DNA from: Anaerolineales bacterium
GTDB taxonomy: Bacteria > Chloroflexota > Anaerolineae > Anaerolineales > UBA11579
Direction of reading: 5' to 3'
DNA length: 64,000 nucleotides
NCBI GenBank assembly: GCA_019637805.1
Contig: JAHBVB010000001.1
Location: 323,875 to 387,874 of the forward strand
A model generated the notes under the pieces. That model worked only from the letters and a program-made list of their open reading frames with translations. It was not told where the DNA came from and did not search any database. Shown piece after piece: positions 1-64,000 of the stretch. The first letter of the stretch is position 1. Each line of letters opens with the position of its first letter. Made by a program: the position numbers and the translations under genes.

Positions 1-825
1 CCGGTCTTGTATGTGCGCGGTACGCTGCAGCCTGAGGATGAGTGGGCCGTTGCGATCGTGGGCACCCGCCAGGTGACTGCCTACGGCCGGCAGGTGGCGG
101 CGGATTTGGCCGCCTTCCTGGCGCGCAACGGCTTGACGGTGGTGAGTGGCCTGGCGCGCGGCGTGGACGCCGTAGCCCACCAGGCGGCTCTCGAAGCCGG
201 CGGCCGCACCCTGGCGGTGATGGCGCACGGCCTGGAGCGGGTCTACCCGCCGGAGCACCGCAAACTGGCCCAGGAGATCTGCGGCCGCGGAGCGCTGCTC
301 AGCGACTATGCGGTGGGCACACCGCCGGACAGCGCCAATTTCCCGCCGCGCAACCGCATCATCTCCGGCCTGTCGCTGGCGGTAGTGGTGGTGGAGGCCG
401 GCCAGCGCAGCGGCGCGCTGATCACGGCCGGTTTTGCCGCCGAGCAAGGCCGGGAAGTTTTTGCGGTGCCGGGTAATATTCACGCTCCGCAAAGCGCCGG
501 TACAAACTTTCTGATCCAGCGCGGCGCCCACCCTCTGCTGCGCTTCGAGGAACTGTTGGAAGTATTGAACTTGGAAATGATGACTGCTCACCAAACCGCC
601 GCGGCGGCCCTGCCAGCCGACCCTACCGAGGCGCGCCTGTACACGCTCTTGGGCAAAGAGCCGCGGCATCTGAACGAGCTGGGCGCCCAGGCCGGTCTGC
701 CGATCGAACAGGTGTCGGCGACCCTGGCCCTGATGGAACTGAAGGGACTGGTGCGCCAGGTGGGCGGCATGAGCTACGTGGTGCGCGAGAGCCAAGCCGC
801 CTACCAAACCGGGAGCCTGCCCTAG
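1..825 (+). CDS. dprA: DNA processing protein DprA, 5'-truncated
   Basis: Cytoplasmic DNA-processing protein that binds incoming single-stranded DNA and loads RecA in natural transformation (family knowledge). The reading frame is open to base 1 and reads PVLYVRG, the usual DprA context just before the Rossmann-like fold, so the true start lies upstream of the window and the TTG at 7 is not the start. Visible motifs are GLARGVDAVAHQAAL, FPPRNRIISGLS and SGALITAGFAAEQGR, the conserved DprA core. A winged-helix-like C-terminal segment follows at roughly the last 75 residues. The stop is 2 nt before manC, so the two are probably co-transcribed. Confidence is high; only the N-terminus is missing. 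Confidence 0.95.
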   Translation, partial: PVLYVRGTLQPEDEWAVAIVGTRQVTAYGRQVAADLAAFLARNGLTVVSGLARGVDAVAHQAALEAGGRTLAVMAHGLERVYPPEHRKLAQEICGRGALLSDYAVGTPPDSANFPPRNRIISGLSLAVVVVEAGQRSGALITAGFAAEQGREVFAVPGNIHAPQSAGTNFLIQRGAHPLLRFEELLEVLNLEMMTAHQTAAAALPADPTEARLYTLLGKEPRHLNELGAQAGLPIEQVSATLALMELKGLVRQVGGMSYVVRESQAAYQTGSLP

Positions 826-826
826 C

Positions 827-1918
827 ATGCCCAACAATTATTACGCCGTGATCATGGCCGGGGGCGGGGGTACCCGGCTGTGGCCGCTCTCGCGCCAGGC
901 GACGCCCAAGCAAATGCTGCCGCTGATCGCAGACAGCACCTTGTTCCAAACCGCCCTCAAACGCCTGCAGCGCGTATTTTCCCCGGAGCATATTCTGGTG
1001 GTGACCAACCAGCAGCAAGCCGCACGCCTGCAGGAGCAAGCCCCAGAGCTGAAACCAGAAAACTTCCTGCTGGAACCGCAGCCGCGCGGCACGGCCGCAG
1101 CCATCGGCCTGGCGGCCGCCTACCTGCAGGCGCGTGACCCCGGCGCCGTCATGGCCGTGCTGACCGCCGACCATTACATCGGCAACGAAGCCGAGTTTGA
1201 GCGCTACCTGCTGGCCGCCCGCCAGCTGGCGGAACAGGGCCACCTGGTGACCCTGGGCATTGAACCCAGCTACGCCGCCACGCAGTTCGGCTACATTCAG
1301 CTGGGGGCGGCGCTGGCCAAAGTGGACGGCTACACGGCCTACACAGCGCAGCGCTTCAAAGAGAAACCGGCCGCGGCCGAGGCGGAGGCCATGTTGGCCG
1401 AAGGCGGTTATGCCTGGAATTCAGGCATGTTCATCTGGCAGGTGGCGCGCATTTGGCAGGAGTTCCAGCGCCACATGCCGGAACTGCACGAGGCGCTGGA
1501 AAAGATCTCGGCAGCCTGGAACCAGGCGGACTTTGCGACTGTGTTGGCGCATGAGTGGCCGCGCATCGCCGCCCAGACGATAGACTACGGCGTGATGGAA
1601 CAGGCCGCGGATGTGGCTGTGATCCCCGCCCGGGATATGGCCTGGAACGATGTTGGCTCGTGGAGTTCACTGTTCGAGGTGCTGGAGGTGGATGCCAGCG
1701 GCAACCTGGTGCTCAGCGAGCGGCACTTGGATATTGACAGCCGCAACGTATTGATCCACAGCAATGGCCAGGAGCGCATGGTGGTCACCGTGGGGGTGGA
1801 AAACATGGTGGTGGTGGACACCGGCGACGTCTTGCTGATCTGCTCCAAAGAGCGTGCGCAGGACCTGCGCAAAGTGATCGAGTTATTAAAGGAAAAGGGC
1901 CTGCAACAATATCTATAG
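827..1918 (+). CDS. manC: mannose-1-phosphate guanylyltransferase
   Basis: Makes GDP-mannose from mannose-1-phosphate and GTP, a sugar donor for glycans. The N-terminal nucleotidyltransferase signature MAGGGGTRLWPLSRQATPKQ is intact, followed by LTADHYI and FKEKPAAAEAEAML, which are typical of this family. At 363 residues it is the short form without the C-terminal phosphomannose isomerase domain found in AlgA/ManC-type bifunctional enzymes. The ATG sits 2 nt after the dprA stop. It probably supplies the glycan genes at 15-30 kb, though it is not adjacent to them (inference). Confidence 0.93.
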   Translation: MPNNYYAVIMAGGGGTRLWPLSRQATPKQMLPLIADSTLFQTALKRLQRVFSPEHILVVTNQQQAARLQEQAPELKPENFLLEPQPRGTAAAIGLAAAYLQARDPGAVMAVLTADHYIGNEAEFERYLLAARQLAEQGHLVTLGIEPSYAATQFGYIQLGAALAKVDGYTAYTAQRFKEKPAAAEAEAMLAEGGYAWNSGMFIWQVARIWQEFQRHMPELHEALEKISAAWNQADFATVLAHEWPRIAAQTIDYGVMEQAADVAVIPARDMAWNDVGSWSSLFEVLEVDASGNLVLSERHLDIDSRNVLIHSNGQERMVVTVGVENMVVVDTGDVLLICSKERAQDLRKVIELLKEKGLQQYL

Positions 1919-1961
1919 CAGGCCGTTAACTACAAATAGATTTCACCCAGAGGTAGGAAAC

Positions 1962-4298
<2,337 letters not shown>

Positions 4299-4346
4299 CA
4301 GTCCGCAGTTAACACATAAAAGCAGGTTCGAGCTGTGAAGTTAGAA

Positions 4347-4370
4347 GGATGAAGTGCCTACACTTCATCC
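4347..4370 (+). terminator. hairpin after topA, terminator-like
   Basis: Perfect 10-bp stem GGATGAAGTG / CACTTCATCC with loop CCTA, followed by CTTTGAATTTT. The T-run is weak, so termination may be partial. It lies 49 nt after the topA stop and before the next promoter, the right position to end the topA transcript. Confidence 0.55.
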
Positions 4371-4411
4371 CTTTGAATTTTCATCCCCGGCCTTTCTCCC
4401 TGGCACGCAAG

Positions 4412-4440
4412 TTGCACTTTTGCTCTTGCTACTCTAGAAT
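4412..4440 (+). promoter_or_regulatory. sigma70-type promoter for the 4466 gene
   Basis: TTGCAC (4412-4417), 17-nt spacer, TAGAAT (4435-4440). The predicted start of transcription is near 4447. A GGAG at 4451-4454 precedes the ATG at 4466, giving an ordinary short leader. Confidence 0.7.
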
Positions 4441-4465
4441 CACGCGGACAGGAGTTTTTGACATT

Positions 4466-5515
4466 ATGCGAATCGACAACGGGACGATCACCGTCCTGGG
4501 ACGTGAAATCAACATCTCGGCCTTGAGCCAGCCGCGCACGCTGGCGGCAGTGGCTTTCGCCGCAGGCCTGATCGTGGGCCTGGTGGTGCTGGGCTGGTGG
4601 CTCTTCCCGGTGAACTGGACGGACGCCTCCGTGGCGGACCTGCGGGCAGACCTGCGCGCCGATTACTTGCGCGCCGCGATCGACTCTTACACCTTGGAGC
4701 CGAATGACGCCCTGGCACGCCAGCGCCTGGGCGCACTGGGCGAATTCGCCGACGAGACGATGGCGGCAGTGGCCGCCGCCCCCGGCGGACAGAATATCGA
4801 AAGCCTGGCGCGTTTCCAAGCGCTGCTGGGCGTGACGACCCCATCCACCGGCGGCAGCCCAAGCACGAGCGGAGCCGGCAGCACAACGTCGGCCGAACCG
4901 CTGTTCGGCAGCGGCACGCTGCTGACCACACTGTGCGGCATCACGCTGTTCGTGGGGCTGACCCTGGCCGTGGTGTATATCTCGCGCAACCGGCGCAGGC
5001 AGGGACCGGCTGGGCCGCTCAGCCCGTTGAGCGACAAGAACACACCGGCCGCCCCGCCCCACTACGAAGAGGCCGGCGAAGACAGCCCGCCGCTTTCCCA
5101 GTGGATGACGACTTACGTGCTGGGCGACGACCTGTATGACGACTCGTTCAGCATCGATTCGACCGCGGGCGACTTCATGGGCGAATGCGGGGTGAGTATT
5201 TCGGAAGCGATCGGCGTGGGCAGCCCCAAGCGAGTGAGCGCCTTTGAAGTCTGGCTGTTCGACAAGAATGATGTGCACACGGTGACCAAGGTGCTGATGA
5301 GCACGCACCTGTTCCGCGACGATGCCTCCCGCCAGCGCCTGGCGACCAAGGGCGACCCGCTGCTGGCCACCCCCGGCGCCGAGACGGTGCTGGAGACGGC
5401 CACGCTGCAGATGGTGGCGCGCGTGGTGGATATGCAGTACGGCGAAGGCCCGCTGCCGGAGGAGAGTTTCTTCGAGCGGGTGACGCTGGAACTGGCGGTG
5501 TGGTCTAAGGTCTGA
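4466..5515 (+). CDS. unrecognised two-helix membrane protein
   Basis: I do not recognise this 349-residue protein. The frame is open from 4349, but the first codons lie inside the topA terminator hairpin and upstream of the promoter. The ATG at 4466, with GGAG at 4451, is therefore the better start. One hydrophobic helix lies near residues 22-45 and another near 150-172, separated by a roughly 100-residue loop ending in a Ser/Thr/Gly-rich linker. After the second helix comes a basic stretch (SRNRRR), an acidic Pro-rich linker and a folded-looking C-terminal domain of about 140 residues (YVLGDDLYDDSFSIDS onward). The topology suggests a large cytoplasmic C-terminal domain. It is transcribed alone and converges on greA with a gap of 30 nt. 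Confidence 0.75.
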   Translation: MRIDNGTITVLGREINISALSQPRTLAAVAFAAGLIVGLVVLGWWLFPVNWTDASVADLRADLRADYLRAAIDSYTLEPNDALARQRLGALGEFADETMAAVAAAPGGQNIESLARFQALLGVTTPSTGGSPSTSGAGSTTSAEPLFGSGTLLTTLCGITLFVGLTLAVVYISRNRRRQGPAGPLSPLSDKNTPAAPPHYEEAGEDSPPLSQWMTTYVLGDDLYDDSFSIDSTAGDFMGECGVSISEAIGVGSPKRVSAFEVWLFDKNDVHTVTKVLMSTHLFRDDASRQRLATKGDPLLATPGAETVLETATLQMVARVVDMQYGEGPLPEESFFERVTLELAVWSKV

Positions 5516-5545
5516 TTGCTGACCGCAGACTGCTGATTACTGAGC

Positions 5546-6013
5546 TTATTCGACGCTGACGATCTCGAAGAGCAGTTTGCCGGCGGGCGTTTCGGCTTCC
5601 ACGGTTTCGCCAGCTTTATGCCCCAGCAGGGCACGGCCAATCGGTGATTCGTTGGAGATCTTGCCGTTGCGCGGGTCGGCCTCGGCGGCGCCGACCAGGA
5701 AGTACTTGCTGGGCTCTCGACCCTTTTCTTTGATGACCACTACCGAGCCGACGCCAATCGAGCCGTCGGCCGAACCTTCGCGGGTGATGATGTTGGCGCG
5801 CCCCAGCAGGGCTTCCAGTTCCTGGATGCGACCTTCCAAAAAAGCCTGGTCTTCCTTGGCCTTGGAATAGTCGGCGTTCTCAGACAGATCGCCCTGCTGA
5901 ATGGCTTCGCGCAGGCGGGCGGCCAGTTCGCTGCGCTGGGGGCCTTTGAGGTCCTCCAGCTCGGCACGCAGTTTGGCGGCGCCTTCTTCGGTTAAGTAAT
6001 GTTCATCGCTCAT
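5546..6013 (-). CDS. greA: transcription elongation factor GreA
   Basis: Rescues backtracked RNA polymerase by stimulating transcript cleavage. The 155-residue length is standard. The N-terminal coiled coil carries the conserved basic/acidic tip region (GDLSENADYSKAKEDQAFLE), and the C-terminal FKBP-like domain ends in SPIGRALLGHKAGETVE. Its ATG overlaps the upstream dgt stop as ATGA, so the two are translationally coupled and share the dgt promoter. It is the last gene of that unit. Confidence 0.97.
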   Translation of the reverse strand: MSDEHYLTEEGAAKLRAELEDLKGPQRSELAARLREAIQQGDLSENADYSKAKEDQAFLEGRIQELEALLGRANIITREGSADGSIGVGSVVVIKEKGREPSKYFLVGAAEADPRNGKISNESPIGRALLGHKAGETVEAETPAGKLLFEIVSVE

Positions 6014-7158
6014 GGCAAACTCTGTGGGTTAAACAATTTCTCGTGTTCCTGAACGGCGTAGCGGTCGGTCATGCCCGCCAGATAGTCACATACGGTGCGC
6101 TGCAGGCCGCGGGTTTCGACATAGGCCTGGTATTCATAGGGCAACATGCTGGGCTCCTTTTCGTAAGCCTGGAAGATCTCGGTGAGCACGTTGCGGGCTT
6201 TGACCGCCATGCGCACGACGCGCGGGTGGCGGTACATATTCTTGTAGAGGAAATCTTTGAGCGGCTTGTTGCGCGCGTGCATGGCCTCGCTGTAGCCGAT
6301 CACGTTGTGCTCCAGTTTTTGGATGTCGTGGGCGCTTTGAGCGCCGCTGGCATCGATGCGAGACTGGGTCGCAGCGACCACATCGCTGACCAGCAAGCCC
6401 ACCAAGCGGCGGATCAGCCGGTGGCGGGTGAGGTCGTTCAGGTCCTGGCCGTCCCAGCCGATGCTGTCCAGCATCAGCTTCCACATCTCCAGCCCCGCCA
6501 GGCCGGCGGGGGTCACCAAGCCGGAGCGCAGGCCATCGTCCAGGTCGTGGGTGGTGTAGGCCAGCTCATCGGCCACATTGGCGATCTGCGCCTCGAGGTT
6601 GCCGCGCAGTTCCGGGTCGTATTGCGAGGCGTCGGAGACATCATATTCGGTCTCGTGCTTGACCATGCCCTCGCGCACTTCCCAGGTCAGGTTGAGGCCG
6701 GGGAAATCCGGGTAACGCTGTTCCAGCTCGGTGACGATGCGCAGAGACTGGCGGTTGTGGTCGAAGCCGCCGTGGTCCTTCATCAGCTCGTTGAGGGTGT
6801 GCTCGCCGGAGTGGCCGAAGGCGGCGTGGCCCAGATCATGGGCCAGGCAGATGGCCTCGACCAGGTCTTCATTGGCGCCCAGGGCGCGGGCGATGGTGCG
6901 GCCGATCTGGGCCACTTCCAGGGTGTGCGTGAGGCGCGTGCGGAAGTAGTCGCCCTCGAAGTTGATGAAGACCTGGGTCTTGTACTCCAGACGACGGAAG
7001 GCGGTGGTGTGGATGATGCGGTCCCGGTCGCGCTGGAAGCGCGTGCGGTACTGTGGCTCATCATCCGGGTACTGGCGGCCCTGGCTGTCGCGGCTGCGCG
7101 CGCCCCAAGGGGCGAGCAGCTGCTCTTCCTGAGCTTCCAATTGTTCACGAGTGATCAT
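6010..7158 (-). CDS. dgt: dGTPase-like HD-domain triphosphohydrolase
   Basis: Predicted deoxynucleoside triphosphate triphosphohydrolase, releasing the nucleoside and triphosphate. The HD-fold metal site is visible (HTLEVAQIGRTIA, HDLGHAAFGHSGE), as is the N-terminal block RFQRDRDRIIHTTAFRRLEY typical of this family. I start it at the ATG at 7158, giving 382 residues. The frame extends 80 codons further upstream, but that part overlaps the IPK gene on the same strand and includes the promoter. It is followed by greA with a 4-nt overlap. Substrate choice within dNTPs cannot be read from the sequence. Confidence 0.92.
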   Translation of the reverse strand: MITREQLEAQEEQLLAPWGARSRDSQGRQYPDDEPQYRTRFQRDRDRIIHTTAFRRLEYKTQVFINFEGDYFRTRLTHTLEVAQIGRTIARALGANEDLVEAICLAHDLGHAAFGHSGEHTLNELMKDHGGFDHNRQSLRIVTELEQRYPDFPGLNLTWEVREGMVKHETEYDVSDASQYDPELRGNLEAQIANVADELAYTTHDLDDGLRSGLVTPAGLAGLEMWKLMLDSIGWDGQDLNDLTRHRLIRRLVGLLVSDVVAATQSRIDASGAQSAHDIQKLEHNVIGYSEAMHARNKPLKDFLYKNMYRHPRVVRMAVKARNVLTEIFQAYEKEPSMLPYEYQAYVETRGLQRTVCDYLAGMTDRYAVQEHEKLFNPQSLP

Positions 7159-7167
7159 GGGAACTCC

Positions 7168-7196
7168 AGTGTAATGGAGCGCCAGACGGGTGTCAA
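7168..7196 (-). promoter_or_regulatory. consensus promoter for dgt-greA
   Basis: On the minus strand: TTGACA (7196-7191), 17-nt spacer, TACACT (7173-7168), then 9 nt to the dgt ATG. The TTGACA box contains the TGA stop of the upstream IPK gene (7193-7195). The predicted +1 is about 7161, so the GGAG at 7164-7167 would lie upstream of the transcript and the mRNA would be almost leaderless. Confidence 0.75.
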
Positions 7197-7990
7197 ACCT
7201 TGAAAAGCCGCGTGCCCAGCGGCTCGCCAGCCAGCACCTGGGCCAGGTTGCCCGGGCGCAGGCCGGAGAAGATGCGGATCTCGCAGTCCGGCAAGGCGTC
7301 CAACAGAGGGAACATGGCGCCAACCTTGCCGGCCATGCCGCCGGTGACGTCCGCTCCGGCCGCCGCGCCGGCGCCCATGGAGGCCCTATCCGCGGCACTC
7401 AACTCCGGCAGCAGGCGAGCGTCTACGCCGCCGTAGCCGGCGTAGACGCCGTCTTCGTCGCCCGCCAGCAGGATGCGGGACGGCTGCAGCAGCGGGGCCA
7501 GATAGACGAAGACATCCTCGGTGGAGGCGATGGTGCCGCCCCACTCCGCATCGAAAACCACGTCGCCATAGACCACCGGCAGCAGCCCGGCATCCAGGGC
7601 GGCCTGCAGCGGGCCGCTCTGCCAGGCCGCCAGGTGGCCGGCCTGGGCCTGGCCGGCGGCGGAGGGCGGGAAGGCGATGGCGGGCAGGCCGGCCTTGGCC
7701 AAGGCATCCATCACCAGGCGGTTCAGCGCGCCGGCCTGCCGCCAGACCTCAACGAACCCCAACCAATCGGCCGGGTTGCGCACGCCGGCGCGAGTATTGT
7801 GCTGCTTGGCGGGCACATGGCCGAAAGAGCCGGAGCCGTGGCCCAGCAGCAAACGCAGGTCGGGGTTGGCGCGGCGGGCGGCGGCGATCTCGCCGGCAGC
7901 GCGCTGGATGACCTCGGGCCGCGAGGTCGCAGGCTGGTCCTTGTGGGTCAGCAGCGAACCGCCGAGTTTAAGGAAGGTGATGGGCTGCAC
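7193..7990 (-). CDS. ipk: isopentenyl phosphate kinase
   Basis: Phosphorylates isopentenyl phosphate to isopentenyl diphosphate with ATP. It is an amino-acid-kinase-fold protein: FLKLGGSLLTHK at the N-terminus, GHGSGSFGH with the family's catalytic histidine region, then VVYGDVVFD and STEDVF. These are diagnostic for IPK rather than for glutamate or aspartate kinases. It has 265 residues and a GTG start at 7990 with no Shine-Dalgarno. Mevalonate kinase is 0.8 kb away on the same strand. In characterised Chloroflexota IPK works with a phosphomevalonate decarboxylase, which is not in this window. Confidence 0.9.
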   Translation of the reverse strand: MQPITFLKLGGSLLTHKDQPATSRPEVIQRAAGEIAAARRANPDLRLLLGHGSGSFGHVPAKQHNTRAGVRNPADWLGFVEVWRQAGALNRLVMDALAKAGLPAIAFPPSAAGQAQAGHLAAWQSGPLQAALDAGLLPVVYGDVVFDAEWGGTIASTEDVFVYLAPLLQPSRILLAGDEDGVYAGYGGVDARLLPELSAADRASMGAGAAAGADVTGGMAGKVGAMFPLLDALPDCEIRIFSGLRPGNLAQVLAGEPLGTRLFKV

Positions 7991-7996
7991 AGGCTT

Positions 7997-8002
7997 ACTA
8001 TA
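7997..8002 (-). promoter_or_regulatory. -10 box (TATAGT) of ipk, leaderless arrangement
   Basis: TATAGT on the minus strand, followed by exactly 6 nt and then the GTG start of ipk, placing +1 at the start codon. No convincing -35 box. It lies 4 bp from the divergent TTGACA of the arsR-arsC promoter, so the two promoters would compete. Confidence 0.6.
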
Positions 8003-8006
8003 CCGC

Positions 8007-8035
8007 TTGACAGTTGCCCCGCTTGGCCTGATAAT
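8007..8035 (+). promoter_or_regulatory. near-consensus promoter of arsR-arsC fusion
   Basis: TTGACA (8007-8012), 17-nt spacer, GATAAT (8030-8035). The predicted +1 is around 8042, giving a leader of about 30 nt. The -10 box overlaps the left end of the inverted repeat at 8034-8072. Confidence 0.8.
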
Positions 8036-8072
8036 ATATCAAGATATTTTGATTCAAAGTGGATTGATATAT
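8034..8072 (+). promoter_or_regulatory. ArsR-type operator with three half-sites
   Basis: ATATATCAA (8034-8042) and TTGATATAT (8064-8072) form a perfect 9-bp inverted repeat. Inside it is a tighter dyad ATCAA-N6-TTGAT (8038-8053), the spacing expected for a dimeric ArsR-family winged helix. Overlap with the -10 box and +1 predicts autorepression by the gene that starts at 8073. Binding is inferred, not shown. Confidence 0.65.
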
Positions 8073-8831
8073 ATGACGACCCTGACTACCGAAGCGCCCC
8101 CTCTGTTTGCTCTGCTGGCGCATGCGTTGCGCTGGCAACTGGTCTCCACCCTGGCGGACAGCGATTTCAACGTGCAAGAACTGCAAGCTGCGGTGCGCAG
8201 CAGCCAAAACCTGGTGTCCTACCACCTGCGCTTGCTGCGGGACGGCGGCCTGGTGCGTGAGACGCAAAGCATTGCGGATGGGCGCCAGACCTATTACAGC
8301 CTGGACCTGCCGCGCCTGCAGACGGCGCTCTTCTCGCTGGGCGACAGTTTGCACCCGGCGCTGGCCCCGGCCAGCGAACCGGCGGCAGCCCCCAGCCGGC
8401 GGCTGCGGGTGCTGTTCCTGTGCACGCACAACAGCGCCCGCTCGCAAATGGCCGAAGGGCTGATGCGGGCGCATGGCGGGGAGTGGGCGGAGGTGTTCAG
8501 CGCCGGCACACAACTCTCGCGGGTGCACCCCCTAGCGATTGCAGCCATGGATCAGCTGAAGATCGATATCCGCGGCCACAGCTCCAAGCTGGTGGACCAA
8601 TACCTGGCAGAGACTTTTGACTATGTGATTACGGTATGCGACCGGGCCAAAGAAAGCTGCCCGATCTTGCCGGGGGCGCCCAAGCAGATCCACTGGAGCT
8701 TCCCCGACCCTTCGGCCGTGGAAGGCAGCCAGACCCAGAAGCTGCAAGCTTTCTCACAAACCGCCCTGGGGCTAAGCCAGAGGATCAAGCACCTGCTCTT
8801 GCTTATCCAGCGCGACGCTGGCCAAGCCTAG
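8073..8831 (+). CDS. ArsR-family regulator fused to arsenate reductase
   Basis: 252 residues. Residues 1-90 are an ArsR-type winged helix (LLAHALRWQLVSTLADSDF, then NLVSYHLRLLRDGGLV as the recognition helix). An Ala/Pro-rich linker leads to a low-molecular-weight-phosphatase-fold arsenate reductase. This has C117-x5-R123 (CTHNSAR), C189 and C196, the same spacing as Cys10/Cys82/Cys89 of thioredoxin-coupled ArsC, plus the DP loop (FPDPSAV). These three are the only cysteines, so the ArsR domain lacks any CxC-type arsenite site. I use the ATG at 8073: the frame is open to 7677, but that part precedes the promoter. It likely represses itself at the operator directly upstream. The 3' end overlaps the convergent mevalonate kinase gene by 29 bp. 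Confidence 0.9.
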   Translation: MTTLTTEAPPLFALLAHALRWQLVSTLADSDFNVQELQAAVRSSQNLVSYHLRLLRDGGLVRETQSIADGRQTYYSLDLPRLQTALFSLGDSLHPALAPASEPAAAPSRRLRVLFLCTHNSARSQMAEGLMRAHGGEWAEVFSAGTQLSRVHPLAIAAMDQLKIDIRGHSSKLVDQYLAETFDYVITVCDRAKESCPILPGAPKQIHWSFPDPSAVEGSQTQKLQAFSQTALGLSQRIKHLLLLIQRDAGQA

Positions 8832-9759
8832 TATCGATCACGGCTTTGGCGCCGGCCGCCAGCAGCGCCTCGCGCACCTGCGCGGCGCTGTTTTCCTCCA
8901 CCAGAGCGATGACGTTGCCGCCACGGCCGCCGCCGGACAGCTTGGCGCCCAGGGCGCCCGCCTCTCGGGCGGTTGCGGCCAGCATTTCCAATAGGGCCGA
9001 AGAGACATCTAGCTCTTGCAACAGCGCCTGGTTGGCGTCCATCAGGCGGCCCAGTTCGGCCGCCTGGCCGGCAGCCAGGGCGTCCCGAGCCTGGTGGGCG
9101 ATCAGGCCGATCTGGGCAAACAAGTTGTCGCAGCGCCCCGGGTCCGCCTGCCAGGCGCGGCGCACATCGCCGACGGTCTCGGCGGTGGGCGCCGGCTGGC
9201 CGCTGTCGGCGATGAGCCAGTGCAGGGGCCGGCCCACCCTAAGGCGCTCGACCGGCTGGCCTTTGATGAAGAAGACCGGCTGGGCATAAGTGACCACGGT
9301 ATTGTCAATGCCGGAGGGCGTGCCATGATGCAATTTCTCGATCTCAAAAGTAAGGTCGTTGACCTGCTCGTCGCTGAAGGGCCGGCCCAGAAAGTCGGAG
9401 ACGGCGCGCAGGATGGCGACGCTCACCGCCGCGCCGGAGCCCATGCCGCCGGCCAGCGGGATGGTGGAGCTGACATGCAGGCGGAAGGCCGGCGGGCGCG
9501 GCACGCCCAGCGCGGCCAGGGCCGCACGCACCGCGGCGGCCAGGGGATTGTCGATGGGCAGTTCGTCCAACGCGGCGTCCAGGCCGATCTGTTCGGCCCA
9601 GACCAGGATGCGGCCGCTGGGGGCGGAAATGTCCGGCTGGACGCGGGCCTTGGCCTGCACGGCAGTCACCGGAACGGCGATGGCCGGCTGCCCGTAGACG
9701 ACAGCATGCTCGCCGAACAAGATGATCTTGCCGGGGGCGGAAGCGACAGTCACAGCCAT
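8803..9759 (-). CDS. mvk: mevalonate kinase
   Basis: GHMP-superfamily kinase making phosphomevalonate for isoprenoid synthesis. Motifs: APGKIILFGEHAVVYGQPAI at the N-terminus, the ATP-binding loop PLAGGMGSGAAVSVAILRA, PSGIDN, and the C-terminal GAKLSGGGRGG. 318 residues is normal. Its ATG follows the ubiA-family stop by 1 nt, so it is second in that unit. With the nearby isopentenyl phosphate kinase it points to a mevalonate route that decarboxylates before the second phosphorylation. Its 3' end overlaps the arsR-arsC gene tail-to-tail. Confidence 0.92.
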   Translation of the reverse strand: MAVTVASAPGKIILFGEHAVVYGQPAIAVPVTAVQAKARVQPDISAPSGRILVWAEQIGLDAALDELPIDNPLAAAVRAALAALGVPRPPAFRLHVSSTIPLAGGMGSGAAVSVAILRAVSDFLGRPFSDEQVNDLTFEIEKLHHGTPSGIDNTVVTYAQPVFFIKGQPVERLRVGRPLHWLIADSGQPAPTAETVGDVRRAWQADPGRCDNLFAQIGLIAHQARDALAAGQAAELGRLMDANQALLQELDVSSALLEMLAATAREAGALGAKLSGGGRGGNVIALVEENSAAQVREALLAAGAKAVIDTRLGQRRAG

Positions 9760-9760
9760 G

Positions 9761-10639
9761 CTAATAGATGTAGAAAATCAACAGGATCGTAGCGGCCCAC
9801 AACAGCAAATCGATTTGCAGGGGGCGGTCATTGAACAGAATTTCTTCGGGGGCCTCGCCGACCTGCTTGACCTGCACCAGGTACAAATAGCGGAAGAAGC
9901 CATAGATCACGAAGGGGATGGTGAGCATCATGGCGTGGTTCTCCGGCACGTTGGGGGCCAGGAAGGTATACAGACTGTAGGTGATGATCGACAGGCAGAG
10001 CACTACCAGCAAAAGCTGTTCCAGAAAAGTGTGGGTATAGCCTTTCAGCACTTTACGCGTGGGGCCGCCCTCCCGGCTTTGCAACAATTCCGCCCGGCGT
10101 TTGCCGATCCCCAGGAACAGGGCCAGGAAAATGGTGAAGACATAGATCCAGGGGGAGAAGCGCTGCACATCGATCACGGACACGCCGGCGGCCACGCGCA
10201 GCACATAGAAGCTGGCCAGCACCAGCACATCAATCACGGGGATGTGCTTAAGCCAGAACGAATAGGCGAAGTTAAGCAGGACATACAGCACGCAGATCAA
10301 CGCGAAGAGGGGCGAGAGCCAAAAGCCCAAGCCGAGGGCCAGCAGCATGAACAAGGCAGCGGCGGCCACAGCCACTGACGCCGGCAGGGCGCCGGAGGCG
10401 ATGGGGCGGTGCTTCTTGGTCGGGTGTTTGCGGTCGGCCTCGCGGTCGACCACGTCGTTGATCAGGTAGATGCTGCTGCTCAGCAGGCTGAAGAGCAGCA
10501 CGCCGAGCAAGGCGCGTTCCAGCGCAGGCAGATAGGTCAGCTGGCGGTCGAAGACCAGGCCGGCCAGCAAAAGCGCATTTTTGGCCCACTGCTTGGGGCG
10601 CATGTTCTTGAGCAGGGCGATGAACATGGCTTGAATCAT
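9761..10639 (-). CDS. UbiA-family prenyltransferase (decaprenyl-phosphate phosphoribosyltransferase-like)
   Basis: Polytopic membrane enzyme of about nine helices with the UbiA metal motif NDVVDREADRKHPTKKHRP. The N-terminal MRPKQWAKNALLLAGLVF is characteristic of the branch that includes decaprenyl-phosphate 5-phosphoribosyltransferase. A likely role is to load a phosphoribosyl group onto polyprenyl phosphate for envelope glycan synthesis (inference from subfamily). The first ATG is at 10639; a second at 10627 fits both the usual family N-terminus and a TATGAT box 7 nt before it, so it may be the real start. The product would use the same isoprenoid pool made by the downstream kinases. Confidence 0.85.
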   Translation of the reverse strand: MIQAMFIALLKNMRPKQWAKNALLLAGLVFDRQLTYLPALERALLGVLLFSLLSSSIYLINDVVDREADRKHPTKKHRPIASGALPASVAVAAAALFMLLALGLGFWLSPLFALICVLYVLLNFAYSFWLKHIPVIDVLVLASFYVLRVAAGVSVIDVQRFSPWIYVFTIFLALFLGIGKRRAELLQSREGGPTRKVLKGYTHTFLEQLLLVVLCLSIITYSLYTFLAPNVPENHAMMLTIPFVIYGFFRYLYLVQVKQVGEAPEEILFNDRPLQIDLLLWAATILLIFYIY

Positions 10640-10640
10640 A
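10635..10640 (-). promoter_or_regulatory. possible -10 box (TATGAT) for the ubiA-family gene
   Basis: TATGAT on the minus strand followed by 7 nt and the ATG at 10627. It supports the shorter start. No -35 box or Shine-Dalgarno is seen. Confidence 0.4.
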
Positions 10641-10678
10641 CATTATTTTGGCATCCGCGTTCCTCAGGCTCGCGATGC

Positions 10679-10684
10679 TACAAT
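10679..10684 (+). promoter_or_regulatory. -10 box (TACAAT) of tlyA
   Basis: TACAAT followed by 7 nt (CGCCGGG) and the tlyA ATG at 10692. No Shine-Dalgarno and no good -35, consistent with a leaderless message. Confidence 0.55.
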
Positions 10685-10691
10685 CGCCGGG

Positions 10692-11489
10692 ATGAGCAAG
10701 CAACGCGCCGATGAACTGCTGGTGGCCCGCGGCCTGGCCGACAGCCGCAGCCAGGCCCAGCGCCTGGTGATGGCCGGGCAGGTGCGCGCCAACGGGCAGG
10801 TGGTGGCGAAGCCGTCCAGCCAGCTGGCCAGCGACAGCCAGCTGGAAGTAGACCATGGGCCCAAATACGTTTCACGCGGCGGCGAGAAGCTGGAGGCGGC
10901 GCTGGCCCAGTTTGAGATTGCCCCCAAGGGCTGGTCGTGCGCCGATGTGGGCGCCTCCACCGGCGGCTTCAGCGACTGCCTGCTGCAGACTGGGGCGGCG
11001 CGCATCTACGCCATTGACGTGGGCAAAGGCCAACTGCACTGGCGCCTGCGGCTGGACCCGCGCATCATCGTGATGGAGGCCACCAACGCCCGCCACCTGG
11101 AGCGTCTGCCAGAACAGGTTGACCTGATCGTGGTGGATGTCTCGTTCATCTCGCTCAAGGTGATCCTGCCCGTGGTGCGCAGCTGGCTGGCGCTCGACGG
11201 GCAGTTGGTGGCGCTGATCAAACCACAGTTCGAAGCGGGCAAGCAGGAAGTGGCGCGCGGCAAAGGCGTGATCCGCGATGCGGAAGTGCACCAGCGCGTG
11301 CTGAACGAGGTGTTGGAGTTCGTATCGAATGACGGCTATCAGCTGCGCGGGCTGATGCGCTCGCCAATCCTGGGACCCAAGGGCAACCAGGAATTCCTGC
11401 TTTGGGCGGACTGCAGCCAGCCTGCCGGCCACAGCCCGGAGGCGCTGATCGCCCCACTGTTTACGGCCGGAGACGCAGAAGCCCGCTAG
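10692..11489 (+). CDS. tlyA: TlyA-family rRNA cytidine 2'-O-methyltransferase
   Basis: S4 RNA-binding domain at residues 1-60 (RADELLVARGLADSRSQAQR) followed by an FtsJ-like Rossmann methyltransferase (VSRGGEKLEAAL, ADVGASTGGFSDCLLQ, VVDVSFISL, ALIKPQFEAGK). TlyA enzymes 2'-O-methylate cytidines in 16S and/or 23S rRNA. 265 residues matches the family. It is monocistronic, converging on the GGDEF gene 9 nt downstream. Confidence 0.94.
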   Translation: MSKQRADELLVARGLADSRSQAQRLVMAGQVRANGQVVAKPSSQLASDSQLEVDHGPKYVSRGGEKLEAALAQFEIAPKGWSCADVGASTGGFSDCLLQTGAARIYAIDVGKGQLHWRLRLDPRIIVMEATNARHLERLPEQVDLIVVDVSFISLKVILPVVRSWLALDGQLVALIKPQFEAGKQEVARGKGVIRDAEVHQRVLNEVLEFVSNDGYQLRGLMRSPILGPKGNQEFLLWADCSQPAGHSPEALIAPLFTAGDAEAR

Positions 11490-11498
11490 GGCAGCCCG

Positions 11499-13097
11499 CT
11501 AGAGCTGCAAAATCGCTGCGCCGGCCACTTGGTCACGTCCATTGTGTTTGGCGTAGTACAAAGCCAGGTCTGCCTGGCGGAGCAACTGCTGGGTTTCTTC
11601 CCCATCCATGGGGAAGGTGGCCACGCCGGCCGAGAAGGTGGAATACAGCGCCAGATCCTCATGCTCCAAGACGGAGTTCTTGAACAGCTGGCGGCATTCG
11701 TCAATTCGCTGCATGGCGATTTTCTGGCTGGCGCCGGGCAGCACGATCACAAATTCCTCACCGCCGTAGCGGCAGACGATATCGCCCTCACGGATGTGTG
11801 AAAGCATAGTCCTAGCCAGATGGCGCAACATCTCATCGCCCAAGGCGTGCCCGTAGCGGTCATTGAAGTTCTTGAAATGGTCGATGTCCAGCATGGCCAC
11901 ACTGAGCGGCTCTTTGCTGCGGCGCACTTTGGCCAGTTCACGCGGCAGCGATTCTTCCAGATAACGACGATTGAACAAGCCCGTCAGAGCATCCCGAATA
12001 GCTTGCTCGCGCAGCTGAATCTGGAGTTCCTCGATCTCAGCCAGTTTCTTTTTCATGCCGCGGTTGGCGCGGTCCATGGCTTTTTCGGCGCGGACGCGCT
12101 TGCTGATCTCTCGCACCACCACCATGCGCCCGCTGAGCTCAGTGACCTGGTTGCGCAAGGGCAGCAAGCGCACATCAAAGGTGCGTTTTGGCGAGGACGT
12201 GATACGCAGATGCATTTCGGCAGTTAATGAAGGGCCCAAATGTTCAACCAGTTGGGGCCAGCTTTTGAGCAGATTGGCGGCTTCCTCGCCAATCTGCTTG
12301 TCGCCTTGCAAGGCGAGCAGGGTTTTGGCGGCCGGGTTCATATCCACCAGGCGGTTGCGCAGGTCGAAGACCAGCACGCCGTCTGCCATTTGCTCCACTA
12401 CCGCGTCACGCGCCACCGGCAGAATATCCAGCAGCCCCAATTCAAACAAAGCGAAAGCCAGGACCAGGCCCGTGGCGGTAAAGGCCAAGGGCGTCATATC
12501 CAAATCCGGGAAGGGCTGGAAGCCGGAAAGGCTGGCGGCGTTGGCTACAAAGGGAATCGAGATGCCGACCAAAATGGCCAGGATCTGCTGTTTGTAAATG
12601 CCTTTGGCGCGGGCATAGGCATTGACGAACAGCACACAGCAAAACAGCACCAGAGCATAGTTGTAGGCCACATGACCGTAGAACAGGATGCCTCCGGTCA
12701 GAATGGCGCCCTGCCCGGGCAGGCGCTCTCCAAAGAACAGGCCGTGCCAGGGGTCGGTCCAGAGCATCAGCACCATGGCGATCGGCTGGATGGCCAGCAA
12801 GGTCTTCAGACGCTGGGTAATCTCGCTGGCGCGGCCGGTGAACTGCATGGTGAAGACCAGCAGAGTGGTGGGCACCAGGGCCACGCCCAGGTAGGTCATA
12901 TCCAACCAGAAATAGCCTTCCGGCTCGACCGGCAGCCAAAAGATGCCGTAGGAGGCCGACCACCAGGCCAGAGCCAGCATGAGCACCGCCAGGGGGCGGC
13001 TGCCCCGGTAATCCCCACGTGTCCAAGCCAAGCGTGCAACCACAAGGCATACCGCGGCGGCAATCAACAGGGTTAGCGCATAGGCTAAGTCATTCAT
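11499..13097 (-). CDS. 7TM-PAS-GGDEF diguanylate cyclase
   Basis: 532 residues. Residues 1-220 form about seven membrane helices resembling the HisKA_7TM sensor region. A PAS domain follows near 225-330 and a coiled linker near 335-365. The C-terminal GGDEF domain has an intact active site (CRYGGEEFVIVLPG) and an I-site RxxD (REGD) five residues before it, so it should make c-di-GMP and be product-inhibited. The ATG at 13097 is preceded only by AT-rich sequence (TATTTAATTAATGA), with no Shine-Dalgarno. No EAL or PilZ partner is visible nearby. Confidence 0.9.
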   Translation of the reverse strand: MNDLAYALTLLIAAAVCLVVARLAWTRGDYRGSRPLAVLMLALAWWSASYGIFWLPVEPEGYFWLDMTYLGVALVPTTLLVFTMQFTGRASEITQRLKTLLAIQPIAMVLMLWTDPWHGLFFGERLPGQGAILTGGILFYGHVAYNYALVLFCCVLFVNAYARAKGIYKQQILAILVGISIPFVANAASLSGFQPFPDLDMTPLAFTATGLVLAFALFELGLLDILPVARDAVVEQMADGVLVFDLRNRLVDMNPAAKTLLALQGDKQIGEEAANLLKSWPQLVEHLGPSLTAEMHLRITSSPKRTFDVRLLPLRNQVTELSGRMVVVREISKRVRAEKAMDRANRGMKKKLAEIEELQIQLREQAIRDALTGLFNRRYLEESLPRELAKVRRSKEPLSVAMLDIDHFKNFNDRYGHALGDEMLRHLARTMLSHIREGDIVCRYGGEEFVIVLPGASQKIAMQRIDECRQLFKNSVLEHEDLALYSTFSAGVATFPMDGEETQQLLRQADLALYYAKHNGRDQVAGAAILQL

Positions 13098-13210
13098 TAA
13101 TTAAATACATGCCTCAGGGGGGAGTAGCTAATTTTGCCCACACATCCCAAATTCGGCAAATCTCCAGGCGGACCACTTTTTCGGCGCAGCCAAAGGTCAG
13201 TCCTCTCAGT

Positions 13211-13216
13211 TATACT
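13211..13216 (+). promoter_or_regulatory. -10 box (TATACT) of lepA
   Basis: TATACT followed by 8 nt and the lepA ATG at 13225; no Shine-Dalgarno in between. The rest of the divergent 127-bp region to the GGDEF gene holds no other clear signal. Confidence 0.5.
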
Positions 13217-13224
13217 GGCCTGCT

Positions 13225-15021
13225 ATGCAGCAAATCCGCAATTTTTGCATCATCGCCCACATCGATCACGGCAAATCCACGCTGGCTGACCGTTTGTTGC
13301 AGTTGACCGACACCATCTCGGCGCGGGACATGACCGCTCAGGTGCTGGACAGCATGGACCTGGAGCGCGAAAAGGGCGTGACGATCAAAGCCTCGGCCGT
13401 GCACATGCAGTACAAGGCCCAGGATGGCAAGACCTACACCCTGAACCTGATCGATACCCCCGGCCATGTGGACTTTGGCTACGAAGTCAGCCGGGCGCTG
13501 GCGGCCTGCGAAGGCGCCCTGCTGGTGGTGGATGCCAGCCAGGGCGTGCAAGCCCAAACGCTGGCCAACCTGTACCTGGCGCTGGAGGCCGACCTGGAGA
13601 TCATCCCGGTGATCAACAAGATCGACATGCCGGCCGCCAACCCGGACCGGGTGGCGGAGGAGATCAGCCAGTTGATCGGCAGCGACCCGGACGATATTCT
13701 GCGCATCTCGGCCAAGTCTGGCATCCATGTCGAAGCCGTGCTGGAAGCGGTGGTGCAGCGCGTGCCGCCGCCCAAAGGCGACCCCAACGCCCCGCTGCGG
13801 GCGATGATCTTTGATTCGCACTACGACGCTTACAAAGGCGTGATCGCTTATGTGCGCGTAATGGATGGCAGCCTGCAGGGGCTGGACACGCTAAAGCTGA
13901 TGGCGACCGGCGCCGAGCTGCGCCCGATCGAGTTGGGCACCTTCTCGCCCACGCTGGTGCCGCGCAAGGCGCTGGAGACCGGGCAGGTGGGCTACGTGGC
14001 CACCGGCCTGAAGACCGTCTCGGAGTGCCGGGTGGGCGATACGTTCACTTACAAATCCCACCCGGCCGCGCAAGCCCTGCCGGGCTACCGCCAAGTCAAG
14101 CCGATGGTGTATGCCGGCATCTACCCGGTGGAGGGTGACGACTACCCCGAACTGAAAGATGCGTTGGAGAAACTGCAGCTTAACGACGCTTCGCTGGTCT
14201 ACGAGCCGGAGATCTCGCAAGCGCTCAACTTCGGCTTTCGCTGCGGGTTCCTGGGCATGTTCCATATGGAAATCGTGCAGGAGCGTCTGGAACGCGAATA
14301 CGACCTGGATATCATCGTCACAGCCCCTTCGGTGGCCTACGAAGTATTGCTGAAGAACGGCAACACGCTGCGGGTGGACTCACCGGCGGAACTGCCAGAC
14401 GAAGGCGAGATCGCCGAAGTGCGTGAGCCGTGGATGGAGATCCAGATCTTCACGCCGACCAGCTATTACGGACCGGTGATGGAGCTGATCACCAAACGCC
14501 GCGGCGTTTACCTGCGCGAGGAATACCCCGGCCCGGAGCGCGTGCAGCTGTATTTCGATATCCCACTGGCCGAGATCATCGTAGACTTCTTTGACCAACT
14601 TAAATCCGCCACGCGTGGCTACGCCTCGCTGGACTACCAGCTGAAGGAATACCGCGCCGACACCCTGGTGAAGCTGGAAATCCATGTGAACCAGGAACCC
14701 ATCGACGCCTTCACCACCATCGTGCACAAGGACCATGCCTTCAGCAAAGGCCAGGCGGTGATCAGCAAGCTGAAAGATCTGATCCCCCGCCAACTGTTCG
14801 TGGTGCCGATCCAGGCTGTATCCCAAGGCCGGGTGATCTCACGCGCCAACGTGAAGGCGATGCGCAAGGACGTGCTGGCCAAGTGCTACGGCGGTGACGT
14901 AACGCGCAAGCGCAAACTGCTTGAGAAGCAAAAGAAGGGCAAGAAGCGCATGAAGATGGTGGGCAGTGTGGAGATCCCGCAGGAGGCCTTCCTGGCTGTA
15001 CTGCGCTTGAACGATGACTAA
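13225..15021 (+). CDS. lepA: elongation factor 4 (LepA)
   Basis: Ribosome-associated translational GTPase. G1 is [16 protein letters not shown]3 is [17 protein letters not shown]4 is NKIDMPAA. The C-terminal LepA-specific domain with the basic tail ([17 protein letters not shown]) is present, which separates it from EF-G. 598 residues is standard. Its last codons overlap the following flippase-like gene by 8 nt. Confidence 0.98.
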
Positions 15022-16027
15022 GGCCGAGCAGAGCAAGCAACCCAGCCCTTTATGGCGCATGCTGCCGGGCCTGTTGGTCACGGCGCTGGCGGTGGCTGCC
15101 CTGGTGTATTTTGTCGATCTGGAAGAACTGGGCCAGGCCCTGTCTGCGGTGCGCCTCAGCATTCTGCCGCCCGTGCTGTTGTGTTTTGTTGGCACGTTGG
15201 TCACGCGCTCGCTGGCCTGGCGCACCATCTTGCAAGAACGCGCCAACTTCAAAGACAGTTTTCTGGCGCTCAACCAGGGCTATTTGCTCAACAATGTGCT
15301 GCCGTTCCGGCTGGGGGAGCTAGGCCGGGCGCTGCTGTTGGGCAACCGGATCGGGCTGCCCTTCTGGCAGGTGCTCTCCAGCATTGTGGTGGAGCGCGTC
15401 TTTGATCTGGGGATTGCCGCCGGGCTGTTGATGGCGACCCTGCCGCTGGTGGTGGGCGCCGAAGGTGCCTACACGGCGGCCTGGGTCGCCGGCGGGCTGG
15501 TGTTGGTCGGCTTCATCGCCTTATTTCTGATGGCGGCCAAGCCCGAGCTGGTCACGCGGGTGCTGGGCCAACTGACCGGCCGCTGGCCGCGGCTGCAAGC
15601 CTGGCTGAGCGACAAGCTGCAGCAGTTTCTGGAGGGCATTGCAGCCCTGCGCAGCCCGGCCCGTTTCTTTAAAGTGGCCGCCTTGATGCTGCTGACCTGG
15701 GTATTAAACATAGGCTGGTATTACCTGCTGATGCTCAACTTCTTCCCGCAAGCCACCTGGTTGTGGGCTGCGTTCAGCATCGGCATTGTCTCGGTAGGCG
15801 TGGCACTGCCCTCCTCGCCCGCCTATGTCGGCGTGCTGGAGGCGGCCATGGTGGCCGCGCTGAGCCTGTTCGGCGCAGACCCGGCCACGGCGCTGGCCTA
15901 TGCGCTGGTATCGCATGTGATCTACGTGGTGGTCACCGGCCTGCTGGGGATTTACGGCTTCTGGCAGCAGGGCCAATCCCTGGGAGAGGTATATACTCAA
16001 CTGCTCAACCGTTCTGGGGCAAAATAA
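15014..16027 (+). CDS. flippase-like LPG-synthase transmembrane-domain protein
   Basis: 337-residue membrane protein with eight or nine helices, matching the lysylphosphatidylglycerol-synthase TM/flippase-like family (UPF0104). It carries the family's cytoplasmic signature around [17 protein letters not shown] and the [10 protein letters not shown] segment. It lacks the soluble aminoacyl-transferase domain of MprF, so a role in moving lipid-linked intermediates is more likely than lipid aminoacylation (inference). Its start overlaps the lepA stop by 8 nt, and a dehydratase/epimerase follows after 4 nt, placing it at the head of the glycan block. Confidence 0.82.
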
Positions 16028-16031
16028 GCAC

Positions 16032-17060
16032 ATGGCAGACAAGATCCTGATCACCGGAGGGGCCGGTTTCATCGGCAGCAACTACGCCGACCATTTGCTG
16101 GGCCGCGGCGCCCAGCTGACCCTGTTCGACAACCTCTCCCGTACCGGGGCTGAAAAGAACCTGAACTGGCTGCGCGAAAAACACGGTGCGGACAGCTTCG
16201 AGTTGATCGTGGGCGACGTGCGCGACAGCGGCGCCCTGCAAGATGCGGTGGGCGACGCCGATGTGATCGTGCATCTGGCCGGCCAGGTGGCCGTGACCAG
16301 CTCGGTGACCGACCCGCGCAGCGACTTCGACATCAACGCCCTGGGCACCTTCAATTTATTGGAAGCCGTGCGCGCCGCCGGGCACAAGCCCTTCATCCTC
16401 TACGCCTCGACCAACAAGGTCTACGGCGAGATGAGCGAACACCGCCTGGTGGAAGAAAAGACGCGCTACCGCTACGCGCGCCTGCCGCACGGCCTGCCGG
16501 AAAGCCAGTCGCTGGACTTTCATTCGCCCTACGGCTGCTCCAAAGGCACCGCCGAACAGTACGTGCGCGACTATGCCCGCATTTACGGCATCCCCAGCGT
16601 GGTCTTCCGCCAGAGCTGCATTTACGGCCAGCGCCAGTTCGGCGTGGAGGACCAGGGCTGGCTGGCCTGGTTCGTGATCGCAGCGGTGCTGGGCAAAGCC
16701 ATCACCATTTACGGGGACGGCAAGCAGGTGCGCGACATGCTGCACGTCAGCGACCTGATCGCCGCCTATGACGCGGCCATCGCCCAAGGCCAGCAGGTGG
16801 CCGGGCAGATCTTCAATATGGGCGGCGGGCCGCAGCACACGCTCTCCATTTGGGCCGAGTGCGGCCCGCTGCTGGAGAAGCAGCTGGGCCGCAAGATCCC
16901 GGTGGAGTACGGCCCGGTGCGCCCCGGCGACCAGGCGGTGTACATCAGCGACATCCGCAAGGCCAAGCAGGCGCTAGGCTGGCAGCCCAAGATGGGCGTG
17001 GAACAAGGCGCGGCCGAACTGGTGGACTGGGTGGAAGCCCACCGGGCGCTTTTTCGCTAA
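16032..17060 (+). CDS. NAD-dependent sugar epimerase, CDP-paratose 2-epimerase-like
   Basis: Extended SDR enzyme. NAD-binding GxxGxxG (ITGGAGFIGSNYADHL), the catalytic YxxxK in SPYGCSKG, and the late block RQSCIYGQRQFGVEDQGW. That block and the long insert after the catalytic region resemble CDP-paratose 2-epimerase (tyvelose pathway) more than GalE. 342 residues. No CDP-glucose 4,6-dehydratase or paratose synthase is in the window, so the substrate is uncertain and a UDP-sugar cannot be excluded. It sits 4 nt after the flippase-like gene and 8 nt before the glycosyltransferase. Confidence 0.85.
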   Translation: MADKILITGGAGFIGSNYADHLLGRGAQLTLFDNLSRTGAEKNLNWLREKHGADSFELIVGDVRDSGALQDAVGDADVIVHLAGQVAVTSSVTDPRSDFDINALGTFNLLEAVRAAGHKPFILYASTNKVYGEMSEHRLVEEKTRYRYARLPHGLPESQSLDFHSPYGCSKGTAEQYVRDYARIYGIPSVVFRQSCIYGQRQFGVEDQGWLAWFVIAAVLGKAITIYGDGKQVRDMLHVSDLIAAYDAAIAQGQQVAGQIFNMGGGPQHTLSIWAECGPLLEKQLGRKIPVEYGPVRPGDQAVYISDIRKAKQALGWQPKMGVEQGAAELVDWVEAHRALFR

Positions 17061-17068
17061 GATACGTT

Positions 17069-18247
17069 GTGCGCATCCTCACCGTTCTGACCTATTACCG
17101 CCCGCACACCAGCGGGCTGACGATTTACGCCGAGCGGCTGGCCAAGGCGCTGGCAGCCCGCGGCCACCAACTGACCGTGCTGACCTCGCAGTTTGAGCCC
17201 GGCCTGCCGCTGGAAGAGCAAAGCGACGGCTTGCGCATCCGGCGGGTGCCGGTGGCCCTGCGAGTCAGCAAGGGCGTGATCATGCCCAGCTTCGGACGCA
17301 TCGCCAGCGAAGAGATCCGAAAGCACGATGTGCTGCTGCTGCACCTGCCGCAGTTCGACGCGGCCGGCCTGGCCTTACGCGGCCGCCTGTGGAAGAAGCC
17401 GACCGTCTTCATTTATCACTCGGACCTGACCCTGCCCCCCGGGCTGTTCAACTGGCTGGTGGGCGCGGTGGTGGGGCTGATGAACAGCTTGGCGGGCTTG
17501 TTCACGCACAAAATCTCGTCTTATACGCAAGACTTCGCCAGCCACTCGCCGCTGCTGCGGCGCTTTGCGCGCAAAGTGCGCATCATCCCGCCGGCGGTGG
17601 AGCTGCCCGCGGCCCAGCCGGCCAAAGTGGCCGCTATGGCCGCGGCGCACAACCCGCAGGGCAAACGCCCGGTGATCGCCATGGCTACCCGCCTGGCAGC
17701 CGAGAAAGGTGTGGAACTGCTGCTGGATGCGCTGCCAGCAGTGTTCGCCAAGTATCCCGAGGCGATGGTGTGGTTTGCCGGCCAGCACACGGATGTGCTG
17801 GGCGAAGAGGCCTACTGGCAGAGCCTGCGGCCGCGCATCGAAGCCCTGCAACGCGCAGGGCGCTGGACGTTCCTGGGCACGCTGAGCCTGCCAGAGATGG
17901 CCGCCTTTTACCCCAACATTGACCTGCTGGTGGTGCCCAGCACCAACTCCACCGAAACCTTTGGCTTCGTGCAGGTGGAAGCTATGATGAACGGCAAGCC
18001 GGTGGTGGCCAGCAACCTGCCGGGCGTGCGCCAGCCCGTGCGGCTGACCGGCATGGGCCGGGTGAGCCCGGTGGGCGACGCGGCGGCCCTGGCGGAGAAC
18101 ATGCTCGCGGTGCTGGACGGCCGGCAGCCCAGCGCGGCCCAAGGCGCGCAGCTGCGGGTTGAGTTCAGCCCGGCGGCCTGTGCCGAACGGCATGAAGCCT
18201 TGTTCAGCGAGATTTACCAAGAGCTGCACGGCAAGGAGTTACTGTGA
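17069..18247 (+). CDS. GT4-family glycosyltransferase
   Basis: 392 residues with a GTG start at 17069, the first start after the epimerase stop; the frame is open further upstream only as overlap with the epimerase. GT-B fold. The N-terminal domain opens with ILTVLTYYRPHTSGLTIYAE, the typical GT4 acceptor-site loop. The C-terminal donor domain has ATRLAAEKGVELLLDAL and the EX7E motif (ETFGFVQVE). It has no membrane anchor and probably adds a sugar to a lipid-linked acceptor at the inner membrane face. It overlaps the next gene as GTGA. Confidence 0.88.
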   Translation: MRILTVLTYYRPHTSGLTIYAERLAKALAARGHQLTVLTSQFEPGLPLEEQSDGLRIRRVPVALRVSKGVIMPSFGRIASEEIRKHDVLLLHLPQFDAAGLALRGRLWKKPTVFIYHSDLTLPPGLFNWLVGAVVGLMNSLAGLFTHKISSYTQDFASHSPLLRRFARKVRIIPPAVELPAAQPAKVAAMAAAHNPQGKRPVIAMATRLAAEKGVELLLDALPAVFAKYPEAMVWFAGQHTDVLGEEAYWQSLRPRIEALQRAGRWTFLGTLSLPEMAAFYPNIDLLVVPSTNSTETFGFVQVEAMMNGKPVVASNLPGVRQPVRLTGMGRVSPVGDAAALAENMLAVLDGRQPSAAQGAQLRVEFSPAACAERHEALFSEIYQELHGKELL

Positions 18248-19047
18248 GCGCGCCAAGCCCTAAGGCGCCCAGCCGCTTCCTGCTGCCGATGATGGGTGAA
18301 CTGCCCTATTTCCGGGCCTTGTTGCGGGCGGTAGAGGCTGAGTTCTACGACGATTTTGTCTTGAGCGCGCCGGTGCTGGACCTGGGCTGCGGCGACGGCT
18401 TGTTCGCCCATCAAGTCTTTGAGCAGACCCTGGACGTGGGCATAGACCCGGCTTTGGCCTCGCTGCACGAAGCCAAAGGCTACCGCTCTTATCACCTGCT
18501 GGCGCAGAGCGTGGGCGCCCGGCTGCCCTTTCCCAGCGGGCATTTCCGCTCGGCGCTGAGCAACTCCGTGCTGGAGCACATTCCCGACCTGCAGCCGGTG
18601 CTGAACGAAACCGCCCGGGTGCTGGCGCCGGGCAGCCTGTTCCTGTTCTGCGTACCCAACCAGCGCTGGCCGCACAAGCTGTGGCTCTCCGGCTGGCTGG
18701 CGCGCCTGGGGCTGAGAGGGCTGGCAGCCGCCTATGTGCGCCTGTTCACGCGCATCTCCCGGCACGTCAACATGCTCTCGCCGGAGGAATGGCAGCAACG
18801 CCTGCAGACGGCGGGCTTCGCCATGGAGCGCTACTGGCATTATTTTCCGCCGGCGGCCCTGGGGGCGCTGGAGCGCGGCCACTACTGGGGCTTGCCCAGT
18901 TGGCTGCTGCGTCTGCTGACTGGCCGCTGGGTGCTGGCGCCGGGGCGCTGGAACCTGGCGCTGACGGAAGCGGCCATCCGCCGCCACGCGGTGGCCCAGG
19001 CGGACGAAGCCGGTACGTACACCTGGTACGTGGCCCGGCGTAAATAG
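18244..19047 (+). CDS. class I SAM-dependent methyltransferase
   Basis: 267-residue soluble protein with SAM motif I VLDLGCGDGLFAHQVF and the post-motif NSVLEHIPDLQPVLNETAR of the Methyltransf_11 type. The start is GTG at 18244, overlapping the GT4 stop by 4 nt, so translational coupling is likely. The context suggests methylation of a sugar or polyprenyl-linked product, but the substrate is not readable. The C-terminal half is enriched in aromatic residues (ERYWHYFPPAALG), possibly membrane-associated. Confidence 0.85.
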   Translation: MSAPSPKAPSRFLLPMMGELPYFRALLRAVEAEFYDDFVLSAPVLDLGCGDGLFAHQVFEQTLDVGIDPALASLHEAKGYRSYHLLAQSVGARLPFPSGHFRSALSNSVLEHIPDLQPVLNETARVLAPGSLFLFCVPNQRWPHKLWLSGWLARLGLRGLAAAYVRLFTRISRHVNMLSPEEWQQRLQTAGFAMERYWHYFPPAALGALERGHYWGLPSWLLRLLTGRWVLAPGRWNLALTEAAIRRHAVAQADEAGTYTWYVARRK

Positions 19048-19063
19048 CCCACCCCCGGCGGAT

Positions 19064-19118
19064 GGCGGCCCAAGCCGCCTACGATACAATCATCCTTGGG
19101 GCAGGCAAGCCCAAGGAT
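19064..19118 (+). promoter_or_regulatory. promoter-proximal hairpins and -10 box before the 703-aa gene
   Basis: GGCGGC-CCAA-GCCGCC (19064-19079) lies just after the methyltransferase stop, with no T-run. TACAAT is at 19085-19090. A second perfect 9-bp inverted repeat, ATCCTTGGG (19092-19100) and CCCAAGGAT (19110-19118), ends 2 nt before the ATG at 19121 and would bury the AAGGAT that could serve as ribosome binding site. If +1 is near 19097, only the inner part of the stem would be in the RNA. Confidence 0.4.
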
Positions 19119-19120
19119 CT

Positions 19121-21232
19121 ATGCGAGAACCCAGCCTACTCGATTATCTAAAAGCCTTATTGGCCGGCCAGCCGATGGAGATCCCCAGTGGCGTGGCGCC
19201 GTCCAAGGCCGCCCGCCGGTCCGCGGTGCGGCGTCCGGCTCGGGCGGCCGCAACGCGCCGCCCAGCACTGACCCTGGGCCGATGGCCCTGGAAAAGCGCT
19301 CTGGCCGTGGCGCTGTTCCTGTTGGCCCAGGCCCTATGGGCGCCGCCGGCAGGCAACTGGCCAGCCGGCGTGCTGTCCGCCCTGGCCGGGGCGGGGCTGG
19401 CCCTGGCCGCGCTGCGCAGCGGCGAGTGGCAGCAGGCCAAACTCGCCGGCGCCACCGCGCAGCGCAAAGTGCTGCGCTACCAGCGCCGGCCGCTGATCGC
19501 TGGCTTGGCGCTGTTCGTGCTGACTTTCCTATTCTCCGGCGGCAACCAATTCCAGCTGATCACGTTGATCAGCTGGCTGGCCAGCCTGGGGCTGGTGCTG
19601 TACGCCTTCTGGCAATTCGAGGACAGCCCGCGGGCAACCTGGGAAGCCTGGAAGCAGAGGCTGAGGCGCGGCGAGTGGACCGTGCGCATCACCCCCTGGG
19701 CATTGGTGCTGCTGGTAGCCCTGGCCGCCATCGCTTTTGCGCGTTTCTCGCAGCTGGGCAGCCTGCCCGGCGAGATGATCAGCGACCAGGCGGAGAAGCT
19801 GCTGGATGTGCAAACCATCCTGGAGGGCGAGTACCCGATCTTCTTTGAGCGCAACACCGGGCGCGAGCCGCTGCAGTTCTACCTGGCGGCCGCGGTGGCC
19901 AAGCTGTTCGGCACCGGGCTGAGCTTCACCACCCTCAAGCTGAGCACGACCCTGCTCAGCTTTGCCAGCCTGGCCTACATGTACTTATTGGGCAAGGAAC
20001 TGGGCGGTCGCTGGCTTGGCTTGTTCGCCCTGCTGCTGGCCGGGCTGGGCTTCTGGCCCAATTTGCTGCCGCGGGTGGGTCTGCGCTTTGCGCTCTACCC
20101 GGCGTTTGCCGCGCCGGTGCTCTTCCATCTCATTTACGGCCTGCGGCGCGGCCAGTTAAACCACCTGTTGCTGTGCGGCCTGTTCCTGGGGATTGGGCTG
20201 AACGGCTATTCCGCTTTTCGCATCATGCCGCTGGTGGTGGCGGTGGGCGTGCTGCTGTATTGGCTGCACACCCGCCAGCCGTCCCAGCGGCAGCGCGCCC
20301 TGATCGGCCTGGCGCTGCTGGCCCTGGTGGCGCTGGTGGTGTGCGCCCCGTTGCTGCGCTATGCCGTGGAACACCCGGCGAATTTCGCTTTCCGCATGTC
20401 CAGCCGCCTGCTGGAAAGCGAGCGAGCTTATCCGGAACCCGTGGCGCTGATACTGGTCAAGAACTTCTGGAACGCCGTGCGCATGTTCAACATCTCCGGC
20501 GGCGGCATCTGGGTGGTGGGCATCAAAGACCGGCCGGCCTTCGACCTGTTCTCCGCCGCCCTGTGGCTGCTGGGGGCGCTGCTGGCGGCTTACCGTTACC
20601 GGCAAAGCCGCTCCTGGGTGGATCTGTTCATCCTGCTGTGTGTGCCTCTGATGTTGCTGCCCTCGATGCTCTCGCTGGCCTTTCCGGAAGAAAACCCGGC
20701 GATGAACCGGGCCAGCGGCGCCTGGGTGCCGGCCTTCCTGCTGGCGGCCTTGGCGCTGGACGGCTTGCTGCGCACCCTGCGGGCCCGCGCCGGCCGCTGG
20801 CCGGCGGCCCTGGCGGGCGGGCTGCTGCTGTCTGGGCTGGCGGCACTTAACGCCGGCCTGCTTTTCGGCGACTTTCGAACGCAGTATGACCAGGCCGCCT
20901 GGAACAATTCCGAGCTGGGCGGCGTGATCGCCGACTACGCCGGCAGCTTCGGCAACCTGGAGAGCGCCTGGGTGGTGGCTTATCCGCACTGGGTGGACAC
21001 GCGCTTGGTGGCCCTGAGGGCCGGTAACCCTGGGCACGACTACGGCATTTGGCCTGACCAGCTGAACAACTCGCTGGAAACCCCGGCGCCCAAGTTGTTC
21101 CTGCTCAAGCCAGAAGATGAGGAAGGGCTAAATGCCCTGCAATCGCTGTACCCGCATGGACTGCTAAGCTATTATCAAAGCCGTGTCCCCGGCAAAGACT
21201 TTATGAGCTTCTTTGTGCCCACTGAACCCTGA
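19121..21232 (+). CDS. GT-C glycosyltransferase-like membrane protein (family 39 type)
   Basis: 703 residues. Residues 1-65 are basic and cytoplasmic, including an RRSAVRRPARAAATRR stretch. Two groups of helices follow, then a PMT/ArnT-like core with the first-loop acidic motif as MISDQAEKLLDVQTIL and FFERNTGREPLQFYLAAAVAKL after it. About a dozen membrane helices are predicted, with an extracytoplasmic C-terminal tail of about 110 residues. Such enzymes transfer sugars from polyprenyl-phosphate donors outside the membrane. It stops 1 nt before the next GT-C gene, so they form one unit. The acceptor is unknown. Confidence 0.8.
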   Translation: MREPSLLDYLKALLAGQPMEIPSGVAPSKAARRSAVRRPARAAATRRPALTLGRWPWKSALAVALFLLAQALWAPPAGNWPAGVLSALAGAGLALAALRSGEWQQAKLAGATAQRKVLRYQRRPLIAGLALFVLTFLFSGGNQFQLITLISWLASLGLVLYAFWQFEDSPRATWEAWKQRLRRGEWTVRITPWALVLLVALAAIAFARFSQLGSLPGEMISDQAEKLLDVQTILEGEYPIFFERNTGREPLQFYLAAAVAKLFGTGLSFTTLKLSTTLLSFASLAYMYLLGKELGGRWLGLFALLLAGLGFWPNLLPRVGLRFALYPAFAAPVLFHLIYGLRRGQLNHLLLCGLFLGIGLNGYSAFRIMPLVVAVGVLLYWLHTRQPSQRQRALIGLALLALVALVVCAPLLRYAVEHPANFAFRMSSRLLESERAYPEPVALILVKNFWNAVRMFNISGGGIWVVGIKDRPAFDLFSAALWLLGALLAAYRYRQSRSWVDLFILLCVPLMLLPSMLSLAFPEENPAMNRASGAWVPAFLLAALALDGLLRTLRARAGRWPAALAGGLLLSGLAALNAGLLFGDFRTQYDQAAWNNSELGGVIADYAGSFGNLESAWVVAYPHWVDTRLVALRAGNPGHDYGIWPDQLNNSLETPAPKLFLLKPEDEEGLNALQSLYPHGLLSYYQSRVPGKDFMSFFVPTEP

Positions 21233-21233
21233 T

Positions 21234-24200
21234 ATGTCCACACCTCGCCAACGTTTCAGTCCTCTATTCGACGTGCTCTTCATCCTGATCCTGCTGATGG
21301 CGGCGCTTTTCCGTTTTAGCGGCCTGGATTGGGGCAACAATATGCACCTGCATCCGGACGAGCGTTTCATGAACCAGGTGGTGGCGGCCCTGCAGCCGGC
21401 GGAAAACCTCCAGCAATATTTCGACACGCAAAACTCCCCGCTCAACCCGAACAACCGCGGCTTCAGCTTCTTCGTCTACGGCAATTTGCCGGTGACCCTG
21501 GTGCGCTACGTGGCGGAAGCAGTCAGCCTGACCGGCTATGACCAGGTGCACACGGTCGGTCGGGCGCTTTCAGCCCTGGCGGATCTGGGCGTGGTGCTGC
21601 TGGTCTACCTGATCAGCACGCGCCTGTTCGACCGGCGGGTGGGCTTGCTGGCCATGGCCTTTTCCGCCGTGGCGGTGATGCAGATCCAGCAGTCGCACTT
21701 CTGGACGGTGGATAACTTCGTCAACTTCTTCAGCCTGCTGGCGGTGTACTTTGCGGTTCGGATCGCGACCGCCGCAGGCGAGTTCAAACGCGCGGACTTC
21801 ATTGGCTTTGGCCTGGCCTTTAGCATGGCGCTGGCCTGCAAGGTCAGCCTGGCGCCGCTGGCGCTGGCCCTGCCAGCGGCGGCCGCCCTGCGCGTGCTGG
21901 CCCTGCCGGCCAAAGAGCAGGAAGAAGCCGGCTGGCGAGCCTTCGGCCTGCTGGTTCTGGCCGGGGCGCTGAGTTTTGTGGCGTTCCGCGTTTTCCAGCC
22001 CTATGCCTTCCAGGGCTTGGGCGTGGCGGGTTGGCTGGCCAACATCGGTACCGCGGTAGGCGCCGCCGAGGGCCTGCTGGACAAGGCCAGCGCTGGGCTG
22101 ACGGCCCTGCTGGGCCTGAACCCGCACTGGTTGGAGACGATGCACACCCTGGCGGGCCAAGTGAATGGCGACGCCGACTGGCCGCCTTCGATGCAGTGGG
22201 CGCGCCGCCCGATCTGGTTCGGCCTGCGCAATATCGTGGGCTGGGGCCTGGGGCCGGCGCTGGCCCTGGTGTGCCTGGGCGGTTTGGCCTGGGCGGGCTG
22301 GAAGATCGTCAAGGGCGACTGGCGCAGGCCGCCGGCCCTGCTGTGGGCCTGGGGCCTGCTGTATTTCGCCTGGCAGTCCAGCGCCTTCAACCCGACGATG
22401 CGCTACTTCCTGCCCTTTTACCCGGTGCTGGTCATTTTCGGCGCCTGGGGACTGCTGCAACTGTGGGACAGCAGGCGCAGCTGGGGCCGCCCGGCGGCCA
22501 TCGGTCTGGGAGCCATAGCGCTGTTGGCCGGCGCCGGCTGGGCCTTTGCCTTTTCGCAGGTGTACCAGCAAGACATTTCGCGCCTGCAGGCCAGCCGCTG
22601 GATCTACCAGAACCTGCCCGGCCCCTTAACCCTGACCTACGAGCAGGACGGGCAGCAACTCAACCAGCCGCTGCCCGCCAGCTACGATTTCAGCTATACA
22701 CCCGACCTGCCGCTGCATACCGTCTTTGTTCCGCAGCATGAAGGCGTTCTGAACCAGATCAGCTTCAAATATGTGCTGGCGCCGGTACTTATCGAAGTGC
22801 GCGGCGGCCCCGAAGGCGAAGCGCTGCTGGCGCGTTACAGTCAGGTGGTGGACTTGCTGGGCCTGGCGCCTGGGGAGAACACCCTGCTGGAAGTGGAGCT
22901 GCCGCTGGAACTGCTGGCCGACCTGAACGCCGACTACCAGCTGCGCGTGCAGCTGCCAGCCGGCCAGGGCCAGGTGGCTGTTCAGGCTGTGGAGCTGTAC
23001 AGCACGCAGCTGATCGACCTGCCGCGCCGGCAGGCGCTGGAGATGCCGGTGCACCTGGAGTTGGGCAGCGAGCTGACCCTCAACCTGTCAGGACCCCAGC
23101 TGCAGGCGCCAGACCGGCTGGCGCTATGGCTCGGCCCCGCCGAGCCATTGAGCCTGGCCCCGCTGCAGGCGACTTTGCAGATCCTTTCGCAGGGAGACGG
23201 CAGCGTGCTGCTGGAACAAACGCTGAGCCTGCCAATGGGCACCAGCCGCAGTGCACTGGGAACGCAACAAAGCATCCGCCTGGAGCAGCCGCTGAGCCTA
23301 CCGGCAGGCCAAACCGTGGGGCTGCAGCTCAGCCTGCAGTCCGGCGCGGCCCAGTTCTGGGGCACGGCGGTGGCCAACGAGACCAGTTGGGACGATGGCC
23401 AGCCGCACCCGGTGGACGGTTACAACGGCTACGGCGGCCTGTACCAAGGCGACCACAACTTTGAGATCTATTGGAATGAGGACGCGGTCAAACTGCAGCG
23501 CTTCCTGACCATTCTGGACGAAAGCGAATACCTTTTCATCACCTCCAACCGTCAATGGGGCAGCCTGCCGCGCTTGCCGGAGCGCTTCCCGCTGGCGGTG
23601 GCGTATTACCGCGCCCTGCTGGGTTGTCCCGAAGAGCAGAGCATTGACGCCTGCTATACGAATGCCCAGCCGGAGACGGCCGCCAACGCCTTCGGCTTTG
23701 AACTGGTGCAAGTCTTTGAGAACGGGCCGCGGATTGGCGACTGGAAAATTAACGATCAGGCTGCCGAAGAAGCCTTCACCGTCTACGACCATCCCAAGGT
23801 GTTCATCTTCCAAAAGACGGCGGACTATGACCCGCAGCAATGGGCCGCACACTTGGGCCAGGTAGACCTGAACAGCGTGGTGCATGTGACCCCCAAGCAG
23901 GCCGGGGGCCGGCTGCTGCCTGATTTGCAGCTGAGCGGCGAACGGCTGGAACAGCAGCGCGCCGGCGGCACCTGGGCCGAGTTGTTCGATACCGAAAGCG
24001 CCCTGAACCGCTGGCCCTGGCTGGCGGCCGTCACCTGGTACGTGGCCCTGGCCGTCCTGGGGCTGGCAGCCTACCCGATCCTGCGTTGGACACTGCCAGG
24101 GCTGGCCGACGGCGGCTACGTCTTCGCCCGGCTGGGCGGCCTGTTGCTGCTGAGCTATGCGGGCTGGCTGGCTGGCTCGCTGGGGCTGGAACACAGCCGC

Positions 24201-26414
24201 GGGTTGCTGGCCGCCTTCGCGGCCGGCCTGCTCCTGCTGGGCGGCCTGGCGGCCTGGCCCCAGCGCGAGGCGTTGCGCCGGGAATGGACAGCGCGCAAAG
24301 GCGATTTCCTGCGCGTCGAAGCGCTTTTCCTGTTGTTCTTCCTGCTCTTGCTCTTCGCCCGCTTCATGAACCCAGATCTGTGGCACCCCGGCTTCGGCGG
24401 CGAAAAGCCGATGGACTTCGCCTATTTCAATGCGGTGCTCAAGAGCAGCAGCTTCCCGCCCTATGACCCTTGGTTTGCCGGCGGCTACATTAACTATTAC
24501 TACTGGGGCTTCGTTCTGGTGGGTTCATTGGTCAAACTGCTGGGCATCGTGCCGGCGGTGGCCTACAACCTGGTGCTACCCAGCCTGTTTGCCATGCTGG
24601 CCCTGGGCGCCTACGGCCTGGCCTGGAACCTGTGGACTGCCTGGTCTGCCGGGCGGCGCACCAACCTCTCGCCGGTGGCCGTGGGCGTTGCCGCGGCGGT
24701 GGCGGTGGTGCTGCTGGGCAACCTGGCCAGCTTTGGCACGTTCTTCACCGCCTACGCCCGCCTGGGTAGCGAGGGCGCCTTCACCCCGGATAGCGGCCTG
24801 CTCAGCCAGATCGGCTGGATGCTGCGCGGCCTGTGGATGGGCATTGGCGGCCAGTCGCCGCCGATCAGCCTGGGCGATTGGTATTGGACCCCCACGCGCA
24901 TCATCCGCCCGCTGAACGGCGAAGTCGGCCCGATCTCGGAGTTCCCGCTGTTCACCTTCACCTATGCGGACCTGCACGCCCACATGATCGCCCTGCCAGT
25001 GACCCTGCTTAGCCTGGCCTGGGCCGCCTCAGCGGTGTTGAGCAAGGCCTGGGACGGCCTGCGCAACCCCTGGCAGGCGGCCGCCTCGCTGCTGCTGGGC
25101 GCGTTGGTGCTGGGCAGCCTGCGGCCGATCAACACCTGGGACCTGCCGACCTACCTGGCGATCGGTGTTCTGGCGCTGGGCTATGCTCTGTGGCGCTATG
25201 GGCGCCTGGGCAAGCTGGCGCCCTGGTGGTTGGCCGGCGCTGGAACGGCGGCGCTGGTGGCGTTGAGCGTGCTGGCCTACCAGCCTTTCATGAACTGGTA
25301 CCGCCAGGGCTATGCCTCGCTGGAACTGTGGAGCGGGTCGCATACGCCCAGCGCGGCGTATCTGAACCACTGGGGGATTTTCCTGTTCTTCATCGTGGCC
25401 TGGCTGGCCTGGGAGACGCGCCAGTGGCTGGCCAGCACGCCTTTATCGGCGCTGCGCAAACTGGAACCCTATGTAAGCTGGTTGATGATCGCGTTCGCCG
25501 CGCTGCTGTTTGCCTTTATCACGCTGGTCATTTTGGACGTGCACATCGCCTGGCTGGTCCTGCCGCTGCTGGTATGGGTCGGCTTGCTGTTCCTGCGTCG
25601 CGACCTGCCTGAGATCAAGCGCATGATCCTCTTTCTGGTCGGCACTGGCTTGTTCCTGACGCTGATGGTCGAGGTGATCCGCCTGCAGGGCGACATCTCA
25701 CGCATGAACACGGTCTTCAAGTTCTACCTGCAGGCCTGGGTGCTGCTGGGCAGCAGCGCGGCCCTGGCGCTGGCCTGGACGCTGGAGGATATGCCCGAGT
25801 GGAGCGCGGGCTGGCGCAACTTCTGGCAAAGCGCCGCGGCGCTGCTGCTGTTGTGCGGTTCACTGTTCATGATCCAGGGCGTCACGGCCAAAATGGTCGA
25901 CCGCATGGCGCAAGAGGCGCCGCGCGGCTTGGACGGTATGGCCTACATGCAGCACGCTGTATATTACGATCGGGAGCGGCGCCTGGAACTCTCGCAGGAT
26001 CACGCCGCCATCCGCTGGCTGCAAGAGAATGTAGCCGGTTCGCCGGTGATCGTGGAAGGCTATGCCGGTGAATACCACTGGGGCGGGCGCATCAGTATCT
26101 ACACCGGCCTGCCCAGCGTACTGGGTTGGAACTGGCACCAGCGCCAGCAGCGCGAGTTTGTGCCAGGCAACGACGTATTTGGCCGCATGGCCCAAGTGGA
26201 TGAGTTCTACACCACCACCGACCTGGTGATTGCTCAGGCTTTATTGGACAGGTATCAAGTGCAGTACATCATCCTGGGCCAGATGGAACGGGCCTATTAC
26301 CCGGGCGATGGCCTGCTCAAGTTCGAGGAGCAGGACGGCCGCTTGTGGCGGGCCGTATTCCGCCTGAATGACACCGTGATCTACGAAGTGCTCCCGCGGA
26401 GCAGCGCACCGTGA
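21234..26414 (+). CDS. giant GT39-DUF2298 (YYY) fusion membrane protein
   Basis: 1726 residues from the ATG at 21234. The N-terminal third is a GT39-like GT-C domain with the acidic first loop HPDERFMNQVVAALQ. The middle, about residues 480-920, is a largely non-membrane, beta-rich extracytoplasmic region. The C-terminal half is a Chlor_Arch_YYY/DUF2298 membrane domain, with the eponymous triad in GGYINYYYWGF and a closing soluble part (IRWLQENVAGSPVIVEGYAG). The YYY family is of unknown function and is found in Chloroflexota and archaea. The sequence is continuous, with no stop or frameshift at the domain join. It overlaps the second YYY gene as GTGA. Confidence 0.85.
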   Translation: MSTPRQRFSPLFDVLFILILLMAALFRFSGLDWGNNMHLHPDERFMNQVVAALQPAENLQQYFDTQNSPLNPNNRGFSFFVYGNLPVTLVRYVAEAVSLTGYDQVHTVGRALSALADLGVVLLVYLISTRLFDRRVGLLAMAFSAVAVMQIQQSHFWTVDNFVNFFSLLAVYFAVRIATAAGEFKRADFIGFGLAFSMALACKVSLAPLALALPAAAALRVLALPAKEQEEAGWRAFGLLVLAGALSFVAFRVFQPYAFQGLGVAGWLANIGTAVGAAEGLLDKASAGLTALLGLNPHWLETMHTLAGQVNGDADWPPSMQWARRPIWFGLRNIVGWGLGPALALVCLGGLAWAGWKIVKGDWRRPPALLWAWGLLYFAWQSSAFNPTMRYFLPFYPVLVIFGAWGLLQLWDSRRSWGRPAAIGLGAIALLAGAGWAFAFSQVYQQDISRLQASRWIYQNLPGPLTLTYEQDGQQLNQPLPASYDFSYTPDLPLHTVFVPQHEGVLNQISFKYVLAPVLIEVRGGPEGEALLARYSQVVDLLGLAPGENTLLEVELPLELLADLNADYQLRVQLPAGQGQVAVQAVELYSTQLIDLPRRQALEMPVHLELGSELTLNLSGPQLQAPDRLALWLGPAEPLSLAPLQATLQILSQGDGSVLLEQTLSLPMGTSRSALGTQQSIRLEQPLSLPAGQTVGLQLSLQSGAAQFWGTAVANETSWDDGQPHPVDGYNGYGGLYQGDHNFEIYWNEDAVKLQRFLTILDESEYLFITSNRQWGSLPRLPERFPLAVAYYRALLGCPEEQSIDACYTNAQPETAANAFGFELVQVFENGPRIGDWKINDQAAEEAFTVYDHPKVFIFQKTADYDPQQWAAHLGQVDLNSVVHVTPKQAGGRLLPDLQLSGERLEQQRAGGTWAELFDTESALNRWPWLAAVTWYVALAVLGLAAYPILRWTLPGLADGGYVFARLGGLLLLSYAGWLAGSLGLEHSRGLLAAFAAGLLLLGGLAAWPQREALRREWTARKGDFLRVEALFLLFFLLLLFARFMNPDLWHPGFGGEKPMDFAYFNAVLKSSSFPPYDPWFAGGYINYYYWGFVLVGSLVKLLGIVPAVAYNLVLPSLFAMLALGAYGLAWNLWTAWSAGRRTNLSPVAVGVAAAVAVVLLGNLASFGTFFTAYARLGSEGAFTPDSGLLSQIGWMLRGLWMGIGGQSPPISLGDWYWTPTRIIRPLNGEVGPISEFPLFTFTYADLHAHMIALPVTLLSLAWAASAVLSKAWDGLRNPWQAAASLLLGALVLGSLRPINTWDLPTYLAIGVLALGYALWRYGRLGKLAPWWLAGAGTAALVALSVLAYQPFMNWYRQGYASLELWSGSHTPSAAYLNHWGIFLFFIVAWLAWETRQWLASTPLSALRKLEPYVSWLMIAFAALLFAFITLVILDVHIAWLVLPLLVWVGLLFLRRDLPEIKRMILFLVGTGLFLTLMVEVIRLQGDISRMNTVFKFYLQAWVLLGSSAALALAWTLEDMPEWSAGWRNFWQSAAALLLLCGSLFMIQGVTAKMVDRMAQEAPRGLDGMAYMQHAVYYDRERRLELSQDHAAIRWLQENVAGSPVIVEGYAGEYHWGGRISIYTGLPSVLGWNWHQRQQREFVPGNDVFGRMAQVDEFYTTTDLVIAQALLDRYQVQYIILGQMERAYYPGDGLLKFEEQDGRLWRAVFRLNDTVIYEVLPRSSAP

Positions 26415-28837
26415 GCGAAGTACTGAGCGTATTGGGCTGGTACCTGCTGCTGGCCGCGTTGGGCGGGCTGGCCTTGCCGGTGGGCTACCGCTTTTTTTGC
26501 GCGCTGGCGGACAAAGGTTACGCCTTCTTGCGCCCGCTGAGCCTGCTGCTGTGGGGCTTTCTCTTCTGGCTGTTGGGCAGCTACGGGCTGCTCCCCAACA
26601 ACCCGGCCGGCATCCTCAGCGCTACACTGCTGCTGGGCGGCCTGAGCTGGTGGGCAGCCCGCGGCCTGCAGCCGGGCGAACTGCGCGGCTGGCTGCGCAG
26701 CCAACGCGGCACGCTGCTGGCGATGGAAGCGCTGTTCTTGCTGGCCTTTGTTTTCATGGCCTGGGTGCGCGCCGCCAGCCCGCAGATCTACCATACCGAG
26801 CAGCCGATGGAGCTCGCCTTCATCAACGCCATCCTGCGCTCGCCGGCCCTGCCGCCGCACGACCCGTGGATGTCGGGGTTCTCGATCTCCTATTATTACT
26901 TCGGCTACCTGATGGTGGCGATGCTGGCCCAGCTGTTGAAGCTGAGCGGCTCGCTGGCCTTCAACCTGGGCTTTGTCAGCATCTTCGCCTGTACCGCCCT
27001 GGCGGCCTATGGCCTGGCCTACAACCTGCTGATGGTCTACAAGCCGCGCCTGCAGCGCAGCCTGCTGTGGCTGGCCGGCCTGGCGCCGCTGCTGGTACTG
27101 CTGCTGGGCAATGGCGGCGCGCTGCTGGAGCTGGCCCACGCGCGCCACGTCTTGTGGGCGCCGGGCGCTGAGGGCACGCTGCAGTCACGCTTCTGGACCT
27201 GGCTGGACGTGGACGAACTGTCCAGCCCGCCAGTAGGCGAGCCGTCCTGGACGCCGCGCCACTACGACACGGATTTCTGGTGGTGGTGGCGCTCCTCGCG
27301 CATCATCAACGACCGCGACCTGAGCGGCAGTGACCAGGAAGTCATCGATGAGTTCCCGGCCTTCTCCTTCACGCTGGGCGACCTGCACCCGCATGTGCTT
27401 TCGATGCCTTTTGTGCTGCTGGCCACCGGCCTGGCGCTGAACCTGTACCTGGGCGGCGGCGCACGCCGCCAGCCGCTGCCCGCCCTGGGGTTCAAGATCC
27501 AGGCCGAGGACCTGGCTTTTGCGATCGTGCTGTTGGGCGGGCTGGCCTTCCTCAATATTTGGGACTTCCCCATCTACGCAGCCCTATACGGCTTGGCCTA
27601 CCTGCTGCGTCAGGGACGGCGCGAGGGCTGGCGTTGGGAGCACTTTATTGACTTGCTGGCATTGGGCCTGGTGCTGCTGGTGGGTGGCGTGGCAGCCTAC
27701 CTGCCCTTCTACCTGGGCTTCACTTCACAGGCCGGCGGCATTCTGCCCAACCTGATCAACCCCTCGCGCGGGGCGCATTTGTGGATCATGTTCGGCTGGC
27801 TGTGGCTGCCGTTGCTGGCCTACCTGCTGTGGCTGTGGAAAGGCGCCCGCTGGCAAGGCTTGGGGCGCGGCCTGCTGTACGGGCTGGCGTTGGCGGCCGG
27901 GCTATGGCTGCTGTCTGTGGGGCTGGCCGGGTTGTACGCGGGGCTGCTGCCCGGCAGCGCTCTGGGGCAGGCCGTGGCCGCGCTGGGGGGCGGCAGTCTG
28001 GGTGAGATTCTGGCGGCTGGTCTGCAGCGCCGAGCGGCGGCGATTGGCGGCAGCCTGTCTCTGGCAGCCTTGCTGGGTCTGTGCCTGGGCCTGTTGAGCC
28101 AGAAACCGCCAGCCAAGAAGGTCGAACCGCAGCACAGCCCGGTGCACGCTTTCGTGCTGTTGATGGTCTTCATGGGCGCCTTGTTGGTCACCGCGCCGGA
28201 ATTTATTTATTTGCGTGACCAGTTCGGTACACGCATGAACACTGTGTTCAAGTTCTATTTCCAGACCTGGCAGCTGTGGGCCGTGGCGGCCGCGGTAGGC
28301 GCCGTGGTACTGCTGAGCGAGTTGCGCCGCGTCTGGCGGGCGGCCTTTGCCGGCTTGATGGCGCTGGCGCTGGCGGCCGGGCTGCTGTTCTCGCTCTACT
28401 CTTTTTCGCAGATCACGCGCAACCCGGTGGGCAGCCTGGACGGAGCCGCCCACCTGCCCGCCGACACCCAGGCGGCCATCGCCTGGCTGCAGGCGGCGCC
28501 GCTGGGCGTACTGGCCGAGGCGGTGGGGGCCAGCTATGACAGTTCCACTTCGCGCTTCTCAGCCTTCAGCGGCCAGCCCACCCTGATGGGCTGGCCGGGC
28601 CACGAAGGGCAATGGCGCGGCGGGAATGTGGACTGGACGCGCATGGACCAGCTGCGCACGCTGTATAGCACGTCGGATTGGCGCAGCGCCCAACTGATCC
28701 TGGAAGACTACAACATCCAATATGTGGTGGTAGGCCCCACAGAACGCGCCAGTTACCCAGTCAACGAAGAAAAATTCGCCCAGAACCTGCGCATCGTTTT
28801 CCAGAGCGAAAGCATCACCATCTATCAAGTCCCGTAA
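26411..28837 (+). CDS. DUF2298 (YYY) membrane protein
   Basis: 808 residues from GTG 26411. About 14 membrane helices. It has the YYY motif in SISYYYFGYLMVA and the conserved EFPAFSFTLGDLHPHV loop, paralleled by SEFPLFTFTYADLHAH in the preceding protein. The C-terminal soluble domains also correspond (VVVGPTERASYPVNEEKF versus IILGQMERAYYPGDG). It is therefore a tandem paralogue of the C-terminal half of the upstream fusion. The 4-nt overlap suggests the two are made in step and perhaps work as a pair. Confidence 0.85.
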   Translation: MSEVLSVLGWYLLLAALGGLALPVGYRFFCALADKGYAFLRPLSLLLWGFLFWLLGSYGLLPNNPAGILSATLLLGGLSWWAARGLQPGELRGWLRSQRGTLLAMEALFLLAFVFMAWVRAASPQIYHTEQPMELAFINAILRSPALPPHDPWMSGFSISYYYFGYLMVAMLAQLLKLSGSLAFNLGFVSIFACTALAAYGLAYNLLMVYKPRLQRSLLWLAGLAPLLVLLLGNGGALLELAHARHVLWAPGAEGTLQSRFWTWLDVDELSSPPVGEPSWTPRHYDTDFWWWWRSSRIINDRDLSGSDQEVIDEFPAFSFTLGDLHPHVLSMPFVLLATGLALNLYLGGGARRQPLPALGFKIQAEDLAFAIVLLGGLAFLNIWDFPIYAALYGLAYLLRQGRREGWRWEHFIDLLALGLVLLVGGVAAYLPFYLGFTSQAGGILPNLINPSRGAHLWIMFGWLWLPLLAYLLWLWKGARWQGLGRGLLYGLALAAGLWLLSVGLAGLYAGLLPGSALGQAVAALGGGSLGEILAAGLQRRAAAIGGSLSLAALLGLCLGLLSQKPPAKKVEPQHSPVHAFVLLMVFMGALLVTAPEFIYLRDQFGTRMNTVFKFYFQTWQLWAVAAAVGAVVLLSELRRVWRAAFAGLMALALAAGLLFSLYSFSQITRNPVGSLDGAAHLPADTQAAIAWLQAAPLGVLAEAVGASYDSSTSRFSAFSGQPTLMGWPGHEGQWRGGNVDWTRMDQLRTLYSTSDWRSAQLILEDYNIQYVVVGPTERASYPVNEEKFAQNLRIVFQSESITIYQVP

Positions 28838-28845
28838 TCCGAGCC

Positions 28846-28882
28846 GGCATGGATGGCTCGGCTATAATGAGCCATCCATGCC
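28846..28882 (+). promoter_or_regulatory. perfect 14-bp inverted repeat enclosing TATAAT and a start codon
   Basis: GGCATGGATGGCTC (28846-28859) and GAGCCATCCATGCC (28869-28882) are perfectly complementary. The 9-nt loop GGCTATAAT contains a consensus -10 (28863-28868), and the ATG of the next gene (28878) lies inside the right arm. No T-run follows on either strand, so it does not look like a terminator. A repressor operator or an extruding cruciform at the promoter is possible. Confidence 0.65.
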
Positions 28883-30557
28883 AAAAGCCACCTCCCCCAG
28901 CCGGGGACAATTCTTTTTCCTGCTGATTCTGCTGCTGGCAGCCGGGCTGCGCTTTGTACACCTGGGTTCTGCGCCACTGAGCGAATTTGAAGCCGGCGCG
29001 GCGCTGGCGGCAAAGGCCGTGGCCCAGGGCCAGCCCGCCGACCTGGGAGCGCAGCCCGGCTATGTGCTGCTGACCAGCTTGCTCTTTCGCCTGCTGGGCA
29101 CGGGCAACGCCCTGGCGCGCCTTTGGCCGGCCGTGGCCAGCCTGGCGCTGGTGGCACTGCCCTACTATTGGCGCAAAACCCTGGGGCAGACTGTGGCGCT
29201 GGTGCTGAGCCTGTTTCTGGCGCTGGACCCCGGCCTGGTGGCCTTGGCGCGCCTGGCGGGCGGGTCGAGCCTGAGCCTGGCGGCGAGCCTGTGGGCAGCC
29301 AGCCTGCTGCTGCGCGGCCGGGCCGTGCCCGCCGGGGCGCTGGCCGCCGCCGCCCTGCTGGCCGGGCCAGGCGTATATTTGGGCCTGGCCGCCGCAGGGG
29401 CTGCCCGGCTGCTGGTGCGTCCCAAGCTGCCTAGCCCTCCATGGCAGGCGGCCCTACCCGCCTTCTTCGCCACGCTGGTTCTTGGGGGGACGCTGCTCTT
29501 CAGCGCACCGCAAGGCCTCTCCGGCCTGGGACAAGGCCTGGCGGCCTTCTTGCTGGGCCACGGGTACCCGCCCGGAGTGAGCATCGGCGAAATGCTCTTC
29601 GCCCTGTTCGGCTACGGGCTGCCGGCCTTGCTGCTGGGCCTGCCGCACCTGCTGCGGGCAGAGCCGGCGCCGGGGACACGCCCGGCGGCGATCTTCGCCG
29701 GGCTGGCCCTGCTGCTGGCGCTGCTGCACCCTGGCCGCCAAGTGGCGCACCTGGCCTGGGTCTTGCTGCCCCTGTACTGGCTGGCGGCGGCCGAGGTCAG
29801 CCGTTACCTGCGGCGTCCGCAGGAGGAGCCCAGAGCGACCTATGGCGAATTTGTGCTGATCAGCCTGCTGATGCCCTTTTTTGCCTTCACCCTGGCGCGC
29901 GCCAGTGGTGAGGACTATCTGCTGTATTTTGAACCCGGTCGGCTGATGCCGGTGGTCAATCCGCAAGTGCTGCTGCCCCTGGTGGTGGTGTTGATCGCGG
30001 GGGCGGCTAGCCTGTTGGTGGCCTTGGGCTGGTCGCCGCGCGCCGCGCGCCAGGGTCTGGTGTGGGCGCTGAGCCTGGCCGCCTGCTTAGGCCTGCTAGC
30101 CGCCAGCGCCCGCTATGGGCGCCAAACCGCGGCGCTGACGCACGATTTATGGCAGCCGGGCGCGGCCACGGCCAACCTGCGCCCCTTATTGGAGAGTGTA
30201 GATGACCTCTCATTCTGGGGCGCCAGCCAGCCTGGCGCCCTGGCAATCCAAAGGCGCAGCCCAAGCGCCGCGTTGGATTGGGCGCTGCGCGAGTACCCAG
30301 CGGCCAGTGGCCAGGCGGCGCCGGCCCTGGCCATCACCCCCGCCGACCAGCTGCCGGTGGAGTTCGCCGCCTACCGCGGGCAAAGCTTTGCCTGGCAAAC
30401 CCGCCGGGACTGGGACGCCTGGCCGCCCAACATTTTCGCCTGGCTGCTGTTCCGCCAGGGCAGCCAGACCGATCAGCACATCATCCTGTGGGCGCGCACC
30501 GACCTGTTCGCGGACGGCGACGCAAGCTTGCAAAACTTCGACGAGGCAATTCCCTAA
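28878..30557 (+). CDS. GT-C-like polytopic membrane protein
   Basis: 559 residues starting at the ATG at 28878, 9 nt after TATAAT. The N-terminus resembles a GT39 first loop (APLSEFEAGAALAAKAVAQG), but the acidic pair is E-E in a shifted context. The protein is shorter than usual GT39 enzymes. About 11 Leu/Ala-rich helices are followed by an extracytoplasmic tail of about 130 residues. I read it as a divergent GT-C relative, possibly catalytically weak or inactive. It has its own promoter, so it is regulated apart from the YYY genes, and is followed by the cmk-plsC fusion after 3 nt. Confidence 0.72.
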   Translation: MPKATSPSRGQFFFLLILLLAAGLRFVHLGSAPLSEFEAGAALAAKAVAQGQPADLGAQPGYVLLTSLLFRLLGTGNALARLWPAVASLALVALPYYWRKTLGQTVALVLSLFLALDPGLVALARLAGGSSLSLAASLWAASLLLRGRAVPAGALAAAALLAGPGVYLGLAAAGAARLLVRPKLPSPPWQAALPAFFATLVLGGTLLFSAPQGLSGLGQGLAAFLLGHGYPPGVSIGEMLFALFGYGLPALLLGLPHLLRAEPAPGTRPAAIFAGLALLLALLHPGRQVAHLAWVLLPLYWLAAAEVSRYLRRPQEEPRATYGEFVLISLLMPFFAFTLARASGEDYLLYFEPGRLMPVVNPQVLLPLVVVLIAGAASLLVALGWSPRAARQGLVWALSLAACLGLLAASARYGRQTAALTHDLWQPGAATANLRPLLESVDDLSFWGASQPGALAIQRRSPSAALDWALREYPAASGQAAPALAITPADQLPVEFAAYRGQSFAWQTRRDWDAWPPNIFAWLLFRQGSQTDQHIILWARTDLFADGDASLQNFDEAIP

Positions 30558-30560
30558 ACT

Positions 30561-31940
30561 ATGACGCGTAAACTCAGCATCGCCATCGACGGCCCAGCCG
30601 CATCGGGAAAATCCACCCTGGCAGAGGCCCTGGCCAAGGAATTGGGCTACCTGTACTTCGACACGGGGGCCATGTACCGCGCCGTGACCCTGGCCGCCCT
30701 GCGCCAGGGCATCGATACCCAAGACCAACAGGCCCTGGCGGAATTGGCTGAGCAGGCCGACATTGACCTGCGCCCTCCCAGCAAGGCCGACGGCCGCTTG
30801 AGCGACGTGTTTCTGGATGGCGAGGACATCACTTGGGAGATCCGCACCAAGGCCGTGGACGTCAACGTCTCGGATGTGTCGGCGGTGCCCGCCGTGCGCC
30901 AGGCGCTCGGCGCCCAGCAGCGCCGCATTGGCCTGCGCGGCGGGGTGGTGATGGCCGGCCGTGACATCGGCACCGTGGTGCTGCCTGAAGCTGAGCTGAA
31001 GATCTATTTGGACGCCTCGCCGGAAGAACGCGCCCACCGCCGCCACAGCGAGCTGCTGGAGCAGGGCAAGGAAGCCAATTACGAGAAGGTGCTGGCGGCG
31101 CTGATCGAGCGCGACAAGATCGACTCCAGCCGGGCGGTGGCGCCGCTGAAGCCAGCGGAGGACGCGGTGATGCTGAAGAGTGACGGCATGCCGCGTGAAG
31201 AAGTGCTGGATTTGGTGCTGAAGCTGGTCGCCGAGCGCAGCCAGCCAGAAGACCCGCAAAGCAGCCCCAATTACCGGTTGCCGCTGAGCAATTGGATCTT
31301 CCGCCACATCTTCGGGCCGATCTTTCGCCTGCTGTTCCGGATCTTGTGCCAGGTTCGCCTCGAAGGGCTGGAGAACGTGCCTCGCAAGGGACCTTACATC
31401 ATTGCCTACAACCACGTCTCCAACTTCGAGCCGCCTTTTGTGCTGGCGTTCTGGCCGTATTTCCCCGAGGCGGTGGCCGGCGCCGATGTGTTCCAGCGTA
31501 AAGCGATCAACCTGTTCGTCGGCGGCTACGGGGCCATCCCGGTGCGGCGCGGCGAGTATGACCGCAAAGTGATCGACACCATGCTGGAGGTGCTGGCGAG
31601 CGGCCGGCCGCTGGCCATTGCTCCCGAGGGCGGGCGCAGCCACGACCCCGGCCTGCGCCCGGCCCGGGCCGGCGTGGCCTACCTGATGGACCGCGCCGGC
31701 GTGCCGGTGGTGCCGGTGGGCATCAGCGGCACCAGCGACGAAGTGCTCAAGCTGGCTGTGCGCGGCAAACGCCCGCAGCTGACCATGCGGGTCGGCCCGG
31801 CCTTCAACCTGCCGCCGATCGCGGGACGCGGCGAAGAGCGCCGGGCGGCGCGCCAAGCCAACGCCGACCTGGTGATGAGACACATCGCCAGCCTGCTGGC
31901 GCCGGAGCACTGGGGCGTGTATAAACCTTTGGAGAAATGA
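30561..31940 (+). CDS. cmk: cytidylate kinase fused to PlsC-type acyltransferase
   Basis: 459 residues. Residues 1-220 are a full CMP kinase: P-loop IDGPAASGKSTLAEALAK, YFDTGAMYRA, MAGRDIGTVVLP and ERDKIDSSRAVAPL. Residues 245-459 are a lysophosphatidate acyltransferase domain. Its first motif reads NHVSNFEPPF, giving HX4E where HX4D is usual, and the third block reads PEGGRS rather than PEGTRS. CMP kinase feeds CTP for CDP-diacylglycerol, so the fusion joins two steps that meet at phospholipid synthesis (inference). The gene overlaps the following histidine kinase as ATGA. Confidence 0.93.
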   Translation: MTRKLSIAIDGPAASGKSTLAEALAKELGYLYFDTGAMYRAVTLAALRQGIDTQDQQALAELAEQADIDLRPPSKADGRLSDVFLDGEDITWEIRTKAVDVNVSDVSAVPAVRQALGAQQRRIGLRGGVVMAGRDIGTVVLPEAELKIYLDASPEERAHRRHSELLEQGKEANYEKVLAALIERDKIDSSRAVAPLKPAEDAVMLKSDGMPREEVLDLVLKLVAERSQPEDPQSSPNYRLPLSNWIFRHIFGPIFRLLFRILCQVRLEGLENVPRKGPYIIAYNHVSNFEPPFVLAFWPYFPEAVAGADVFQRKAINLFVGGYGAIPVRRGEYDRKVIDTMLEVLASGRPLAIAPEGGRSHDPGLRPARAGVAYLMDRAGVPVVPVGISGTSDEVLKLAVRGKRPQLTMRVGPAFNLPPIAGRGEERRAARQANADLVMRHIASLLAPEHWGVYKPLEK

Positions 31941-34900
31941 TCACTTACTTTTTGGCCGGCTTTCCCTTTCAGCGTTTGCTGCCGCCTAATGGCCCCCTGG
32001 CCTGGTTGGCCGGGCTGCTGTTGGGCGGCCTGCTGCTGCGCTGGCTGTGGCGGCAGCCGCGCCGCGCCGCCTGGGACCGGGCGGAGTGGTTTTGGCTGCT
32101 GGGCCTGCTGCTGCTGACCCCGCTATCGATCCTCCTGGTTGGCCTGCGCTTGTCCAGCGCCGGCTTGTTGCCCATTCCTGCCCTGGGACCGCCGCCGGTG
32201 GCCCCGCTGCTGCCCCTGCTGGCCGCCCTGCCCTGGGTGCTGGCGGTTGCCCGTCTGGGCAGCCTGCCCGGCGCGGCGCTGGCCGGGCTCTCCGGGTTGC
32301 TGCTGGCTTTCTGGGGCACGCGCAGCCCCTTCACCACCCTGGAACACGCCTGGGTGGCGGCTATATTTGCCGCCGCAATCAGCCAGACCTATAGCAGCCG
32401 CTTGTTCGGTTGGCTGCGCCAGCCGCTGGTGGCGGCCGCTGCCTTGGCCCTGCTCTACCCGCTGTTCTATCTCCTGACCGCCACTTTCTGGGCCTCGGCA
32501 GACCTGGTGACCGCATTGGATTTCGCCCTGGTGTCTTTGGCGCCTGTGACCCTGGCGGCCGGGCTGCCGCTGCTGGTGGCTGGGTTGGCGCTGCAGCTGG
32601 CGCAAGCCCGCGGGCTGCTGGCCCCGACACCGGCCGCCCCACAGGCGGCGCCCAACCAGCGCAGCCTGGAGGGCCGCCTGCTCTTCACGCTGGGCCCGGT
32701 GGTGCTGCTGGCCTTCGCCGCACTAGCGGCGCTGTCCTGGTGGTCGGCCAGCCGGGCCGCCGAACGCCTGCTCAACGAGCGCGTGCAGTCGGCCGTGCAG
32801 GTCACGGCCGGCAGCGTACCCTTCCTGTTGGAAACCGGGCAAAACCTGATCGCCCAGTTGGCGGGCAACCCCGGCCTGCCAGACGCCTCGTCCGCGGCAG
32901 CGCAGGAGATCCTGCAAAACCACCTGCGGGCTGTGCCGTATTTTGAGCAACTCTTTTACCTTGACACCGGCGGCAATAGCGTGGCCGGGCTGCCGCAGGC
33001 TGATCTGCTGCAGCTGCCGCCCAGCCAGGCCGAACTGGAGGCGGTAAGCCTGGCGATCCAAGGCCTGGGCTTCCAAGTGGTCAGCGCGCCCGCCAACAGC
33101 CCGCAAAGCAATGCCGCCCAATTGGCCTTCGTGGCCGCGGTGCGCAACGCCAACGGGCAGGTGCGCGGCGTGCTGTTGGGCCGCACCAGCCTGGCCTCCA
33201 ACCCCTTCGCCCAGCCCGCAGTGCAAAGCCTGCGCAGCCTGTCCAGCCTGGGCGGGCAGGGCTTCCTGCTGGACGGCGATGGGCGCATTGTGCTAGCCGC
33301 CGATCCGGGCGCCCTGCTGCAGCCTTACAACAACCGGCGCGGCCCTGCGGCCCTGAACTATAGCGACGCCGCCCCGGATGGTTCGCGCCGGTTTATCAGC
33401 TATTTGCCCGTGACCGGCAGCAACTGGGCCGTGGCGGCCCACTGGCCCGCCCGCCTCAGCCAGCAGCTGGCCCTGGAGCTGGTGCTGCCGATCGGCCTGG
33501 TGCTGCTGGCGCTGGCTGGGCTGGCGTATTGGCTGCTGCGCACCAGTTTGCGCTCCGTGACCGGTTCGCTGCACACACTGATGGGCGAAGCCAAGCGTCT
33601 GGCCACGGGCGACCTGCAGGCGCCCCTGGCGGTGACCGGGCCAGACGAGGTGGGCCGCCTGGCGGATGCTTTTGAAAGCATGCGCCTGGCGCTGAAGGAC
33701 CGCGTGGATGAAAGCCGGCGGTTGCTCTCGGTCAGCCAGGGGCTGAGCGCCAGCTTGGACGCCAGCACCCATGTCGACCCGATATTGAACGCGGCCCTGG
33801 CCAGCGGCGCCGCCGCGGCCCGCCTGGTGCTACGCAGCGACAGCGGTCAAGTCTCAGGCTACGGCCTGGGGCCGGCTGCCCGCAGCAGCCAGGGGCTGGA
33901 CAAGCAGATCTTTGACCTGTCCGCCAAGCAAGACCGCATCCTGCTGACCAACCCAGCCCGGGCACGCCTGAAGGCGGCGCCTGGGACCGGTCTGCCGCAA
34001 GCCATCGCCGCGTTCGCTCTGCGCCAGAAAGAGCAATACCTAGGCGTGCTGTGGCTGGCCTATGACCAAGCCCAAACCTTTGACCCCAATACGGTGCAAT
34101 ACCTGGAAGCCCTGGCAGACCAGGCCGGCCAGGCCGGGCTGAACGCCTACCAATACGCCAGCGCCCAACAAGGCCGCCAGCGCTTCGAAGCCGCCTGGAA
34201 TGCAGTGCCCGAGCCGGTGCTGCTGACCGACGCCAGCGACAAAGTGCTGTTCGCCAACCCCGCCGCCCTGCAGGCGCTGGACAAGCCGGCCGAGGCGGTG
34301 CTGGGGGCAGCCCTGCCGGGTTTGCTGGCCCTGCCGCAGGGCGAGCAGGCCGCCGCCGGCTTCGAGATCGAGCTGGGCAGCCAGGTGTACCTGGCCACGG
34401 TGTCTGAACTGCAAGACAGCCGGCAGAGCGTGGGCAAAGTGGTGTACTTGCGCGACCTGAGCAGCCTGCGCCGGGCAGAAAATGCGCGCAGCGACTTCCT
34501 GGCCACCCTGAGCCACGACCTGCATGAACCGCTGGACCAGACCCAGGGCTATGTGCAAATGCTGGCGGCTCAGGGCCAGCTCAACGAGCAGCAGAGCAGC
34601 TACCTGCGCAAGATCGAGCACAACCTGGAGAACATCGCCCGCCTCTCCAGCAACTTGACCGATATTGAGCGCGTCTCCGGCTTGAAGAGCCTGGAGCTGC
34701 AAACTTTCCCGATCGCCACCCTGATTCAGGACGTGCTGAGCGAACTGACCCCACGCGCCCGCCAAAAGAACCTGGATCTGGTGCAGCACACGGCCGGCAC
34801 AGCCCAGCCGCTGAGGGCAGACCGCACGCTGCTGCAGCGCGCCCTGCACAATCTGCTGGACAATGCCATCAAGTTCAGTCCGCGTGAGAGCGTGATCCAG

Positions 34901-35149
34901 ATCAGCAACGTATATGCCGGCGATCGGTTGACCCTGGCCATCACTGACCACGGATCCGGCATTGCGCCGCTGGACCTGCCGCAGATCTTCCAGGCCAAGC
35001 CAGGCGCCGAGCGCAAGTCTTCGGGCCTGGTGATCGTGCGCTCCGTAGTGGAGCGGCACGGCGGCCGCGTTTGGGCCGAAAGTGAACTGGGCTCCGGCAG
35101 TACTTTCTTCATGGAGCTGCCGCTGACGCCCTACCAGGCAGCCGGCTAA
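31937..35149 (+). CDS. multidomain membrane histidine kinase
   Basis: 1070 residues. Residues 1-225 hold about seven helices; a further helix near 255-275 leads to a large extracytoplasmic Cache-like sensor (about 280-515). A helix near 520-540, HAMP, GAF-like (about 600-740), PAS (about 750-850) and HisKA follow. The H-box is SHDLHEPL. The ATPase domain has the N-box LLDNAIKFSP and the G1 box DHGSGIAP, but the G2 region KSSGLVIVRS lacks the usual GxGLGL glycines. No response regulator is adjacent; the OmpR-type regulator at 59.7 kb is a distant candidate. Overlap with cmk-plsC makes it part of that operon. Confidence 0.88.
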   Translation: MITYFLAGFPFQRLLPPNGPLAWLAGLLLGGLLLRWLWRQPRRAAWDRAEWFWLLGLLLLTPLSILLVGLRLSSAGLLPIPALGPPPVAPLLPLLAALPWVLAVARLGSLPGAALAGLSGLLLAFWGTRSPFTTLEHAWVAAIFAAAISQTYSSRLFGWLRQPLVAAAALALLYPLFYLLTATFWASADLVTALDFALVSLAPVTLAAGLPLLVAGLALQLAQARGLLAPTPAAPQAAPNQRSLEGRLLFTLGPVVLLAFAALAALSWWSASRAAERLLNERVQSAVQVTAGSVPFLLETGQNLIAQLAGNPGLPDASSAAAQEILQNHLRAVPYFEQLFYLDTGGNSVAGLPQADLLQLPPSQAELEAVSLAIQGLGFQVVSAPANSPQSNAAQLAFVAAVRNANGQVRGVLLGRTSLASNPFAQPAVQSLRSLSSLGGQGFLLDGDGRIVLAADPGALLQPYNNRRGPAALNYSDAAPDGSRRFISYLPVTGSNWAVAAHWPARLSQQLALELVLPIGLVLLALAGLAYWLLRTSLRSVTGSLHTLMGEAKRLATGDLQAPLAVTGPDEVGRLADAFESMRLALKDRVDESRRLLSVSQGLSASLDASTHVDPILNAALASGAAAARLVLRSDSGQVSGYGLGPAARSSQGLDKQIFDLSAKQDRILLTNPARARLKAAPGTGLPQAIAAFALRQKEQYLGVLWLAYDQAQTFDPNTVQYLEALADQAGQAGLNAYQYASAQQGRQRFEAAWNAVPEPVLLTDASDKVLFANPAALQALDKPAEAVLGAALPGLLALPQGEQAAAGFEIELGSQVYLATVSELQDSRQSVGKVVYLRDLSSLRRAENARSDFLATLSHDLHEPLDQTQGYVQMLAAQGQLNEQQSSYLRKIEHNLENIARLSSNLTDIERVSGLKSLELQTFPIATLIQDVLSELTPRARQKNLDLVQHTAGTAQPLRADRTLLQRALHNLLDNAIKFSPRESVIQISNVYAGDRLTLAITDHGSGIAPLDLPQIFQAKPGAERKSSGLVIVRSVVERHGGRVWAESELGSGSTFFMELPLTPYQAAG

Positions 35150-35161
35150 CCTCTGCACAGC

Positions 35162-35189
35162 TTGACAGGCTTGACAGCCAAGATATAAT
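35162..35189 (+). promoter_or_regulatory. perfect-consensus promoter of rpoC
   Basis: TTGACA (35162-35167), 16-nt spacer, TATAAT (35184-35189), the best-matching promoter in the window. Predicted +1 is about 35196, leaving a leader of about 240 nt before rpoC. Confidence 0.85.
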
Positions 35190-35222
35190 TACTGCATCAA
35201 TCGAATAGCTTGCTTGCCAACT

Positions 35223-35268
35223 AAAGCGAGCGCTTAGGAGAAAACTTCCTAAGTGCTTGTTTTGTTTG
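35223..35268 (+). promoter_or_regulatory. attenuator-like hairpin in the rpoC leader
   Basis: AAAGCGAGCGCTTAGGA (35223-35239) can pair with TCCTAAGTGCTTGTTTT (35247-35263) over 17 positions, three of them G-U. It is followed by GTTTG, giving a U-rich tract at and after the stem. It begins about 27 nt after the predicted start of transcription and looks like an intrinsic terminator placed before the gene, i.e. an attenuator. No short leader ORF is obvious, so control by protein or translation state is open. Confidence 0.55.
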
Positions 35269-35329
35269 TGTGTGTTCGTAGCACGTTTGTTCGGAAATCT
35301 TGTCTTTGCCTGGTGGTGTTATGCCCATT

Positions 35330-35374
35330 CGCGGAAAACTCAAAGCAGCCCAAGGGGTCAAACAATTTTCCGCG
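35330..35374 (+). promoter_or_regulatory. second stem in the rpoC leader
   Basis: CGCGGAAAA (35330-35338) pairs with TTTTCCGCG (35366-35374), enclosing a 27-nt loop. It lies between the attenuator-like hairpin and a canonical Shine-Dalgarno AGGAGG (35421-35426) placed 10 nt before the rpoC ATG. The rest of the leader shows no other strong pairing by eye. Confidence 0.4.
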
Positions 35375-35436
35375 GCACATGCCCAGCAGTCATCACAACA
35401 GCATTCTCGCAATCAATATAAGGAGGCCACCTAATT

Positions 35437-39726
<4,290 letters not shown>

Positions 39727-39738
39727 CCGACAAGAATC

Positions 39739-39770
39739 AAAAAGCCCCGCACAATGTGCGGGGCTTTTTT
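39739..39770 (+). terminator. strong bidirectional terminator after rpoC
   Basis: AAAAAGCCCCGCAC-AAT-GTGCGGGGCTTTTT, a 14-bp stem with GC core, A-run before and six T's after. It ends rpoC and can also end the convergent gene that stops at 39780. Confidence 0.95.
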
Positions 39771-39779
39771 GTTGGATGC

Positions 39780-40886
39780 TTAGGGTTTCTGCACCGTGAA
39801 ATAGGTGTAGTGATAGGCAATGTGGTCGTTTTGCAAGCCCAATGAATCTTTGCCGTCCAGCACGCGGCCATTGCTGGATTGGGCGGACCAGGTGATGGTG
39901 CGCACATTGCCATTCTGCGACTGGCCGGTGATCTCAAAGCGACCGCCCGGCAGCGTTTCGCGCAGCAGGGCGTTGTACCAGCGCAAGATGCTCTCCGGTC
40001 CCTGGCGGGTGTGCTGGGCGCTGACATGCACGCCCTCGGTGTCGTAGAGCGCCGCCACCTTGACCGGATCATTGGAATTCATGGCGTTAATATAGCGAAT
40101 GGCGATATCCGGCTTCTCTTCCACTGCCGGGGCATCCCAGCGATAGTCTTTGACCGCATTCCACAGCAGTGAATTGTCCCAGCGGGCGTAATACCATTCC
40201 CAGAAATTGACGCCGGGCAACTCCAACTCACGCGCCTTATCCATAAAGGCCTGTATCTGCTTGGGGGTCGGCTTCCAGGTACCCTCGGGGTACACGCAGC
40301 CCGTAGGGATGATGGGGCGCCAGACGCGCAAGGCCTGGTGCTCACGCACCGTGCGCAGCAGCTGCTCGGCGGGGTTGAAAGATTTGATCCAGTAGACCTG
40401 GGGCATATTCAGGTCGCAAAAATCCAAGAAGGTCTCGTAAGGGAACGGCCGGTGCATGGTGGGAAAGCGAAAAGTGCTCAGGGCTATCGGCGTGCTGGGC
40501 AAGCCCTTGCGCAATTCCTGCATGTAGCGCCCGGCGACCGCATCCATGCCGGGCTGCTTGAACTCTATCTCTGCATTGACCACGAAGCCGGGCAGGTTGA
40601 ACTGCCGCACGCGTTGGATGGCCATTTGGGCTTCTTTGACCGGGTTGCGGCCATAGACGTACTGCCAGCCCCAGGGCTGGATGCCGCGCTGCCGCAGCGC
40701 GGCCACCAACTCCGGGACACGGTCGTATTGGGTGTCACGGTCTACGTTGTAGGTATATTCGCCATCGGTGATCTTGATCAGCACATGGCTCATCCCCGCC
40801 TGGCGCGCCAATTCCGCAATTGCATTCGGATCGCCGCGCTCCACGCGCTGGATGATCCACAAGTACATTCCTTTGCCGTATAACAT
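39780..40886 (-). CDS. glycosidase-like TIM-barrel protein with SnoaL-like C-terminus
   Basis: 368 residues from the ATG at 40886. The frame is open a little further, but GGAG at 40895-40898 is best spaced for this ATG. Residues 1-260 look like a glycoside-hydrolase-type barrel (HVLIKITDGEYTYN, IQPWGWQYVYGRNP, GFVVNAEIEFKQPG, GVNFWEWYYARWDN). Residues 265-368 resemble a SnoaL/NTF2-like domain (IAIRYINAMNSNDPVKVAAL). No signal peptide is seen, so the protein should be cytoplasmic, unusual for a glycosidase. The acidic residues in NAEIEF are candidate catalytic groups. It is convergent with rpoC and behind the shared terminator. Substrate unknown. Confidence 0.7.
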   Translation of the reverse strand: MLYGKGMYLWIIQRVERGDPNAIAELARQAGMSHVLIKITDGEYTYNVDRDTQYDRVPELVAALRQRGIQPWGWQYVYGRNPVKEAQMAIQRVRQFNLPGFVVNAEIEFKQPGMDAVAGRYMQELRKGLPSTPIALSTFRFPTMHRPFPYETFLDFCDLNMPQVYWIKSFNPAEQLLRTVREHQALRVWRPIIPTGCVYPEGTWKPTPKQIQAFMDKARELELPGVNFWEWYYARWDNSLLWNAVKDYRWDAPAVEEKPDIAIRYINAMNSNDPVKVAALYDTEGVHVSAQHTRQGPESILRWYNALLRETLPGGRFEITGQSQNGNVRTITWSAQSSNGRVLDGKDSLGLQNDHIAYHYTYFTVQKP

Positions 40887-41034
40887 CTGCATTGGCTCCA
40901 ATCCCCCTTGTAGCAAGTTCTGTGCCGAAAGTGGTCGGCGACCACCGTTAGGGCTGCCATTTTTGTCAAGAAGATATATTAATCGCCGCGGGGCGGGGTT
41001 TTAATCAAACTTGACAACTTTTCCGGCGGATCCG
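40887..41034. other. intergenic region before the glycosidase-like gene
   Basis: On the minus strand there is a TTGACA without a matching -10 at 17 nt and a TACAAG closer to the gene. A small dyad GTGGTC-GGC-GACCAC lies at 40931-40945. No small ORF or RNA gene is recognisable, and the promoter of the glycosidase-like gene cannot be fixed. Confidence 0.35.
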
Positions 41035-41604
41035 TCAGGCAGGCTGGCCCTCCAGGCCCAGTTCGGCGGCGTTGGCCTGCATGGCGGCCAGCACATTGCC
41101 AGCATGCTCCCAAAGCTCCACGCCAAATTCGCGGGCGCCGTCCTCAATCTCTTCGCGGTTGGCCCCCGCAGCAAAGGCGCGGTCTTTCCATTTGTTCTTG
41201 ATGGATTTGACCTTTACGTCGGCAATCGCCTTAGAAGGACGCACCAGGGTGACCGCGGTGATCAGCCCGGTAATCTCATCGCAGGCATACAGCGCTTTCT
41301 GCAAGCGCGTGGCACGCGGCACGCCGGTGTGGTTGGCGTGGCTGAGCACGGCCTGCACCACCTCCTCAGGGACGCCGCGTTCGCGCAAGATCGGCGCGCC
41401 CGCCTGGGGGTGCTGCTCCAGCGTGGGATGCACTTCCCAATCAAAGTCGTGCAGCAGGCCCGCCAGCCCCCAAGTCTCCACATCTTCGCCGTACAGGCCG
41501 GCGTAATGGCGCATGGCAGTTTCCACCGCCAACATGTGGCGCACCAAAGCTTCATTCTTGACGAACTCGTGCACGATGTCCAAAGCTTCCTGGCGAGAGG
41601 TCAT
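41035..41604 (-). CDS. HD-domain hydrolase
   Basis: 189-residue soluble protein of the HDIG/HD type, with the metal-binding HD in GLLHDFDWEVHPT, a preceding His at VRHMLAVETAM, and H-x-x-H-like residues in LSHANHTG. The N-terminus (REALDIVHEFVKNEALVRH type) matches stand-alone bacterial HD phosphohydrolases of uncertain substrate, often nucleotide-directed. The ATG at 41604 has a GGAAG Shine-Dalgarno 6-7 nt upstream. TAGAAT (41632-41637, minus) is a possible -10. It lies downstream of the phosphonate transporter unit behind a hairpin. Confidence 0.8.
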   Translation of the reverse strand: MTSRQEALDIVHEFVKNEALVRHMLAVETAMRHYAGLYGEDVETWGLAGLLHDFDWEVHPTLEQHPQAGAPILRERGVPEEVVQAVLSHANHTGVPRATRLQKALYACDEITGLITAVTLVRPSKAIADVKVKSIKNKWKDRAFAAGANREEIEDGAREFGVELWEHAGNVLAAMQANAAELGLEGQPA

Positions 41605-41637
41605 GGCAGTCTTCCTTTGTGAATGGTCGGGGATTCT

Positions 41638-41667
41638 AACATCCCGCCCCTTGCGGGGCGGGATGTT
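41638..41667 (-). terminator. GC-rich hairpin after phnE
   Basis: AACATCCCGCCCC-TTGC-GGGGCGGGATGTT, a perfect 13-bp stem 32 nt after the phnE stop. Read on the minus strand it is followed by AGAATCC, so the U-tail is poor, but the stem is very stable. The -10-like TAGAAT of the HD gene shares its last base with the right edge. Confidence 0.6.
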
Positions 41668-41698
41668 TGGATGTACGTCAAGCCAAACTCAGCCGCGG

Positions 41699-43534
41699 CT
41701 AGGTATAGCGCTCACGCACCACCGAACTGATGTAGTCCAGCGTGGCCACCACGATGGCAATCGCCACCATCTGCGTGCTGGCGCCGCGGTAGTTAAGCAG
41801 GTTGATATTCTGCTGCAGCAGGAAACCGATGCCGCCGCCGCCCACAAAACCGATGATGGTGGACATGCGCACATTGATATCCCAACGGTAGAGTGTGTAA
41901 GCGATGTAGGGCGGAATGATCTGCGGGACGACGGCGTAGATGATGGTCTGCAGGCGATTGGCGCCTGTGGCCTGCACCGCCTCCATGGGACCGTCCGCAA
42001 TGCTCTCGACCTGCTCGGAGTAGAGCTTGGCCAGGCTGACCACAGTATGCAAGGCCAGCGCCATCATGCCGGCGAAGGGGCCAATGCCCACGGCGATCAC
42101 GAACACGATGGCCATCACCAGGGCCTCGATGGAGCGCAGGGCGTTGAGGATGGTGCGGATCACGAAGTAAAGGGCCGTTCCGACCGGCAGGGTGTCCTTG
42201 GGCTGGGTAAGCAGAGCCAGCAGCACGCCGCCGGCAGCGCCGATGGCGGCTGGGATCCAGAGCGTGCTGACCGGATTGCCGATTTGATACAGCCACTCCG
42301 CCGCGGCGCCCAGCAAGCCAAAGATCACGGCGCCCACCAGGCCGCCCAGCACGATGTTCATGGTCTTGACCGCGCCACTCGGCAGGCGCTCGGTGGCTTG
42401 CTGGCCAATGCGGGCCAGCATGCTGCCCAGCGCCCCACCGCCCAGCAGGGCGGCAATGGTAGGCACCAGCAGGGTCAGGATCTCACCCAGGCGGAACAGG
42501 AAATTGCCCAGGAAGGCTACACTAGAGAAGCGAGCCGCCAGCTGGGGGCCTAAATTGCTCATGGCTCCAGCCAGCGCATAGAAGGCGTAAATGCCCAGGG
42601 CGATCACGGCAAAAATGACGGCGCCGCGCGTGACCCGCAAAGCCAGTGGCGGATTAACCTCGTCCTCCACCGGGATGGCCCAGCGGATGGCAAAGTTGCC
42701 GATGACCGGGATGAGCACCGCGCTGACTAAGGCCAGCGGCAGCACAGTCACATAGGATCGAGTAAAGTCACCGATCCATAAAGTGAACTGATAGGCGAGA
42801 TAGATGCCGGCGGCCCAACCCAGGATGTTAAGCGCAATGCTGGCGATCGGGCTGCGCACCGGCCGCATCAGGTTGCGGGCGGCGGTAAAGCTGATCGGAA
42901 TGGCCAGGATGGTACCAATCGTGGTCGCCAACAAAGCCATATAGACCGTTTCCACGATCTTGTCCCAGGTATCACGCGCATTTTGGGTGAAGTAAGGCAA
43001 GCCTTCATTCTGGCGCATGCTGACGCGGATGTACTGCACGTCATCGCTTTCGCGGGCCGGCAGGGTGAAGTCCGTAGCGAAGCTGCCTTCCGCATCCGTC
43101 TCCACGAAGTTCTGCCCCAGCGATACATTGCTGGCCGGGTCAGTGCCGGGCACGAAACGCAGCGGGCCTTCCGCCCTCGGTGCAAAGTTGAAGCCTTGTA
43201 CATGGACCACGTCACCGGGGGCGCCGCAGGCCGGCGTCACGGTGATGTAACTATCGCCATCGCCGGGGTCCGCCTGCACTTCAGGGGCGCCGCCAGCCGG
43301 GCAGGTGATGTAGATAGGCGCCACGCGGATGTCTTCCACTTGGTCGTATTGGAAGATGTCGGGGCGGAAGATGGCGCGCAGCACGCGCACCAAGCTCTCT
43401 TGGCGGCGTTCGCTCTGCAGCTCGCCCAGGTTAACCCGGGTGACCTCAGCGCCATAGGCATAGACCAGTACACCCAGCAAAACGGCCACGCCCAGCGTAA
43501 TCGACTTCCAAACGTTCGATTTCTTCTCTTTCAT
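41699..43534 (-). CDS. phnE: PhnE-type ABC permease with extracytoplasmic and membrane insertions
   Basis: 611 residues, about twice a normal PhnE. One helix at 11-28. An extracytoplasmic region at about 70-185 looks beta-rich and Ig/IPT-like, with two cysteines (C78, C103). The first permease half begins at VETVYMALLATTIGTILAIP (195-214). About 230 residues with roughly five to six helices (228-455) then intervene before the second permease half. That half carries the EAA-type coupling loop near 505-545 (MEAVQATGANRLQTIIYAVV). The ATPase gene phnC ends 4 nt upstream. The phosphonate label rests on family resemblance; no C-P lyase genes are present. Confidence 0.85.
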   Translation of the reverse strand: MKEKKSNVWKSITLGVAVLLGVLVYAYGAEVTRVNLGELQSERRQESLVRVLRAIFRPDIFQYDQVEDIRVAPIYITCPAGGAPEVQADPGDGDSYITVTPACGAPGDVVHVQGFNFAPRAEGPLRFVPGTDPASNVSLGQNFVETDAEGSFATDFTLPARESDDVQYIRVSMRQNEGLPYFTQNARDTWDKIVETVYMALLATTIGTILAIPISFTAARNLMRPVRSPIASIALNILGWAAGIYLAYQFTLWIGDFTRSYVTVLPLALVSAVLIPVIGNFAIRWAIPVEDEVNPPLALRVTRGAVIFAVIALGIYAFYALAGAMSNLGPQLAARFSSVAFLGNFLFRLGEILTLLVPTIAALLGGGALGSMLARIGQQATERLPSGAVKTMNIVLGGLVGAVIFGLLGAAAEWLYQIGNPVSTLWIPAAIGAAGGVLLALLTQPKDTLPVGTALYFVIRTILNALRSIEALVMAIVFVIAVGIGPFAGMMALALHTVVSLAKLYSEQVESIADGPMEAVQATGANRLQTIIYAVVPQIIPPYIAYTLYRWDINVRMSTIIGFVGGGGIGFLLQQNINLLNYRGASTQMVAIAIVVATLDYISSVVRERYT

Positions 43535-43538
43535 GGCC

Positions 43539-44291
43539 TTAACCTACCCGCTCGGCGTCTTTGCCGTAAATTTCTTTGAACTTGGCGTCGTCGATCTTCT
43601 TGGGTTCCCCTTGAAAAACGACTTTGCCCTGGTTAAGCGCCACAACATAATCCGAATAGCGATGCACCAGATCCAAAAAGTGCAGTGAGCAGATCACGGT
43701 GACTTTGTCTTCCTGGTTGATCAATTCCAGATACTTCATGATGCTGTGCGCCAGCACCGGGTCCAGGCTGGCCACCGGCTCGTCGGCCAGCAGGATGCTG
43801 GGGTCTTGCATCAAGGCCCGGGCGATGCCGACCCGTTGCTGCTGGCCACCGGAGAGTTCGTCGGCGCGCACGTTGGCCTTGTCTGCAATGCCGACGCGCT
43901 CGAGTTGTTGAATGGCTTTTTGGATATCTTCTTTGGGGAAATGATTGATCAAACTGAAGGCCGGGTTGAGGTAGCCAAGCCGCCCTGCCAATACATTGGT
44001 GAGCACCTTGGAGCGATTGACCAAATTAAAATGCTGGAAGATCATGCCAATCTTGCGGCGCATGCGGCGCATCTCTTCAGGGGAAAGCGAGACTAGGTCG
44101 ACACCATCCCAGAGGATCTGGCCGCTGGTCGGCTCGATCAGCCGGTTGATGCAGCGCAGCAAGGTCGATTTACCGGAACCGCTAAGGCCGATGACCGCCA
44201 GGAACTGGCCGTCTGGGATGTCAAAGCTTACATCGTCGAGGGCAACCACCCCGCTGTCGTAGACCTTGGTCAGGTTTCGAATTTGTAGCAT
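43539..44291 (-). CDS. phnC: PhnC-type ABC transporter ATPase
   Basis: 250 residues. Walker A is GLSGSGKSTLL, the signature is DELSGGQQQRVGIARALMQ, and Walker B is ILLADEPVASLD with a following H-loop (CSLHFLDLVHRYSDY). The FQHFNLVNRSKVLTNVLAGR block is typical of the phosphonate/phosphite importer branch. It energises import through PhnE. A Shine-Dalgarno (AGGAGT) and a TATAAT box precede it, so it can be expressed separately from phnD. Confidence 0.93.
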   Translation of the reverse strand: MLQIRNLTKVYDSGVVALDDVSFDIPDGQFLAVIGLSGSGKSTLLRCINRLIEPTSGQILWDGVDLVSLSPEEMRRMRRKIGMIFQHFNLVNRSKVLTNVLAGRLGYLNPAFSLINHFPKEDIQKAIQQLERVGIADKANVRADELSGGQQQRVGIARALMQDPSILLADEPVASLDPVLAHSIMKYLELINQEDKVTVICSLHFLDLVHRYSDYVVALNQGKVVFQGEPKKIDDAKFKEIYGKDAERVG

Positions 44292-44339
44292 GGCACTCCT
44301 GTCTTCAGGCTTTGGGTTGTGGCGATCCTGAGGAATGAA

Positions 44340-44345
44340 ATTATA
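44340..44345 (-). promoter_or_regulatory. -10 box (TATAAT) for phnC-phnE
   Basis: Perfect TATAAT on the minus strand, 48 nt before the phnC ATG and just downstream of the phnD terminator. The -35 region is poor (TCCATC at 17 nt). It supports a separate phnCE transcript. Confidence 0.55.
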
Positions 44346-44372
44346 AAAGGAAAATGAAGGGCGATGGATAAC

Positions 44373-44403
44373 AAAAAGAGCAGGGCAATGCCCTGCTCTT
44401 TTT
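44373..44403 (-). terminator. strong terminator between phnD and phnC
   Basis: AAAAAGAGCAGGGC-AAT-GCCCTGCTCTTTTT: 9-bp GC-rich stem extended by A-T pairs, T-runs on both strands. It lies 17 nt after the phnD stop and would end most phnD transcripts before phnC. Confidence 0.92.
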
Positions 44404-44420
44404 GTTTGTTTGCGTTCGGT

Positions 44421-45548
44421 TTAGCGGAAATCGTCCAGGGACTGGCCGGTCACAGCCAACAGCTCACGGATGATGTCGTAATCCGCGTCGCTGGCCGGGA
44501 AGATGCCGGACCAATCGTAGAAGTCGGGGTTACCGATCGAATCGCCCCAGGCGTCAGTCTCAGCGAAAGCCAGCAGAGCGGCTTCGATCTGAGCGCGCAG
44601 GTCAGCCGGGAACTCAGGACCGAAGGACAGCGTGTCATTCGGGATCTCGTCAGACAGACCCAGGATGCGAACCTGCTGAGCGACGTCCGGAGCCTCGGTG
44701 CGGATGTTGGCGCGAGCGTCAGCAATGCGCCAGCCTTCGCAGACCAGGCGGCTGCCGTCTTCATTGGGACCGCAGGCGTCCAGCACGTCGGTGGGGACAT
44801 CGTACATGTCCGGGGTCACGCGGCCAGCCAGCCAGTCATCATAGGACCAGGCGGGGTTGCCATCCGGGTCGAGCGGCACGGAGTAGAAGGTGGTGCCGAA
44901 GTCGACCGAGCCGTTGTACACAGCCTGAGCAGCCTGGTTGTGTCCACCAGTCTCAGTGGCCTCACCCGGGGTCACACCCAAACCATTCAGAGTAACCAGG
45001 GGGAAGAGGTAGCCAGAGGTGGAAGTCAGGGTGCCGTAGCCCCAGGAAGCGCCATCCAGGTCTTCCAGGCTCTGGAATTCGCTGTCGCGAGCGACCAGGA
45101 ACTGGGCCCAGTAGACCGGGAAGCCGAAGCGGACGGCCTTGAAGGCCACGTCCACACCGCACAGGTCATTGGCGATGGCATAACCCAGGGCGGGGATGAA
45201 GCCCATGGTGTTGTCCGGGGAGGCGCACATCTCTTCGATGGTGGCCGCATAGGAAGTGGGCACAGACACTTCAAACTTCAGGCCGGTGGCCTCTTCCAAA
45301 GCCGCAGCCATCACCTCACCGCCGGTCACAATCACGGTGGTGTCCACAGACGGCACGAACAACACCTTGATCGGGTTGTCTTCGGTACCAATGTTGTGGG
45401 TGGGTTCAGCGGGGACTTCTTCTACGGGGGCTTCTTCAACAGGTGCTTCGGGAGCGGGGGTTTCCGCGACAGGGGCGGGACCGCATGCGCTCAGCAAAAT
45501 GGCAGCCAGGGCCAGCAAGCTAAGCAAAAGGGTGAGGCGATTGCGCAT
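44421..45548 (-). CDS. phnD: PhnD-type substrate-binding lipoprotein
   Basis: 375 residues. It has a signal peptide with lipobox LLSAC (lipid-anchored Cys at about residue 21), followed by an acidic Pro/Glu/Ala linker (VEEAPVEEVPAEP). The periplasmic-binding-like fold has IKVLFVPSVDTTVI, MGFIPALGYAIAND, GYGTLTSTSGYLFPLVTL and DFGTTFYSVPL, characteristic of phosphonate/phosphite binding proteins. The ATG has GGAGA 8 nt upstream. It is first in the transporter region but separated from phnC by a terminator, a common way to make more binding protein than permease. Confidence 0.92.
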   Translation of the reverse strand: MRNRLTLLLSLLALAAILLSACGPAPVAETPAPEAPVEEAPVEEVPAEPTHNIGTEDNPIKVLFVPSVDTTVIVTGGEVMAAALEEATGLKFEVSVPTSYAATIEEMCASPDNTMGFIPALGYAIANDLCGVDVAFKAVRFGFPVYWAQFLVARDSEFQSLEDLDGASWGYGTLTSTSGYLFPLVTLNGLGVTPGEATETGGHNQAAQAVYNGSVDFGTTFYSVPLDPDGNPAWSYDDWLAGRVTPDMYDVPTDVLDACGPNEDGSRLVCEGWRIADARANIRTEAPDVAQQVRILGLSDEIPNDTLSFGPEFPADLRAQIEAALLAFAETDAWGDSIGNPDFYDWSGIFPASDADYDIIRELLAVTGQSLDDFR

Positions 45549-45670
45549 AGGAGCTTCTCCTTTGGATTATTTGGCGCTGGGAACCCAGCACTAATTGAAA
45601 TGATACTTGATATTCGTCCTACGAGTACCTTAAAAACTTGTTTGCCCAGGGGAAAACGGGGTTTTCTCCG

Positions 45671-45676
45671 TACAAT
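45671..45676 (+). promoter_or_regulatory. -10 box (TACAAT) of folC
   Basis: TACAAT followed by exactly 6 nt and the GTG at 45683, the arrangement expected for a leaderless message. A small dyad GAAAAC-GGG-GTTTTC (45652-45666) lies just before it. Confidence 0.6.
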
Positions 45677-45682
45677 CAGGGC

Positions 45683-46996
45683 GTGTTAACCGCTTTTCTA
45701 GACCGTTTGCCGGATATGGCCGCAAGAAACCAGGACGGCATGCGCTCCAGCGACTTCACCCTGGAGCGCATGCATGCGCTGCTGGTCGCCCTGGGGCATC
45801 CCGAACTCGGGCTGCGCGGTGTGCACATCGCCGGCACGCACGGCAAGGGATCCGTGGCGGTGCTGTGTGCGGCGGCGCTGCAAGCGGCCGGCTACCGTGT
45901 GGGGCTGTTCACTTCGCCCCATGCGGCGGGCGCGCTGGCGGGCATCCAACTGAACGGCACAGTAGCGACCCTACCCGAACTGGAAGCTACCTTCGCCGGG
46001 ATGCAGTCCGCCCTGGGCAGCCGGGCGGACTGGACCCACTTTGAGGTGGTTACGGCCCTGGCCTACGCGCACTTCGCCCGCCAGGAGGTGGACGCGGCGG
46101 TGATCGAAGCCGGACTGGGCGGACGGCTGGATGCGACCAACGCCTGGACGCCCAGCGTGAGCGTGATCACCCCGGTGGACTACGACCACACCAGCATTCT
46201 GGGCAGCCAGCTGGCGCAGATCGCGGCTGAGAAGGCCGGCATCATCAAGCCGGGTGTGCCGGTGGTGCTGGCCGGGCAGGCGGCCGAGGCGCGGCGCGTG
46301 CTGCGCCAAGCCGCGGCAGAGCAGGCGGCGCTGCTGGTGGAAATTGGCGAACAATGGGGCTACCGCACCGGGGAGCACAGCCTGGCCGGGCAGCAGTTGT
46401 GGGTCTGGTCACAAGAGCAGCCCGAAGAGCCTATCCCGCTGCAGATCGGCCTGCTGGGCCGCCACCAGGCGGGCAATGCGGCCACGGCCTACGCCGCCCT
46501 GCACACGCTGCAGGCCGCCAGCGGCCTAAGCGTACCGCGGGCCGCGGTGCAGGCCGGCTTTTCCGCAGCACGCTGGCCGGGTCGCTTCGAGCTATTGCAG
46601 GATGAACCCGCCGTGGTGCTGGACGCAGCCCACTCCCCCGGGGCCGCCCAGGCCCTGCGGCAGGCGCTGGACGATTATTTTCCCGGGCAGGAGCTCGTGC
46701 TGGTACTGGGCGTCTCGGCAGACAAAGACCTGGCCGGGCTGCTGGCCCCGCTGCAAGAGCGCAGCGCGGCGGCCATCGCCACACAGTCTGGGCACGCCCG
46801 CGCTATGCCGACCGGGGCGCTGGCCGCCCGCCTGCAGCAGGCCGGGCTCACCACCTGGGCCGAACCGGACCCGCAGCAAGCCCTGCGCGCCGCGCTGAGC
46901 GCAGTGCGGCCCGGGCAGCTGGTGTTGGTCTGCGGCTCCGTCTTCCTGGTGGACCAAATCCGGCAGTTCCACCGCGCCGCAAAAGGCGCGGCATAG
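45683..46996 (+). CDS. folC: folylpolyglutamate / dihydrofolate synthase
   Basis: Mur-ligase-fold enzyme adding glutamate to folates. The P-loop is IAGTHGKGSVAVLC, then FTSPHAAGALAGIQLNG, GLGGRLDATN and VSVITPVDYDHTSILGSQL; the C-terminal domain has VVLDAAHSPGAAQALRQAL. I take GTG 45683 as the start (437 residues), beginning LTAFLDRLPD. The frame opens 15 codons earlier, but those lie across the -10 box and include a non-homologous stretch. It is followed by a lipoprotein gene after 14 nt. Confidence 0.93.
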   Translation: MLTAFLDRLPDMAARNQDGMRSSDFTLERMHALLVALGHPELGLRGVHIAGTHGKGSVAVLCAAALQAAGYRVGLFTSPHAAGALAGIQLNGTVATLPELEATFAGMQSALGSRADWTHFEVVTALAYAHFARQEVDAAVIEAGLGGRLDATNAWTPSVSVITPVDYDHTSILGSQLAQIAAEKAGIIKPGVPVVLAGQAAEARRVLRQAAAEQAALLVEIGEQWGYRTGEHSLAGQQLWVWSQEQPEEPIPLQIGLLGRHQAGNAATAYAALHTLQAASGLSVPRAAVQAGFSAARWPGRFELLQDEPAVVLDAAHSPGAAQALRQALDDYFPGQELVLVLGVSADKDLAGLLAPLQERSAAAIATQSGHARAMPTGALAARLQQAGLTTWAEPDPQQALRAALSAVRPGQLVLVCGSVFLVDQIRQFHRAAKGAA

Positions 46997-46998
46997 GT

Positions 46999-47004
46999 CA
47001 TAAT
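46999..47004 (+). promoter_or_regulatory. -10-like box (CATAAT) of the Gmad2 lipoprotein gene
   Basis: CATAAT followed by 6 nt and ATG 47011, with no Shine-Dalgarno. One mismatch to consensus at the first base lowers confidence. Confidence 0.4.
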
Positions 47005-47010
47005 TTTGGC

Positions 47011-47877
47011 ATGATCAAAGCCCTTTCTATTTCTGCCCTGCTCTTCCTTATATTGGCAGCTTGCGCCCCGGCGCCAGCTGCCCCACCGACCAGCACAGAG
47101 ATTGCGCTGCCGCCCCTGCCCACGCTGGACGGCACGATCCCGCCGGTGGAGCCCAGCGCGGTGCCGACCGGGCCGGAAAGCGCCCTGGAAGCTATATTGC
47201 TGGCCCTGCCCGGCGCGGGATCCCGGCTGACCTCGCCAATCAGCGTGCAGGGTCAATCCCGCCCGACTTTCGAACAAAATTTGGTGATCGCCGTTTACAG
47301 CCAGGAAGGCGAAGAGCTGGCCCTGCAGCCCACCACGATCCAGGCGCCGATGGGCGAGCCGGGCGGCTTCAGTGCCGAAATCGCCTTTCTGGTCACCAGC
47401 GAGCAGCCCGGCCGCATCTCGGTCTTTGAAACCAGCGCGCTGGACGGCGGCATTGTTCACCTGTCCAGCGCAGAAGTGACCCTGCTGCCCGGCGGCGAAG
47501 CCCAGGTCATTCCGGCGGAATTCCACTTCGAGGTGATCAACATCACCGCGCCGGCTGCGTTAGCCCAGGTCAGCGGCGGGCAGATCGAAGTCAGCGGCTT
47601 CTCGGACTATTTCTTTGAATCCAACCTGGGCCTGGCGCTGTGCGGCCCCGGTGGCGAGGGGGCGCCGCATGAGCTGTGCGGCACAGAAGACAATGTGCTG
47701 GCGCTGAGCTTCGCCACGATCCAGTCGCCGGATATTGGCCAGCCCGGTCCATTCAGCGGACAGTTGATCTATGCCGTGAGCGAGCCTGGGCCAGCCCGGA
47801 TCGTAGTGTATGCCCAGTCGGCGCGCGACGGCGGCCTGCTGCATCTGAGCAGCATTCCGATCACGCTGGTGCCGTAG
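47011..47877 (+). CDS. lipoprotein with two Gmad2 (Ig-like) domains
   Basis: 288 residues. Signal peptide with lipobox LAAC (Cys at about residue 18), then a Pro-rich linker. Two copies of a Gmad2-type immunoglobulin-like domain follow, roughly 65-165 and 175-288. Each starts with a 'prohibitive PG/AP...V.G' strand (LTSPISVQGQSRPTFEQN; ITAPAALAQVSGGQIEVSG) and ends with a matching block (VFETSALDGGIVHLSS; VYAQSARDGGLLHLSS). The domain occurs in spore-germination and envelope proteins and is usually a binding module. No enzyme domain is present. It lies after folC and before a palindromic repeat. Confidence 0.85.
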   Translation: MIKALSISALLFLILAACAPAPAAPPTSTEIALPPLPTLDGTIPPVEPSAVPTGPESALEAILLALPGAGSRLTSPISVQGQSRPTFEQNLVIAVYSQEGEELALQPTTIQAPMGEPGGFSAEIAFLVTSEQPGRISVFETSALDGGIVHLSSAEVTLLPGGEAQVIPAEFHFEVINITAPAALAQVSGGQIEVSGFSDYFFESNLGLALCGPGGEGAPHELCGTEDNVLALSFATIQSPDIGQPGPFSGQLIYAVSEPGPARIVVYAQSARDGGLLHLSSIPITLVP

Positions 47878-47905
47878 GCAGTTGTTAGCGATTAGCGGCT
47901 AGCTT

Positions 47906-48025
47906 ATCGTCATTGCGAGGAGCGAAGCGGCACAGCCAGCAAAGCGACGAAGCAATCTCGGCTGCTCACCGCCTCGGAGATTGCTTCGTCGCACTTGCCA
48001 AGCAAGTACTCCTCGCAATGACGAT
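47906..48025. repeat. palindromic repeat element, copy 1
   Basis: Outer perfect inverted repeat of 17 bp (ATCGTCATTGCGAGGAG ... CTCCTCGCAATGACGAT). Inside is a perfect 16-bp inverted repeat (GCGACGAAGCAATCTC at 47944-47959, GAGATTGCTTCGTCGC at 47977-47992). A small third stem ACTTGC-CAA-GCAAGT lies between the inner and right outer arms. It has no ORF, is intergenic, and shares its arms with the copy at 55371-55502. Confidence 0.85.
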
Positions 48026-48033
48026 TTGTGAAA

Positions 48034-48065
48034 CAAAAAAGCGGCGGGCTTGTGCCCGCCGCTTT
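48034..48065 (-). terminator. terminator of the 48077-48601 gene
   Basis: GCGGCGGGC-TTGT-GCCCGCCGC stem with six T's following on the minus strand (A-run 48035-48040). It lies 12 nt past the stop of the coiled-coil gene and beside repeat copy 1. Confidence 0.88.
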
Positions 48066-48076
48066 GGCTTGTTAGG

Positions 48077-48601
48077 TCAGCCGGAAGAGCCTTCGCCGCC
48101 CTCACCCGCTTCGTAGGGCTGCGGCTGAGCGGCCGAAGCCTGGCCGCGGCGCTCCTCCTGCTGGTGGATCACGGCGCGGATGCCGTTGCGCACCTGGTTG
48201 AGCACGCGCTCCAGTTCCATTTCCAGGTTGGTGAGCACTTCGACCACGTAGTCGTCGGCCTCCTGGCGGGTGGCCTCGGCGTCCAGCTGGGCCTGGTGCA
48301 AGACCTCTCGGGCGCGGCCTTCCGCGGTGGCCACGATCGAGTCGCGCTCCACCAGGCCTTGGCTCTTCTCCTTGGCCAGCTGCAGGGTACGCTGGGCTTC
48401 CTCGGCGGCCTGGGCCAGGGTGCGGTCGCGTTCGGCGATCAGCTTCTGGGCCTTCTTGACCTCGTCCGGGATGGCCACGCGCATCTGGTCGATGAGATCG
48501 AGCATTTTGTCCTCATCCACCACCACGTTATTGGTCAGTGGAATGGGACGGCTCTGATTAAAGAGCTCCTCGAGACGGTCTACTAGCTGTAGGATATCCA
48601 T
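48077..48601 (-). CDS. coiled-coil protein, DivIVA/ATP-synthase-b-like
   Basis: 174 residues. The N-terminal 50 residues (MDILQLVDRLEELFNQSRPI, then NNVVVDEDKMLDLIDQMRVA) define a small conserved head. A long charged helical region follows (KAQKLIAERDRTLAQAAEEA through LEMELERVLNQV) and then a disordered Gly/Glu/Pro tail. No membrane helix or signal peptide. Proteins of this kind are often labelled ATP synthase B-like or DivIVA-like because of the coiled coil; I infer only a structural or scaffold role. It is downstream of recG-coaD with a gap of 106 nt and has a strong terminator. Confidence 0.72.
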   Translation of the reverse strand: MDILQLVDRLEELFNQSRPIPLTNNVVVDEDKMLDLIDQMRVAIPDEVKKAQKLIAERDRTLAQAAEEAQRTLQLAKEKSQGLVERDSIVATAEGRAREVLHQAQLDAEATRQEADDYVVEVLTNLEMELERVLNQVRNGIRAVIHQQEERRGQASAAQPQPYEAGEGGEGSSG

Positions 48602-48707
48602 AATTTAAAGTCTTTCAGTGCAAGAAAAATACCAGGTAGGCAGATTTCCAGCAATTACAAAGCTTATACATAAACCGCCCCACAGTCAACTCGCTGCACC
48701 GGGCAAT

Positions 48708-49235
48708 CTAATCGCGCGGCGGGCTGGGCTCAAACTCAGCTTCGCCGTTTTTCTTGATGTCGGCAAAACGCTTGTTCAGCGCTTTATTGACGTGTGGAGG
48801 GACCATGCTGCTGACATCGCCGCCCAGCGAGGCGATCTCGCGCACGGTGGTGGAGGAGAGAAAGGAATGTTCTTTGCTGGTGATCAGCGAAACCGTCTCA
48901 ATGCTGGGGGCCAGCTGGCGGTTGGCCAGGGCCATGCGGAACTCGTATTCGAAGTCGGAGAGTGCCCGCAGGCCGCGCACAATCACCTGGGCATCGATCT
49001 GGCGGGCAAATTCCACAGTCAGCCCGTGGTAGGTGACCACTTTGATCTTGGGCTCCGTTTTAAAGGCGCCTTGCACCAGTTCGACGCGGGTTTCGGTGGG
49101 GAAAAGCAGGTTCTTCTGCGGGGTGGAATAGACCGCCACCACGACCTGATCAAAGATCTGGGCAGCGCGCAGGGCAATATCGATGTGGCCATTGTGAATG
49201 GGATCGAAACTGGCCGGGAACAGGGCTCGAATCAT
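48708..49235 (-). CDS. coaD: phosphopantetheine adenylyltransferase
   Basis: Fourth step of coenzyme A synthesis: ATP + 4'-phosphopantetheine to dephospho-CoA. It has the nucleotidyltransferase motif PIHNGH, RGLRALSDFEYEFRMALANR and the adenylate-binding SFLSSTTVREIASLGGD, all diagnostic. 175 residues. The ATG shares a base with the recG stop (TAATG), so it is translationally coupled to recG. Confidence 0.96.
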   Translation of the reverse strand: MIRALFPASFDPIHNGHIDIALRAAQIFDQVVVAVYSTPQKNLLFPTETRVELVQGAFKTEPKIKVVTYHGLTVEFARQIDAQVIVRGLRALSDFEYEFRMALANRQLAPSIETVSLITSKEHSFLSSTTVREIASLGGDVSSMVPPHVNKALNKRFADIKKNGEAEFEPSPPRD

Positions 49236-51706
49236 TAACTAAGGTCTCCCTTGCCGTCACTAAGGTAATGGTTTACTGCCACAGCCAAGGCCAGGTGAGC
49301 CGGCTGGCTCAGGTGTGGGTCGGCCGCCAACAGTTCTTCGGCATGGCGGCGGGCCTTGTCGATCAGCCGGGCGTCGCTAAGCGAGGCCAGGCGGAAGTCC
49401 AAAAAGCCGGATTGCTGCTTGCCCAGGAACTGGCCGGGGCCGCGCTGCTCCAAATCCTTTTGTGCAAGCATAAAGCCGTCATTGCTTTCCAGCAAGGCCT
49501 TGAGGCGCTCATTTTCAGCGCCGTGGCTGGCATTGGGCACCAGGATGCAATAGGATTGCTCGCCGCCGCGGCCCACCCGGCCGCGCAGCTGGTGCAGCTG
49601 CGCCAGGCCGAAGCGGTCCGCCCCTTCGATGAGCATCACCGTGGCGTTGGGCACGTCCACGCCCACTTCGACCACGGTGGTGCTGACCAGCACCTGCACC
49701 CGGCCATCGCGCAGGGCGCTCATGGCCTTGTCCTTCTCCTCGGCGGACATGCGCCCGTGCAGCAGGCCCAGTTTTAACTCCGGGAAGACCTCCGCCTGCA
49801 GGCGTTTTTGCTCTTCCACGGCGGCCTTGCGCTCGTCGGTTTCGCCGTCCTCCCCCTCTTCGCCGTCGATCAGCGGATAGACGATGAAAGCCTGCCGCCC
49901 GGCTTGCACTTCGCGGCGGATGAGGTCATACGCCCGGCGGCGCTCGCCCGGCAGCATCAGCTGGGTGTTCACTTCGCGGCGGCCGGGCGGCAGCTCGGCG
50001 ATGACGCTTAGGTCCAGGTCGCCGTAGAGGGTCAGCGAGAGCGAGCGCGGGATGGGCGTGGCGGTCATCACCAGCAGGTGCGGATTGCTGCCCTTGGCGC
50101 GCAGCTTGGCGCGCTGGCCCACGCCGAAGCGATGCTGCTCGTCGATCACGATCAGTTCGAGTTGGGCAAACAAGATCGGGTCCTGGATCAGGGCCTGGGT
50201 GCCGACCACCAGCTTGATGCTGCCGTCCTGCAGCCCGGCGCGGATCTGCTGCTTTTCGCTCTCTGGCGTGGCGCCGATGATCAGGCGCACTTCGTCCGCC
50301 GCCAGGCCGCCTGGGCGCACCAACAGACGCTGCAGGGTCAGGTAGTGCTGCTCGGCCAGGATGCTGGTCGGCGCCATGATGGCGGCCTGGGCGCCCTGGG
50401 CGGCCACCAGGGCCATGCACAGGGCGGCCACCACGGTCTTGCCGGAGCCGACATCGCCCTGCAGCAGGCGGTTCATCGGCCGGCCGGAGGCCATGTCCTT
50501 GAACAGGTCATCCAGCGCGGCCTGCTGGTCGCCGGTGAGGGCAAAGGGCAGACCCTCGGTTTGTGCGGGCAGCCAGCCCGCCGGCACAGAGAAACGCCGG
50601 GCGCTTTGGCCCTGCCAGGCGGCTTTCTGCAGCAGTACGGCCAGCTGCATCAGCAGCAGTTCATCGAAGGCGATGCGGGTGCGGGCGGCGCGCAGCTGCT
50701 CCGGCGCATCGGGAAAGTGCACTTGCAGCAAAGCTTCCGGCAGCGGGCGCACCTCGGCGGCGGCCACCAGTTCGGGCGGCAGCGGGTCAGGCACGCGCGG
50801 CGCCCAGTAGCTGACCACGCGCTTCATCACACCGCGCAGCCAGCGCTGCCCCAGGTCGGCCGCCAACGGGTAGACCGGCACGATGCGGTTGGTGTGCAGC
50901 TGCTCCTTGTCGGCCAGTTCCCACTCCGGGTTGCTCATCGTCAGGCGGCCCAGGTACTGGTCCACCTGGCCGGAGAGCACCACCTGGCTGCCCACGCTGA
51001 GGTTGCGCTGCATCCACGGCTGGTTGAACCAGCTGACGCGCAGGGCGGCGGTGCCATCGTCCACCAGGGCCTCAACAATCGAGCGCCGCCCGCCCTTGAC
51101 CGGACGATTGGCGATCGATCTGACCGTGCCCATGACGGTGACGTGCTGGCCGTAGAGCAGGCTGACCATGTCGCTGAGCTGGCTGTAATCGTCATAACGA
51201 CGGGGGAAGTGATAGAGCATATCGCCTAGGGTGTACAGGCCCAGCTTCTCCAGACGCTGGGCATTGACCGCCCCCACCCCGTACAGCACGGTGGTGGGCG
51301 CATCCAGGGCGGCGGGCTCGCCCTTGATGCGGGCGCGGGCCGGCGCCGGGCGGCGGCGCGGTGCGGTTAGGGTCTTGGGGGCGGCTGGGGGTTTGGCGGG
51401 CTTTTCGGGTTTGGCCACCCGCCGGGCCGGGATGCGTTCCGAACTGGGCGGCAAGCCCAACTCGGCCTCCACGCGCCGCCAAGTGTCGATCAGCGCCGCC
51501 TGGCGCTCTTGCGGGCTGTATTGGGCGTAATTGTGCAGGCGGGTTTGGATGGCCTCCAGCAGGGCATCGCCGATGCCTTCGGCGCGCGCCTCGGCCTGCC
51601 AGGCATGCAGCATGGTGCCGAGGCCGCCCATTACGGCGCGGTTGTCGTAGCCACGCTCAGCTTCAAGCCGGAAGAACTTCTTCAGCTTGAGAATCGACGC
51701 CTTCAT
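49235..51706 (-). CDS. recG: ATP-dependent DNA helicase RecG
   Basis: Remodels stalled forks and Holliday junctions. The wedge/OB domain follows ALDAPTTVLYGVGAVNAQRL. Walker A is LLQGDVGSGKTVVAAL, motif II is VIDEQHRFGVGQR, motif III is MTATPIPRSLSLTLYGD, and the late helicase block is HQLRGRVGRGGEQSYCI. At 823 residues it is about 130 longer than E. coli RecG because of an N-terminal helical segment plus a Pro/Ala/Lys/Arg-rich linker, as also seen in Thermotoga-like RecGs. The ATG at 51706 is preceded by TACAAT-N6 and no Shine-Dalgarno. First gene of recG-coaD. Confidence 0.96.
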   Translation of the reverse strand: MKASILKLKKFFRLEAERGYDNRAVMGGLGTMLHAWQAEARAEGIGDALLEAIQTRLHNYAQYSPQERQAALIDTWRRVEAELGLPPSSERIPARRVAKPEKPAKPPAAPKTLTAPRRRPAPARARIKGEPAALDAPTTVLYGVGAVNAQRLEKLGLYTLGDMLYHFPRRYDDYSQLSDMVSLLYGQHVTVMGTVRSIANRPVKGGRRSIVEALVDDGTAALRVSWFNQPWMQRNLSVGSQVVLSGQVDQYLGRLTMSNPEWELADKEQLHTNRIVPVYPLAADLGQRWLRGVMKRVVSYWAPRVPDPLPPELVAAAEVRPLPEALLQVHFPDAPEQLRAARTRIAFDELLLMQLAVLLQKAAWQGQSARRFSVPAGWLPAQTEGLPFALTGDQQAALDDLFKDMASGRPMNRLLQGDVGSGKTVVAALCMALVAAQGAQAAIMAPTSILAEQHYLTLQRLLVRPGGLAADEVRLIIGATPESEKQQIRAGLQDGSIKLVVGTQALIQDPILFAQLELIVIDEQHRFGVGQRAKLRAKGSNPHLLVMTATPIPRSLSLTLYGDLDLSVIAELPPGRREVNTQLMLPGERRRAYDLIRREVQAGRQAFIVYPLIDGEEGEDGETDERKAAVEEQKRLQAEVFPELKLGLLHGRMSAEEKDKAMSALRDGRVQVLVSTTVVEVGVDVPNATVMLIEGADRFGLAQLHQLRGRVGRGGEQSYCILVPNASHGAENERLKALLESNDGFMLAQKDLEQRGPGQFLGKQQSGFLDFRLASLSDARLIDKARRHAEELLAADPHLSQPAHLALAVAVNHYLSDGKGDLS

Positions 51707-51712
51707 CCAACG

Positions 51713-51718
51713 ATTGTA
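51713..51718 (-). promoter_or_regulatory. -10 box (TACAAT) of recG
   Basis: TACAAT on the minus strand, exactly 6 nt before the recG ATG; no Shine-Dalgarno. It lies in the 54-bp gap behind the DegV-family gene. Confidence 0.6.
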
Positions 51719-51760
51719 TCAAGGGGTGCTGTCGGCAAAAACTGACCTAGCCAGCTCTGG

Positions 51761-52594
51761 CTAGCGTTCCAGGGCGAAAATGCCCAGGCTGTGCGGGCCA
51801 ACAAAGCTGGCCACGGGGGCATTGACGGTTTGTTCGCTGATCGAGAGCGCGCCGCGCTCTTCCAGCAGGCGTTCGCGCAGGGCGCGAGTTTCCTGGTCAA
51901 AGGCGGGCACGCCTTGCATGATGGCGACATGTTCCAGGTCGTCAAACTCCGAGAGAAATTCGTGCAACGCATCCACCAGGTGGCGGGCATTGCGCGTTTT
52001 CTGCGAGGGCATCAGCTCGCCCTCCTCCAGTGTGTAGACCTGGGTGATCTTCAAGTATTCGCCCACCATGGCCTGCGAAGGGTTAACCAGGCCGCTGCGC
52101 TGCAAATAGCTCAGACCGGGGATGCACAGCAAGCCATAGATGCGGGCGGACAGGTTGCGGGTGTGCAGGTCCAGATCGGCCAGGCTGAGGCCGCCCTCCG
52201 CAGCCTCGGCGGCGGCCTGCACCAACAGACCCAGGCCCAGGCCCAGCGTGCCGCTGTCGATCACGCGCACCGGCAGGCTGCCGTGCAGACTGGCCGCGGC
52301 GCGGGCGGCCACGGGGGCCAGACCGCCAAAGCGCTCGGCATGCACGATCATCAGGACGCCGTCGTAATGCGCGCCCAGTTTGCGGAAAAACGCTTCGAGC
52401 TCTGCGGCGCTGGGCGTGGCCAACTGCAGGGCCGCCTGGCTCTTGAGCGAGAGGGGGAAATCGCTGGCCTTGAGCCGCTCTGCGCCGTTCTCGCCTTGCC
52501 AGGCGGCGGGCAGGAGATGCACACGGTTTCGTCCTGCGAAGACAGGGTTGGGAAACAGGGTTGTGCTGTCGCTAACTACACAGACCGAAGTCAT
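51761..52594 (-). CDS. fakB: DegV-family fatty-acid-binding protein (FakB-like)
   Basis: 277 residues. Begins VCVVSDSTTLFPNP, the DegV N-terminal motif, with the lipid-head-binding Thr/Ser pair region (STLFP-type and later DSGTLGLGLGLLVQAA). FakB proteins present a bound fatty acid to the kinase FakA, which makes acyl-phosphate for phospholipid synthesis. Its start shares a base with the stop of the FakA-like gene directly upstream, which strongly supports this pairing. Acyl-chain preference is not readable. Confidence 0.85.
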   Translation of the reverse strand: MTSVCVVSDSTTLFPNPVFAGRNRVHLLPAAWQGENGAERLKASDFPLSLKSQAALQLATPSAAELEAFFRKLGAHYDGVLMIVHAERFGGLAPVAARAAASLHGSLPVRVIDSGTLGLGLGLLVQAAAEAAEGGLSLADLDLHTRNLSARIYGLLCIPGLSYLQRSGLVNPSQAMVGEYLKITQVYTLEEGELMPSQKTRNARHLVDALHEFLSEFDDLEHVAIMQGVPAFDQETRALRERLLEERGALSISEQTVNAPVASFVGPHSLGIFALER

Positions 52595-54273
52595 TATTCC
52601 AGCGAGAAGATGAACTGGTAATGCGGTTGGCCGCCAGCTTGCACTTCCACTTCCAATTCCGGGTAGGTGGTGCGGATCTTGTCCGCCATGCTCTCGGCGT
52701 CCGCCAGGCTCAGGTCTTCGCCGTAATACATGACCAGGATCTCGGCAGTGTCAGCTTGCATCTTGCCCAGCAGCTGCAGGCAGGCCGTGTCCAGGTCGCC
52801 GGCCGAGATGGCCAGCTTGCCGTTGTGCAGGCCAATGATCTCGCCGATGCGCACCTTCACGCCGTCAATCTCGGCGTCGCGGCTGGCGGTGGTGATCTCG
52901 CCGGTCTGCACTTCGGCCATGGCGCTCTGCATCTGCTTGACCACCGCATCCAGCTCGCCGTCCGGGTTGTGGCGCAGCACGGCAGCCAGGCCTTCCGGCA
53001 GGCTGCGGCTGGGCACCACCACGGCCTGTTTGACGGTGACCTCGGTGGCGGCCTTGGCCGCCATCAGGATATTCTTGTTGTTGGGCAGAATGATGACCTT
53101 GTCACCGGGCAGGTTCTCGAAGGCGGCCAGCAGGTCAGCCGTGCTGGGGTTCATGGTTTGGCCGCCCTGCACAATCGCAGAAGCGCCCAACTCGGCAAAC
53201 TGCTGGGCAAAGCCGGCCCCGGGAGCCACAACCACCAGGGCGATCTGCCCGGGCTGGACCGGGGTGAGCTTAAGGCCGGCTTTGCCGCTGATCTCGTCCA
53301 TCTGCGCCATCAGGTTCTCGATGGCGACATTGGTGACGGTGCCGAGACCCAGCGTATAGTTGATCGGGTCGTAGAGCTTGTCGGTGGGGACATGGATGTG
53401 CATGCGGTACATGCCCTCACCCTCGCCCACCTGGATGGAAGTGCCCATCTTCTCCAGCTCGCCGTAAAAGGAGGGTAGATCCAGTTCGCCGTTGGGGCGG
53501 AAGTCCACCACGACTTCGTAGTCCTGGCCTTCTTCCACCGCTTCCAGGCTGCTCTCCAGGTTCATGGCCGAGATGGGGGCCACATGCGTCTCGGCGGTGT
53601 GCAACTGCTGGCCTTCCACCCAGCGCAGCATGCCTTCCATCAGCAAGCTGAGGCCCTTGCCGCCAGAATCGACCACACCGGCTTCTTTGAGGATGGGCAG
53701 AAACTCCGGCGTACGCTGCACAGATACTTTGGAAGCTTCGAGCACACGGCGCAGCAACATGATCGGGTCGTCGCCCGCCGCGGCGCCTTCTTCAGCGGAC
53801 ACAGCCATGTCTTTGATCACGGTCAGGATGGTGCCTTCCACCGGGCGCACCACGCCTTTGTAGGCCGTGTCGCGGGCGGAAACGAAGGCCGCCGCCAGGT
53901 CTTCAGAGGTCAGGTGAGTTTTGCCTTGCACCGAGCGGGCGAAGCCGCGCCAAATTTGCGAGAGGATCACGCCGGAGTTGCCGCGGGCGCCCATCAAGGC
54001 GCCTTGCGCCAGGGCGTTGAGCATCTCATCCGCCTTGTCCGCGTGGGTCTTGTCCATTTCCTCCACGGCGGACTTCATCGTCAGCGTCATGTTGGTGCCG
54101 GTGTCACCATCCGGCACGGGGAAGACGTTGAGGGCGTTGACCGTTTGCTTGTTGGCCTCCAGCCAGGAATAGCCTGCCTGGGCCAGGCGCTTCACCGCCA
54201 TGCCGTTGACAGGGAATTGCTGCAGGGCAACAATCCGGGTTTCGCGAACTTGGGTTTTTTCAGCTGAGGTCAT
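52594..54273 (-). CDS. fakA: DAK2-domain fatty acid kinase FakA-like
   Basis: 559 residues. The N-terminal DAK2 (DhaL-like) kinase domain has NVFPVPDGDTGTNMTLTM, whose Asp cluster binds Mg-ATP, and GARGNSGVILSQIWRGFA. The middle and C-terminal YloV/FakA domains follow (VDSGGKGLSLLMEGML; VIILPNNKNILMAA). It phosphorylates fatty acids held by FakB. It lies between an Asp23-family gene and the FakB-like gene, the same order as asp23-yloV in Firmicutes. ATG 54273 is 21 nt after the asp23 stop. Confidence 0.9.
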   Translation of the reverse strand: MTSAEKTQVRETRIVALQQFPVNGMAVKRLAQAGYSWLEANKQTVNALNVFPVPDGDTGTNMTLTMKSAVEEMDKTHADKADEMLNALAQGALMGARGNSGVILSQIWRGFARSVQGKTHLTSEDLAAAFVSARDTAYKGVVRPVEGTILTVIKDMAVSAEEGAAAGDDPIMLLRRVLEASKVSVQRTPEFLPILKEAGVVDSGGKGLSLLMEGMLRWVEGQQLHTAETHVAPISAMNLESSLEAVEEGQDYEVVVDFRPNGELDLPSFYGELEKMGTSIQVGEGEGMYRMHIHVPTDKLYDPINYTLGLGTVTNVAIENLMAQMDEISGKAGLKLTPVQPGQIALVVVAPGAGFAQQFAELGASAIVQGGQTMNPSTADLLAAFENLPGDKVIILPNNKNILMAAKAATEVTVKQAVVVPSRSLPEGLAAVLRHNPDGELDAVVKQMQSAMAEVQTGEITTASRDAEIDGVKVRIGEIIGLHNGKLAISAGDLDTACLQLLGKMQADTAEILVMYYGEDLSLADAESMADKIRTTYPELEVEVQAGGQPHYQFIFSLE

Positions 54274-54294
54274 ATGTCACCATTTAACAATTTT

Positions 54295-54645
54295 TTAGCT
54301 TACGCGCAGCCCACGTACATGCACATTGGCTTCGCGGATAGGCAAACCCAGGGCGCGCTCCACGTGAAAGCGCACGGTCTTGGCCACGCTGTCGGCGACC
54401 ACTTTGACATTGGTGCCGTATTCGACGACGACATAAATATCGATCAGGATGGCGTCGTCCTCGTAGCGCACTTCGACTCCGTGAGTGGGGTCTTTGACGA
54501 TCAGGTTGCTCAGACCGTCCAGGAAGTTCCTAGAGGCCAGGCCGACCACGCCATAAGACTGGATGGCCGCCTGATAAGCGATCGTGGCGATCGCCCGAGG
54601 GGTGATGTGAATACTGCCTTTGGAGGTGTGTTCAGATTTGGGCAT
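54295..54645 (-). CDS. Asp23/Gls24-family protein
   Basis: 116 residues from ATG 54645 (the frame is open further upstream only as overlap with rpe). Sequence features: GSIHITPRAIATIAYQAAIQ at the start, SYGVVGLA, and a C-terminal IYVVVEYGTNVKVVADSVAK block, which is the Asp23 fold. Members are envelope-stress-associated, often membrane-tethered small proteins; here no helix anchor is present. Next to fakA, as often seen, so probably linked to lipid homeostasis. Confidence 0.88.
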   Translation of the reverse strand: MPKSEHTSKGSIHITPRAIATIAYQAAIQSYGVVGLASRNFLDGLSNLIVKDPTHGVEVRYEDDAILIDIYVVVEYGTNVKVVADSVAKTVRFHVERALGLPIREANVHVRGLRVS

Positions 54646-54665
54646 AAGGTTTGGGGTTATACGAG

Positions 54666-55331
54666 CTAAGCGGTGACCTGCTGCAGGGCGGCCAGGCCGG
54701 CGGCCGGGCCGTCTGCATGGCCGAAGACGGCGCTGCCGGCCACGAAGACCTGCACGCCGGCCGCCAGGGCGGCGGGAATACTCTGGGCGTCGATGCCGCC
54801 GTCCATCTCGATCAGGGCCTGACTGCCCAGCGCGTTGAGCATTTGGCGCAGGGCGACCACCTTGGGCAGCACCTCGGGAATGAAGGCCTGGCCGGCATAG
54901 CCGGGGTTGACCGACATGACCAACACCACGTCCACCAGCGGCAGCAGTTCGCTGAGCGCGCCGGCCGGGGTGCCGGGGTTCAGTGCCACGCCAGCCTTGC
55001 AGCCGAGCTGGCGGATGGTTTGCAGGCTGCGGTGGATATGCTGGCAAGCTTCGACATGGATGGTGATCTGGTCGGCTCCCGCCTCGGCAAAGGAGGCCAG
55101 CATGGGCGCCGGGTCCTGCACCATCAGGTGCACATCCAGCGGCAGCTGGGTGATCGGGCGGCAAGCCGCAAGGATCACCTGGCCAAAGCTGATCGGCGGG
55201 ACGAAATGCCCGTCCATGACATCCACATGTATCCAACCGGCGCCGGCCTGTTCGACCTCGGCGATTTGCTCTCCGAGGCGGGTGAAATCAGCGCTGAGGA
55301 TGGAGGGGGCGATGATTGGCTGAGAAGCCAT
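54666..55331 (-). CDS. rpe: ribulose-phosphate 3-epimerase
   Basis: 221 residues from ATG 55331. The frame stays open another 70 codons upstream, but that part runs through the palindromic repeat and the -10 box, so it is not coding. TIM-barrel signatures are IAPSILSADFTRLGEQI, HVDVMDGHFVPPISFG, HLMVQDP, VLVMSVNPGYAGQAFIPEVL and EMDGGIDAQSIPAALAAG. It interconverts ribulose- and xylulose-5-phosphate. It is first in rpe-asp23-fakA-fakB, a 20-nt gap separating it from asp23. Confidence 0.96.
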   Translation of the reverse strand: MASQPIIAPSILSADFTRLGEQIAEVEQAGAGWIHVDVMDGHFVPPISFGQVILAACRPITQLPLDVHLMVQDPAPMLASFAEAGADQITIHVEACQHIHRSLQTIRQLGCKAGVALNPGTPAGALSELLPLVDVVLVMSVNPGYAGQAFIPEVLPKVVALRQMLNALGSQALIEMDGGIDAQSIPAALAAGVQVFVAGSAVFGHADGPAAGLAALQQVTA

Positions 55332-55337
55332 TGAGCG

Positions 55338-55343
55338 ATTATA
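55338..55343 (-). promoter_or_regulatory. -10 box (TATAAT) of the rpe operon
   Basis: Perfect TATAAT on the minus strand, exactly 6 nt before the rpe ATG. Repeat copy 2 ends 27 bp upstream of it and could supply or disturb the -35 region. Confidence 0.65.
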
Positions 55344-55370
55344 ACGGATGTAGGGCAAGGGCTTATTGCA

Positions 55371-55502
55371 GTCATTGCGAGGAGGCCCGGCGAAGCCAGG
55401 GCCGACGAAGCAATCTGAATGTGAGCTCGAGCACCGAGATTGCTTCGTCCGCCGTATAGCAAGGCATGAACATGCCTTGCTGTGTGTGCTCCTCGCAATG
55501 AC
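55371..55502. repeat. palindromic repeat element, copy 2
   Basis: Outer 14-bp perfect inverted repeat (GTCATTGCGAGGAG ... CTCCTCGCAATGAC). Inner 13-bp inverted repeat GACGAAGCAATCT (55404-55416) / AGATTGCTTCGTC (55437-55449). A separate perfect hairpin AGCAAGGCATG-AA-CATGCCTTGCT (55458-55481) sits between the inner and right outer arms, as in copy 1 but with other bases. It ends 2 nt before the Ser/Thr kinase stop codon. Confidence 0.85.
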
Positions 55503-55504
55503 GG

Positions 55505-56542
55505 TTATCGTATCGGGGGATTGAAAACGAGATAGACCCACATCCAGAAGGGCAGCAGCCCGCCCAACAGCAGAGCGACCAGCAGGCCCAGGCCCACGGC
55601 AGCCCAGTCCATTTCGCCTGTGGCGGCCGGGCTGCGGCGCTCCCGGCGGGCTGCGGCGGGCGGCGGGGCGGGCGGGGCCGCCTGCGGCAGGGGCGCCGCC
55701 GGCGCCGGGACCGGAGCCACCAGGTTGAGCAGTACCCGGCCGAGCTGGTCGGCGGTGCGGTAGCGCCCGGCCGGCTCCTTGGCCAGCACCTTGAGCATGA
55801 TCTCGTTGAGCGTCGGCGAGATCAAGGGGTTGAGCTGGTTGGGCGGCTGCACAGGGGCGATCTGGTGGTCACGCGCCAGCTGGGCCGGGTCGCTGGCCGT
55901 GAACGGCAGGCGACCAGTGAACATCTGGTACATGATCACGCCCAGCGAATAGACGTCCGAAGCCGGCGAGGGAGCGCCGCCCGCGGCCTGTTCCGGGGCA
56001 AAATATTGCGGAGAGCCCCAAACCACTTCGGCCTCCTCATCAGGATGAATGGAGGCCAGGGCGCGGGCGATGCCGAAGTCGGCCACCTTGAGGCGACCGT
56101 CCGGTGTGACCAGGAAGTTGTGCGGTTTGACGTCGCAGTGCACCAGACCCGCCCGGTGGGCGTAGCCGATGCCTTTGCAGGCCTGGATCATCAGCGGCAG
56201 GCCTTCCTGCGGGTTGTAGCGGCCGCGCTGCTTGACCAGACTGTACAGGTCGGTGCCGGGCACATATTCCATGACAATAAAAAGCCGGTCTTCGTCGAAG
56301 CCGAAGTCGTAGACGGTGACGATGTTGCTGTGCGAGAGGTTGGCAGCCGCCTTGGCCTCCTGGCGGAAACGTTCACGGAAAGCGGGGTCTTTGGAGTAAT
56401 CCTGGCGCAGGAGTTTGATAGCCACGTCACGCTCCAGCATCAGATCCCGGCCGCGGTAGACGGTAGCCATGCCGCCCTTGCCCAGGCTGCCTTCCAACTG
56501 GTAGCGCTTGTTGAGTAGCTGCTTTTCGCCCGACGAAGTCAT
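55505..56542 (-). CDS. membrane-anchored Ser/Thr protein kinase (non-RD)
   Basis: 345 residues from ATG 56542; the 36 upstream codons cross the promoter. PknB-type kinase: glycine loop GSLGKGGMATVYRG, K43, the catalytic loop HCDVKPHN (H135, C136, D137) and DFG at D155, then SPQYFAPEQ and SDVYSLGVIMY. The usual HRD arginine is cysteine, making it a non-RD kinase. A Pro/Ala-rich linker leads to a single C-terminal membrane helix (about 315-338) with almost no outside domain, so there are no PASTA sensors. It may act with the FHA and PP2C proteins at 60-63 kb (inference). Confidence 0.9.
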   Translation of the reverse strand: MTSSGEKQLLNKRYQLEGSLGKGGMATVYRGRDLMLERDVAIKLLRQDYSKDPAFRERFRQEAKAAANLSHSNIVTVYDFGFDEDRLFIVMEYVPGTDLYSLVKQRGRYNPQEGLPLMIQACKGIGYAHRAGLVHCDVKPHNFLVTPDGRLKVADFGIARALASIHPDEEAEVVWGSPQYFAPEQAAGGAPSPASDVYSLGVIMYQMFTGRLPFTASDPAQLARDHQIAPVQPPNQLNPLISPTLNEIMLKVLAKEPAGRYRTADQLGRVLLNLVAPVPAPAAPLPQAAPPAPPPAAARRERRSPAATGEMDWAAVGLGLLVALLLGGLLPFWMWVYLVFNPPIR

Positions 56543-56548
56543 AGGGCG

Positions 56549-56554
56549 ATTGTA
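56549..56554 (-). promoter_or_regulatory. -10 box (TACAAT) of the Ser/Thr kinase gene
   Basis: TACAAT on the minus strand, exactly 6 nt before ATG 56542, with no Shine-Dalgarno. The 130-bp divergent region towards the SH3 gene shows no further clear element. Confidence 0.6.
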
Positions 56555-56660
56555 CCTGCTCCTCCTGATTGGCAGCAGCCCGTTGGCCGGCAATCGAGAC
56601 AAGCAGACAATATGTGGCAAAAATAGCGTTGTGCGCCGAGCCAAAGCCAATAATTCGGGT

Positions 56661-56666
56661 TATGCT
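56661..56666 (+). promoter_or_regulatory. -10-like box (TATGCT) of the SH3 gene
   Basis: TATGCT, 6 nt before the GTG at 56673. It fits TANNNT but is weaker than the others; no Shine-Dalgarno is present. Confidence 0.4.
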
Positions 56667-56672
56667 TAATCC

Positions 56673-57158
56673 GTGAAACTGTCCAACCTGCGCCGCTACG
56701 CCACCCGGGGCGTGCTGATCAGCGCCCTGGTGCTGGGCACACTGTTCACCGCGGCGACGGTTTATGCCCTGCTGTGGTATCTGCCGCCCAGCGTCAGCGA
56801 ACCGCCCCTGGCGGCGCTGACCTGGATCCCCGGCCCGACCAACACGGCGCGGCCGCCCACGGACACGCCGCCGCCCACCTCCACGCCCACGGCGACCTAT
56901 GCGCCGCTGGCGGCGGGCGAGATGGGCGTGGGCAGCTACGTGCAGGTCGACACCGGCGGCAGCGGGCTGAACATCCGCAATGCGCCGGGTTTGAACACCA
57001 GCATCGAGTTCCTCGGCTTTGACGCCGAAGTCTTTGAGATCCGCGACGGCCCGCGCGAGGCGGATGGCTACACCTGGTGGTATGTGGTCACCCCAGTGGA
57101 CTCCAGCCGGGCGGGCTGGGCCGCCGCCAGCTTCCTCTCGCTGGTGGCTAACCCTTAA
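56673..57158 (+). CDS. membrane-anchored SH3b-domain protein
   Basis: 161 residues with GTG start. One helix near residues 13-33 is followed by a Pro/Thr-rich linker (TDTPPPTSTPTATYAPL), then a bacterial SH3 domain: VQVDTGGSGLNIRNAPGLN, then GPREADGYTWWYVV and GWAAASFLSL. The topology puts the SH3 domain outside the membrane, where such domains bind cell-wall or surface glycans. Divergent from the kinase and 14 nt before the DUF971 gene, which it probably leads. Confidence 0.85.
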   Translation: MKLSNLRRYATRGVLISALVLGTLFTAATVYALLWYLPPSVSEPPLAALTWIPGPTNTARPPTDTPPPTSTPTATYAPLAAGEMGVGSYVQVDTGGSGLNIRNAPGLNTSIEFLGFDAEVFEIRDGPREADGYTWWYVVTPVDSSRAGWAAASFLSLVANP

Positions 57159-57172
57159 GAAGGACTACAGAC

Positions 57173-57514
57173 GTGAGCGAAATTCTCCCCAAGAACATTA
57201 CCGCCAACCGCAAGCAGGCGCGCCTGGTGATCGAGTGGGCCGACGGTGTACACAGCGCCCTGCCCTTCGACCTGCTGCGCAACGCCTGCCCCTGCGCCCA
57301 GTGCCGCGGCGGCCATGAGAACATGAAACCCGAGCCGGACCCGGAGATGTTCATCATCCCGTTGATGGACGCCAACACCTCGCGCCTGAAAGGCATCGAG
57401 ATGGTGGGCAACTACGCCCTGAACATTGAGTGGGAAGACGGGCACAAGTACGGCATTTACAACTGGCATTATTTGCGTGCGCTGCACGAGGAGCTGCAAA
57501 CCAGGGAGGCATAA
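57173..57514 (+). CDS. DUF971-domain protein
   Basis: 113 residues from GTG 57173 with an AAGGA Shine-Dalgarno. It matches the small DUF971 / GBBH-like N-terminal family: ITANRKQARLVIEWADG, then LLRNACPCAQCRGGHENM with three Cys (CxCxxC), and YALNIEWEDGHKYGIYNWHY at the end. The family is linked to iron-sulfur or metal handling and to gamma-butyrobetaine hydroxylase N-termini; the exact function is unknown. The stop is directly followed by the start of a tiny ORF. Confidence 0.85.
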   Translation: MSEILPKNITANRKQARLVIEWADGVHSALPFDLLRNACPCAQCRGGHENMKPEPDPEMFIIPLMDANTSRLKGIEMVGNYALNIEWEDGHKYGIYNWHYLRALHEELQTREA

Positions 57515-57601
57515 ATGATCTTCGGAATGACGCTGGAAGAGTGCATTTGCTGGGCGCCACTGTTCATCATTGGGCTCATCGCCGCCATAAATAAAAAATA
57601 G
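57515..57601 (+). CDS. 28-residue hydrophobic peptide, putative
   Basis: The ATG follows the DUF971 stop with no gap and has a strong Shine-Dalgarno AGGGAGG (57503-57509). The product starts MIFGMTLEECICWAP, then one hydrophobic helix (LFIIGLIAAI) and a NKK tail, with two Cys. A terminator begins 5 nt after its stop, so it fills the operon end exactly. Size and pattern fit a single-pass small membrane protein; no homologue is recognised. Too short to prove by composition. Confidence 0.5.
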   Translation: MIFGMTLEECICWAPLFIIGLIAAINKK

Positions 57602-57605
57602 CAAC

Positions 57606-57639
57606 AAAAAGAGCCCGCTGTATGGCGGGCTCTTTTTTT
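57606..57639 (+). terminator. terminator of the SH3-DUF971 unit
   Basis: AAAAAGAGCCCGC-TGTATG-GCGGGCTCTTTTTTT: 8-bp GC stem extended by A-T pairs with seven T's. Bidirectional; it also lies 23 nt before the hsp20 stop and can end that gene on the minus strand. Confidence 0.94.
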
Positions 57640-57661
57640 AAAGGTTGCTCTATAACCCAGG

Positions 57662-58120
57662 CTACTTGCTAGCCTTAACCGTGATGACCTTGGGCTTGGC
57701 CTCTTCGGCCTTGGGCAGGGTGATGTGCAGGATGCCTTCGCTCACCTCGGCCTGGGCCTGGTCAGCTTTGACCGGGACCGGCAGGGTGATGGCCCGCACG
57801 AAGGAGTGGGCGCGGCGTTCACGCACGTGATAAGTGGCGTCCTTGCGCTCTTCCTCGGCCTGGGTTTCAGCCTTGACGGTCAGCAGGTCACCGTTGATCT
57901 GGATCTCGACATCCTCGGCCTTCACGCCGGGCATGGTGGCCTTGACGTGAACGTCATCGGCAGTCTGATACAGATCGACGGCCGGGTAGCTACGGACACC
58001 CTCTGCGCGGCCACCGTCGCTCCACAGGGGACGGAAGAAGTTGTCGTCAAAGACCCGGTCCCAATCGCGGCGCAACTCCATGATCTCCCGCAAGGGTTCC
58101 CAACGAGTAATGTTTGCCAT
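57662..58120 (-). CDS. hsp20: small heat shock protein Hsp20
   Basis: 152 residues from ATG 58120, chosen because GGAGG lies 5 nt before it; an ATG 12 nt upstream lacks this. ATP-independent holdase. The alpha-crystallin domain runs about 45-135 (PAVDLYQTADDVHVKATMPG; SEGILHITLPKAEEAK). The C-terminal VITVKA supplies the I-x-V motif for oligomer contacts. The N-terminus MANITRWEPLREIMELRRDW is typical. A 14-bp palindrome lies upstream. Monocistronic. Confidence 0.95.
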   Translation of the reverse strand: MANITRWEPLREIMELRRDWDRVFDDNFFRPLWSDGGRAEGVRSYPAVDLYQTADDVHVKATMPGVKAEDVEIQINGDLLTVKAETQAEEERKDATYHVRERRAHSFVRAITLPVPVKADQAQAEVSEGILHITLPKAEEAKPKVITVKASK

Positions 58121-58148
58121 CTCAACCTCCAAGATATGTGTAAGAGTG

Positions 58149-58162
58149 TGCTCCTAGGAGCA
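58149..58162. promoter_or_regulatory. 14-bp perfect palindrome upstream of hsp20
   Basis: TGCTCCTAGGAGCA, 28 bp before the hsp20 ATG. It is not the CIRCE sequence (TTAGCACTC-N9-GAGTGCTAA). It could be an operator or an RNA hairpin. The rest of 58121-58324 shows only AT-rich stretches and no ORF. Confidence 0.45.
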
Positions 58163-58324
58163 TAGTTAAGATAGCGGGCGTGAATTAAAAGAATGCAAAC
58201 GCTTTATATGAGGAACGTTAAAGGCAGCGCGCTTTATTGAAGATGTGGCCACCGCTTGGCTGGGCCAAACGGATTCCCCGGCGCGGCTGCGGAACTTCTC
58301 GGAATGACAAGCGGGTGACGACTG

Positions 58325-59635
58325 TTATTCAGCTGCCGCGTAGCGCTGGGCCAGCACCTGGTAGGGCTTGGAGCGCATGGCGATCAGCGTAACCATCAGG
58401 CCGATCACGCCGGTGACGATGAAGACCAGGGCAATGCCGCGGTCCGGCCCGGCGCCAAACCACTCGCCGATCAACTGCACCCCGGCGCCGGTGGTCATGA
58501 AGGGGATGAAGATGAACTGGGCGATCGGCCCGATGAAAAAGGCGGTCAACGGCGAGGCCAGCGATTCGATGCTTTGGGCGAAGCCGAAGACGCGGCCCTG
58601 GCGTTCCACCGGCACGACCTTCTGGATGATGGTGTGCTCGGCGGCTTCGATGAAGGGCACCACACACAGGTAGATAAAACAGCCCACGGCCAGCAGCACG
58701 ATGGACGGCTGGATGGTGAAGACCGAGCTGATCATCCAGATGACGATGTTGGCGGTGAACATGGCCCGCAAGGGCTGGCCGCCCAGGCCGAAACGGGCGA
58801 TCAGCAGGCCGCCGATGATGAAGGCCGTGCTGAGTCCGCCCCACAGGAAGCCCCAAACTTCCACCGAGACCAGCGAAAGGCCGTAGGCGTCCATCAGCGC
58901 CATAAAAACGCCGCCGAGGAAATTGTTGAAAGTGGTAAAGAGGATCAGCGCCAGCAGCCCGGGCACGCCCCTGACCAGCTTGAAGGTGCCGCGCACGTCC
59001 ACCTTGGCGGGCGGCGCATCTTCCAGGTGGACGATCTCCTTCTCCGGCACCGAGATGGTCCACAGGTGCAGCATGGCGGCCAGGGTGATGACCATGGCCA
59101 GGATGAGCACCAAATACATGCCGGAGTGGCCGACCAGCAGGCCGCTGAAGACCGAGGTCATCAGGAACGAAATGCCGAAGGCGGTGCCCACCAGGCCATT
59201 GGCGCGTTCGCGCTCCCTGGCTGGGAACAACATGCTCACCAGGGTCGGCATGGCGATGGAGCGCACATTGCCGGCGATCACGCCGGCCAACAGCAGCGGG
59301 GCCAGCAGCCACAGGCGCGGGCTGGCCACATTGGCCAATTCGCCTGGCGCGGCGGTGATGTACACGCCGAAGCCCAGCGCGAAAATGACCACCGAGACCA
59401 GGCTGGAAACCAGCATCACATCCTTCTTCTTGTGATGGTCCACCAGGGAACCAAACCAAAAAGCGGAGGCGGAAGTAAGCACCAGGTACAACCCGGAAAT
59501 GATCGAAGTGGCGAAGACCGATTGCGTTTCCAGAAAGACAAAAAATGTGAGGGCAAACCACACCGTGGAATTGGTGATCGAGACCAGAATATTGTTGCCC
59601 AGCAAGGCGTAAAACACTTTTGCGTGCTGTTTCAT
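58325..59635 (-). CDS. MFS transporter
   Basis: 436 residues with twelve predicted helices. The loop between helices 2 and 3 carries a basic MFS-A-like element (WFGSLVDHHKKKDVML), and there is a central cytoplasmic loop (VPEKEIVHLEDAPPAKVDVR). It resembles the macrolide/multidrug efflux-type MFS group (MefA-like) by layout, but the substrate is unknown. ATG 59635 has an AGGA-type Shine-Dalgarno. It is flanked by hsp20 and a response regulator, with gaps of about 200 and 89 nt, so it is probably its own unit. Confidence 0.88.
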   Translation of the reverse strand: MKQHAKVFYALLGNNILVSITNSTVWFALTFFVFLETQSVFATSIISGLYLVLTSASAFWFGSLVDHHKKKDVMLVSSLVSVVIFALGFGVYITAAPGELANVASPRLWLLAPLLLAGVIAGNVRSIAMPTLVSMLFPARERERANGLVGTAFGISFLMTSVFSGLLVGHSGMYLVLILAMVITLAAMLHLWTISVPEKEIVHLEDAPPAKVDVRGTFKLVRGVPGLLALILFTTFNNFLGGVFMALMDAYGLSLVSVEVWGFLWGGLSTAFIIGGLLIARFGLGGQPLRAMFTANIVIWMISSVFTIQPSIVLLAVGCFIYLCVVPFIEAAEHTIIQKVVPVERQGRVFGFAQSIESLASPLTAFFIGPIAQFIFIPFMTTGAGVQLIGEWFGAGPDRGIALVFIVTGVIGLMVTLIAMRSKPYQVLAQRYAAAE

Positions 59636-59724
59636 GCGAAATTCCTAATTCTCCGTATTGGGCGAAACACGGCGGGCTCAACGCAGGGCATTGAGCCTCT
59701 CTATTTTAACCAGCGATGGGATCG

Positions 59725-60486
59725 CTAGCTCTTGCTCTTCTTGGGCTTGGCTTCTTCGGTGGGCTGCTGGCGTTTGTAATCCACAAAACGATAGCCCACC
59801 CCGCGCTCGGTCAGGATGTATTTGGGGTTGGCCGGGTCTTCTTCCAGCTTCTCACGCAGGTAGTTCACATACAAACGCACGTAGTGCGGCTCGTCGCGAT
59901 ATTCGTAGCCCCAGACCTTGGCCAGGATCTGGTCATGGGTCACCACCCAGCCGGCGTTCTGCACCAAGTGGTAGAGCAGGCGGTATTCCGTGGGGCGCAG
60001 CTTGACCAGCTTGCCCTCCAGCCAGACCTCGCGGCGGTCAAAGTCGATCTTAAGGCGCTCATCCACCTGGATGACGCCCTGCGCCTCGCGCCCTTCGGTG
60101 CGGCGCAGCACGGCGCGCACCCGGCTGACCAGCTCACGCGGGCTGAAGGGCTTGGTGACGTAGTCATCGGCGCCCAGCTCCAGGCCGCGCACGCGGTCGT
60201 CCTCTTCAGTCTTGGCGGTCAGCATGATAATGGGCACGTCATGGTTCTCGCGCACCATGCGCAGCACCTCAAAACCGTCCAGGTCGGGCAGCATCACATC
60301 CAGCAGCATCAGGTCCGGGAGCGACTGGCGCAGCTTGTCCAGCGCCTGGCGGCCGGTGTTGGCTTCCACCACTTGGAAGCCATCCTGCTCCAGGTTGAGG
60401 CGGATGAAGCGCACAATGCGCTCTTCATCGTCCACCACCAGGATGCGCTTGTTCTGAAACTGGTCGTTGGTACTCACGTCACTCAC
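59725..60486 (-). CDS. OmpR/PhoB-family response regulator
   Basis: 253 residues. The receiver domain (about 13-130) has [13 protein letters not shown] with the acidic pair, phospho-acceptor D63 in [10 protein letters not shown], and K in [10 protein letters not shown]. The winged-helix DNA-binding domain (about 150-240) has [16 protein letters not shown] and [15 protein letters not shown] basic tail (KPKKSKS) follows. No histidine kinase is adjacent; the gene overlaps the 80-residue protein upstream by 4 nt and is the last gene of the FHA/PP2C unit, so input from that module is plausible. Confidence 0.94.
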
Positions 60487-60725
60487 TCGCGCACAAAGCC
60501 AATGATCTCGTCTTCGCCGCCGCTGGGCAGCACTTCAATAAAGTTGATGCGCGACCAGGGATAAAGCACTGAGGTGACATCGCCCTGCAAATAGGGCAGA
60601 TCCTTGCCGTCGCGCTTGCGTGGGTTTTGGATGCGCAGGCTGACATCCGCCGGCCCCGGCAAATCGTCGATCTCGCCCACAAAGGGCTCTTCGTTCAAAA
60701 TGTGCACCAGAATGGTATAGGCCAT
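60483..60725 (-). CDS. conserved small protein of unknown function
   Basis: 80 residues, not recognised. The sequence alternates hydrophobic and polar residues ([40 protein letters not shown]), which suggests a small beta-barrel, loosely Sm-like, by eye only. No Cys, no signal. It sits between the FHA gene (2-nt gap) and the response regulator (4-nt overlap), so it is surely translated as part of this operon, and a link to the regulator or FHA protein is likely. Confidence 0.75.
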
Positions 60726-60727
60726 GC

Positions 60728-61225
60728 TTAATCCTGACCGATGAGTGCCTGAACGCTGAAGTGCCCCAACGAGACGATGTCCTTGTCGTGCAGAACGTGG
60801 CTTTGGTGCGGCAGTACCTTTTCCTCGTTCACCAGGGTGCCGTTGGAAGAGCCCAGGTCTGTGATCAGGATCGCCTCATGCGAGACGTTTATGCGGGCGT
60901 GCAGGCGCGAGACGCCTGCTTCGTAAGCGCTGAACGGCTCCAAATCGATGTCCGGCAGGACGGACTGCCCGCTGCTGACCCGGCCAATCACATACTCGCC
61001 CTCGCCGCCGACAGGGATGATCTCGCCGGTGCGCACGATGTGCAAGGCCAGGCGGGCGATGCGGCTGGTGGGCGGGCTGGTTTTGGAACGCCGCGGGCGT
61101 ACGGCATCCCCGCCGATGGCCATGGTGGGCACGCCGCTATTCTCTTGCAGCGCGGCGCCGCACTGGCTGCAAAACAAGCTGCCGGTCTGCACTTTGGCCG
61201 CGCAATTCGAGCAAGTGATCGTCAC
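60728..61225 (-). CDS. zinc-ribbon FHA-domain protein
   Basis: 165 residues, GTG start overlapping the DnaJ-vWA stop (GTGA). An N-terminal zinc ribbon uses C5, C8, C19 and C22 (CSNC...CSQC). A Ser/Thr/Arg linker precedes the FHA domain (about 63-160) with VIGR, GVSRLHARI and TDLGSSNGTLVN, the phosphothreonine-binding residues. It should read a phosphorylated partner made by a Ser/Thr kinase. The stretch GVPTMAIGGD before the FHA domain contains a possible phospho-Thr site (inference). Confidence 0.9.
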   Translation of the reverse strand: MTITCSNCAAKVQTGSLFCSQCGAALQENSGVPTMAIGGDAVRPRRSKTSPPTSRIARLALHIVRTGEIIPVGGEGEYVIGRVSSGQSVLPDIDLEPFSAYEAGVSRLHARINVSHEAILITDLGSSNGTLVNEEKVLPHQSHVLHDKDIVSLGHFSVQALIGQD

Positions 61226-62721
61226 GTGGTTTCCTTTTCAGACAGCGGCCCGCTGGCCGCAAAGTCGGCCACCAGGGCGCGCGTGCCGTATTTTATCTGT
61301 TTTCCGGTTTTGTCACCCAGGCTGCCGCCTTGCTTAATTTCGTCGGCGGCATTCAAGACCTGGCGGGCCAGGCCGCGCTCGCCGCCGGAGAGCAGCCGGG
61401 TGGCCAGCATGCGCAGGCGCTTGGCGGCCGCCTGCGGGTCGCCGTTTTGCAGGTCCTCGCGGGCGCGCTCCTGCATCCGATACAGCGAAAGCTTGCCAAT
61501 CGCGCCCACCAGGGCGCGCGGCGGGGCCTCAGGCGCGGCGACGCTTTTCACCGGGCGGGTCAGCTCGAAACGGGTTTTGGTGGCAGGGATCACCCGGCTG
61601 GGCACATCCAGCCGCAAGTCGCCCTCAGCCAGGGTGACATGGCCTTCCCGAAAGGTGCGCGCGTCCACGCTGAACTCCAGCAGCACACTGAGACTGCCAT
61701 CCAGCGGGATGTCGCCGAGAAAAAGCGGCGACTCCCCCTGAAGCATGCCGCCATCCGGCGCCAGGCGAAAGGCATAGTCCAAGCGGCAGCCAGGGCCAGC
61801 CTGGTAATGCAGTTTGACATTGCTGGCGTAGACCTGGTTGAGGCCGGTCAGGCGGCGCTGCACCAGTTGAGTGATCTGGGCGCTTTTGTCGGCATACAGG
61901 CTGGCGCCGCCGGCTGTGGCGGCCAGCTGGTCCACAAAGGCTTCGTTCCACTCCTCGCCAATGCCGATCACGGAAATAGGCACGCCCAACTGCGCCGCCT
62001 GGGCGGCCAGCTGCAGGCTGCCGGCTTCATCGCCGTAGGTGCGGCCGTCGGTAACCAGCAGCAGGTGATTGACGGCATTGGGGCGCATGTTGCGGCGCAC
62101 CTCCACCAGGCCGGCGCGCAGGCCCTGCAAGATCTCGGTGCCGCCGCGGGCCTGCAGGGCGCCTAGGCGGGCACGTAGCAGCTGGGGGTTGACCACGGGC
62201 TGGGCGGGCAAGACCAGCTCGGCATAGTCATTGAAGGCCACCACCGAAAGGGTGTCTTGCGGCTCCAGTTCTTCAATAAACTGCATGGCGGACTTGAGCA
62301 CCTGGTTGAGGCGCGAGCCGGCCATGGAGGTGGAGGTGTCCAACACCAGCGAGACGTTCAGCGGCGGGCGGCGGCCGCGCAGCAGCTCAGCGGCCATCAG
62401 GTCGAGCATCACGTAGACCACCTGCTGCGCCTCGCCGGGGGTCACCTGGCTGCGGCTGTAGAGCGCATTGACCATCAGGTCGGCCGGCGGGTTGATGTCT
62501 GGCGGCAGGGTCAGATCGTACTCGGCCCGGCGAGACTGGTCGCCCAGTACGGAATAGGCTTCCTGCACCAGCAAGAAGATCTCCTGGGCTCCGGCGCTGG
62601 GGTTGGCGTCTGGGTGGTACTTGCGCGCCGCAGCGCGATAGGCGCGCTGCACATCTTGCAATGAAGCCGTTTGGGAGATCCCCAGGCGGGCGTAGAAGTT
62701 GTCTAAATAGCTGGTGGTCAT
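61222..62721 (-). CDS. DnaJ-vWA fusion protein
   Basis: 499 residues. Residues 5-72 form a J domain with the HPD motif at 36-38 (ARKYHPDANP). Residues about 120-300 form a von Willebrand A domain with MIDAS LVLDTSTSMAGS (D128, S130, S132) and VTDGRTYGDEAG. The C-terminal 150 residues hold a beta-rich region and a helical end. No zinc-finger or DnaJ C-terminal substrate domain, so it is not a normal DnaJ. A J domain recruits DnaK; here it may bring Hsp70 to a phospho-signalling complex. It lies between the PP2C gene (5-nt gap) and the FHA gene (overlap). Confidence 0.88.
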   Translation of the reverse strand: MTTSYLDNFYARLGISQTASLQDVQRAYRAAARKYHPDANPSAGAQEIFLLVQEAYSVLGDQSRRAEYDLTLPPDINPPADLMVNALYSRSQVTPGEAQQVVYVMLDLMAAELLRGRRPPLNVSLVLDTSTSMAGSRLNQVLKSAMQFIEELEPQDTLSVVAFNDYAELVLPAQPVVNPQLLRARLGALQARGGTEILQGLRAGLVEVRRNMRPNAVNHLLLVTDGRTYGDEAGSLQLAAQAAQLGVPISVIGIGEEWNEAFVDQLAATAGGASLYADKSAQITQLVQRRLTGLNQVYASNVKLHYQAGPGCRLDYAFRLAPDGGMLQGESPLFLGDIPLDGSLSVLLEFSVDARTFREGHVTLAEGDLRLDVPSRVIPATKTRFELTRPVKSVAAPEAPPRALVGAIGKLSLYRMQERAREDLQNGDPQAAAKRLRMLATRLLSGGERGLARQVLNAADEIKQGGSLGDKTGKQIKYGTRALVADFAASGPLSEKETT

Positions 62722-62726
62722 AACCC

Positions 62727-63614
62727 CTAGGCGGTGGCGCGCACCAAGATCACAGAAATATTGTCCGGTCCCCCGGCATGATTGGCGGCCTGCACCAGCT
62801 TCTGACAGGCCAGGTGCGGGCTGTCTGTCGAGTTGACGATGCGCTGGATCTCGTCATCGGAAACCACGCCCCACAGGCCGTCCGAGCAGAGCAGCAGGCT
62901 GCCCGGGTTGGGCAGGCTGCTGATGAAGATCTCCGGCTGGGCCGCCCCGCCCTGCCCCAGCGCCCGGTACAACACCGACTTCTGCGGGTGGCTGGCGGCT
63001 TCTTCGGCGCTGAGTTGGCCCATCTCCTGCAGGCGCTGCACCAGCGTATGGTCGCGGGTCAGCTGCTGCATGCGGCCGTCACGGTGCACGGCATAGGCAC
63101 GGCTGTCGCCCAGGTGGGCGACCACCATTTGGTTGCCCACCACCAGGGCGGCGGTGAGCGTGCAGCCGCCGCCGGGAGCAGATTTGGTCACGGCGCGGTG
63201 CGCTTCGCCGACGGCAGCCTCCATCAACTCCCGCAGCGATTCCTCGGCGGGTTGCGGGTTGGGGCCAAACAGCAGCTTGTAGAGCTTGCCCAGCAAGGCG
63301 CTGCCCCAGGCACGCACGGCTGCTTCGCTGGCCAGCTCGCCATTGCGGTGGCCGCCCATGCCGTCGGCGATGGCGTAGAGGCCCAGCGGCTGGGCGGCCT
63401 GTTCGGCGCCCAGCGCGACATTGATGCACAACAAGGCATCTTCGTTGTTGTCCCGGCGGCGGCCGGCGTCCAGGCTGCTGCCCGAAATCAAATGATAAAA
63501 GCCCGAGCCGCGGCTTGCCGGAGCCAGCGAGTCGGCGTCGCCCAGCGGCAGCGTGACGGCGCGGCTCGGGGCAGCCGGCTTGCGTTTAAAGATCTTGTCC
63601 AATAAGCGTTTCAC
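62727..63614 (-). CDS. PP2C-family Ser/Thr phosphatase
   Basis: 295 residues. Metal-site motifs: RRDNNEDALL, ADGMGGHRNGELAS, SDGLWGVVSDDEI and GGPDNISVILV, all intact, so it should be active against phospho-Ser/Thr proteins. A basic N-terminal leader of about 35 residues (MKRLLDKIFKRKP) could bind the membrane surface. It lies 9 nt downstream of the PQQ-propeller gene in the same operon; the reverse reaction to a Ser/Thr kinase is implied. Confidence 0.94.
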   Translation of the reverse strand: MKRLLDKIFKRKPAAPSRAVTLPLGDADSLAPASRGSGFYHLISGSSLDAGRRRDNNEDALLCINVALGAEQAAQPLGLYAIADGMGGHRNGELASEAAVRAWGSALLGKLYKLLFGPNPQPAEESLRELMEAAVGEAHRAVTKSAPGGGCTLTAALVVGNQMVVAHLGDSRAYAVHRDGRMQQLTRDHTLVQRLQEMGQLSAEEAASHPQKSVLYRALGQGGAAQPEIFISSLPNPGSLLLCSDGLWGVVSDDEIQRIVNSTDSPHLACQKLVQAANHAGGPDNISVILVRATA

Positions 63615-63623
63615 GATCTGTCC

Positions 63624-64000
63624 TTACGCGGAAAAGGCGTAAATGTGCTTGTCGGTGGAGCCGATAAAGACCATGTCTTCATGCACGGTGGGCGTGGCGG
63701 TGATGGGCCCACCAGTCTGGAAACGCCAGCGCAGCTGGCCGGTGGCGGCCTCCAGGCAATAGAAACTGCCATCCACCGAGCCGCAGTACAGCGCACCGCG
63801 GTGCAGCACCGGCGAGCCGGTGACCTGGTGCTCGGTGGTGAAGCGCCACATCTCCTTAGCCGAGCGCACATCAATGCAGTAGATGTTCTGGTCCGCCGCG
63901 CCGGTGTAAAGCAGGTGACCAGCCAAGGCCGGGGTGGAGATGCTGCCTTTGCCCAGGCGGAAACGCCAGATCACCCAGCCGGAGCCGGCGTCCAGCGCGT
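63624..64000 (-). CDS. PQQ-like beta-propeller protein, 5'-truncated
   Basis: The frame is open to the window edge (reads ALDAGSGWVIWRFRLGKG at the border), so the start is outside and the GTG at 63974 is only internal. At least three propeller blades are visible (GHLLYTGAADQNIYCIDV; GALYCGSVDGSFYCLEA; DMVFIGSTDKHIYAFSA), each with the D/A-x-G-x-x-x-W-like PQQ repeat. In this type of cluster such a propeller is often the sensor part of a membrane Ser/Thr kinase; whether a kinase domain precedes it cannot be seen here. Confidence 0.85.
   Translation of the reverse strand, partial: ALDAGSGWVIWRFRLGKGSISTPALAGHLLYTGAADQNIYCIDVRSAKEMWRFTTEHQVTGSPVLHRGALYCGSVDGSFYCLEAATGQLRWRFQTGGPITATPTVHEDMVFIGSTDKHIYAFSA

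Follow-up and report, generated by a model that had tools for sequence, protein, structure and literature searches.

The window considered here (the whole 64,000-nucleotide stretch of an Anaerolineales genome that was analysed) contains rpoC, the gene for the β′ subunit of RNA polymerase, behind a gene for a sensor histidine kinase; between the two lie a promoter, a hairpin followed by a U-rich tract, and a site that resembles an SOS box (Table 1). An initial annotation of this DNA had described rpoC as an orphan gene behind a histidine kinase, with a perfect TTGACA-16-TATAAT promoter and a leader of about 240 nt, and this description stands. Specifically, both genes were confirmed by Pfam, the promoter agrees with the consensus at 12/12 positions (the only such match within 28000-46000 in a promoter scan), and the distance from the inferred transcription start (~35196) to the ATG at 35437 is ~240 nt. 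A 37-aa reading frame at 35321-35434, which stops two codons before the rpoC start, has no Pfam match and, as judged by eye, no evident counterpart outside the nearest relatives, and was set aside. Elsewhere in the window, a perfect 17-bp hairpin with a T-rich tail (44370-44406) sits within the first codons of a predicted frame (44364-45689), and therefore the start of this frame is probably misplaced and the hairpin probably intergenic.

Table 1. Features of the rpoC locus, in coordinates of the window
Feature	Position	Strand	Basis or remark
Sensor histidine kinase gene upstream of rpoC (context only)	31937..35149	+	Pfam HisKA, HATPase, HAMP, dCache
rpoC promoter: TTGACA 35162-35167, 16-nt spacer, TATAAT 35184-35189	35162..35189	+	consensus 12/12
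Leader hairpin (P2), 19 bp, 5-nt loop; conserved 15-bp core 35226-35260	35222..35264	+	folding, covariation
U-rich tract TTTTGTTTG, conserved	35260..35268	+	profile over 68 leaders
SOS-box-like site TAGCACGTTTGTTCGG, form TAGCAC-N4-GTTCGG	35279..35294	+	sequence comparison
rpoC Shine-Dalgarno sequence AAGGAGG	35420..35426	+	read off the sequence
rpoC, RNA polymerase β′ subunit, 1429 aa	35437..39726	+	start ATG 35437; Pfam-confirmed

The absence of rpoB from the window, also pointed out in the initial annotation, reflects a genuine separation of the two genes. In the source genome rpoB lies on a different contig (G000:C2:973354-977166), and in two single-contig relatives (G005 and G011) the distance between rpoC and rpoB is ~0.9 Mb. 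Elsewhere in the phylum, 13 genomes were sampled, and rpoB is directly upstream of rpoC in all of them. Within the class, the pair is kept in some families and split in many (a few of these apparent splits being contig ends), and no located rpoC and rpoB sites adjoin in the family to which the window belongs. Three genomes of one class family (G193, G248 and G267, family f51) carry two copies of rpoC each, one beside rpoB and one elsewhere, and are possibly an intermediate of the split. No relevant report on a split of rpoB and rpoC in Anaerolineae was found in a partial literature search.

The hairpin in the rpoC leader folds with -25.8 kcal/mol (z -6.8), a stability that 0/200 shuffled sequences equal. 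Its G+C-rich stem with a U tract directly behind has the make-up of an intrinsic terminator, and the d'Aubenton Carafa d-score reaches up to +19.3 with the tail TTTTGTTTGTGTGTG. The 17-position stem followed by U-rich sequence that had been noticed earlier is thus indeed terminator-like, while its pair count needs revision, to 19 bp of which 15 are conserved. The second stem reported at the same time, with 9 bp, did not survive scrutiny: it has 8 bp (within 35331-35374) and a z of -1.4, is equalled by 19/200 shuffles, and by eye shows one broken pair in the closest relative. Among the hairpins of the family the median d is +4.4, against -42.8 for shuffles, and the tail behind the stem is conserved across leaders, near UUUUGUUUGUCU. 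Upstream of rpoC, a terminator-like hairpin (d above -20) is present in 83% of the family and, outside the order, in 60% of the class; among other 5′ intergenic regions the share is 28% where the neighbour is on the same strand and 13% where it is divergent, and among shuffles it is 6-7%. Since the U tract is broken by G or C, termination at the hairpin may be inefficient. A second, unrelated rpoC leader hairpin, CUCGG ... ACCGAG followed by U4-6, occurs in other families of the class (L304, L305, L309, L313, L315 and L316).

The same hairpin is found behind the rpoC promoter in 24/24 genomes of the family. RNAalifold predicts 15 pairs from 23 family sequences, in an alignment that is not model-based, with compensatory changes in 9/15. 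When 70 sequences from the order are aligned to a covariance model (and thereby biased towards the structure), 89% of the cells pair and 11/15 pairs have changes on both sides. The observed covariation was reached by 0/500 shuffles on four measures and by 2/500 on a fifth. A first covariance model matched in 66/151 genomes of the order and a second one in 139/251, the latter giving only three weak matches in the samples of class and phylum outside the order. The association with rpoC is close: 65/67 matches whose surroundings were examined adjoin the gene upstream (one of the remaining two is at a contig end, the other an unrelated second match), and an independent exact-pattern scan for the 3′ arm and tail in ~85,000 species genomes returned 115 stretches, of which 78 are immediately upstream of rpoC. 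The leader of a genome of the same genus (G005) is identical to that in CP075367.1 (Anaerolineales bacterium ACE_CHL1). A DNA palindrome is ruled out as the conserved entity by variable arm spacing and common G-U pairs. Conservation in relatives, which the initial annotation had proposed as the test of its idea, is therefore borne out, with a hairpin that covaries and is specific to rpoC, and the element is almost certainly a conserved rpoC leader RNA. Rfam 15 holds no family that matches the leader at gathering or relaxed thresholds, and a partial literature search yielded no prior description of it.

The position of the hairpin is informative about the step at which it may act. A promoter lies ahead of it in 68/72 order leaders scored, so that it stands between promoter and rpoC, as an attenuator does. 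Between the -10 box and the hairpin lie 37.5 nt in the median (sd 7, range 16-50 nt), whereas the spacing of hairpin and rpoC start codon has a median of 95 nt (sd 50, range 49-240 nt), and therefore the hairpin is tied to the promoter and not to the start codon or ribosome site. This arrangement also bears on the simplest explanation of a terminator-like hairpin between two genes, namely that it ends the upstream histidine kinase operon and that the rpoC promoter just before it is accidental. The kinase gene is indeed co-directional and ends at 35149, but the recurrence of the promoter in front of the hairpin, the differing upstream gene context among relatives and the fact that rpoC transcripts from this promoter must cross the hairpin make this highly improbable.

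Further features relate the hairpin to the behaviour of elongating polymerase. The NusG of the source genome has the N-T residues (RNTPG), as does a 177-aa NusG chain (8ehq_G) that we take to be the one from Bacillus subtilis. An elemental-pause signature, G-10 Y-1 G+1 (PMC12288461), occurs at the expected release point in 52/68 leaders, with that of the window, where pause or release is predicted at ~35267, being off by one base. The N-T residues of NusG promote pausing in B. subtilis (PMC12288461), and the TTNTTT motif is present in the window's copy and in only 25/68 leaders. Judged from these patterns, the hairpin and U tract are probably a promoter-proximal terminator or pause signal, which would act on transcription elongation or termination.

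Downstream of the U tract lies a second conserved element, missed in the initial annotation: the sequence TAGCAC-N4-GTTC at 35279-35294. In the window, 27 nt separate the start of the 3′-arm sequence GTGCT of the hairpin from the AGCAC of this box. The box is present in 56/68 leaders, at 25-27 nt from the first base of the 3′-arm GCGCU (27 nt in 44 leaders, 26 in 11 and 25 in one). The sequence of the intervening linker is free, and 0.5% of shuffled sequences have a comparable site at this spacing. Over the 56 leaders the profile is TAG[C/T/A]AC-RNNT-GTTCG, which is of the GAAC-N4-GTTC type, the LexA motif of Gram-positive bacteria (PMC3323433). The left half-site is GCAC instead of GAAC in 48/56 leaders, and thus LexA binding at the rpoC box may be weak. 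Families f11 and f7 keep the hairpin and have no box; seven f11 leaders (L110, L116, L117, L118, L120, L122 and L123) have a conserved stretch, GACTACACGC, in its stead at a similar place.

Where else the box occurs gives an indication of its nature. In an exact-pattern search of nine genomes, eight had a single site ahead of rpoC, and one further site was found elsewhere; with about one exact copy per genome, a general repeat is ruled out. This further site is in the recA promoter of one relative (G001), where a copy of the rpoC box occupies the spacer between -35 and -10. The recA promoter of the source genome contains GTACGAATGTTC within its spacer and GAACACTCGTTC just downstream, and a near-perfect box, TAAAACAAGTGTTCTA, lies 44-60 nt ahead of the gene for the nurA nuclease (L406:14467). 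The same motif is thus found at SOS genes, in the recA promoters of both genomes and before nurA. A perfect TAGAAC-N4-GTTCTA palindrome, the sole one in 844 kb, lies at L396:9845 near a gene whose phage terminase-like label is a reading of the sequence by eye. The like boxes at recA and nurA are the reason for reading the rpoC element as a LexA/SOS site, which it likely is; the reading stays at probable because lexA was not found within the 844 kb (36%) of the source genome covered, in a search with manually entered query proteins.

An alternative reason for conservation of the box in one family, f1, is pairing at the RNA level, as the box region can also pair there with the 5′ leader. The resulting enclosing stem (P1) is weakly supported in f1 (permutation 36/2000), leaves the hairpin unbroken, and is without support in f4, f8 and f11, so that it was rejected as a general feature. 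It forms part of a broader possibility in which the device consists of nothing but the hairpin, as a leaky intrinsic terminator or a NusA/NusG-assisted pause through which elongation conditions would set β′ output, and the downstream stretch is not an operator and serves either as RNA (the 3′ strand of the enclosing stem) or as pause-modulating DNA. The pausing residues of NusG, the enclosing stem in f1, the wider distribution of hairpin and U tract relative to the box, and the terminator-like hairpins of other sequence before many rpoC genes of the class would all fit such a device. It leaves aside, however, the occurrence of a copy of the box at recA and the near-constant spacing across a free-sequence linker, and the enclosing stem lacks support in the three families named; we regard it as unlikely, though as the strongest of the competing accounts. 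Stabilisation of the mRNA by a 5′ stem, or cleavage of such a stem by RNase III, would agree with a long double-stranded stem near the 5′ end, but would account neither for the U-rich tail and its conservation nor for the pause signature and the spaced box, and is very improbable.

The initial annotation had suggested an attenuator that senses polymerase and balances β and β′. This is not supported, in that the rpoB leaders of the family have neither the hairpin RNA nor the box (which also disposes of a common leader for the two genes), and that leaders compared by eye showed no alternative antiterminator fold common across the order and none shared beyond the genus; the downstream element suggests a LexA-type operator instead. 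In the rpoB leaders of split genomes, other hairpins occur at 28-29%, against 28% in same-strand intergenic controls. Four rpoB leaders from genomes where rpoB and rpoC adjoin (L365, L368, L371 and L381) contain a strong hairpin of terminator type (d +18 to +30) whose end is 51-86 nt upstream of rpoB, and therefore rpoBC may be attenuated too where the genes are adjacent. The rpoB leaders also weigh on a related proposal, in which the leader RNA binds a protein or the polymerase for autogenous control, or modifies the polymerase that transcribes rpoC, as the put element does. The strict association with rpoC, the conserved sequence flanking the loop and a promoter-proximal position as in put (PMC9378689) would be expected of such an RNA. 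On the other hand, there is one conserved hairpin only, its 3′ flank is a terminator-like tract, the 49-240 nt to the ribosome site argue against translational control, and nothing comparable lies upstream of rpoB, so that this proposal is improbable.

The interpretation preferred here is that rpoC has a promoter-proximal attenuator in two parts, a leaky hairpin terminator and a LexA-type roadblock, which is relieved by DNA damage; we consider the chances of this to be even. As sequence comparison shows, the RNA folds soon after the start site into the conserved hairpin, behind which come the U-rich tract with its pausing and release signature and, at a near-constant distance, the SOS-box-like site. 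A fraction of the polymerases would terminate near 35267, with a leader RNA of ~70-75 nt as the product, and readthrough would set the level of β′. If the front edge of RNA polymerase lies ~14-18 bp ahead of its active site, a repressor of the LexA type bound to the box would meet this edge, and stop the enzyme, with the 3′ end of the RNA within the U tract or adjacent to it. The stalled polymerase would be held there as the hairpin forms, which would favour release, and upon DNA damage the cleavage of the repressor would allow more polymerases to pass, raising β′ synthesis. The near-constant spacing between hairpin and box suggests that they work jointly, and that they act together in the manner described is rated slightly below an even chance. 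Retention of the hairpin without the box in f11 and f7, together with the hairpins of other sequence before rpoC in the class, suggests that attenuation came first and that the box was added later within the order.

The wider proposal is more tentative still: a repressor-gated intrinsic terminator in which a downstream LexA stalls the polymerase exactly in the U tract and DNA damage opens rpoC transcription, β′ having become, across Anaerolineales, a separately regulated and damage-linked subunit after the split from rpoB. The common view is that growth rate and feedback set the expression of RNA polymerase subunit genes. In this environmental order, rpoC stands apart from rpoB and behind a conserved leader that is apparently built for aborting transcription early; if the proposal is true, genome damage and the supply of polymerase would be connected, and a hairpin in the RNA would cooperate at one spot with a repressor bound to the DNA. 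A partial literature search turned up no account in which LexA controls rpoC, and none in which a hairpin is placed to suit a roadblock.

The closest known systems each share a part of this arrangement. In the rplJL-rpoBC operon of Escherichia coli, an attenuator is combined with autogenous control of β and β′; there too a leaky terminator-like hairpin lies ahead of the genes for the large polymerase subunits, whereas the hairpin of Anaerolineales precedes rpoC alone, just behind its own promoter, differs in sequence and has a conserved SOS-like box downstream. In Clostridium difficile, LexA binds weakly in vitro in the rpoB region, at a GAAC-N4-GTT site (PMC4234289), which likewise places a LexA-type site ahead of a large-subunit gene; the gene, however, is rpoB, a hairpin is not mentioned and the site lacks the set spacing from an upstream terminator. 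DNA-bound repressors that act as transcription roadblocks, among which LexA, PurR, CodY and CcpA are named in a review (PMC10310618), resemble the rpoC box in that an operator located past the start site could halt polymerase during elongation, but the described cases consulted do not couple it to an RNA hairpin at a set spacing, a coupling that in the rpoC leader is inferred. The NusG-dependent hairpin pauses in leaders of B. subtilis (PMC12288461) share the promoter-proximal hairpin, the T-rich tract and the N-T type of NusG, in contrast to the sparse TTNTTT motif of the rpoC leaders, and the distance of ~8 nt from stem to RNA end fits release better than the 11-12 nt of a hairpin pause of the B. 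subtilis type. Finally, the put RNA of phage HK022 (PMC9378689) is also a nascent, cis-acting and promoter-proximal RNA element, but put suppresses pausing and termination, whereas the rpoC element has one conserved hairpin and the features of a terminator.
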